Source: Flavobacteriales bacterium
GTDB taxonomy: Bacteria > Bacteroidota > Bacteroidia > Flavobacteriales_D > Sanyastnellaceae
NCBI GenBank assembly: GCA_015665315.1
Contig: JADFAK010000011.1
Location: 1-33,158 of the forward strand
Length of the DNA: 33,158 bases
Reading direction: 5' to 3'
Below are positions 1 through 33,158 of this stretch, piece after piece (position 1 is the stretch's first letter; each line of letters opens with the position of its first letter). A model generated the notes under the pieces. The model saw only the letters and a program-made list of their open reading frames with translations, was not told where the DNA came from and made no database searches. A program made the position numbers and the translations under genes.

Positions 1-297
1 AGCAATCTCACAAGTAGACATTCCCTTTTTCATCGTACTGACCTGATAGATAATAGCAAAAGCTTTTGGTAAAGGAAACTTGAGTTTATGGAAAAGGGTA
101 TGTGCCGTTGGAGACTCGTCGTATCTACATTTCTGGCACCTACGATGAAAGAGTGTAGCCCCTTTGATATGCTCCGTGTATCCGCACCTGCGACAAGAAT
201 ATCCGCCTGACCATTTGAGATCGCAAAGAAGTGCTTTACAAGCCTCTTCTGTTCTATAAAGCTCGATGAATTCGAGTAATCCAAGTTGTTGTGACAT
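1..297 (-). CDS. IS1595-family (ISXO2-like) transposase, N-terminal part
   Basis: Translation from the ATG at 297 starts MSQQLGLLEFIELYRTEEAC and stays open for 99 codons to the window edge. It has the N-terminal zinc ribbon typical of IS1595/ISXO2 transposases: a CRRC pair near residues 35-38 and a CQKC pair near residues 54-57, followed by a stretch resembling 'PTAHTLFHKLKFPLPKAF'. In this family the zinc ribbon precedes a DDE-type catalytic domain, which here lies beyond the edge. The gene is partial because of the window, and no damage is visible in the part seen. Family assignment rests on this recognisable N-terminus. Confidence 0.85.
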   Translation of the reverse strand, partial: MSQQLGLLEFIELYRTEEACKALLCDLKWSGGYSCRRCGYTEHIKGATLFHRRCQKCRYDESPTAHTLFHKLKFPLPKAFAIIYQVSTMKKGMSTCEIA

Positions 298-369
298 AGC
301 TGAATCGTTTAATTTTCAGCTAATTACTTGCCTCAGAACGTAACCAATTTACGTGGTGGTGTGTAACCC
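1..369 (-). mobile_element. IS1595-family insertion sequence, 5' end only
   Basis: The left window edge lies inside this element. It contains the start of an IS1595-type transposase (ATG at 297) and about 70 bp of terminal non-coding DNA. Read on the minus strand, the probable terminal repeat begins GGGTTACACACCACCACG at 369, next to the stop codon of the neighbouring 310-aa gene. The other end and the target duplication are outside the window, so the exact boundary is inferred. Confidence 0.7.
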
Positions 370-370
370 G

Positions 371-1303
371 TTAATCCACTAAATCTTTGATCTCCGTTCC
401 ATAAAAAACATCAAAAACCATCCCTTTATTGAATTTGTCTACTACCAAATTCCAATCTGAAACGTAAAAGGAAGAATCCTTTAATCTTATAAAAGGCGTT
501 TCACGAAAAGATTTGAGATCAGCAGGATTGAAATGTGACGGGATTTCTTCCCTTAAATCTAATGTCCAAAACTCAATTATTGGATAGATAATTTCGTTTC
601 CAAATTTTAGATAAGCCCTCATTTGCATTTTGTCACCATCAAAACCTGCTATGTATATACCCAACAAGTTTTTAACGTAATCCTTGAATGAATCGATATT
701 CTGGGTCTTGAGCCATTTCTGTATCGGAATTTTAAATTCCTCTGTATTATTCAAATATTCAAGATTTTTAACCATGCGAAAAGCATAGGTAAAAACATTT
801 TTAGAATATTTCAAACTATGAGTATTGACCCACATTGGCCAGATCAATCGGGTTAGCCTCTCCAATGAACCACTTGGTAAATCTGGTCGAGTATTAAGTC
901 CACTGCGCTCATCAAATACTTCATTTGCCACCAAAATTGCTTTGAATAAAGACAATTCTTCCTTCGGGCTGAGATTATTGGTTGATCTTCCATTATAACA
1001 TTGAATTGCCGACGAAATTACAGATAGACCAGCATGGCTATTAAAAATTTGCAAATCCTCTTCCCCTAAATCATTTATTGCATCTCGTACGCGCCTTTGC
1101 TCAAAATTGGGTTGCCTATCAATAATCTCATTTAGCCAATTACTTTGAATTTCTTTCGAATTGGTCTGAAAATGCAATTGCCCATTAAGAAAACAACAAA
1201 GCTCTATTACAGGCTGAAGGGGCATCAATCTGATGAGAGATTCAATAGTTGGTAACGGTTTAGCGTAAATATTAGAATAAATTAGGAGTTTACCGATCTG
1301 CAT
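371..1303 (-). CDS. Hypothetical protein, 310 aa, possibly 3'-truncated by the adjacent IS
   Basis: This is a clean ORF from ATG 1303 to a TAA at 371-373. There is no signal peptide and no obvious membrane segment. The protein is soluble, rich in aromatic residues, and probably largely helical in the middle (residues 110-230). I do not recognise the family. The stop codon sits directly against the presumed end of the IS1595 element (its terminal repeat starts at 369), so the last codons may be supplied by the target-site duplication and the original protein may have been longer. The sequence ends abruptly after 'VFYGTEIKDLVD'. No operon partner is visible, and 530 bp of non-coding DNA lies upstream. 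Confidence 0.6.
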   Translation of the reverse strand: MQIGKLLIYSNIYAKPLPTIESLIRLMPLQPVIELCCFLNGQLHFQTNSKEIQSNWLNEIIDRQPNFEQRRVRDAINDLGEEDLQIFNSHAGLSVISSAIQCYNGRSTNNLSPKEELSLFKAILVANEVFDERSGLNTRPDLPSGSLERLTRLIWPMWVNTHSLKYSKNVFTYAFRMVKNLEYLNNTEEFKIPIQKWLKTQNIDSFKDYVKNLLGIYIAGFDGDKMQMRAYLKFGNEIIYPIIEFWTLDLREEIPSHFNPADLKSFRETPFIRLKDSSFYVSDWNLVVDKFNKGMVFDVFYGTEIKDLVD

Positions 1304-1653
1304 TTAAACACATATTAATCTCAACAACTAGAATATCATTTCTGAATTCAAGTTAATCACTTTGAATCCAATATTTGATTCATTTCAATGAATTCTATTC
1401 AAGCAATAATAGAAGAATATTTATGCATTACTCGGTTCCTAAAGAAAATCATACGTTGCGCAAAAGCCTACATTCAAAGCAATGAGACACCATAAACCTG
1501 TTTCAGCTTCTCTTCCAGATATTCATTCCTTCGATATTGACAATGTTATAAACGCGAAGCTGGTTCTATTCTAGGCTAAAAATTCATAATTCCCTACTTT
1601 TGAACCCGACATATCGAATTAACGCATAGCGTAACTGTATTCTATTTCCGAAA
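1304..1653. other. AT-rich intergenic stretch without a recognisable gene
   Basis: About 350 bp between the 310-aa gene (leftward) and the palindromic element at 1654. All frames are broken by stops. It must hold the promoter of the leftward gene, but I see only a weak candidate (TTG, 18 nt, TAGTTGTTG on the minus strand) and do not call it. Confidence 0.5.
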
Positions 1654-1814
1654 ACCGCCAAGTTTTGAAACAGACAGGAATACAAGACAAGCCGCGCCTA
1701 CATAGGCGTGAGCTCTTCTTGTTCTGTTTGTGGGTGCTTGGCGGTACCTCGGAGATGAATGAGTTTGAGTCTCACGCTTTCTTTTTACTAACTCGGTTTC
1801 TTCCGAGACTCAAA
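1654..1814 (+). ncRNA. Candidate structured RNA or leader with nested and competing hairpins
   Basis: Two strong inverted-repeat systems lie just upstream of the secreted-protein gene at 1837. The first pairs ACCGCCAAG (1654-1662) with CTTGGCGGT (1737-1745), then AAACAGA (1668-1674) with TCTGTTT (1723-1729), CAAG (1683-1686) with CTTG (1718-1721), and a terminal hairpin CGCCT/AGGCG (1695-1708). The second pairs TTTGAGTCTC (1764-1773) with GAGACTCAAA (1805-1814). Inside it, CTCGG (1792-1796) can instead pair with CCGAG (1803-1807), which overlaps the 3' arm, so two folds compete. A 98-codon ORF (1665-1961) runs through it but looks non-coding. Function, strand and RNA ends are inferred. Confidence 0.45.
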
Positions 1815-1836
1815 GGGCCAAGAAAATTTCTTAATC

Positions 1837-2517
1837 ATGTATTACAAACTCGTAGCAGTTCGGCTCTTCGTTGTTGCCTTATTGTGTATTCCCTTTTATT
1901 CCAACGGACAGAATTACGTTGTCTATCACGGCATCCCAAACACAATCGGAGGAGCTCCTGATTTAGCGGTTCAGTACTATCAAAGTTTGCTAGCTGAAGC
2001 AGGCTTCTTACTTAAAGATTACATCTCATCTAATGGTAAGACTACGATGGGACCGTATCATTCCACTGGTGACATCGCCTACGCCGAGAAAAAACTAGTT
2101 TCTCTTTCATTTCAGCTTCAAATCGACCTTCGATTTGATTATTCTCAGGTTAAATCCAAGGAAAAACTCAAGTATCGGATTACAGGTCCAGAAGTCAGTT
2201 ACTTCTTTCAAGGTAATATTGAGGTCACGCCAAAAATCACGCTTCTTATTCGAGATGCCAACACCAATCAGTTGATAGAAAAAATCCTCCTTGATCTTGA
2301 CAAATTTGACGTTTGGATTGAAAATATTGAAGCTTCCCAATGGTCTGAAATAAACCTTATTCTCTATCAAGAAAACATGGTCGGTATTAACGATGTCTTG
2401 GCAGATCGATTCTTTGAGTTTGAAGATGAAATCACTGAACAACTTCAAGCCAAACTACCCAAATCAAAGCTTGAGGAATTCGACAAGATTGCCCAAGAAA
2501 TTAAAAGCCGAAACTAA
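1837..2517 (+). CDS. Secreted protein of unknown function, 226 aa
   Basis: ATG 1837 gives a clear Sec signal peptide of about 25 residues (basic MYYKLVAVR, hydrophobic core, ending ..SNGQ). The mature protein of about 200 residues alternates hydrophobic beta-like stretches ('KITLLIRDANTNQLIEKILLDL' type) and ends in a charged helix (residues 196-226). There is no membrane anchor or lipobox, so it is probably periplasmic. I do not recognise the family. The start lies 22 bp after the palindromic element at 1654-1814, which may be its leader. The next gene, 24 bp downstream on the same strand, is also exported, so the two probably share a transcript that ends at the terminator near 2946-2981. 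Confidence 0.75.
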   Translation: MYYKLVAVRLFVVALLCIPFYSNGQNYVVYHGIPNTIGGAPDLAVQYYQSLLAEAGFLLKDYISSNGKTTMGPYHSTGDIAYAEKKLVSLSFQLQIDLRFDYSQVKSKEKLKYRITGPEVSYFFQGNIEVTPKITLLIRDANTNQLIEKILLDLDKFDVWIENIEASQWSEINLILYQENMVGINDVLADRFFEFEDEITEQLQAKLPKSKLEEFDKIAQEIKSRN

Positions 2518-2541
2518 GCTAACATTCTAATTCAAGAAACC

Positions 2542-2913
2542 ATGAAACTTACTTTTCTATTCGTAATTATCCTACTTCTTCAATCATCTTCTTCCGCTGG
2601 CCAATTTTCTATGCAGGCTGGTAATATGTCAGTAGAAAATAGCACTGACAGGAATTCAAATCAAAACAAAACTCCGACGATCTCATTGGTCGAATACCAG
2701 CGAGCGAGTTCGAATGGAATATCTCCGGCCCTTCTTATTGTGGCGGGAATCGGAGCCGCAATTGGAGGAGCCGTTCTATCTGCGAACGGCAGTTTCGCAG
2801 GCCCCCTACTTATGACTGGTGGCATTGGAATGGTTTCCACGGGAATTGTTGTCGCCGTGCACAATACTAAAAACAATGAGTTTACAGGAATATCGGTAGC
2901 CTATTTATTTTAG
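2542..2913 (+). CDS. Small exported membrane protein, 123 aa
   Basis: An N-terminal signal peptide (about residues 1-20, ending ..SSAGQ) is followed by a short polar linker rich in Asn and Ser and two small-residue, glycine-rich hydrophobic segments (about residues 61-83 and 87-107, with a 'GIGAAIGGAV'-type pattern). The C-terminus is short. The layout suggests a small inner-membrane hairpin protein. No family is recognised. It probably forms an operon with the 226-aa secreted protein upstream (24-bp gap) and is followed by a bidirectional terminator. Confidence 0.7.
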   Translation: MKLTFLFVIILLLQSSSSAGQFSMQAGNMSVENSTDRNSNQNKTPTISLVEYQRASSNGISPALLIVAGIGAAIGGAVLSANGSFAGPLLMTGGIGMVSTGIVVAVHNTKNNEFTGISVAYLF

Positions 2914-2945
2914 GTAGGCTTGTTCGAATTAAGAAGCTAAAAAAT

Positions 2946-2981
2946 AAAGCAGCCCCTTCATCTTAAGTTGTGGGCTGTTTT
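2946..2981. terminator. Bidirectional rho-independent terminator
   Basis: The stem is AAAGCAGCCC (2946-2955) against GGGCTGTTTT (2972-2981), with one G:U pair and a loop of about 16 nt. The + strand continues with T-rich DNA; on the minus strand the stem is followed by TTTATTTTTT. It separates the convergent 123-aa gene (+) and relaxase gene (-), and overlaps the relaxase stop codon. Confidence 0.7.
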
Positions 2982-3783
2982 ATTCTTTGTCGGATTCTTT
3001 ATCGAGACTTTGTTCATTCGAATTTTCTCTTAGTTCGACTAATCTATTTTTTACTTTTTCATCTGACGGCGATTCAGGTGGATCTTGAATCCGATCAGTT
3101 TCGATTCCCAGTGTTTTAAACCTGTACTTCTTACCCCACTTTACTCCAGTTAACCTTCCATTTCGTTCGTAAAATGACATCCCTTTTTCGGCCAATTTTT
3201 CTTGCAGTGATTCTCGGGTAGAATCTCCTTTCAAAACCTCTTTAAGAAATTGTTTTAATTCCGTTTCTTTGTTGCGAACTGCGTCTTTTCCCGTGCGCAC
3301 AGAACTATGCTTTAACTCGGGGAATCTTTTTAAATGGTAATCTTGAAATTGCTCCCTTAAAGTTGAGAGTTCATCTTTTGACATTCTTAGACTTTTACCT
3401 TGAGTATCGGTTGCTCCACATATTACATGCAGATGAATATGCTCCTCCAGATGTGGAACAATGTAATAGAGCCCTTTTGGGTTTCTAAGTGAAATATATT
3501 TCTGGGCCATTTCTATGAGCTTTTCTCTATTGAGATATCTTGAATCTTCAGGTCCAAAAGAAATTATCTCGTGGCCAAGCACATTCGAATCCGACCTTCT
3601 AACATCCCGTTTCTCATCATTATTCAAAAACTCCCTTGCTAGTTCCTGATGGGTTTCTGAAAAAACATTGTGCTTGATTTCAAACCAAATATCCTTGTCT
3701 CTTGAACTCTTGTTCCTAGAAACATAAGCCAGCGCCTGAGAAAAACTTCGACTCTTTCTTGTCCTAATTTTAATGATGGCCAT
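2980..3783 (-). CDS. Mobilization relaxase (MOB/VirD2-type), 267 aa
   Basis: This is a transfer-initiating DNA relaxase, which nicks oriT and stays covalently bound to the 5' end. The N-terminal motif around Tyr20 ('ALAYVSR') fits the catalytic tyrosine region. A 'HEIISF' motif lies at 71-76, and the metal-binding histidine cluster is H111, H115, H117 and H119 ('HLEEHIHLHV'), the pattern of MOBP/VirD2-like and related Bacteroidota relaxases. At 267 aa it is short and consists essentially of the relaxase domain plus a charged tail, with no helicase or primase. The start overlaps the upstream accessory gene by 14 bp, indicating translational coupling. It is the last gene of the mobilization operon, ending at a strong terminator. 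Confidence 0.85.
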   Translation of the reverse strand: MAIIKIRTRKSRSFSQALAYVSRNKSSRDKDIWFEIKHNVFSETHQELAREFLNNDEKRDVRRSDSNVLGHEIISFGPEDSRYLNREKLIEMAQKYISLRNPKGLYYIVPHLEEHIHLHVICGATDTQGKSLRMSKDELSTLREQFQDYHLKRFPELKHSSVRTGKDAVRNKETELKQFLKEVLKGDSTRESLQEKLAEKGMSFYERNGRLTGVKWGKKYRFKTLGIETDRIQDPPESPSDEKVKNRLVELRENSNEQSLDKESDKE

Positions 3784-4246
3784 GCTTTTTTAACTCTTCA
3801 ATTGCTGCTAATAGCACTTCCTTGAGCTTGATGTGCTGAGTTCGGCAATACATCGATTTAATGGTGCTTACTTCTTTGATTACATTTTGTGTATTCAATG
3901 CTTCTTGCAAGAATTCAAGTAGTTTTTCTGAAGGCATCGAATGATGAATCACAATCGGAGTCCCCTCCAATTCTTTGTCCACTAGTTTTAATAGAAGCTT
4001 ACTCTTTGACTCTTCGTACAACTGTGCCCTTTCTTCAAAAGCTGAAAACCGTTTTTTAGGTAGCTTGATTGTCAATTCAAAAAACATATTCCTCAATTGC
4101 CTCTTGTATAGGCGTTGATATAACTTTCGGTATTCATCCTTAGCCTTTTGTAACATTTCTGCATCCGAATGTCTGTCCAACCCCCTTTGCCTCAAATAGG
4201 CTTTTTGAGTTGGGAAACCCTCCAATATGGAACTGGTCTTAGTCAT
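3770..4246 (-). CDS. MobC-like relaxosome accessory protein, 158 aa
   Basis: A small, highly charged, mostly helical protein (many Lys, Glu and Arg; Leu heptad-like spacing around residues 40-100) placed between the coupling ATPase and the relaxase. It overlaps the first by 8 bp and the second by 14 bp. Position and composition fit the accessory proteins that bind oriT and help the relaxase (MobC/MbpC-type). No diagnostic motif is visible, so the role is inferred mainly from context. It has no signal peptide or membrane segment. Confidence 0.6.
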   Translation of the reverse strand: MTKTSSILEGFPTQKAYLRQRGLDRHSDAEMLQKAKDEYRKLYQRLYKRQLRNMFFELTIKLPKKRFSAFEERAQLYEESKSKLLLKLVDKELEGTPIVIHHSMPSEKLLEFLQEALNTQNVIKEVSTIKSMYCRTQHIKLKEVLLAAIEELKKHGHH

Positions 4247-5630
4247 TTCTAATTTCAGTTGGGGCTTCTACAAAAGACTTTACATTCATTCTAGCTCTTC
4301 TCCTAAGCTTAAACTGCTTGAAATAGGGCTTGATCTTGTAGTTAATCAGGGGAAGGCTTCCATGGACAATCAAAACCCTTCCAGCCGGCAATTCACGCAC
4401 CTGAGAGGGTGTAAGTACAGGCATCACTTGACTAAATTTTTCGTCCACTTGCACTCGGTGGAATCCTGATAGTTTACTTAACTCTTGAGAAGTAGATAAC
4501 TGCTGGGCAGGATAAAATATCTTGGTCAAACAATTTGATAACAACGTCTCTGATTCAAGACCATATCTTTTTCGAAGTTGGGCTTCGTTCTGACACAACA
4601 ATAGAAGTGACAATCTATATTTTCTTGCAACACCAATGGAAGAAACAAGACTCGGTATCTGTTGTAGCACAGGCAATTCATCAAGAAGGAAATACACATC
4701 CTTTTCACCATTCTCTGGAATTCTCTTCATCAAATTTCCAAATGCCATATCAAAAAAGATGCTCAGTAGAACCGAGTTCTCACGGATTTCCGTGGAATTG
4801 GATTGCAAGAACACAACTACAGGTTTTTCTCTCAACTCAGTAAAACCAATGTCATTTGACCTCGTTATCTCTTCCATGTTCTCAGTAGATAACGGTGCGA
4901 GTGCAGCTTTGCAGGTAAAGAGAATAGAACTCTTCATTTTTTCACTTCCAATTTTGTGAAAGGTTTTGTACTCCTCAAAGCTTTCATCATCCAAATACTG
5001 CGCTGCCAACACGTCTACTTCATCTTCTCCAGATATAAATTTATTGACCAATGATTTTACTCGTTGGAAAGTTGGCTTCCCTTCTGCAAGTGCTATTTCG
5101 ACCAGAACTGACAAGATCATTTTCGACGACAAATTCCAAAATGGGTCGGAGGAACCATCTCCCAATGAACTATTTATTATAAGCCCGGTCATGCTCTGTA
5201 TCTCTGATTTACTTGTGGCAAGTGCTAGAGGATTGAAATGATCACTCTTTTCGGGATTACTGGGATTAACAATCACAGTTCTATACCCCTTGGATTCCAT
5301 GTACGCCTGGCAGATGTCCTCGAGTTCTCCTGAAGCATCATTTACCAGATATGAACGCGATCCATCTGCCGACAACAACTCAGGAATAATTATCCCTGAC
5401 GATTTCCCGCAGCCAGTACTCCCCTGAACGTAAGTATGCATCTGAGAAACTCGAGCTGATAATTTTTTCGCACCTATACTTTGCCCCCTGTTAAATCTCG
5501 AAAGAATTGCGCTAGGATGAGAAAAATTACTTCCTTCCCCTGTATTACGCTTTGGTGGTGAGAGTATTTCTGAGACTACGTCTCCGAAAAGACCAGTTAG
5601 GTTATATAAAATTGAAAGTATTGTCTTCAT
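4239..5630 (-). CDS. Type IV coupling protein (VirD4/TraG-like ATPase), short form, 463 aa
   Basis: This ATPase links the relaxosome to a transfer channel. The Walker A motif GSTGCGKSS is at residues 70-78 and Walker B 'VYFLLDE' at 312-318. 'LLLLCQNEAQL' (342-352) fits the conserved sensor region of TraG/TraD. Canonical VirD4 proteins are about 600 aa with two N-terminal membrane helices. Here only about 60 residues precede Walker A, with one weakly hydrophobic start (residues 1-20), so the membrane module is largely missing. The membrane proteins encoded just upstream could supply it (inference). ATG 5630 follows the hairpin-rich intergenic region. The gene is translationally coupled to the MobC-like gene. 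Confidence 0.85.
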   Translation of the reverse strand: MKTILSILYNLTGLFGDVVSEILSPPKRNTGEGSNFSHPSAILSRFNRGQSIGAKKLSARVSQMHTYVQGSTGCGKSSGIIIPELLSADGSRSYLVNDASGELEDICQAYMESKGYRTVIVNPSNPEKSDHFNPLALATSKSEIQSMTGLIINSSLGDGSSDPFWNLSSKMILSVLVEIALAEGKPTFQRVKSLVNKFISGEDEVDVLAAQYLDDESFEEYKTFHKIGSEKMKSSILFTCKAALAPLSTENMEEITRSNDIGFTELREKPVVVFLQSNSTEIRENSVLLSIFFDMAFGNLMKRIPENGEKDVYFLLDELPVLQQIPSLVSSIGVARKYRLSLLLLCQNEAQLRKRYGLESETLLSNCLTKIFYPAQQLSTSQELSKLSGFHRVQVDEKFSQVMPVLTPSQVRELPAGRVLIVHGSLPLINYKIKPYFKQFKLRRRARMNVKSFVEAPTEIRND

Positions 5631-5639
5631 GATTCGAGA

Positions 5640-5770
5640 ATTTTAAAGGTGATAATGAACCATCAGAGACCAGACTATATCTGGAACTCTGATGGCATCC
5701 ATAAACTCAAAGACTTCAGAGACTAAAGTCTTTTGGAAAGGATCGAGGAGATGCCTTCCAAAAGTTTGGC
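5640..5770. other. Hairpin cluster upstream of the mob operon, candidate oriT
   Basis: Three strong inverted repeats lie in the 230-bp gap before the coupling-protein gene. (1) CCATCAGAG (5660-5668) pairs with CTCTGATGG (5687-5695), enclosing CCAGA/TCTGG (5670-5684). (2) AAAGACTT (5709-5716) pairs with AAGTCTTT (5726-5733). (3) CTTTTGGAAAGG (5730-5741) pairs with CCTTCCAAAAG (5754-5764) with one bulged base. Repeats 2 and 3 share bases 5730-5733. None is followed by a T-run, so they are not simple terminators. Dense inverted repeats next to relaxase genes are typical of oriT; a mRNA leader is the alternative. Confidence 0.45.
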
Positions 5771-5860
5771 GCACATAAGAATTAGTGCAGCCAAAAACGT
5801 TCTCAATAAATTGAACATTGCAAGTAAAATCTGGCCTAATAACTCAGCTCCTTTCATCCT

Positions 5861-6598
5861 TTACAAGCTGTATGGTCCAACAAACGATGATATTTCAACC
5901 TGTGCTCCATGAGATTCCAAAAGAGCTTTGTAAAAGCTACTCAGCAGAATAAAACGTCTTTCTTCTTGCAGGTCATTTGGTACATGAATTAAGAAGACTT
6001 TTACCCCACTCAAATCATCGAGGTCAACCTCGTTGGAAAATATCTCAACAAGGTCCCCAGTAGTTTCAGGCAAGCCTTCTAACAAGTGATGCCCTTCTTC
6101 GGAAAAAAAACTAAACCAAAGCCCGTTTTCCACAAGATCCGATTCCAAGATCACCGCAGCTTCTCCACCATTAAACTTACTGGCTTCGTTGAGCGTTTGG
6201 GCCAAAACTGGGAATATGACAGAATGATTACTTCCTTCCCTAGTCAATCGAAGAGAGCTAATCTCTTGGTTCAGTTTTACCATGAATTCTTTTTCTCTAG
6301 AAAATCGTTTTAGACTATGTCCAAAGATTTCGCTCTCCTGTGCTATCTGATAAGTTTTACTTCTCTCAAACCGAGTAGATGAGATCCTTCTTATCGCTAC
6401 TGCCACACCTTTCCACCTGTCTTTATCGAGTCCAACAAAAGACACCAAGTCCTCAGATTCTAAGTGGGAGTTATATTCATCAGTAGTATCAATCAGAACC
6501 CAAAGTTTTGAGTTTTCTGGGGATTGTCGTTGCCAAAACATCCAAGTTCCGACCACGCCAATGGCAATGGTCGAAACAATTACTATTACCCACTTCAT
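5861..6598 (-). CDS. Membrane-anchored protein with possible VWA-like fold, 245 aa
   Basis: One N-terminal membrane segment (about residues 2-22, uncleaved) anchors a soluble domain of about 220 residues. It starts with the strand 'LWVLIDTTDEYNS' (about 32-44), resembling the first strand and metal-binding turn of VWA-type folds, with later hydrophobic strands 'AAVILESDLV' and 'VKVFLIHVPND'. The full DxSxS motif is absent, so the fold is only suggested. ATG 6598 overlaps the stop of the upstream 375-aa gene (ATGA), so the two are co-translated and probably work together. Their place just before the coupling-protein/relaxase genes suggests a role in mobilization or its control. Confidence 0.65.
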   Translation of the reverse strand: MKWVIVIVSTIAIGVVGTWMFWQRQSPENSKLWVLIDTTDEYNSHLESEDLVSFVGLDKDRWKGVAVAIRRISSTRFERSKTYQIAQESEIFGHSLKRFSREKEFMVKLNQEISSLRLTREGSNHSVIFPVLAQTLNEASKFNGGEAAVILESDLVENGLWFSFFSEEGHHLLEGLPETTGDLVEIFSNEVDLDDLSGVKVFLIHVPNDLQEERRFILLSSFYKALLESHGAQVEISSFVGPYSL

Positions 6599-7722
6599 GA
6601 TCTATTGCGATTTGAAATGTGCAAGGAGCCGAAGTATGTTTTTAACCTCGGTGGATGCTGTGAAAACACTCTTGGCTCACCTTTGTCTGGTCTGAATATT
6701 AAATTCTCATGTATAAATTGCGATATGGCTTTTTGGTAAGACCCAATAACTGACTGCTCATTTCCTTTCGCATAGTCAATCACCTTTTCCTTGTATTCCG
6801 CCAAATCAGACAGCTTCTTGCGTAGAGCAGTGTCTTTGTCATTTAACTTATCCAAACTTTTGGAGACCGCTTGTCGTTTTTTGACTAGCTCCGTTCGTTC
6901 ATCTCGTCTTTTCAGATCCTGATCGCTTGGTTTACCAACGTGCAATACGATTGCTCCGACAACGAGGATCATCATATTCACAATAGCAAACGCTGCAGGT
7001 CCGATCTCTCTGACTTCGTCGGCAACATACAATGTGGTTGATTCCATACCCGATTGGATGGCTGTAACATCCATATACTGGACTCGGTAATACCCAATCC
7101 CGAAAAAAAGCAGGAAAAAGGATACAGTCCAACCTAACATCAACAATGTGCGTTTCATCTTAGTTGTTCCAAACTTTTGTAGAGTCCATGGAACAGCTTT
7201 TGTGCTCAATCCCACTAGGACAGAAATTCCTAGTGCACCGAAAAAAGCAGACACATTATTCGAGAAAACAAACAAAAATGCCATCGAGTTAAACAGAGTC
7301 TCCCCGAGGATTAAAAATCCCACCATAAGCTGTGTTACTCTATATGGCTTCATGTTAAGCACGGAAATGCGGCCTATTTGAGTTTCCAAAACTCCAAGCT
7401 CGTGGCCCCTGGCATCCCGTTCTTCTCCTAATTCTTTTCGCTTTTCCTCGACATCCTTTTCCTCTCTTGAAGCAGCCTCCAAATTGGACTCTGCTTGGCA
7501 CTCTTTGTAGTTGGTAGACAACAATTCATTGAAGTGAGCAACGACCGAAGACAAGGCAACAGAAATACTCCCACCAGTCAATGGTGGCCGGTTTTGAGAA
7601 GCAGCTTCTCTTGCCATTGAATTCGACAATTCAATGCCTTCTTGACAACCCGAAGTGAGTTTTAGATCAAGATTATCATTGACAATCTTTCGAAATCTCT
7701 GATTTACAAATTTAGAGTTCAT
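6595..7722 (-). CDS. Coiled-coil membrane protein linked to mobilization genes, 375 aa
   Basis: The layout is symmetric. An N-terminal soluble part with a charged coiled coil (about residues 80-120) is followed by about four membrane helices (roughly 130-150, 156-178, 190-209 and 242-262), then a second Lys/Glu-rich coiled coil (about 268-315) and a soluble tail. There is no signal peptide or enzymatic motif. The family is not recognised. It overlaps the anchored 245-aa protein by 4 bp and precedes the coupling-protein operon in the same direction. It may be the membrane platform that the unusually short coupling protein lacks, but this is inference from order and topology. Confidence 0.65.
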   Translation of the reverse strand: MNSKFVNQRFRKIVNDNLDLKLTSGCQEGIELSNSMAREAASQNRPPLTGGSISVALSSVVAHFNELLSTNYKECQAESNLEAASREEKDVEEKRKELGEERDARGHELGVLETQIGRISVLNMKPYRVTQLMVGFLILGETLFNSMAFLFVFSNNVSAFFGALGISVLVGLSTKAVPWTLQKFGTTKMKRTLLMLGWTVSFFLLFFGIGYYRVQYMDVTAIQSGMESTTLYVADEVREIGPAAFAIVNMMILVVGAIVLHVGKPSDQDLKRRDERTELVKKRQAVSKSLDKLNDKDTALRKKLSDLAEYKEKVIDYAKGNEQSVIGSYQKAISQFIHENLIFRPDKGEPRVFSQHPPRLKTYFGSLHISNRNRS

Positions 7723-8089
7723 GGTAATACATTTTAAAAAGTTTCAATTTTTCAAATGCTTAGCATGTTTGATCTCCACTCTAACATAGAAATGCCGGTC
7801 CACCAAGCTCTACACACCGCTAAAAAAGACCATAAGAGTTATGGGGAACGGGGACAAGGTGACAACCGTTTTCCTGATTTGTTCATTACCATCAGGAAAA
7901 CGGCTCGATCTCTATCGAAAATTCTAAAAAGGTGTGTTTTTAACTGCATTATTCAAGTAGTGCCTCGCTCATTCGATCGAGTCTGGCTTCACTTGGGATG
8001 CAATCAATTGGCCAACGATAAAACCCTTTTAAATAGAGGATAAAGTATCCTGAATTGGAAAAAATCGACTTTAAACAGGAAATTATTTT
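7723..8089. other. Intergenic region with a perfect 13-bp hairpin
   Basis: A 367-bp gap between the response-regulator gene and the 375-aa gene, both leftward. CCGTTTTCCTGAT (7866-7878) and ATCAGGAAAACGG (7891-7903) form a perfect 13-bp stem with a 12-nt loop. ACACACC (7812-7818) can pair with GGTGTGT (7931-7937) around it. A smaller AGGATA/TATCCT hairpin is near 8038-8053. No T-run follows the main stem on either strand. It could be a structured leader of the leftward 375-aa gene, a small RNA or a protein-binding palindrome. A 95-codon ORF here (7756-8043) shows no sign of coding. Confidence 0.5.
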
Positions 8090-8752
8090 TCAAATTAGGC
8101 CGTTTCTCACTGCCAGAACAACAAGTTCAATTACTGAATCAACATTGAATTTATGTTTCATCGATGCCAGTCGCTTTTCAACTGCGGAAAGGGTAATCGG
8201 AGTGCTTGAACCTGAAAATTCCTTTTCTATTGCAATCTGAGAATGTCCTTGACTTAACAAGGTCAAAATTACCCTATCAATCTGGTCTATTGATATTGAA
8301 GAGTAACTGGAAACTTTGATTCTAAGTGAAGGACTCACAAACCGCTCGCCACTTTCTACAGATTTTATCGCCTGAAGAAGCTCTGACAAACTCATTCTTC
8401 CCTTTAAAACATACGCATCAACCCTCAATTTATCGAATAGATACTTGACCATCGAAGAATTATCGACATTAGATAAGACAACAAATCCAGTGTATTTACA
8501 CTTATCCTTCACATTTTTTATCAATTCGTCTCCAGAATTAATCCCCCGAGGTGCTATTCCCCCTTTGATTACAAGATCAATGATCGCGAAATCAAAAGTC
8601 TCTGTATTCAATTTGAATTGGGCATCATACAGATTGTCCACGTGCACAATCTCGCAATCAGGATACTCTTTCTTCAAGGTGTTTTGAAGTCCGATCGCCA
8701 ACAAACCATGATCCTCTAAAAGTAAAAACCTGCGTTCACCCTTCTCGGTCAT
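8090..8752 (-). CDS. Response regulator, REC + LuxR/NarL-like C-terminal domain, 220 aa
   Basis: An N-terminal receiver domain has the acidic pair E13/D14, the probable phospho-acceptor Asp59 ('FAIIDL') and the conserved Lys in 'YVLKG' (about 117). The C-terminal part (about 150-220), 'ILTLLSQGHSQIAIEKE...LSAVEKRLASMKHKF', fits the helix-turn-helix layout of NarL/LuxR regulators, with an unusual small insertion ('SGSSTPIT') in the turn. The ATG overlaps the stop of the histidine-kinase gene (ATGA), so they are co-translated partners. The target genes are not known; the hairpin-rich intergenic region downstream is one possible site. Confidence 0.85.
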   Translation of the reverse strand: MTEKGERRFLLLEDHGLLAIGLQNTLKKEYPDCEIVHVDNLYDAQFKLNTETFDFAIIDLVIKGGIAPRGINSGDELIKNVKDKCKYTGFVVLSNVDNSSMVKYLFDKLRVDAYVLKGRMSLSELLQAIKSVESGERFVSPSLRIKVSSYSSISIDQIDRVILTLLSQGHSQIAIEKEFSGSSTPITLSAVEKRLASMKHKFNVDSVIELVVLAVRNGLI

Positions 8753-10455
8753 AGGCGTATTGTTAGTGAGTATTTATTATCAACAAGGTCAATCCAAACT
8801 GATCCGCCAAGCACTTTGATTCGATCTCGTAGAGAACTGTACTCCATTTCACCCTTAGCAGCAACTACATTTTTCACTGTGTTCACTGACCTAATTAATA
8901 CCTCATCCTCAATTTTCATTTCAAACTGAATTTCAGAGCTCAAATCGGCATGTTTCAGAAGGTTCGCAAAGACCTCCTTTATTATCGATATAATTTCAAA
9001 TTTTAAAGCTTCACTCAATTGATCCGCCAATTCAAGATCAATTAGTTGCCTATTGAGCACCTTTTTGGACATTAAGTCAAAATCACGAATAATCAGTTCG
9101 AGTTGCTCGATAAATGGTACTTTGTCAAAGTCGATTGCGAAATTATCATGGGAAATAGCCCTAATTTTTTCGTAAGTCCTTTCCAGATCATCGCTCACAG
9201 CTAACAATTCTTCGTTAGTAGCTCCATCGACCAAAGTATTAGAACGGTGAAGGCAGAAGAGCACATCATTGGCAATTTCATCGTGGATGATGCCGGCCAT
9301 TTTCTGGCGTTCATCTTGCCTTGCTTCGAGCATATTGATCGTTTTCTCCTTTTGATTTAACTCCCTCTCTTTGGCAATGCTTCGGATTATAAATACCAAT
9401 GCAACTATTAACAGAATAGCTAATACGGCCAATAGATTTCTAACAAGACGTTCGGATTGAATGAGCTTTGATTTGCTCTTAATTTCCTTTTCTAGAATCT
9501 GATTTTGTCGCTCTCTCTGCTCGCTTTCATATTGTATGGAAACAAATTTCGACTGCATTTGAGCAATACTTCGATCAAGGCTATCCTTCAATACGGTTGA
9601 ATAGAATAAATCTTCCGTATTTCTATTCATTCGCCCTTTCAATGCATACATTTCGATTAACGAAGGAATTTCACCCTGCTCAGAACATAAGCCCATTGCT
9701 TCTTCCAGCACAAAATTTGCTTGTTCTTGATCTCCGAAATAGTACAAGCATTCAGCCAAATGTAGGCTGCTCGAAACAACTCCTGGGACATTATTAAGGC
9801 TCTTTCGTATGCTTAAACAATTCATAAGATTTTCTCTTTCATCCGAGTGGCTTTTCAAATATCTAGTGTAGTAGAGATTATCCATCACCATTGCCGCATA
9901 TCGAGGAAACTGTATCGAATCTAAATACTGTCTGCTTTTGTCAAATGAATCGATTGCCGCTTCCAAATCACCTCTATTTCTATGCACGACACCTAGGTTG
10001 TTCAAAACGACCAACTTTTCAATATTACGCTGAGCCATCTCAATCGACTTGACGTGCAATTCAATGGCCTTCGACCATAGACCGTACTCATTGAAAGCAA
10101 TAGCCAAATTATTGTTCACTGATATTCTCTGATACCCTCCTATACTGTCTGGCATGTATCGAAGCGCTTCAATAGCAAATTTTTCTACTCTATGAAAATC
10201 TTTAACATCAACGCACAGATTTGACATGTTCAGATAACATTGACAAACAGCCATAGAATCCCCTTCCAGCAGATAGTGTTCAGTCCCCTCGCTAAAAACT
10301 GCAAAAGATTCAACTACGTGCTGCTGGTTCAACAAACTCAATCCAGAATCAAGATAAGAAACAGGAGTAGATTCGGCCCCAATATTTTGACCGAACATCC
10401 CCCTTTGTACAAACAGAAACACACACAATACACCTAGGACGCAGAAAACTCTCAT
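8749..10455 (-). CDS. TPR-containing sensor histidine kinase, 568 aa
   Basis: ATG 10455 was preferred to an upstream in-frame start at 10497 because it begins a good signal peptide (MRVFCVLGVLCVFLFVQRGMFGQ). A periplasmic sensor of tetratricopeptide-like repeats (about residues 30-290) follows, then a coiled coil, one membrane helix (about 345-366), a dimerisation/phospho-acceptor region with 'GIIHDEIANDVL' (HisKA_3-like, His near 393), and an ATPase domain. The N-box 'EVFANLLKHA' is present, but the usual DxGxG loop is missing (replaced by 'SVNTVKN'), while 'LRDRIKVLGGSV' near the end fits the GL/R..LGG region. ATP binding may therefore be altered. It is coupled to the response regulator by a 4-bp overlap. 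Confidence 0.85.
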   Translation of the reverse strand: MRVFCVLGVLCVFLFVQRGMFGQNIGAESTPVSYLDSGLSLLNQQHVVESFAVFSEGTEHYLLEGDSMAVCQCYLNMSNLCVDVKDFHRVEKFAIEALRYMPDSIGGYQRISVNNNLAIAFNEYGLWSKAIELHVKSIEMAQRNIEKLVVLNNLGVVHRNRGDLEAAIDSFDKSRQYLDSIQFPRYAAMVMDNLYYTRYLKSHSDERENLMNCLSIRKSLNNVPGVVSSSLHLAECLYYFGDQEQANFVLEEAMGLCSEQGEIPSLIEMYALKGRMNRNTEDLFYSTVLKDSLDRSIAQMQSKFVSIQYESEQRERQNQILEKEIKSKSKLIQSERLVRNLLAVLAILLIVALVFIIRSIAKERELNQKEKTINMLEARQDERQKMAGIIHDEIANDVLFCLHRSNTLVDGATNEELLAVSDDLERTYEKIRAISHDNFAIDFDKVPFIEQLELIIRDFDLMSKKVLNRQLIDLELADQLSEALKFEIISIIKEVFANLLKHADLSSEIQFEMKIEDEVLIRSVNTVKNVVAAKGEMEYSSLRDRIKVLGGSVWIDLVDNKYSLTIRL

Positions 10456-10469
10456 AATTCCAATAACAC

Positions 10470-10498
10470 TTGACAAACAGAAGTTTACATGATACAAT
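10470..10498 (+). promoter_or_regulatory. Sigma-70-like promoter for the 94-aa gene
   Basis: TTGACA (10470-10475), a 17-bp spacer, then TACAAT (10493-10498), 28 bp before the ATG at 10527. This is nearly the enterobacterial consensus, unlike the Bacteroidota-type TAnnTTTG boxes found elsewhere in the window. It overlaps the 5' leader of the divergent histidine-kinase gene. Confidence 0.55.
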
Positions 10499-10526
10499 AA
10501 TTCCAGAACAAACTAATAATTGAGAT

Positions 10527-10811
10527 ATGAATAAGACAGATTTAATCAACGTTTTAAGTATTGTAAGATTAACTGAGGATTGTGTTAACTTACCTTTGGA
10601 AGAAGTCCGTTCAGAATTCACTGCTCTTGGATTTCCTGTTAAATTTCAGCAATTCCCAAAAAAGGGAGTTCAGAAATACATTGCTGTTTATTTTGATAGA
10701 CCCCGCAGACCTCTTTGGCAATTGCACATTTCTGAAAAAGAATTTGCAATTCGTCTCGAAAAACTCTTCTCTATTGTAGAAGGATTCGATTGGGTACGTC
10801 TACGAAATTGA
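10527..10811 (+). CDS. Small hypothetical protein, 94 aa
   Basis: A compact soluble ORF on the + strand between two leftward operons. It has its own promoter-like sequence upstream and a strong terminator starting 13 bp after its stop, so it is probably a real single-gene unit. The middle ('KGVQKYIAVYFDRPRRPLWQLHIS') looks like two beta strands with basic and aromatic residues, flanked by helices. There is no signal peptide, membrane segment or recognised family. Its position, divergent from the sensor kinase and convergent with the end of the kinase/PP2C/VWA operon, would allow a regulatory or accessory role for either, but nothing in the sequence proves it. Confidence 0.65.
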   Translation: MNKTDLINVLSIVRLTEDCVNLPLEEVRSEFTALGFPVKFQQFPKKGVQKYIAVYFDRPRRPLWQLHISEKEFAIRLEKLFSIVEGFDWVRLRN

Positions 10812-10823
10812 AGATTCTATTTT

Positions 10824-10850
10824 GACCGCATACTTTATGCGGTCGTTTTT
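10824..10850 (+). terminator. Rho-independent terminator of the 94-aa gene
   Basis: A perfect 9-bp stem, GACCGCATA (10824-10832) and TATGCGGTC (10836-10844), with a 3-nt loop, followed by GTTTTT. It lies against the stop codon of the convergent MYG1-like gene. On the minus strand the stem is followed by A-rich DNA, so it works in the + direction only. Confidence 0.85.
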
Positions 10851-12291
10851 ATTTGGTCAATCTTTGCAATAAACTAGCAATACTCTTCATGTCAATTTCA
10901 CTTTGCACAACATGCTGATGAGCCGCCCCTCCATTCAATATATAGGGTGCATATCGTCCGGTCTTCATATTGCGCACCACGTGCCACTGGCCTTGTTCTC
11001 TGCTGCACAACAAATCCACCAAGTTCTCCCACAGATCTTGATCTATTTTTGTACCCTTGAAAAGAGCCGACACACACTTAAAACTATCTCTGATTAAAAC
11101 GAATCCATACCCGTCATTCAAAACTTTTAAAGCAGAACCTAAAGGGCGATTCCCTGCTATCATGCTAGGTGTTGGCTCTGCTTCTATTAACATCAGCCCT
11201 TTTTGGTTTCCTGGCAGCCTCATCCCAGGAATTACTGCGAAATTTCCAGAATAAACACCATATACTGATTGATAAACACCATCTTTTTTGTCTTTGAAAA
11301 AATCTGAGAGCCCCGCCAAAAGTTCCAAATAGCAGACTTGACCATGATAAATAATCTCCCAAAAATGCATCATTATTAATCGAGCAATCTGTTCACCCCA
11401 AGCTACTTCAAGTGAAACACATACTTTTCCAAGTAGCAACTGTTGCGACCCTCTGCTTAATCGAGCCTCTGAGCAAACCACTTTCTGGTTGTGGTACGAG
11501 TTCTTCATCCAAGACAAGACTTTCGAAAAAGACGGCTCTCCTTTCAAAGCGGTATGATCCGCAAAATACTTTAAGGAAGCAACAACACTCCTTTTAATCT
11601 CTTCTGAGTTTTCCAATTTATCATTGCTGTTAACCATACAAAATGCAACAGCGCTAATAGAGGCGTCCATGAGAGACTTCTTCCATTCTGCCGTTAACCA
11701 TTCTTGATACCGCTCATTGGTCCTCGAATTTTCAAATGTCAATCTAACTTGGTGGGCTGTCTTAATAATGTTTCCTATATGCTGCGCGTGTGCCCCTCCT
11801 TTGGCATCGATCTCATTTACTTCATTCAAAAGCTGCTTTAGTGGCCAACGCAATTCCCCTAGATTTAAATCTTGAGCGACAAGTTGACTACAAGAATAGG
11901 CTTGCCTTCCACCATTTTGGACATGCTCATCAAAAAGAATCAATGGATTAACTCCTGAAGACACTGCAGATCCAAGCCCAAACACGGCCGCATTCGGCCA
12001 ATATGCCTGACACAGCAAATCATTTCCTTTTGTTTGTATCCCCATTTCCATAAAATCAATATCTAACTTATGTGAGGGTAGGCAACTTCTGAACAAAAGA
12101 TCTGCAAAATACTCATCAAGATGAGGATGGGTGTGAGAAATTGTTCTATCCAATTTTACCAAGGAAACTGGTATTTTGGGCATGCCTTTTTTATTCCTCA
12201 ATAGATATCTCAGATACTGAGAGCTCTTTTTGCTCAGACTATGAATAATTCCACCGTTTGAGTCAATATAATCTTGGTTAAACCGTATCAT
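10849..12291 (-). CDS. Divergent MYG1/DHH-like putative phosphoesterase, 480 aa
   Basis: Three motifs follow the order seen in MYG1 (UPF0160) members of the DHH phosphoesterase superfamily. 'HTHPHLDEYFADLLF' (53-67) matches the N-terminal H..FHxDEALA metal site. 'LFDEHVQNGGRQAYSCSQLVAQ' (119-140) matches the DHH motif and the following Ser-rich segment. 'NEIDAKGGAH' (159-168) matches the ELDAIDNG region. The histidine pair reads DEH instead of DHH, and the usual DxGG strand reads 'FGLGS', so one metal-binding Asp seems lost. The C-terminal half (about 190-480) contains 'GSALKVLNDGYGFVLI' and 'QWHVVRNMKTGRYA'. It is the last gene of the five-gene operon, overlapping PP2C by 14 bp. MYG1 relatives act on RNA; activity here is inference. 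Confidence 0.55.
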   Translation of the reverse strand: MIRFNQDYIDSNGGIIHSLSKKSSQYLRYLLRNKKGMPKIPVSLVKLDRTISHTHPHLDEYFADLLFRSCLPSHKLDIDFMEMGIQTKGNDLLCQAYWPNAAVFGLGSAVSSGVNPLILFDEHVQNGGRQAYSCSQLVAQDLNLGELRWPLKQLLNEVNEIDAKGGAHAQHIGNIIKTAHQVRLTFENSRTNERYQEWLTAEWKKSLMDASISAVAFCMVNSNDKLENSEEIKRSVVASLKYFADHTALKGEPSFSKVLSWMKNSYHNQKVVCSEARLSRGSQQLLLGKVCVSLEVAWGEQIARLIMMHFWEIIYHGQVCYLELLAGLSDFFKDKKDGVYQSVYGVYSGNFAVIPGMRLPGNQKGLMLIEAEPTPSMIAGNRPLGSALKVLNDGYGFVLIRDSFKCVSALFKGTKIDQDLWENLVDLLCSREQGQWHVVRNMKTGRYAPYILNGGAAHQHVVQSEIDMKSIASLLQRLTK

Positions 12292-13144
12292 CTTGTTTAC
12301 TATTTCTGCGTAGAAGAATCATCGAAGCATCATCACTAGGCCAATTAAATGGCTTGGTTGCTCCCCACTCGTTTAAAACTGTTTTGTGAAATTCCTTTGT
12401 TAAATCAACAATCCCATTTACTGGAAAACGATGCTTGTTTATCATGTTTTGGAGTTCAAGCCTGTCCCAAACAGGTGAAAATCCGTCTGTCGCCAAACAC
12501 AGCGAATTCAAGTTAGCTACGTCTCCAAAGGCGTTCAATGTAAACACTCCTGCCTGGGAATACAAAGGATTGTAATACTCTCCATCTTGATCTGACAAGT
12601 CAATATCCTTATTGTTAATTTGTATTTGCCCATCTCCACAACTGAAGATCATGAACTCTTTTTCAGCGACGGCAAAACACATGACAGTAGTAGAAAACAA
12701 ATTACGCAACGCCGATGCATCGGACCTTCCTTGCGTGCTAAAAACACGCAGTAAAGGATTAATACTCTTACTCAACTGCTTCTCTATCTCAGAAAGCAAG
12801 CGAAGCATCCCCAGTTCTCCGAGCCTATATTTTCTAGTGGTCAGCTTCCGCGCCACTGTAGAAACGATAACTCTTGAAAACAAAACCGCCGCAAATTCAT
12901 TTCGAGAAAAATCACTAATCAAACTGGCCTCCCCGCTCGTACATCCATCACACACCACACCAACAATGACTTTGTCATCAAAATATACATTCAAAGTATC
13001 TTGATTGTTTAACCCAACTTGGGCATGTCCAAATCCCTGACGCGTTATAGCGCCGACTGTAAACGGATGAGTCGTTTTCTCGGTAAATCTCAAATCACCA
13101 AAATCATTCTTGAATGGTGCCTTCTCCCAGTGTTGGATTCTCAT
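12278..13144 (-). CDS. PP2C-type Ser/Thr phosphatase of the TerY-P kind, 288 aa
   Basis: This metal-dependent phosphatase probably reverses the adjacent kinase. The motifs are in PP2C order: 'NNQDTL' (46-51, Asp49), 'VVCDGCTSGEASL' (63-75, metal-binding Asp66/Gly67), 'FSCGDGQI' (167-173), 'LATDGFSP' (218-224, Asp220) and 'PSDDASMILLRR' (269-280, Asp271/272). The 'DGCTSG' form is typical of phosphatases found beside VWA proteins and Asp/Asn-variant kinases. All key acidic residues are present, so it should be active. It overlaps the kinase stop by 4 bp (ATGA) and the MYG1-like gene by 14 bp. It has no membrane segment and is cytoplasmic. Confidence 0.85.
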   Translation of the reverse strand: MRIQHWEKAPFKNDFGDLRFTEKTTHPFTVGAITRQGFGHAQVGLNNQDTLNVYFDDKVIVGVVCDGCTSGEASLISDFSRNEFAAVLFSRVIVSTVARKLTTRKYRLGELGMLRLLSEIEKQLSKSINPLLRVFSTQGRSDASALRNLFSTTVMCFAVAEKEFMIFSCGDGQIQINNKDIDLSDQDGEYYNPLYSQAGVFTLNAFGDVANLNSLCLATDGFSPVWDRLELQNMINKHRFPVNGIVDLTKEFHKTVLNEWGATKPFNWPSDDASMILLRRNSKQDDTV

Positions 13145-14184
13145 TCTATTTGAAGATTGTACTGATTAATAAAAAAGGTTAAACTCTTTGGATCTGTTTT
13201 TTCAGATGCCTTTGAATGTCCTCGTTTTGGCTTTATATGCCTGAGGCGGACTGGTCTTTGAATCGCTTTGCGCCTCGTGTCTGCTTTCGAAGAAAAATAC
13301 GGTCGATTGCTTGAACAAAAAATTGACTCGAAAAAGGAATACAACCGTGGCTCAACTTGTTTTATCTCAGATATTCTGGTTAGTGCTTGCTTCACCATTG
13401 GATCTTCGAACAATGCATGGCCTTCTACACGATTTAATCCTGTTGTCGCAAACCTCATTAAGTTCACGTTTTGAGTTAATGCAGTGGATGTAGAAACCAT
13501 TGGCTTCACTGGCATTTGAAATGGATGATATCCTATCATCAACTCAAAGCACATTATTGAAAGGATAAAAATATCGCTGCGCTTGCTGAATTCAGATTTC
13601 CCATCCTCGTTCTTTCTCAATCTTAGAATCTCAGGACAATTGTACTCCTCTCTTGCTAAACCACAGGAAGGCATTTCACCTACCTTAGCTGAATCAACAT
13701 CCATAACACAGACTTTTCCAGCACCATTGATCTGTATGTTTTCAGGGTTCACATCTCCGAGAATGATTTTGTTTTCGTGCAATAATTTCAAGATTGAGAA
13801 TACTTCTTCGATCAAATCAATTGCCTCTTTGTCGTTCTTCAGGTGAAGGAATTTCTTCGACTTCAAGTCGTACAGAACACTATTAAACAACTTCAAATCA
13901 GACATTTTTTTCATAGAATATCCCACTACCTTTCGATCTTCATCAACCGAATAACCAGGCTTCTCAGGCAACGCCAATTGTGTAGAATAACTTGTTAAAT
14001 CAATTGCTCTTGCCTTATCACAAAGGGCTAGTATTTTTTGATACTTCAATTCACTTTGATTGGATGGGAACAAGAGCTTAAAACATTTTGATTCATTTAA
14101 TTTAAAAACGCTTCCCTCTCCTCCTCTACCTATCTCGGTGAGATTAGTGGTGTCTAACTCTGTATTGTCAAAAAGAAACTTCAT
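13141..14184 (-). CDS. Ser/Thr protein kinase of the TerY-P kind, 347 aa
   Basis: A eukaryotic-like kinase with glycine loop 'GRGGEGSVFKL' (19-29), probable catalytic Lys36, catalytic loop 'ILGDVNPENI' (141-150; Asp144 and Asn149 present, HRD replaced by LGD), metal loop 'MDVDSA' (161-166, DFG replaced by DVD), 'YNCPEIL' in place of APE (181-187), and 'RSDIFILSIMCFELMIGYHPF' (202-222). The GDxNPxN and DxDS forms are characteristic of kinases in VWA/PP2C/kinase triads. The C-terminal tail (about 300-347) is basic, without a recognised domain. The gene starts 1 bp after the VWA gene stop and overlaps PP2C. Likely substrates are the VWA protein or the MYG1-like protein (inference). Confidence 0.85.
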   Translation of the reverse strand: MKFLFDNTELDTTNLTEIGRGGEGSVFKLNESKCFKLLFPSNQSELKYQKILALCDKARAIDLTSYSTQLALPEKPGYSVDEDRKVVGYSMKKMSDLKLFNSVLYDLKSKKFLHLKNDKEAIDLIEEVFSILKLLHENKIILGDVNPENIQINGAGKVCVMDVDSAKVGEMPSCGLAREEYNCPEILRLRKNEDGKSEFSKRSDIFILSIMCFELMIGYHPFQMPVKPMVSTSTALTQNVNLMRFATTGLNRVEGHALFEDPMVKQALTRISEIKQVEPRLYSFFESIFCSSNRPYFSSKADTRRKAIQRPVRLRHIKPKRGHSKASEKTDPKSLTFFINQYNLQIE

Positions 14185-14185
14185 C

Positions 14186-15367
14186 TTAAACTGTATTAAT
14201 TACCTGTTGCGACCAGAGGTCAAATGCTCGTCTAATTCCCTTTGGATCATTCTGTTCAATTGAGATGTACTCTGTAAAGCCAAGCTCTTCTCGCAACTTT
14301 CGCAATCGATCAACAGTGAGTTCTTTGTTAGTTAATCCAATTAGTACAGCGCTCTTTAAATCACCTTCCTGCTTCAAACCTTCAATAAGGCGCTTGATCT
14401 GGGCAGGCGAATTTTCTGGCTTGCTATAGGTATCTTCACCGTCTGTTATCACAGCTACAGTGATAAGAGGTTTTCTTGTGTTTTCTTCTTTCAGGAAATT
14501 GGCTTCTACATTGAGAAGGGACAATGATTCAAAAAGTGAGTCATACAGAGCCGTCATGCTTCGAGGCTGGTATGTTGCATTGCTTAACTCTACAACCTTA
14601 TCTTTTCCCTTTGCATCTAACCGAGTCAACGCATTTAGCATTTTGCTTTCATGATCGAACGAATGTTGCATAACAAAAAGTGCATTTTGCTCACATATCA
14701 TACTTTCTCGCAAGGCAGTAAGCGCCAAATTCTGTCTTTGGATCACTATGTCTCTATAAAAGAGCATAGAACCGGACGCATCAACAAGTAGTGCTGCGTA
14801 GACTGGGTTCCTCATTAAACCTTCTTTTGATTCAGGTTTGTAGTCTCTGTTAACCGTCACTAAGTTTTCAAAACCCTCTTTACTGATTACTTCATCCTCA
14901 AGTAATTTGGCAAATGTGTGCACAGCGCTCGAAGCAATACTATTCACGTATTGTCGAATTTTGATTCCTTTTAATTTGCTGCCTGATTCTTGCTCATACC
15001 ATTTAACAACTTCGACAAGCTGAAATCGACTTATATCAACAAATGGTTTAGCTACAGTCGTGTGAAAATGCTTTCTACTATTGGCTCTTTGACGTAAGTC
15101 ATTCAAGTGACTCTTAACCTGAACATCAATAAGATTCTTTTGCTCGAAAAATCGAATGAGCTGAAAGAAGGTTCTTCTTTCTTTCGGCAAAGCATTTCTT
15201 TTTCTAAAGTACATTGCCCGGCAAAGCATTTCAGAGCACACTCCCGCCTGCAACAGACTGTCTTTGAATGGTATTTTTTTGTTACCCATTGCTTGATGCC
15301 ATGAGGCTATTGCTTCTTTTTCGAATGCCTCTACCTCTTTTTTAACATTTGACTTCATCCTGTACAT
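14186..15367 (-). CDS. DUF4145/HEPN-like + VWA (TerY-like) protein, 393 aa
   Basis: ATG 15367 was chosen; the longer reading needs a TTG inside the upstream gene. The N-terminal helical region (about 11-126) ends in 'LRQRANSRKHFH' (Arg92 to His100), like the LRxxgNxxxH signature of DUF4145 and close to the RX4-6H motif of HEPN RNases. The second half (about 185-393) is a VWA domain with a complete metal site: 'DASGS' (196-200), Thr272 in 'RSMTALYDS', and 'TDGED' (309-313). VWA proteins of this type act as Mg-dependent scaffolds next to kinase and PP2C genes. The gap to the sigma-54 activator gene is 10 bp. Whether the HEPN-like part is a nuclease or a structural module is open. Confidence 0.75.
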   Translation of the reverse strand: MYRMKSNVKKEVEAFEKEAIASWHQAMGNKKIPFKDSLLQAGVCSEMLCRAMYFRKRNALPKERRTFFQLIRFFEQKNLIDVQVKSHLNDLRQRANSRKHFHTTVAKPFVDISRFQLVEVVKWYEQESGSKLKGIKIRQYVNSIASSAVHTFAKLLEDEVISKEGFENLVTVNRDYKPESKEGLMRNPVYAALLVDASGSMLFYRDIVIQRQNLALTALRESMICEQNALFVMQHSFDHESKMLNALTRLDAKGKDKVVELSNATYQPRSMTALYDSLFESLSLLNVEANFLKEENTRKPLITVAVITDGEDTYSKPENSPAQIKRLIEGLKQEGDLKSAVLIGLTNKELTVDRLRKLREELGFTEYISIEQNDPKGIRRAFDLWSQQVINTV

Positions 15368-15377
15368 TTTTGTTTGG

Positions 15378-16796
15378 TTAAATCTCTCGATCAATTATTT
15401 TTCTCAACGTGGGAGGGCTAATGCCAAGGATGGAAGCTGCCTTAGTCTTATTTCCAGAACACATTTCTAGAACCTGTACAACATGATGAAACTTTACATC
15501 TTCCAAAGCCATTGATATGCTCGACCTAGATACATTTTTAAACCTGTCGGGTAAGTCTGAAAGCGTTACCTCGGATTCGCACATGGCATAGAACCGCCTG
15601 AAGAGGTTTTCCGCTTCCCTAAAATTGCCCGGAAACGGATGTTCCAAGAGCCTGTCAACAACCTTATCTGAAAGATGCATCATACTTCTGTTCCAGGAAA
15701 TACTGATCTGTCTAGAAATGTGTTCAAACATCTCTAGCCTTTCCGCCTTTGTGAATTCCCGTACAGGGATAGTAACAATCTCCACTACACTTAAGCGATA
15801 GAAAAGATCAGCTCGAAACAATCCCAGCTCTACTAGTTGCCACAAGTTCTTCAATGAGCCACACACCACGCGAACATCAATGCTATATTCCTTAGTTGTC
15901 CCTATCGGCATAACAGTTCGCTCTTGTAAAACGCGTAACAGTGTTTTCTGCAATCGCTGCGAAATGTCTCCTATTTCATCTAAGAAAAGTACTCCTCCAT
16001 CTGCTTCACGAAATACTCCCTCTTGATCATCAATGGCACCAGTAAAGGCCCCTTTGACATGACCGAAAAGTCTGCTTTCTAATAAGTCATCCCCCATAGC
16101 CGCGCAGTTAAGCGCGATAAATTTTTTATTTCTCCTAAAAGAATTTTTGTGAATCCGGCGAGCGATTATTTCCTTGCCCGTTCCACTTTCACCAAACAAC
16201 ATAACAGTTGTGCTATTCGAACTTTGAGCTACCCTATCTACATTAAGGAACAACTCTTTTAGCTCGGCAGGAATAAAAAGGGTTCCCTCTTCCTCCTTGA
16301 CGTGGTTTTCAAGAATTGCCAAACCGTGAGCTTGTGTCCATAAATCTGGATCAACGTAGATTTTTTGAAATCTTGTGCGTTTCGAGGGAGGCCGAACCTG
16401 AAATAGTCTAGTATTTGTGAATTCAGTTCCTAGTATGTACCAAGCCATTTGCATCGCAGGTGTACCTGGAGAGATATAAATGTCTAATTCATCTTTAGTA
16501 TATTGGGCGAGTAAATCTCTTGATTTTGCCACAATCTCTTGAACGGATATCACATCCTCAAGAACAACAGACTTCAGCTGAACTTCAGAAGAATAAACTT
16601 CCTTCAGATGATCTGCTAACACTTCACCAGCTGTATCTGTCCCTTCTTGAAGTGAAGAAAGCAAGATGTGCTTGTCATAGAAAGCCTCATTGTTGTATAA
16701 ATCACAATGTGTTCCTTCTGGATTCACCCTCCGTCCCCCTGACTCAGAGGTCAGAAAATCATGTTTCGTTGCTATCCAAGAAACCAATAGTCTCAT
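15378..16796 (-). CDS. Sigma-54-dependent activator with N-terminal CARF-like sensor (RtcR-like), 472 aa
   Basis: ATG 16796 was chosen over an in-frame TTG 6 bp upstream. Residues 1-150 look like a Rossmann-type ligand sensor: start 'RLLVSWIATKHDF' and the loop 'YISPGTPAMQ' (107-116), the (S/G)GT..M pattern of CARF domains in RtcR-like regulators. An AAA+ domain follows, with Walker A 'GESGTGKE' (202-209), the intact sigma-54 contact loop GAFTGA (249-254) and Walker B 'LFLDEIGD' (270-277). A Fis-type helix-turn-helix ends it ('NKTKAASILGISPPTLRK', 449-466). It should activate sigma-54 promoters on binding a nucleotide or RNA-derived ligand. It is first in the five-gene operon. No sigma-54 promoter is visible nearby. 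Confidence 0.85.
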   Translation of the reverse strand: MRLLVSWIATKHDFLTSESGGRRVNPEGTHCDLYNNEAFYDKHILLSSLQEGTDTAGEVLADHLKEVYSSEVQLKSVVLEDVISVQEIVAKSRDLLAQYTKDELDIYISPGTPAMQMAWYILGTEFTNTRLFQVRPPSKRTRFQKIYVDPDLWTQAHGLAILENHVKEEEGTLFIPAELKELFLNVDRVAQSSNSTTVMLFGESGTGKEIIARRIHKNSFRRNKKFIALNCAAMGDDLLESRLFGHVKGAFTGAIDDQEGVFREADGGVLFLDEIGDISQRLQKTLLRVLQERTVMPIGTTKEYSIDVRVVCGSLKNLWQLVELGLFRADLFYRLSVVEIVTIPVREFTKAERLEMFEHISRQISISWNRSMMHLSDKVVDRLLEHPFPGNFREAENLFRRFYAMCESEVTLSDLPDRFKNVSRSSISMALEDVKFHHVVQVLEMCSGNKTKAASILGISPPTLRKIIDREI

Positions 16797-16938
16797 TGAC
16801 AATATTTTTTACACTCATATTAAACTCTTTCCGAATCCAAAGTTGGAATCCCTGATTTTGCTAGTGTGCCAATCAAGGAATGTCTCTTGCCCTCTAAAGA
16901 CACAAGATTCAACACCTACTTGATAAATCACAATAGCT

Positions 16939-16967
16939 CAAATCTAAAGCGACAATTACAAAGTCAA
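16939..16967 (-). promoter_or_regulatory. Bacteroidota-type promoter of the CARF/sigma-54 operon
   Basis: On the minus strand, TTG (16967-16965), 18 nt, then TAGATTTG (16946-16939), a perfect TAnnTTTG box. It predicts a leader of roughly 135 nt before ATG 16796. The 317-bp gap 16803-17119 holds this, the direct repeat just upstream, and a 7-bp inverted repeat (TGGAGGA 17044-17050, TCCTCCA 17076-17082). Confidence 0.45.
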
Positions 16968-16978
16968 TTGCGGGAAAC

Positions 16979-16994
16979 CACAGTGAGCACAGTG
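16979..16994. repeat. Direct repeat CACAGTG-AG-CACAGTG
   Basis: Two identical 7-bp units 9 bp apart (16979-16985, 16988-16994). They lie just upstream of the -33 box of the putative operon promoter, a position suited to a regulator site. Short and possibly coincidental. Confidence 0.3.
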
Positions 16995-17119
16995 TTCTGA
17001 AAAATGGTAGAATGGTCTTGTATAAGAATCGATAGCTGTGACTTGGAGGAGTCGTCCCAACAGTTAGAAGATTCTTCCTCCATGCTATGTAGCGCTAACC
17101 GGGATTAACATATAATCTT

Positions 17120-17287
17120 ATGAAGCGTTTAATTTTAATCCTAGCCCTTGTCGCTGGGACTTTGGCCTCTTGCACGAAAGAGGAATTTCAGATTCAGGAA
17201 CAGCCGACATTCCAAAAGGACTGTTGTGGCGACCAAGGAACAATTCCTCCTGACGACGACAAAGAAGAAGACGATAAGGGTGGGTAA
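17120..17287 (+). CDS. Small lipoprotein, 55 aa
   Basis: ATG 17120 encodes MKRLILILALVAGTLASCTK, a textbook lipoprotein signal with the lipobox cysteine at residue 18. A short polar mature part with a vicinal Cys pair (35-36) and an acidic tail (DDDKEEDDKGG) follows. Such small lipoproteins are common and usually uncharacterised in Bacteroidota. A strong hairpin terminator starts 4 bp after the stop, which supports a real transcript. It is divergent from the CARF/sigma-54 operon and could share its regulatory region, though no functional link is shown. Confidence 0.75.
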   Translation: MKRLILILALVAGTLASCTKEEFQIQEQPTFQKDCCGDQGTIPPDDDKEEDDKGG

Positions 17288-17290
17288 TGA

Positions 17291-17323
17291 AAAAGAGGCA
17301 CTGGAAACGGTGCCTCTTTTTTT
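17291..17323. terminator. Rho-independent terminator after the lipoprotein gene
   Basis: The stem AAAAGAGGCAC (17291-17301) pairs with GTGCCTCTTTT (17310-17320), an 11-bp match with an 8-nt loop, followed by more Ts. The A-run on the left makes it potentially bidirectional. Confidence 0.9.
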
Positions 17324-17404
17324 ATTGATGATTTTCAAAAAAAATGCTATTCGGGAATCATACCACTAAGTCAAAGTCGGGTGGCAATTATGATTAATAA
17401 TTCT

Positions 17405-17412
17405 TAGATTTG
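17405..17412 (+). promoter_or_regulatory. Bacteroidota-type -7 box before the truncated secreted gene
   Basis: TAGATTTG matches TAnnTTTG, 20 bp before ATG 17433. No good TTG is seen at the expected -33 position, so the call rests on the -7 box alone. Confidence 0.35.
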
Positions 17413-17432
17413 ATAATGTCCATTTCTAACAA

Positions 17433-17747
17433 ATGAGGTTCAAAATTCGATTCTTTACATTTTTGTTGTTTACATTTCTTTGCAGCCCATTGGAGATTTA
17501 TGCTCAATGTGAGAATAATTTGATTCAAAATGGTTCTCTGGATTGTATGTTAGGTAGTGATGTTACTGCAGGAGGCTGGTATTTGTTGGGTTCGCCTGAT
17601 TGCAATGATAATAGCGGCATTCTCAATACGTCTACCGGCTACGTTTGGTCTGGTGGACTGCCTATCCCGTCTACAGATGGAGGCACGTGGCAAACTTTTT
17701 ATGCTCAGTACCCCCCCCGATCAACTACACCCCCCAAGTGGGCTTAA
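17433..17747 (+). pseudogene. Secreted protein gene truncated by an IS remnant
   Basis: ATG 17433 begins a good signal peptide (about 25 residues ending ..EIYAQ) and a mature start 'CENNLIQNGSLDCMLGSDV' with Gly/Trp-rich repeats, typical of the N-terminal sugar-binding-like ('NGSLE..GGW') domain of large Bacteroidota secreted proteins. About 92 native codons remain. From 17708 the sequence is an IS66-like terminal repeat, and the reading frame ends in it after 'PPRSTTPPKWA'. No continuation of the gene was found on the far side of the IS remnants, so it is a 5' fragment. Confidence 0.7.
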
Positions 17748-18310
17748 AATTTTCTAGCAGTTCTGGGTTGATGTTGTTGGGAAGCAGTTCGTGTAGTTTA
17801 TCTGTGCGAATTTTCTTTGGATTGGAAAGGATCAAAGTGGTGGTTACAGACCTCAATGTTTTATTGGTTCGCTTCCCAACTTTGAAATCGATCACTTCCT
17901 TGCTGTCTTTTCTTATTGCGTATGCTATCCAAGTAAGGTTTCTTTTGTAGCACTATAAAAGTGCAAAGTTCATCTATTTGGTATTCTTTGACTTGGTAAA
18001 TTATTGGTCTCGGCAATCTGCTGGAGATTGATTGAATCCTGGACAAAACCGTATTCTTCGAAATCCCGAGGATTCTCGAAATACTTCGAATGCCTACCCC
18101 TTCTTTTACGAGCGTTTTGATCTGCCTATTTGTTGATGGCCTATATGATACGTACGAATACCTTGTTAGAAAAGTTCTACCACAGGACTTGCATTTGTAA
18201 CGTTGTTTGCCCTTCTTAGTTTTGCCGTATTTCACTAGTTGAATTTCATCAACACATTTGATACACGTATTACTAGTTTCTTGCATTACAGATCGATTTT
18301 CGACCTGCAA
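17708..18310 (-). mobile_element. Mosaic of IS66-like end and IS1-like remnant
   Basis: From 17708 the + strand reads GTACCCCCCCCGATCAAC, close to the start of IS66-family terminal repeats (GTAA.CG.CCG..CAAC..ACC). On the minus strand the last 22 codons before the stop, 'HELLPNNINPELLENF..', look like an IS66 TnpC C-terminus. Right of about 17794 the minus strand encodes an IS1-type transposase. Two different elements are thus joined, and both are incomplete. The right boundary is not defined. Confidence 0.5.
17725..18286 (-). pseudogene. IS1-family transposase (InsA/InsB-like), frameshifted and truncated
   Basis: ATG 18286 starts 'MQETSNTCIKCVDEIQLVKY', with the InsA-type zinc finger (CIKC near the start, CKSC about 30 residues later) and the HTH 'GIRSISRILGISKNTVLSRI'. 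The InsB-like catalytic part begins 'YQIDELCTFI'. An extra T near 'TTACTTGGATA' shifts the frame. In the next frame the expected 'YWIAYAIRKDSKEVIDFKVG' and 'KRTNKTLRSVTTTLIL' continue. The shift lies inside the DDE domain, not at the InsA/InsB junction, so it is probably a disabling mutation and not programmed frameshifting. The IS1 similarity stops at about 17794, where an IS66-like tail takes over. Confidence 0.7.
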
Positions 18311-18426
18311 AATAGCCTCGAATGGTATACCATCAACAAAGTAAATTAAAAACTAGTTTATCTGATACTGATTTTCAAGATGTTAGAGCCCCAGCTCTCA
18401 ATCGTCAACACGTTTGACCCATTACC

Positions 18427-18822
18427 TTATTCATTACAATCATATCTCAATTCCCAAAAAAGTGTAGACTCGTTGTTTTTGCGTCTAATTTTAAGGAATA
18501 AGGTGTTACTTTCTTTATGAAGGAAATCTCCGATTCGCACCATATCGTAGAAACCACTTTTTTCGTACCCGCAATCGAAGTTGTAAATCTGACCTTTTTC
18601 GGTTTGGATTTTTACTTTCGGATTAAGGTGATCCGTTTTGTCTTCGAATATTGCGATGATTTCACCTTCTATGGAATAAGCAAGTGCTATTTCTTTCATT
18701 TTACAATTGTTGTCGATTGAGTAATCAAGCATCAGATTTAAACCGATCACCAAAATGATGAAGACAAAATACAAAGAATAACGAATGAGTTTATTTTTAA
18801 AATTTAAATGAGTGTATGTCAT
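18427..18822 (-). CDS. Membrane protein next to the RHS gene, possible partner or immunity protein, 131 aa
   Basis: One hydrophobic helix near the N-terminus (about residues 14-33) anchors a soluble domain of about 95 residues, predicted mostly beta ('ALAYSIEGEIIAIFEDK', 'KVKIQTEKGQIYNFDCGYE', 'SNTLFLKIRRKN'). The family is not recognised by name. It starts 15 bp after the stop of the 3465-aa YD/RHS gene in the same direction, the usual place of an immunity gene for a polymorphic toxin. The RHS tail is not a recognised toxin, so the immunity role is only positional. Similar small anchored proteins behind RHS genes are, from memory, common in Bacteroidota. Confidence 0.7.
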   Translation of the reverse strand: MTYTHLNFKNKLIRYSLYFVFIILVIGLNLMLDYSIDNNCKMKEIALAYSIEGEIIAIFEDKTDHLNPKVKIQTEKGQIYNFDCGYEKSGFYDMVRIGDFLHKESNTLFLKIRRKNNESTLFWELRYDCNE

Positions 18823-18837
18823 TTTGTAGGTCTTTTA

Positions 18838-21800
18838 TTAATTTCCAAATAGGGAGGTATGTCCCCATTGATAAGATCCGCCAACTCTCAGTTTGGCTAC
18901 TTTAGAAGCCCTCATTATGCTGGAATTCATACCTCCAGAGGGTGAAGCCCAACCGCCGGAGGTAGTGTAGTTTTTTCCTTTAAATTGGAATAGAGAACCG
19001 CTTCCATTTCTATCGCCACCTCTTGTGGCTGATAATGGGCCGATTCCGACGTTAGACGACCAGTCTCTTCCTTCAAACATTCCTATGGTAAATTCTTTAT
19101 CACCCTCTTCCTTAACTATTCCAGCATTAAGACCGAGACCCAAATCAACTCCTACTCCTCCTGCAATTCTAAAATACCAACTATCTGAGCCATTTGAATC
19201 ATAAACTTTACCGACTGTTACGGAAGCACCCATTACGGGGATGAAAGATGCGGTTAATTCAACAAAGTGACCGTCAGTTAAAGGCTCTCCTGTTTTCTCA
19301 TCTATCAATTCTGGGGCCTCTGAATATGAATTTTCAGGCTGCTTTTCTTTTACCGGAGCGACACTTTCTCCATACTCACTAATCCATCTCTGATTGTGCA
19401 TAAAGTGACCGGCTTCACCTTTTGATTTAGCATCATTGTATTCCTTAAGAAATTTATCTTTATTTTCATCAGAAACTATGAAGGTAGCATTATTGCCATC
19501 TTTAGTATCGGCTAGGAGCGAGCCATCCGCACCTTCATATTTAGTGTCCAATAGTCCTGTGGGGTCAATCTTAGTCACTGGATTCCCACTTACATAATTA
19601 AATGCCGACATTGATATTCTTTCTATAGCCAACGGATCCAAACTCAAAAACCTCCCGATATCACTATCATAAAACCTAGCCCCACGGTAATCCAGTTCAG
19701 TCTCCTCATCTCTTTCATGATGAGTTGAGAAATACTTTTCTTTTGGACCAAAAGGACTCACATATCGTCGAAGTATTTTGGCGTAAGGATAATAATCAGC
19801 CATTTCTTCAACTACTCTTGAAACGCCACCTTCTAGTCCATTAGGTCCATATGTACATGAAGTATATGGTTTAAAAACCACTCTTGTATTTCCAAGATGA
19901 TCATGTACGTAGAAGCTTGGTTTTGGTAGACCTTTATCCACGAGATAGGTGTATTCACCAAAGACTGTAGGACTTCTGTAAGTTGGATCTCCAGTACCTC
20001 CACCCAACAAATCATCCACTGAAATACTCAATGTTCCTTGCCCCGTTCTATCAATTGCAATAAGCTGTGTCCTATTTCTGATCAATAGAGTAGAAGTAAG
20101 TACAAAATTGAAGTTAGGATTTCCATCAACTACATCTTGGTAAAATGACTCTAAGTATACCACTTCATCCGTACCATCAAGTAAACCACGAACAAGGTTC
20201 ATAGGATAGGTTGCTGAAGCAAGATGTGCGATGATTTGTTGAGTTACTTCGTCCTCCTGGTCAACCCTGGCATCAGTTGCTAGTTGAGTTAGGTAGAATG
20301 ATGGTGCCTGTTCAGTATTCGGCTGAATTTTGGCAAAACGATTATTGCCAAAAGTATAATATGTCCATGTGGTCTGATCATTGCCGTCCATGTTGTTGTG
20401 ACTGAGGACTGCTATATCTCTACCAAATGCATCTTTCCAATATATATCAGTGAGCATAATGCTGTTCAAGCCATTTTTAAACTCCTTGGCGATTCTTAAA
20501 TCTGCATCGTCATAATAGTAATGAGCCTGTTCTACTTTGTCGAGGTCATCTTGTGCGTCATATGTGTCTTTTTCAACTACCACAGGCAAATTAGCTCTTC
20601 CATAAGTTGTCCCCACTAATTTTCTGTAGCTATCGGTAAGTAAGTTTCCTGATCTGTCGTAGGTGTAGGTTCTATCACCAGTTTCAGCCAACCCGTAGTT
20701 GTTAATAGATGTAAGAATATTGCTTTCTTCAAAGTAGTCGTACATAAACTTGGACCTATACACACTGGCTTCGTCATCAGCGAATTCCATATTTATCCAG
20801 CGTTCTAACATAGTAAAGTTACCAATTCTATCAAAGTGATATTTTACATCTCCATTGTGCTGAGCCCCGTAAGTAGTTTGTATGTCTATTACTGTGTTAC
20901 CCACAAGAGCGTCAGCAGTTGTCAGCCTATTTAAATCATCATACTGGTATCCAAACATCGTTGCCTCAGAAAACATTTCGTTAGCACCAACATAACCAAG
21001 AACTGCCGCATCATAATCAATATCTCCATTTACAGGAGTAATGTCGAAATTTCCAGTCTCAATATTGGTGTTTCCAAGGTTGTATTCAGAAAGAATTCCG
21101 TTGATGTTTCCATTCCAATTGTTGTCATGACCGATGTTCTGATATTCAGAGTCAGTGCTCCAATTGTTATCATAGAACATGTTTTGGGTGTACAGAGTTC
21201 CTTCTATAACATTGAGTCTATCTCTGTCATCGTATAAATATTCGGTACTGTGAACCTCAATTGGTTCGTCGTCACATTCATCGTAAAAGTAGTCAGTCTT
21301 TGTAACCAGACCCAGCGCATCATTGTAGGTGTACTGTAGCAGCTTATTGCCTTGGTCTTGACTATTGTCAAGATTTACAAAAACCGAAGTCAATCTTCCA
21401 AAACCATCGTAATCAAAGTGGTACTGTAGATCTAAGTTTTGGTCTGAATTAAAATCGATGTTTTGGGTCAATAGATTACCAGCAAAATCGTAATCGGGGT
21501 AATCAATTCTCATCAAGATTCCTTTGTCGGTCGCTGTAATTCCATTGTGGTTGAATTGCTGTAATTCCCACTTGATTTGACCTTCATCATTGTACGAGTA
21601 ATACTTTACTTGAATTTCATCAGGATCATAAACAAGGGATTCTTCAGGGACATGAAAAGCACGTGAGTAACTTAGTTTACCAATCATGTTTTCTCTCAAG
21701 TTCTCCAAATAGTCTTCTTGAATTACAAATTCGTCGTCGAGTGGATAGAAATGAGGATTTGCTAAGCCAGAGACCACTAGTGTCCCGTCATAACGAGCAT

Positions 21801-24800
21801 AATAGAACTCCTTCTCTGGTTGGAAATGATCAAAAGTCAAATTGATTTGGCTAACAGTTTCTGCAACTTCTGACGGCTCGGAATCAACACCCATATTTGC
21901 CTCGGCTAACCACGAAAGAGTACTACGGTTTGTAAATACGTACACCATATGATCTATCATGGGGATGTTCGCATCAACTAAAGCGTTGTCGTTTACATCA
22001 GCATATTCTAGCGGGTCGAATGTTCGGTGTCCTTTCCAATAATCAGGAGACGCGACCCGTGTCTGCGTGATTAGTCTGCCGTGTGAATCATAATCATACT
22101 TTCTGTAGAAAGGTACCATCTCACCTTCAATTCCACCATCACCTGGATAATTAGGGTTCTCGACATAAATTCCAACAGAGCCATTTTTATCTTGTTCAAG
22201 CGTGACTTGTCCTCGCTTATTGTACATGTACTTCGTCTTTCCACCGTCTACGGTTTCTTTTTGGTACATATTGCCAAGTATGTTGTACAAATACTTGCTT
22301 TCTTGCTTTTCAGGATTAATGACTTTTGTCACGTTTCCGTTGCTGTCGAATTGGAACAACGTAATTGCCACACTATACTCGCTGATTATTTGTTTGGTGG
22401 CAACTTTTTGCCCAAGTGTATTGCTGTATTCGGTGACTGTTTTATCGTCTTCGTCGCTCACGATTTGTCTCCTGAATATACAATCAGCCCAGTCAGCTCC
22501 CATGATGTCATTCGCCTCTGCCATACTTAGGTTAAGATCACAGACAAATTCAAGCCCATTAATGAATTCATATTCGAAATTGACGCTTGGATCCACATTA
22601 ATATCGAGTCCTGGTTTTGATTGTCGAAGTGGTCTAGATCTCTGATCATCCTCATATTGAGACTCATTCCACAAAGTAGTTTCGCCCACATCTTGATTAA
22701 GAAGTGGAATTCTAGGAATAGTTGTTTGACCACCATCATTATCGGCAAATACTGCAAACGGCTTGTACTGTTTAATTGGTCTGTTCCATTGATCGTAGTC
22801 AGTTTGACCGCTGTATATTAAATAGCCTGAGTCCTCATTTATTCCAGATGAATGGGCAATTCTAGTCCATGAACTGTGATTTCTACCATAGGGATCGATA
22901 AAAGCACGAGATTGATGCGTTTCTCCAGAGTTGTCGTAGTAATTCAATGACTCAACGTAGTTGGCCGTTGTCTTGTCCATATATGAATCAGTAGAGGAAC
23001 CAACCCATGAATTGTACTTGTACTCTTTAAGCAAGTTGTCATTCTGAAAAACTTTCGAAAGGCGACCATACTCATCAAATTCGTTTGACGCTACCATGCC
23101 GTTTGCATCGGTCACAGATTTCAAAGACTTATCGATATGGTAGTCAAAATAGGTAGTAATTCTGTCATCTGAATCATATCCAACAGTCACTGAAATAGGG
23201 AGACCTTCATTCTTGGTGTAGGACTCTTGCCAAGGACCACAACCTTCATTCAGATTTACATACCACATTAAAAATGGAACGGGCCACTCGTATTTGGTTT
23301 TCAGCCCCTCTGCATCCTCGATGATTTCTACTTGCGCATTCGCGTTTCTAGTTAATATTTGAGAGGCCTGAAGATGATCATACGGATAAATCGGAAGCCA
23401 ATCATAAATATTAGTATGATCACCATCCTCAATTGAACGGAAGTCCATAAGAGGGTCAGTACATGTGTGTACTTTTTCTTCATCATAATAATAGCCGTAC
23501 TCATCATTAAAATACTGCAGAAACTCTTTGTTTTCGCTGTAAATGGTATCAACCTGAGTACTGATATTTCTCAAATAAAGTCTGTTTCTCAATTTGAGCC
23601 AGGTGGGCAGCGAACGATTAACAGGATCATTGGCCCCTGGAGCATGTCCTTCGCTTATTGCAGAGGCAATGTCATCGAATTCGGGCTTGTTGGGATCCCA
23701 GGTTCCCCCTCCATATACATCGATGTTCTCGTTTACGATGTTATTCCCCCAATCTTCGGCACAGAAATCAAAAAATCCTTCTTCGGTGATCTCTGTTGGA
23801 GAAGGGACATCGTTCCAGTCGGCATCGTAGTAGTAATAGTTTGATTTAACAGTGGCTTGCGAATCTGTTGTGTTTTTACCAATTGTACGATGCTCAAAAA
23901 CAAGGTTCAACATGTTTCGGGAACGTGTAAGTAGCATCCCATCAGGCTCTGGCATTTCGTAAGCGACACCATCTTTGAACCACTGTATATTGTAATTAGG
24001 AATAACCTCATATTCTTGAAGTCCACTCGCGTATTCATGGTCAGAATAGTAAGAAGAGATAAAATGTCTGTCGTACCTATTTTTAAGGTCGTAGTAATAA
24101 AAGTATTCTTGCTCGCTATATGCCCCTGGTGTTTGAGGCGAATAGTCCTTTTGCTTGTAAATCTGCCAGCTTGGCTCCCACTTGAGGTAAATTTCATCGA
24201 TCTCCTCTATACCCATGAGCTTTTTGTATCCATTACTTGTGGTACGACCATGAGGGTCAGCATCGTAGTATTCATATTCTGTAATGTTCTCGATGGCCAA
24301 CGGGGCAATGGTTAATTCACCACACACCCAGGGTGCGTACTCTTGAGTTTCTTGTATGGCGCCAAGATCCTCTGGGGATATTCCAGAAGAGGTTAATGCA
24401 GCCAAAAACGGATCGGTGAATACTTTGGGGCTGTTAAGAAGAATATCTCCAAGTACCTTCCTTGAAAATGTAGGGTCATTGACCAGAGTTGTCAAGATTG
24501 TCTCAGAAGGATAGGCATTGCCATTGGTTAAGATGCTCTTTACAATGTGTTCGCTCGGGGTAGGAGTTTTACCTAAAAATGACGTCAATAATACATCTCC
24601 AAAACCTTGACGCTTGATCAATATTTCCCGAGCACTGCCATCGTCTACATCATGATTATCAAAAAGAGTTATGAGTATATTGTCTCTAACCGTAGGTTGT
24701 TGTCGGATAATATCAACTACGTTGTTACTTCCCAATTGCGTGTTGTGAGTGACAAGTAGTTCCAACATGTCCGTTGACAGAAATGCCTGGGTTTTCAGAA

Positions 24801-27800
24801 GATCAGCGCAAAACTGTTTTCCATATGTATTGGAGTATCTGATAATCTCATCGGCGAAGTCCTCACCGAAATGCCCTTTTGATTTTACGATTGGAATAAT
24901 CCCTATTCGATCAAGTGTGGTTGAATTAACAAGTGCTAGTAGTACAGCGTTGCTCAAAACTGGCTGCGCTGCAACTATGTCGTTTAAAGAGCTATTTCCC
25001 CTATTGATCAAACTTACCAAAACATCATCTTCAAGAGGTGATGCCAAAAGCATTGCGTCAGCGACAATTTGCTCGTCAGTCTCATTCAAGATTAGATCCA
25101 ACAAAAGCGTTTTTTGTGGATTAGTATTGTTATTCGTGTTGTTCACTCCTACAGGATTTAGAGCGACTTCATTATTTTCATCAGGCGCTCCACCACCCGA
25201 TTCTGGAGTTTCTGTTCGCACTAAGCCTGTGGCGTCAAATTCTCGGTGAGTCTTTTTGGATAGTTTGGTGAAAAAGGATTGATAGTATGGAAGGTCAGTT
25301 TCACCATGTTCCTTATCATAGAATTTAGTCCCTGTAGAAAATAGCCCCGGCCCTCTTTCAAGTAAATTTTCGTATGATGATTCCGTGCTTGGCAGTGTAA
25401 TTGGGAAGTTGGCAATCATAGTCGTTGCCATAGGTCCGAAATCATAATTATTGCTCGGATCTGAATAGTCTATAGCATTTTGGATTCCGTACTCATAAAT
25501 TGCTCCACCGGCCCCATCGTCTCCGCTTACTTCTATGATGTAATCTAAGTAGGCATCAAGTTCTCCCTTGCTCCAAAGTTCTAGCAAATAAGCCTCTAAT
25601 TGTGCTGTGCCATTGCTGGTTGAGCCATACTGAAATGCTTCATAGTAGGAAACAACCGCATCTAAATCAGGATTCACAATGTCAAAATCATCGGGCAAAA
25701 CGCCGATTCCTATTAGTCCACATAGGTAACCTTCCAAAGTCAAAGTCTCACCAGGATTACCTTGAAAACAATCCTCATCATCTGGAGAGAAATTAGGATT
25801 GACTGGAAGGTTGTTTGAAATCTCGCCGTTTTGGATCTGAATCAAGAAAAGCATAAAATTATCTCCTTGTTCTTCTATTTGAACGGTATTGTAAAAATTC
25901 CAATACGTATTCCCAGCTTCGAATAAGGTTACGCCAGGTTCTTCAAGGAAAAATGGAAGGTCTTCCATGAAGTAATAATCCATGTAGTCGAATCCGTTCT
26001 TTCGCCATCTATCTTTGGCATTGTTAGGTCTTGAAAAACCCGATTCAAAAGCTAGCTGATAGTCGTAGTCAAACACGTCCTCCGATATTAGAACTCCGTC
26101 AGAATTAAAGTTTTCTTGTTTGCGCATTTTGCCAAACAGAAGGGTTTTCCTGAGGTCGTCTTCGAGTTCATCATCATTGAGGTAATGGTACACCGCATAT
26201 GGCCTTGTTATGCCGTCATCCAAAACTGGCTGCCTAACTGTTACTTTTTGGAATCCGATGTTATAGTCTTTGATGCTGCTCTGACGAAAATGTTCGCTTT
26301 GAGCATTTGCTGAGTTTAACGTGATTTCCAGAGGCCATTTGTTGTGTTCGTTGATATATGACTGGTCGTTGTAATACTCATAGTTCCATATTTGATCATC
26401 ATCAGTATTCACATCTCCATCATGACGATTTATGGATTTTACAGTAGGTTTGAGATCAACTAGACCAGGTAATTCACCTGAAATTGGTTGTTCAGTTATC
26501 GTGGCACATGTACTAGGTCTTCTTCCTCGAGCTACATTAAAAGTATGTTCATGCTGAATATCATAATATTCAATGTCCGTCACGCCACCAATACGGTCAG
26601 TTAGTTGAGTTAGTACAATGGCTTCTGATCCCATGACTGTGTACATTCCAGAGTGGGTCACAAAGTCAATTTGCTCCTGAGTTGGATTTTTAATCGAAAT
26701 GGCAGATTCAATTGTGAGAATATTTCCATTCCCCAGATCTTGCAGCCTAGAATACTCGAATTGAGTTTTGGGGAGAACGGATGTATCAATGTTTTCATCT
26801 GACGGAGCAGCATTGTTCACAGCATCCACAGGAACTTCAGAAATGGATTTAAGAACAAATACGTTTCTCGCAATCTCGGCCTTATCATGAAATTCAAGAG
26901 TTAAGTCAAACTGACCATGTAAAGTGCCGTCAAGATCCTGATACGAATTATTGAAGGCCATGCTATGATCTTTGAGATAAGCATCAAGCTCAATACCATA
27001 GTCAAATACAAGCTGGCTTGTTTTGACTTTCTCGCCAACGTTAATAATTTCTCCACCTTCTTCCTCTATCTCTACCCCGTTGTAGACGTAGCTACTCACT
27101 GATTTCAGCATATAGGGATTTTTGCTAAAACGCTCTACTTCAAATTTTGTGAGTTTGGCAGCTGATGCCCTAGTTGGTATGTTGGGCCATGGCTGATTTT
27201 GTACTGAATGCCAAAAATTAAAGTTGTCATCATCCCAGATATCATCGCTCATCGTAAGGCCAGTGATAAAATTGTAGTGCAATTTTATCATGCTCGCAGG
27301 CGGAAGGCCCAAACCGAAATTTGACGGTAAGGGATCATGAGTTCTCATTCCTGGGTCAACAAATCCTGAACCATCGGTGGTTGTATTGCTAACACCATTC
27401 CAAAACATATGCCAATATGCTCTATATGCAGAAGGTTGAACAACTTGATTGTCGTCTACATAGGTGTAACTGGCCAAGGGGTTGTTTTCAAGAAAAGCAA
27501 TATCGTACATTATGTCAGTTGAACCAGGACCTACTTGGAAATTAAATCCTTCGTAAGCTTCTCTCATGTATGGCACTGTCACTAGATTGGACGTTACCGT
27601 TTCGTTTCCATTCAAACTATTGCTTCCTTTTGTGAACCACTTATACATATTCCCAAACGTGGAATATATTGATCGACCCCTAGAATTTTTATATTCTGAT
27701 CCAGTCATACTTCCATCACTACTTGGATCAAATAGCCATCCACCTGTAGCTAGATTTATATCCACCGTCATCCCAGGTTCCGAGGCTGGTTCCAAAACAG

Positions 27801-29235
27801 TAGTTCTAAAATCATACAGATCTCCTGAAATGAGGTTGAACCCTAGAGAACCATCACCAGATTGATTAACCCCTATACGCGGGGATTCTAAAAATCCATG
27901 GTCAAATTGCAGCCCTTCATCGCTGTCTGGAAGAGCGTCATAATAGTATCGATCATTGACAGAATCATAATAAGGGTTCGAGGTTGAAGGTCTAGCACTA
28001 TTACTAGGGACTTGATCTGCTTTTACATGATAAAACCTGCGCCAGCCTTCAAAATCTTCAATGCTAACTTCAATTTTTGATGAGTAAAGGGAATCTTTCC
28101 GCTCAACTCCCGAATCTACTACCCTGAAGTCCAGCATGTTTTTTGAACCGACCAATGGAATAGAAGCGTAATTCAACTCAACACGCTCATAGGCGGCATT
28201 AGCACTAGATGAACTTATTGATGTTAGATGAATGTCCGACCAAATTGCCATAGAAGGTAAGGATGCCCCATAACCCATAAAGTCACGTCCAAAAAACTGA
28301 TTTATAAACCAATGAAGGACATCTTGATCTTGGAATTCTTTAAAAAAATTAAACTCCCCATATTTTTCGTACGAAAATGATATTTGTTGTCCATAGGTGT
28401 TTGGATGATCAATGGAAGTACAGAACCAGGAATTGATGTATTCCTTGGGAAGGAAAGAATCACCTTTTCGAATTCCGTTGTAGTCTGGTTCTGTAGACCC
28501 ACTATCATATTGGTCATGGACATCATCTAGTTGTCCAGAAGGACCACTGCCATAGTTCAAAAACCTTTGGTTGTTGGGGTTAGCCAATGATTTTTTAGCC
28601 ATTGCAAACTTGTAAATTGTGCCGTCAGAGGTGAAAATCTCCCAATGACTACCCCAAAAACGAGCTTCTATGTACTGATCAAAAGAGTGAGGGACAAAAA
28701 CAGCCGCGTTGTCTTCAAAGCATTTGAATACCACTCTTCCAGAAAATACGCCTGGAATATTAATCTGAGGAGCCATCCAGTGAGGATCACCTTCTTTGGC
28801 AATATCTCTATCATCTAGAGTATAAAAAGCCCCTGCTCCTGGACTTGGATTACATTCTTCAGCTAATGACAGACTTTTGTAAAAATCTGTCGAAACAGAA
28901 ACGGTAGGTATGTTAAGACTCCAGCCCTCACCATATGGAATACCACCTGTTAAAGAAGTGACTCCACCTGAAGCTAAAACAGGTGAGTAAGAGGTGGTCA
29001 ACGTAAATGATGGTCCTGAAGGGGTTGTAACACTGCCTAACACATAGGACGCGTTAAATGTTCCAGTCAATAAGTTCACATCGTCCGAAATATGACCCTT
29101 GGTGATTTTCATCGGCTCCACTGTTTGCGGAGACATGTTCGATCCATCACCCGCTCCTATGATCTGGGCTCGAACAATTGAGGTCAATAATAGGAAGGCT
29201 GAAAAAAGTGCGACTTTGCGGCTAATAGTATTCAT
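18838..29235 (-). CDS. Giant YD-repeat/RHS secreted protein, 3465 aa
   Basis: ATG 29235 begins a signal peptide (MNTISRKVALFSAFLLLTSIVRAQ). The N-terminal part (about 40-120) has an SpvB-like start ('NLLTGTFNASYVLGSV'). Many YD repeats follow, densest from about 1950 to 2900 ('YDSDDRITTYFDYHID', 'YDRSGNLLTDSYRKL'), which in this family wrap into a hollow shell. Residues about 1365-1625 are different: at least eight helical units built like 'P(V/L)LSNAVLLALV'. The RHS core ends near 3225 ('RFYDSDIGRFLSLDPLA', 'NPVTKIDPTG'). The last 240 residues are variable-type, Gly-rich and barrel-like, without recognised toxin motifs. No type IX sorting domain is seen at the C-terminus. The downstream partner is the 131-aa membrane protein. 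Confidence 0.9.
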   Translation of the reverse strand: MNTISRKVALFSAFLLLTSIVRAQIIGAGDGSNMSPQTVEPMKITKGHISDDVNLLTGTFNASYVLGSVTTPSGPSFTLTTSYSPVLASGGVTSLTGGIPYGEGWSLNIPTVSVSTDFYKSLSLAEECNPSPGAGAFYTLDDRDIAKEGDPHWMAPQINIPGVFSGRVVFKCFEDNAAVFVPHSFDQYIEARFWGSHWEIFTSDGTIYKFAMAKKSLANPNNQRFLNYGSGPSGQLDDVHDQYDSGSTEPDYNGIRKGDSFLPKEYINSWFCTSIDHPNTYGQQISFSYEKYGEFNFFKEFQDQDVLHWFINQFFGRDFMGYGASLPSMAIWSDIHLTSISSSSANAAYERVELNYASIPLVGSKNMLDFRVVDSGVERKDSLYSSKIEVSIEDFEGWRRFYHVKADQVPSNSARPSTSNPYYDSVNDRYYYDALPDSDEGLQFDHGFLESPRIGVNQSGDGSLGFNLISGDLYDFRTTVLEPASEPGMTVDINLATGGWLFDPSSDGSMTGSEYKNSRGRSIYSTFGNMYKWFTKGSNSLNGNETVTSNLVTVPYMREAYEGFNFQVGPGSTDIMYDIAFLENNPLASYTYVDDNQVVQPSAYRAYWHMFWNGVSNTTTDGSGFVDPGMRTHDPLPSNFGLGLPPASMIKLHYNFITGLTMSDDIWDDDNFNFWHSVQNQPWPNIPTRASAAKLTKFEVERFSKNPYMLKSVSSYVYNGVEIEEEGGEIINVGEKVKTSQLVFDYGIELDAYLKDHSMAFNNSYQDLDGTLHGQFDLTLEFHDKAEIARNVFVLKSISEVPVDAVNNAAPSDENIDTSVLPKTQFEYSRLQDLGNGNILTIESAISIKNPTQEQIDFVTHSGMYTVMGSEAIVLTQLTDRIGGVTDIEYYDIQHEHTFNVARGRRPSTCATITEQPISGELPGLVDLKPTVKSINRHDGDVNTDDDQIWNYEYYNDQSYINEHNKWPLEITLNSANAQSEHFRQSSIKDYNIGFQKVTVRQPVLDDGITRPYAVYHYLNDDELEDDLRKTLLFGKMRKQENFNSDGVLISEDVFDYDYQLAFESGFSRPNNAKDRWRKNGFDYMDYYFMEDLPFFLEEPGVTLFEAGNTYWNFYNTVQIEEQGDNFMLFLIQIQNGEISNNLPVNPNFSPDDEDCFQGNPGETLTLEGYLCGLIGIGVLPDDFDIVNPDLDAVVSYYEAFQYGSTSNGTAQLEAYLLELWSKGELDAYLDYIIEVSGDDGAGGAIYEYGIQNAIDYSDPSNNYDFGPMATTMIANFPITLPSTESSYENLLERGPGLFSTGTKFYDKEHGETDLPYYQSFFTKLSKKTHREFDATGLVRTETPESGGGAPDENNEVALNPVGVNNTNNNTNPQKTLLLDLILNETDEQIVADAMLLASPLEDDVLVSLINRGNSSLNDIVAAQPVLSNAVLLALVNSTTLDRIGIIPIVKSKGHFGEDFADEIIRYSNTYGKQFCADLLKTQAFLSTDMLELLVTHNTQLGSNNVVDIIRQQPTVRDNILITLFDNHDVDDGSAREILIKRQGFGDVLLTSFLGKTPTPSEHIVKSILTNGNAYPSETILTTLVNDPTFSRKVLGDILLNSPKVFTDPFLAALTSSGISPEDLGAIQETQEYAPWVCGELTIAPLAIENITEYEYYDADPHGRTTSNGYKKLMGIEEIDEIYLKWEPSWQIYKQKDYSPQTPGAYSEQEYFYYYDLKNRYDRHFISSYYSDHEYASGLQEYEVIPNYNIQWFKDGVAYEMPEPDGMLLTRSRNMLNLVFEHRTIGKNTTDSQATVKSNYYYYDADWNDVPSPTEITEEGFFDFCAEDWGNNIVNENIDVYGGGTWDPNKPEFDDIASAISEGHAPGANDPVNRSLPTWLKLRNRLYLRNISTQVDTIYSENKEFLQYFNDEYGYYYDEEKVHTCTDPLMDFRSIEDGDHTNIYDWLPIYPYDHLQASQILTRNANAQVEIIEDAEGLKTKYEWPVPFLMWYVNLNEGCGPWQESYTKNEGLPISVTVGYDSDDRITTYFDYHIDKSLKSVTDANGMVASNEFDEYGRLSKVFQNDNLLKEYKYNSWVGSSTDSYMDKTTANYVESLNYYDNSGETHQSRAFIDPYGRNHSSWTRIAHSSGINEDSGYLIYSGQTDYDQWNRPIKQYKPFAVFADNDGGQTTIPRIPLLNQDVGETTLWNESQYEDDQRSRPLRQSKPGLDINVDPSVNFEYEFINGLEFVCDLNLSMAEANDIMGADWADCIFRRQIVSDEDDKTVTEYSNTLGQKVATKQIISEYSVAITLFQFDSNGNVTKVINPEKQESKYLYNILGNMYQKETVDGGKTKYMYNKRGQVTLEQDKNGSVGIYVENPNYPGDGGIEGEMVPFYRKYDYDSHGRLITQTRVASPDYWKGHRTFDPLEYADVNDNALVDANIPMIDHMVYVFTNRSTLSWLAEANMGVDSEPSEVAETVSQINLTFDHFQPEKEFYYARYDGTLVVSGLANPHFYPLDDEFVIQEDYLENLRENMIGKLSYSRAFHVPEESLVYDPDEIQVKYYSYNDEGQIKWELQQFNHNGITATDKGILMRIDYPDYDFAGNLLTQNIDFNSDQNLDLQYHFDYDGFGRLTSVFVNLDNSQDQGNKLLQYTYNDALGLVTKTDYFYDECDDEPIEVHSTEYLYDDRDRLNVIEGTLYTQNMFYDNNWSTDSEYQNIGHDNNWNGNINGILSEYNLGNTNIETGNFDITPVNGDIDYDAAVLGYVGANEMFSEATMFGYQYDDLNRLTTADALVGNTVIDIQTTYGAQHNGDVKYHFDRIGNFTMLERWINMEFADDEASVYRSKFMYDYFEESNILTSINNYGLAETGDRTYTYDRSGNLLTDSYRKLVGTTYGRANLPVVVEKDTYDAQDDLDKVEQAHYYYDDADLRIAKEFKNGLNSIMLTDIYWKDAFGRDIAVLSHNNMDGNDQTTWTYYTFGNNRFAKIQPNTEQAPSFYLTQLATDARVDQEDEVTQQIIAHLASATYPMNLVRGLLDGTDEVVYLESFYQDVVDGNPNFNFVLTSTLLIRNRTQLIAIDRTGQGTLSISVDDLLGGGTGDPTYRSPTVFGEYTYLVDKGLPKPSFYVHDHLGNTRVVFKPYTSCTYGPNGLEGGVSRVVEEMADYYPYAKILRRYVSPFGPKEKYFSTHHERDEETELDYRGARFYDSDIGRFLSLDPLAIERISMSAFNYVSGNPVTKIDPTGLLDTKYEGADGSLLADTKDGNNATFIVSDENKDKFLKEYNDAKSKGEAGHFMHNQRWISEYGESVAPVKEKQPENSYSEAPELIDEKTGEPLTDGHFVELTASFIPVMGASVTVGKVYDSNGSDSWYFRIAGGVGVDLGLGLNAGIVKEEGDKEFTIGMFEGRDWSSNVGIGPLSATRGGDRNGSGSLFQFKGKNYTTSGGWASPSGGMNSSIMRASKVAKLRVGGSYQWGHTSLFGN

Positions 29236-29321
29236 AGGTACAGTATTGCAATCAATCCCAATTTAGGCGGAGGGAACCCAAGATCGATTGGATAATTCAA
29301 TAAGAGGTAGTTTGATGCAGC

Positions 29322-29351
29322 TAAATATATACAATAAAACAAATAATCCAA
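29322..29351 (-). promoter_or_regulatory. Candidate promoter of the RHS operon (proximal)
   Basis: On the minus strand, TTG (29351-29349), 19 nt, then TATATTTA (29329-29322), one base off TAnnTTTG. The leader would be about 80 nt. Confidence 0.4.
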
Positions 29352-29395
29352 CTTAACTTAAAAAAATACTCTTAATCATTATTAGAACTTAGTCA

Positions 29396-29427
29396 CAAAT
29401 CTAAGTGGGAAAACGAGGTTTTTACAA
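29396..29427 (-). promoter_or_regulatory. Candidate promoter of the RHS operon (distal)
   Basis: On the minus strand, TTG (29427-29425), 21 nt, then a perfect TAGATTTG (29403-29396). It is the same -7 box as at 16939-16946 and 17405-17412. The two candidates in this 238-bp gap suggest that RHS is transcribed separately from the pilin-like genes. Confidence 0.4.
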
Positions 29428-29473
29428 GCGAAAATTAGGTGCCTTGCACTTCAAATTTAACTACTTTCATCTG

Positions 29474-30616
29474 TCACGACCCTATGACATTACTAAGCTC
29501 AAACAATGGTAAATACATTGATACCAGTACTATTCCAACGAATAGTGCAATAAATACAATCAGCACTGGTTCCAGAATAGATCCTATCAATGAAGTCTTG
29601 TGTTCTATCTCTTCTTCCAGTTGAATTGCTAGTTTCTGCATCATCTTGTCCAGCTGATTTACTTCTTCAGCAACCTTGACCAAAGAGACCATCCTAGGCT
29701 CAAAAACCTTGAAATCTTTCATGCACTGATGCAACTGTTCACCATTTTGGATTCTCCCAGTGAATTGTTCCAAAGCCACTTCCATTGGGTAGTAACTAAT
29801 CATGTTTTTGGTATGTCCAATAGCGCGAACAAGGGGCGTTCCCGTCTTTAACAACAGAGCCATGCTCTGCGCAAAGCGGGCGAGGTAGATTTTATTCATT
29901 AGCGAACCAAACCAAGGCAATTTTCGCATCACCTGACTGGAAACCTTTCTGTAAAGTGGTTTCTTTTGTTGGGTCTTGGCCAAAACAACAAGCGCAAGAA
30001 CTACCAAAAGCACCCACGGCGTGTTTTTTGCCACTGATCCCGAAGCGCTAATTACCCAAGCAGTAAGCGCAGGAATCTCCGCGTCGAACCTTGCAAAAAC
30101 ATCAGCAAATACTGGAACAACAAAAGTCATCATGAACCAAATCACCCCAGCACTTACACCAAAAACAAAGGTTGGGTATGCCAATACGCGAACCGTGAGC
30201 TTTCGAATGGCTATTCTGTTCTTGTAGTAGCGAATGAGCTGTTCCAAAACCGTTATCACGTCTGCCGACTCCTCTCCAAGTTTTAGCGACTGTGTTTCGT
30301 AGGAACTAAAATGTTTGTTTGTGGCCAAAGCCTCAGAGAGTGTCATTCCCGCCCCAACTTGATTTTGAATTGCTTCTAACTCTGTTTTGATCTTTTTCTT
30401 TTGTTCTTCATTTCTTACTATTTCAAGGGTGGAATACAAATCTAGTCCAGCATCGAGCAGAGTGTGAATTGATGAATAGAATTGTTCCTTTTTACCGTCG
30501 TTCCATGCTCCGCCCCCAAATGAAATTTCCCGTTGGAGAAATGACTTTTTTTCAGGCTCATCAGCTTGAATTGAACCTGCAGTCTTGAGCCTAGCTTTGA
30601 TTTGATTAGTATCCAT
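29474..30616 (-). CDS. Type II secretion / type IV pilus inner-membrane platform protein (GspF/PilC-like), 380 aa
   Basis: It has two T2SF repeats. The first is about 45-170 with 'FYSSIHTLLDAGLDLYSTLEI' and 'LKLGEESADVITVLEQL', followed by membrane helices near 145-170 and 195-212. The second is about 245-365 with 'FAQSMALLLKTGTPLVRAIG' and 'LVKVAEEVNQLDKMMQKLA', ending in a last membrane helix (about 347-370). In these machines the protein organises pilin assembly in the inner membrane. It follows three pilin-like genes with an 11-bp overlap, so it is part of the same operon. No ATPase (GspE/PilB) or secretin gene is in the window. Confidence 0.9.
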   Translation of the reverse strand: MDTNQIKARLKTAGSIQADEPEKKSFLQREISFGGGAWNDGKKEQFYSSIHTLLDAGLDLYSTLEIVRNEEQKKKIKTELEAIQNQVGAGMTLSEALATNKHFSSYETQSLKLGEESADVITVLEQLIRYYKNRIAIRKLTVRVLAYPTFVFGVSAGVIWFMMTFVVPVFADVFARFDAEIPALTAWVISASGSVAKNTPWVLLVVLALVVLAKTQQKKPLYRKVSSQVMRKLPWFGSLMNKIYLARFAQSMALLLKTGTPLVRAIGHTKNMISYYPMEVALEQFTGRIQNGEQLHQCMKDFKVFEPRMVSLVKVAEEVNQLDKMMQKLAIQLEEEIEHKTSLIGSILEPVLIVFIALFVGIVLVSMYLPLFELSNVIGS

Positions 30617-31085
30617 TCGACATCAAGTATTCAGATGAATAATCTTTGGAAAAATGGAACCGTGTGGAGTCTACTGGGCTTTTGATAACAAATGAATAGC
30701 TTTTTACTAACTCACCTTTGTCGTCTTCCACTTTCTTAATTTCCAAACTCTTGCAGTCTACATCCAGGGTATCAAGTCGCTCATGTCCCAACAAAACATA
30801 TCCATCGCCAAAAGTGAGTCTCGAGTCTGGCTCATGAAATACGATACTGTTGCTTGCCTCGCTATAAGTAACACTTATGCATTCATGCGTCATCCTAGAC
30901 ACTTGGGAGGCTAACTGCATTTCTTGCAATCTACCTTGCTTGTATTTCACATTGCCTCCATAATACTGCATTAGAAATTGGTATCCCCAAAAAGACGCTG
31001 TAGCCACCAAGGATGTAATTAAAAGTGCTACGAGCAATTCCATAATTGTCACGCCTCTAACTTTTAGTAAAAATCGCTTTTTCAT
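30606..31085 (-). CDS. Pseudopilin-like protein (PulJ/GspJ-like), 159 aa
   Basis: A class III leader, 'MKKRFLLKVRG', is followed by 'VTIMELLVALLITSL': prepilin-peptidase cleavage after the Gly with Glu at +5, and then the hydrophobic assembly helix. The globular part (about 45-159) is unremarkable, beta-rich and ends abruptly. It would be a minor pilin or pseudopilin in the filament served by the GspF-like protein. The start overlaps the upstream pilin-like gene by 4 bp (ATGA), and the end overlaps the platform gene by 11 bp. Confidence 0.8.
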   Translation of the reverse strand: MKKRFLLKVRGVTIMELLVALLITSLVATASFWGYQFLMQYYGGNVKYKQGRLQEMQLASQVSRMTHECISVTYSEASNSIVFHEPDSRLTFGDGYVLLGHERLDTLDVDCKSLEIKKVEDDKGELVKSYSFVIKSPVDSTRFHFSKDYSSEYLMSNGY

Positions 31086-31444
31086 GGGCTTGTGGCTTTG
31101 GAATGAGCATAAGCGGAATAAACTAGAGGGAATTGCAGAGCAGGAGATTCAAAAACTATCTCAATCAACATCAGATTCTTTTCTTCCAAGCTAGGACTTA
31201 CACTTCTTGTCATTTGGCCATAGGCTAAATCCCTATGCTCGTCGTAAAACTCCTGACTTACTATCGTTTCTTCTAACCATTCCTCACACTTCATGAGCGC
31301 AGTTGCTTTTATCTCTTGTAGATTGCTGCCGTTAAGATTAGTCAGTGTGAGCACCGCCACCGAAAGCACGGTCACAACAATAACAGTTGCCACTAAAGCC
31401 TCAAGCAAGGTACTTCCAGCGATCATCTTCATAATGTTTTGCAT
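31082..31444 (-). CDS. Pseudopilin-like protein (GspI/PilV-like), 120 aa
   Basis: The leader 'MQNIMKMIAG' is followed by 'STLLEALVATVIVVTVLSVAVLTL', with cleavage after Gly and Glu at +5, as in type IV pilins and pseudopilins. The small C-terminal domain (about 40-120) includes 'EEWLEETIVSQEFYDE', resembling the short GspI/PilV globular region. It overlaps its neighbours by 16 bp (upstream) and 4 bp (downstream), so the three minor pilins are made from one transcript. Confidence 0.8.
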   Translation of the reverse strand: MQNIMKMIAGSTLLEALVATVIVVTVLSVAVLTLTNLNGSNLQEIKATALMKCEEWLEETIVSQEFYDEHRDLAYGQMTRSVSPSLEEKNLMLIEIVFESPALQFPLVYSAYAHSKATSP

Positions 31445-32685
31445 ATCAAAGGTTCTTGTCCAATAGCATATTCAAATCCACCAAAATGATGTGAAAGGTT
31501 GCCGCTTGAAAAGACTGCGTTCAGCAGGTGCCCCGAGTAATATGCCGAGGGTGTCTTGAGATAAACACTCTTGGCACACGATACGCCATGCACAGTGCCC
31601 GATGCTGATAACTGACCTTCTACCAGCACTTGGCCTTCAATTAAACTACCTTTTTTAAGTTCAACTTTTGCAGTTTCTGTCTTGGTATCGTTTATAAGAA
31701 CTACCCCTCCCTTAACGATCGAATTTTGTCCTATTTCAATTCTCGGCTCCTGAGCCAGGCTACACGCAACAAGAACTGAACTGGGATAGGATAATTCCAC
31801 ATTGTCAGCAACTACAATTTTTTCAGATGCTACTAAATGGCATGACCCTTGAAATCCTTCCAATACGTATATACGCGGAGCCACAATTAACGTATTCTCC
31901 AACACACTAGAACTTGCCACTACAACAGGACCATTGCTCCATATCGCCTTGTTTCCCTCAAGAACTTGGTTAGCTACAACTATAGAATCTGGAAAATAGT
32001 ACCAGTTAGTCTCTTTCGAAAAATCAATTTTTTTCGCCTCACTCTCAGTCCCCATCTCAACCCAATTCACTTCTGGCGCGTTTTTGGCAATATGCATCGC
32101 CCATTCCCTTTTTGAAGTAGAAAGGCTGGGCAAAGATTTGGGGTCTTGGACAATAGGTCCTTGTACGAGTTGCGACCCTACAAATGACTGTCCTTCGATG
32201 TAAGCCCTCTCAATACTCACTTTGGGAACATGTAACTCTCCGATGATTTCGGTATGCCCGCACACTTTTAGTCCTCTGCCAACATTGGTCAAACAAAGTG
32301 CAGGCTTGAAAGCATCACTCATGCCAAACCCCATTAAAAAAGACTCGCTCAAAGTGTCACTCCTTTGCCAGGAAGAGCAGCTATTCACATAATAGAGGCC
32401 CCAATGCTTTGAGACGATTTGAACAGAATCATTGCCCTCATTAAACAAGTCAATTGTCTCTGAATAATCCGATATAGAATTGGAATTTCGAGCCGATAAT
32501 ATGGCAAGGCCGCTTTTTAGATTCCGCTGAAGTTTGAAATAGTCCTCATATGTGCTCGACTCGAGGTTGAAAGTAAATGCCTGAAAAACAAAAGCACCCA
32601 TTAAAATTGCCGTGAGCAAGGAAATTATCAGCGCATAGAAAAGTGATGTGCCTTTGACCCAATATGACCAGCGACTATTCAACAT
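31429..32685 (-). CDS. Large pilin-like tip protein with beta-helix-like body (PilX/GspK position), 418 aa
   Basis: After 'SYWVKG' comes 'TSLFYALIISLLTAILMGAFVF', which keeps the pilin-like helix and Gly cleavage site but has Tyr instead of Glu at +5, as tolerated in GspK-like tip subunits. The body (about 130-400) has many short valine-rich strands of the type 'VELKKGSLIEGQVLVEGQLSASGTV', suggesting a left-handed beta-helix similar to bactofilin or polymer-forming domains. Size and order (first of three pilins) fit a tip or adhesive subunit. It overlaps the MORN-repeat gene by 11 bp and the next pilin by 16 bp. Confidence 0.7.
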   Translation of the reverse strand: MLNSRWSYWVKGTSLFYALIISLLTAILMGAFVFQAFTFNLESSTYEDYFKLQRNLKSGLAILSARNSNSISDYSETIDLFNEGNDSVQIVSKHWGLYYVNSCSSWQRSDTLSESFLMGFGMSDAFKPALCLTNVGRGLKVCGHTEIIGELHVPKVSIERAYIEGQSFVGSQLVQGPIVQDPKSLPSLSTSKREWAMHIAKNAPEVNWVEMGTESEAKKIDFSKETNWYYFPDSIVVANQVLEGNKAIWSNGPVVVASSSVLENTLIVAPRIYVLEGFQGSCHLVASEKIVVADNVELSYPSSVLVACSLAQEPRIEIGQNSIVKGGVVLINDTKTETAKVELKKGSLIEGQVLVEGQLSASGTVHGVSCAKSVYLKTPSAYYSGHLLNAVFSSGNLSHHFGGFEYAIGQEPLICKTL

Positions 32686-33158
32686 CTACCTCCTCCAAAG
32701 GAGTAGCCTCTGGCTTTTTTTCTCTTTGAAACAGTTTTTTTAGGCGCTCTAAAATTGTCTTCTTTTCAAATGGCTCGCCCTTCTTATAAAACAATTCCTC
32801 AGAGACTTGACCATCTACTAACTTTTGTTGCCGTCCATTTAACTTTCCACCTTTATACTTTTCGACTTGTGTTATTTGGCCTCTGTTGTATGTGATTGTT
32901 TCGCCATGTTTTACCCCTTTTTTCCATGTCGACTTTTCAACCAAATGGCCATCGCTAGCCCAAGTGTTCCAAACGCCATTTTTTAGTCCTTTTTCATACT
33001 GCCCAAACATTTTTAGATTGCCTTCTTTGTCAAAAGTCTTGTACACTCCATGCAACAGCTTTCCATTGAATCCACCTTGGGTGACTTTTATTTTTCCCTC
33101 CTCAAACCAAGTGTAGTGCAACTCTGCTTGTGGTTTGATGTTTTTTTCTTTTACCAGA
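32675..33158 (-). CDS. MORN-repeat (YwqK-like) protein, C-terminal part
   Basis: The frame is open across the right window edge, so only the last 160 codons are seen; the apparent start at 33121 is an internal TTG. At least three or four MORN-like units are visible ('NGKLLHGVYKTFDKEGNLK', 'KGLKNGVWNTWASDGHLVE', 'KGVKHGETITYNRGQITQV', 'GGKLNGRQQKLVDGQVSE'), the pattern of YwqK-type proteins common in Bacteroidota. A charged tail follows. The gene end overlaps the large pilin-like gene by 11 bp, so it belongs to the pilin operon. Its function is unknown; MORN repeats usually mediate binding at the envelope. Confidence 0.8.
   Translation of the reverse strand, partial: LVKEKNIKPQAELHYTWFEEGKIKVTQGGFNGKLLHGVYKTFDKEGNLKMFGQYEKGLKNGVWNTWASDGHLVEKSTWKKGVKHGETITYNRGQITQVEKYKGGKLNGRQQKLVDGQVSEELFYKKGEPFEKKTILERLKKLFQREKKPEATPLEEVDVE

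Follow-up and report, generated by a model that had tools for sequence, protein, structure and literature searches.

The window, by which we mean the whole stretch of 33,158 nucleotides analysed, carries five minus-strand genes in the order RtcR-like regulator, VWA protein, kinase, PP2C phosphatase and P0001. We tentatively read them, with a probability of about 0.4, as a TerY-P-like cassette, inducible and serving in defence or stress, in which P0001 would be the orphan output protein, most likely a strongly diverged protein of the DHH type. With the start of the VWA gene taken at 15367, the genes are separated by gaps of 10 and 1 nt and then overlap by 4 and 14 nt. The sequence-only reading had placed P0001 behind the kinase, phosphatase and VWA genes, where it indeed lies, but had overlooked that the operon is led by an RtcR-like CARF-AAA-HTH activator. 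The five genes are as follows.

15378–16802, minus strand: RtcR_PspF2-like sigma-54 activator (CARF, AAA+, HTH), translated probably from the ATG at 16796 to the stop at 15380–15378; GAFTGA present.
14186–15394, minus strand: VWA protein, translated probably from the ATG at 15367; phrog_7371 at E = 1.9e-9 over residues 198–345, and alignment with YegL/TerY-type VWA proteins.
13141–14184, minus strand: Ser/Thr protein kinase of 347 aa; Pkinase at E = 1.1e-12; GRGGEG, GDVNPEN and MDVDS.
12278–13144, minus strand: PP2C phosphatase; PP2C_2 at E = 4.3e-12; metal motifs QD, DG, GDG, TDG and DD kept.
10849–12291, minus strand: P0001, an orphan protein with a MYG1/DHH-like motif order; ORF intact, family and relative searches without a convincing match.

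The regulator shares the CARF-AAA-HTH architecture of the RtcR_PspF2 regulators found near defence loci, and matches their PADLOC model PDLC01995 over its full length (E = 1.1e-112, residues 3–471 on profile positions 1–476 of 481). It also matches Sigma54_activat (E = 5.9e-60) and is 36–39% identical to three plasmid copies. An assignment as the canonical RtcR of RNA repair was rejected, as the NCBIfam model NF038308 gave 246.7 bits, under its cut-off of 650, and RtcB found no match in the genome. The same genome encodes sigma-54 (PF04552, E = 1.8e-52). No sigma-54 site with two or fewer mismatches stands just upstream of the regulator, and the sigma-54 promoter pattern was found 27 times, as compared to 23 expected by chance.

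For comparison we collected 13 loci from a CARF scan of genome_contigs, three plasmid loci and three genomes of the phylum, the neighbours in the last group being compared solely with the proteins of the window. Of the 13 RtcR_PspF2-type loci that have at least one annotated or scanned neighbour, the scanned neighbours being our own choice, ten, in Bacteroidota, adjoin defence-family genes, and these are listed here by what lies beside the regulator.

L004: CRISPR III-B.
L005: BREX.
L006: AAA ATPase and type I RM.
L099: DdmD-like protein.
L102: phospholipase matching PADLOC 'Effector' models (of the CBASS type).
L103: ATPase best matched by NsnB/AriA models, and a type I methylase.
L105: CD-NTase and HORMA.
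L106 and L109: ATPases best matched by NsnB/AriA models.
L110: MkoA-like helicase.

No defence-family gene was found among the neighbours scanned in L098, L101 and L108, while L100 and L104 resemble L099 by ORF sizes only and the L107 stretch is incomplete. RtcR-like proteins unlinked to Rtc are reported often to adjoin RM systems (PMC4012209). The present regulator differs from the other RtcR_PspF2 loci searched in heading a kinase/phosphatase/VWA operon. Among the 13 genome_contigs loci, relatives of the kinase, PP2C or P0001 were absent at E 0.1, and VWA relatives occurred in L109, L110, L101 and, weakly, L106 (E = 0.047). In L101, L109 and L110 the VWA gene lies within 10 kb of the regulator, with no recognisable kinase or PP2C relative. 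All of the 395 phylum genomes matched the RtcR_PspF2 family, mostly on the AAA part; among the matches listed, with three candidates scored per genome, at least three reach profile position 1, and the regions of those three contain no triad relative. The regulator protein found itself and one partial match in 60 relatives, and a CARF alignment returned 126 stretches of viral_contigs, none of them a relative.

The three genes behind the regulator retain their active-site motifs in alignments, namely GDVN..N and D.DS in the kinase, the metal motifs in PP2C and the MIDAS residues in the VWA protein. The VWA protein consists of an N-terminal part of about 185 aa followed by the VWA domain with DxSGS..T..TDG. 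The N-terminal part matches DUF4145 at E = 0.01 with 16.3 bits, below the cut-off of 23.1, and contains an Rx5H-like stretch by eye. DUF4145 is a HEPN-like family, and it is with the HEPN motif that this stretch was compared.

The kinase is nearest to those of YegI/TerY-P-type triads. As in the TerY-P triad and E. coli YegL-PphC-YegI, adjacent genes encode a VWA protein, a PP2C phosphatase and a Ser/Thr kinase with their active-site motifs kept. The TerY-P kinase, however, has a C-terminal zinc ribbon, or an OB fold in a variant, whereas this kinase ends at 347 aa with no zinc ribbon, and the CPWC-type Cys pairs that mark YegI-type kinases are missing from its tail. Because it has no zinc-ribbon tail, we call the VWA-kinase-PP2C set 'TerY-P-like' by its sequence features and go no further. 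The operon also departs from these sets in its order (VWA-kinase-PP2C), in the long N-terminal part of the VWA protein, and in the added orphan fourth protein and RtcR-type regulator.

By tblastn, the kinase has relatives on 48 plasmid records, and YegI is among its relatives. Twelve of the 48 were opened and 11 were annotated: nine have both a VWA and a PP2C gene next to the kinase, one of them (L115) together with FtsK-like and CARF genes, and in the other two PP2C is the sole such neighbour, preceded in one case by a hypothetical gene. Searched on their own, the VWA protein at E 0.01 and PP2C at E 0.001 had no match on plasmids. In the 395 phylum genomes the VWA protein had five weak matches beyond its own, whose 1.5-kb flanks contain no kinase or PP2C relative. 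A second copy of the five-gene set was not found, so the joint function of the five genes rests on one locus. Kinase-PP2C-vWA sets have also been described elsewhere (PMC7159879). In the CoCoNuT systems of types II and III-A, RtcR homologues are reported to occur together with TerY-P genes (PMC11090510), and the present operon likewise joins an RtcR homologue to TerY-P-like genes. Unlike the CoCoNuTs, it has no McrB-type GTPase or helicase among the 20 ORFs, of 47 listed for the window, that were compared with Pfam.

The operon is likely to be an accessory, horizontally moved cassette. Base composition is flat, with no compositional jump, and the sister genome G395 matched 113 bases of a 15-kb query, so that it offers no empty site. 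The following ORFs lie on either side.

2980–3783: MobA/VirD2-like relaxase.
4239–5630: T4SS coupling protein.
17861–18310, minus strand, upstream of the operon: IS1-family transposase-like ORF (NF033558, 81.8 bits, cut-off 100).

The relaxase and the coupling protein (2980–5630) lie close to the operon and hint at a conjugative or mobilisable element.

P0001 is an intact ORF of 480 aa (10849–12291, minus strand), starting with the ATG at 12291. The order of an HxxxHxDE..A motif followed by DEH, with D59, D121, H123 and D162, had been picked out from the letters, and all of it is present. Motif I reads S52 H53 T54 H55 P56 H57 L58 D59 E60 Y61 F62 A63; its first His lies four residues before H57, as compared to five in MYG1, and the alignment needs a one-residue gap. 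The DHH-equivalent motif is F-D121-E122-H123, so the replacement of DHH by DEH at residues 121–123 agrees with the residue numbering. The reported loss of the motif-II Asp also stands, with G105 in its place, although the G105-L106-G107-S108 stretch occupies 105–108 rather than 106–109. For motif IV, announced as ELDAxDxG, D162 and the following Ala are there, but the sequence reads E160-I-D162-A163-K-G-G166 and the second Asp is absent. Counted from the ATG at 12291, the codons are as follows.

12112–12135, minus strand: motif I, H53-x-H55-x-H57-x-D59-E60.
11968–11979, minus strand: GLGS (105–108), in the motif-II Asp place by alignment.
11923–11931, minus strand: D121-E122-H123, DEH for DHH.
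11806–11808, minus strand: D162 of motif IV.

A pattern of these motifs (H.{3,4}H.D[ED]..A / D.H / D) occurred in 32 of 33 real MYG1 proteins, in 8 of 200,000 shuffled versions of P0001 and in none of the 521 further ORFs compared. A stricter pattern was found in no shuffle and also in none of the 33 MYG1 proteins, and a looser one in 28 of the 33 and in 35 of the 200,000 shuffled sequences. The motif order seldom arises by chance, but all three patterns were composed with knowledge of P0001, and a match of this kind could have turned up in many genes and families, so that the likeness to MYG1 is suggestive only.

To represent MYG1, a MYG1 motif pattern was used to draw 46 viral stretches (L052–L097, IMG/VR), in each of which the motif lies within an open reading frame. 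Thirteen proteins were excluded as truncated, duplicate or near-duplicate or, in some cases, for long or uncertain starts, and the remaining 33 were aligned; the resulting profile retrieves the PDB entries for MYG1 exonuclease. Besides viral contigs, MYG1 is present on 71 plasmid records, and PF03690 had no match in 296 genomes of the phylum. One of the proteins from the 46 viral stretches matches only one of 50,697 INPHARED phage records.

The profile search against MYG1 (UPF0160) that the sequence-only reading had proposed as a check left PF03690 unmatched by P0001 in the Pfam scan, even at E up to 1; all 33 aligned viral MYG1 proteins match it. The MYG1 identity that it had suggested was not supported: most of the profile comparisons placed P0001 inside the range of their controls, with the global profile score doing slightly better. 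Aligned by hhalign with the 33-member set, P0001 reached a probability of 0.3% and E = 0.21, and among the controls 38 of the 204 real ORFs and 32 of the 200 shuffles scored at least as high; the pairing set HLDE of P0001 on HADE, GLGS near DVGG, FDEH on FDHH and YSCSQLV on YSSAGLV. HMMER gave 3.0 bits against the MYG1 profile (E = 0.0035 for one sequence). Of its controls, 136 of the 180 real ORFs and 1255 of the 2000 shuffles obtained a score, and 10 of the real ORFs and 14 of the shuffles reached that of P0001. The gapless block score was matched in 710 of the 1000 shuffles and in 137 of the 274 real ORFs. The global profile score was reached by 8, 4, 15, 2 and 26 of 400 shuffles as five gap settings were tried in turn; with the first of these, the z of P0001 was 2.59, against a maximum of 2.58 among 70 real proteins. 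In a forced MAFFT alignment P0001 shares 8 or 9 of the 20 conserved MYG1 residues; shuffles do equally well, and these columns were discarded as evidence.

The 33 MYG1 proteins share 13 invariant residues (T6, H7, G9, F11, H12, D14, A18, R33, D48, H62, H63, D111 and F149). With one gap, P0001 keeps H7, H12, D14, A18, H63 and D111, six of 13 and an ordinary number for shuffles in a forced alignment, and lacks T6, G9, F11, R33, D48, H62 and F149. With these seven invariants missing and PF03690 unmatched, P0001 was rejected as a member of MYG1/UPF0160. What it shares with that exonuclease family is the order of the H-x-D-E..A, D-x-H and D motifs and, by eye, a partial alignment of a C-terminal stretch; it differs in the change of the motif-II Asp to Gly and of DHH to DEH, in a motif I one residue shorter, and in its length of 480 aa, as compared to about 244–366 aa for the aligned MYG1 proteins. 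On the features compared, the likeness to MYG1 is therefore suggestive, while membership fails.

P0001 is an orphan within the collections searched. No convincing family was found in Pfam, PADLOC, NCBIfam or PHROGs, where the one Pfam match was to STAR_dimer at E = 0.087, below the cut-off, and no PDB sequence matched at E up to 10. Exact 8-mers drew 44 stretches from genome_contigs, and a search of viral_contigs drew four, with no relative in either. There was no match on plasmids at E 0.01 (72,556 records) or in phages at E 0.1 (50,697 records), and whole genomes of the phylum (395), family (114) and order (339), which are overlapping sets, returned its own genome only. In a literature search, nothing was found joining RtcR with MYG1 or the MYG1 family with phage defence, and UPF0160 with phage gave only unrelated-looking matches.

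The single-sequence model of P0001 was unusable (pLDDT 32.7). A model guided by the MYG1 alignment had a mean pLDDT of 55.5, with low confidence over much of the chain; its 10-residue means were 76–89 for residues 41–70 and 72–91 for residues 121–170. Foldseek of this model against the PDB placed RecJ-Cdc45 (7bih, E = 0.015) on top, followed by other DHH proteins, none at E of 0.001 or lower, and the best viral structural match was a DHH phosphohydrolase (E = 1.2e-4). By VIA-align the best match was PggH (Z 9.8, rmsd 5.5, 263 aligned), and the matches included NrN with SAM-AMP or SAH-AMP (9lqa, 9lqb, 9lqc) at Z 6.5–6.8, a range in which, as for any Z below 8, a match may reflect merely a common arrangement. 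The 50 matches listed, which by title and family are mostly DHH-type or Cdc45-holding replisome entries (a few titles, 6mtz and 3dev, name no family), were drawn from the Foldseek matches of the same model, and the absence of other folds among them means little. The guided model thus looks DHH-like, but circularly so: since its guiding alignment consists of DHH-type proteins, it cannot prove that P0001 is one.

How P0001 is to be read turns on these results. That it is no DHH protein at all, its motifs being a chance likeness on another, perhaps unknown, fold, is a serious contender that we place somewhat short of even odds: it would explain the lack of a convincing family match, the hhalign, HMMER, block and forced-alignment scores within their controls and the failed single-sequence fold, but it must attribute to chance a motif order seen in so few shuffles and in no other ORF, a global profile score that 2–26 of 400 shuffles reach and, at one gap setting, none of 70 real proteins, and the C-terminal stretch that also lines up with MYG1 by eye. 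Cdc45 is a non-cutting relative of RecJ that acts as a scaffold or sensor. A degenerate DHH protein of that kind, which no longer cuts, would fit the absent motif-II Asp (G105), the DEH in place of DHH and the resemblance of the guided model to RecJ-Cdc45; we consider it unlikely, as several of the motif places still hold a His, Glu or Asp that could bind metal, and the model is circular.

NrN destroys SAM-AMP in some type III CRISPR systems. P0001 might by analogy be the off-switch of the same cassette, a DHH/NrN-like phosphodiesterase destroying the ligand of the CARF protein. The CARF gene leading the operon, the NrN structures among the matches of the guided model and published work on SAM-AMP and NrN all point this way, but the model is circular with Z under 8, no messenger synthase was found among the window ORFs scanned, and three usual DHH motif positions are altered (Asp to H57, Asp to G105 and His to E122, under the metal-ligand scheme of DHH proteins), and we judge this off-switch improbable. 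For the operon as a whole, a TerY-P-like stress response, for instance to metal, carried as mobile-element cargo and serving no antiphage defence, seems doubtful. TerY-P has been linked to tellurite resistance (PMC11090510), and a relaxase and a coupling protein lie in the window; in 10 of the 13 loci, however, regulators like this one stand beside genes of defence families.

In the preferred reading, the five genes would act as one inducible cassette. Judging from its family, the RtcR_PspF2-type CARF protein may sense an oligonucleotide- or RNA-end-type ligand arising from infection or RNA damage, and with sigma-54 would switch on a target promoter. The VWA protein, kinase and PP2C, whose gene content and motifs resemble TerY-P/YegL-PphC-YegI, would form a phosphorylation switch, and P0001, last in the operon and overlapping the PP2C gene, would be the partner specific to it. 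Its phosphorylation state or its binding by the VWA protein could control its action on RNA or nucleotide ligands, and a second effector may lie in the VWA protein, in its DUF4145/HEPN-like part. The loss of the motif-II Asp and the change of the DHH His to Glu in P0001 would predict altered or lost metal catalysis. Its substrate, catalysis and role are ones that we infer, and we do not claim an established enzyme. A stronger version is a long shot in our estimation: the operon would be a new type of defence, in which a CARF-sigma-54 sensor induces a VWA/kinase/PP2C phosphoswitch whose dedicated target would be a protein derived from MYG1/DHH, its metal site remodelled to H-x-D-E and D-E-H with no motif-II Asp. 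If that were true, a nuclease fold would be under Ser/Thr phosphorylation control. TerY-P-like triads recur across bacteria, and the passages of the descriptions cited above name no phosphorylation targets. An operon that joins the triad to a ligand-sensing sigma-54 activator and one dedicated partner is a small, testable set, and if P0001 is the substrate, the output of a triad would become measurable. P0001 itself illustrates either the extent to which a set of DHH-like motifs can diverge or the risk of being misled by a likeness of motifs.

The neighbouring ORFs offer several further observations. Past the P0001 stop, a 94-aa ORF (10527–10811, plus strand) of no convincing family converges with the operon and is followed by this element.

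10823–10845, no strand assigned: terminator-like hairpin just past the P0001 stop, with a T-run that reads for the convergent plus-strand ORF.

Next to the operon, 8090–10497 (minus strand) encodes a TPR protein with a C-terminus that is histidine-kinase-like by eye, and a NarL-like response regulator. On the other side, a 3465-aa ORF (18838–29235, minus strand) has a weak RHS repeat match (E = 1.6e-8).
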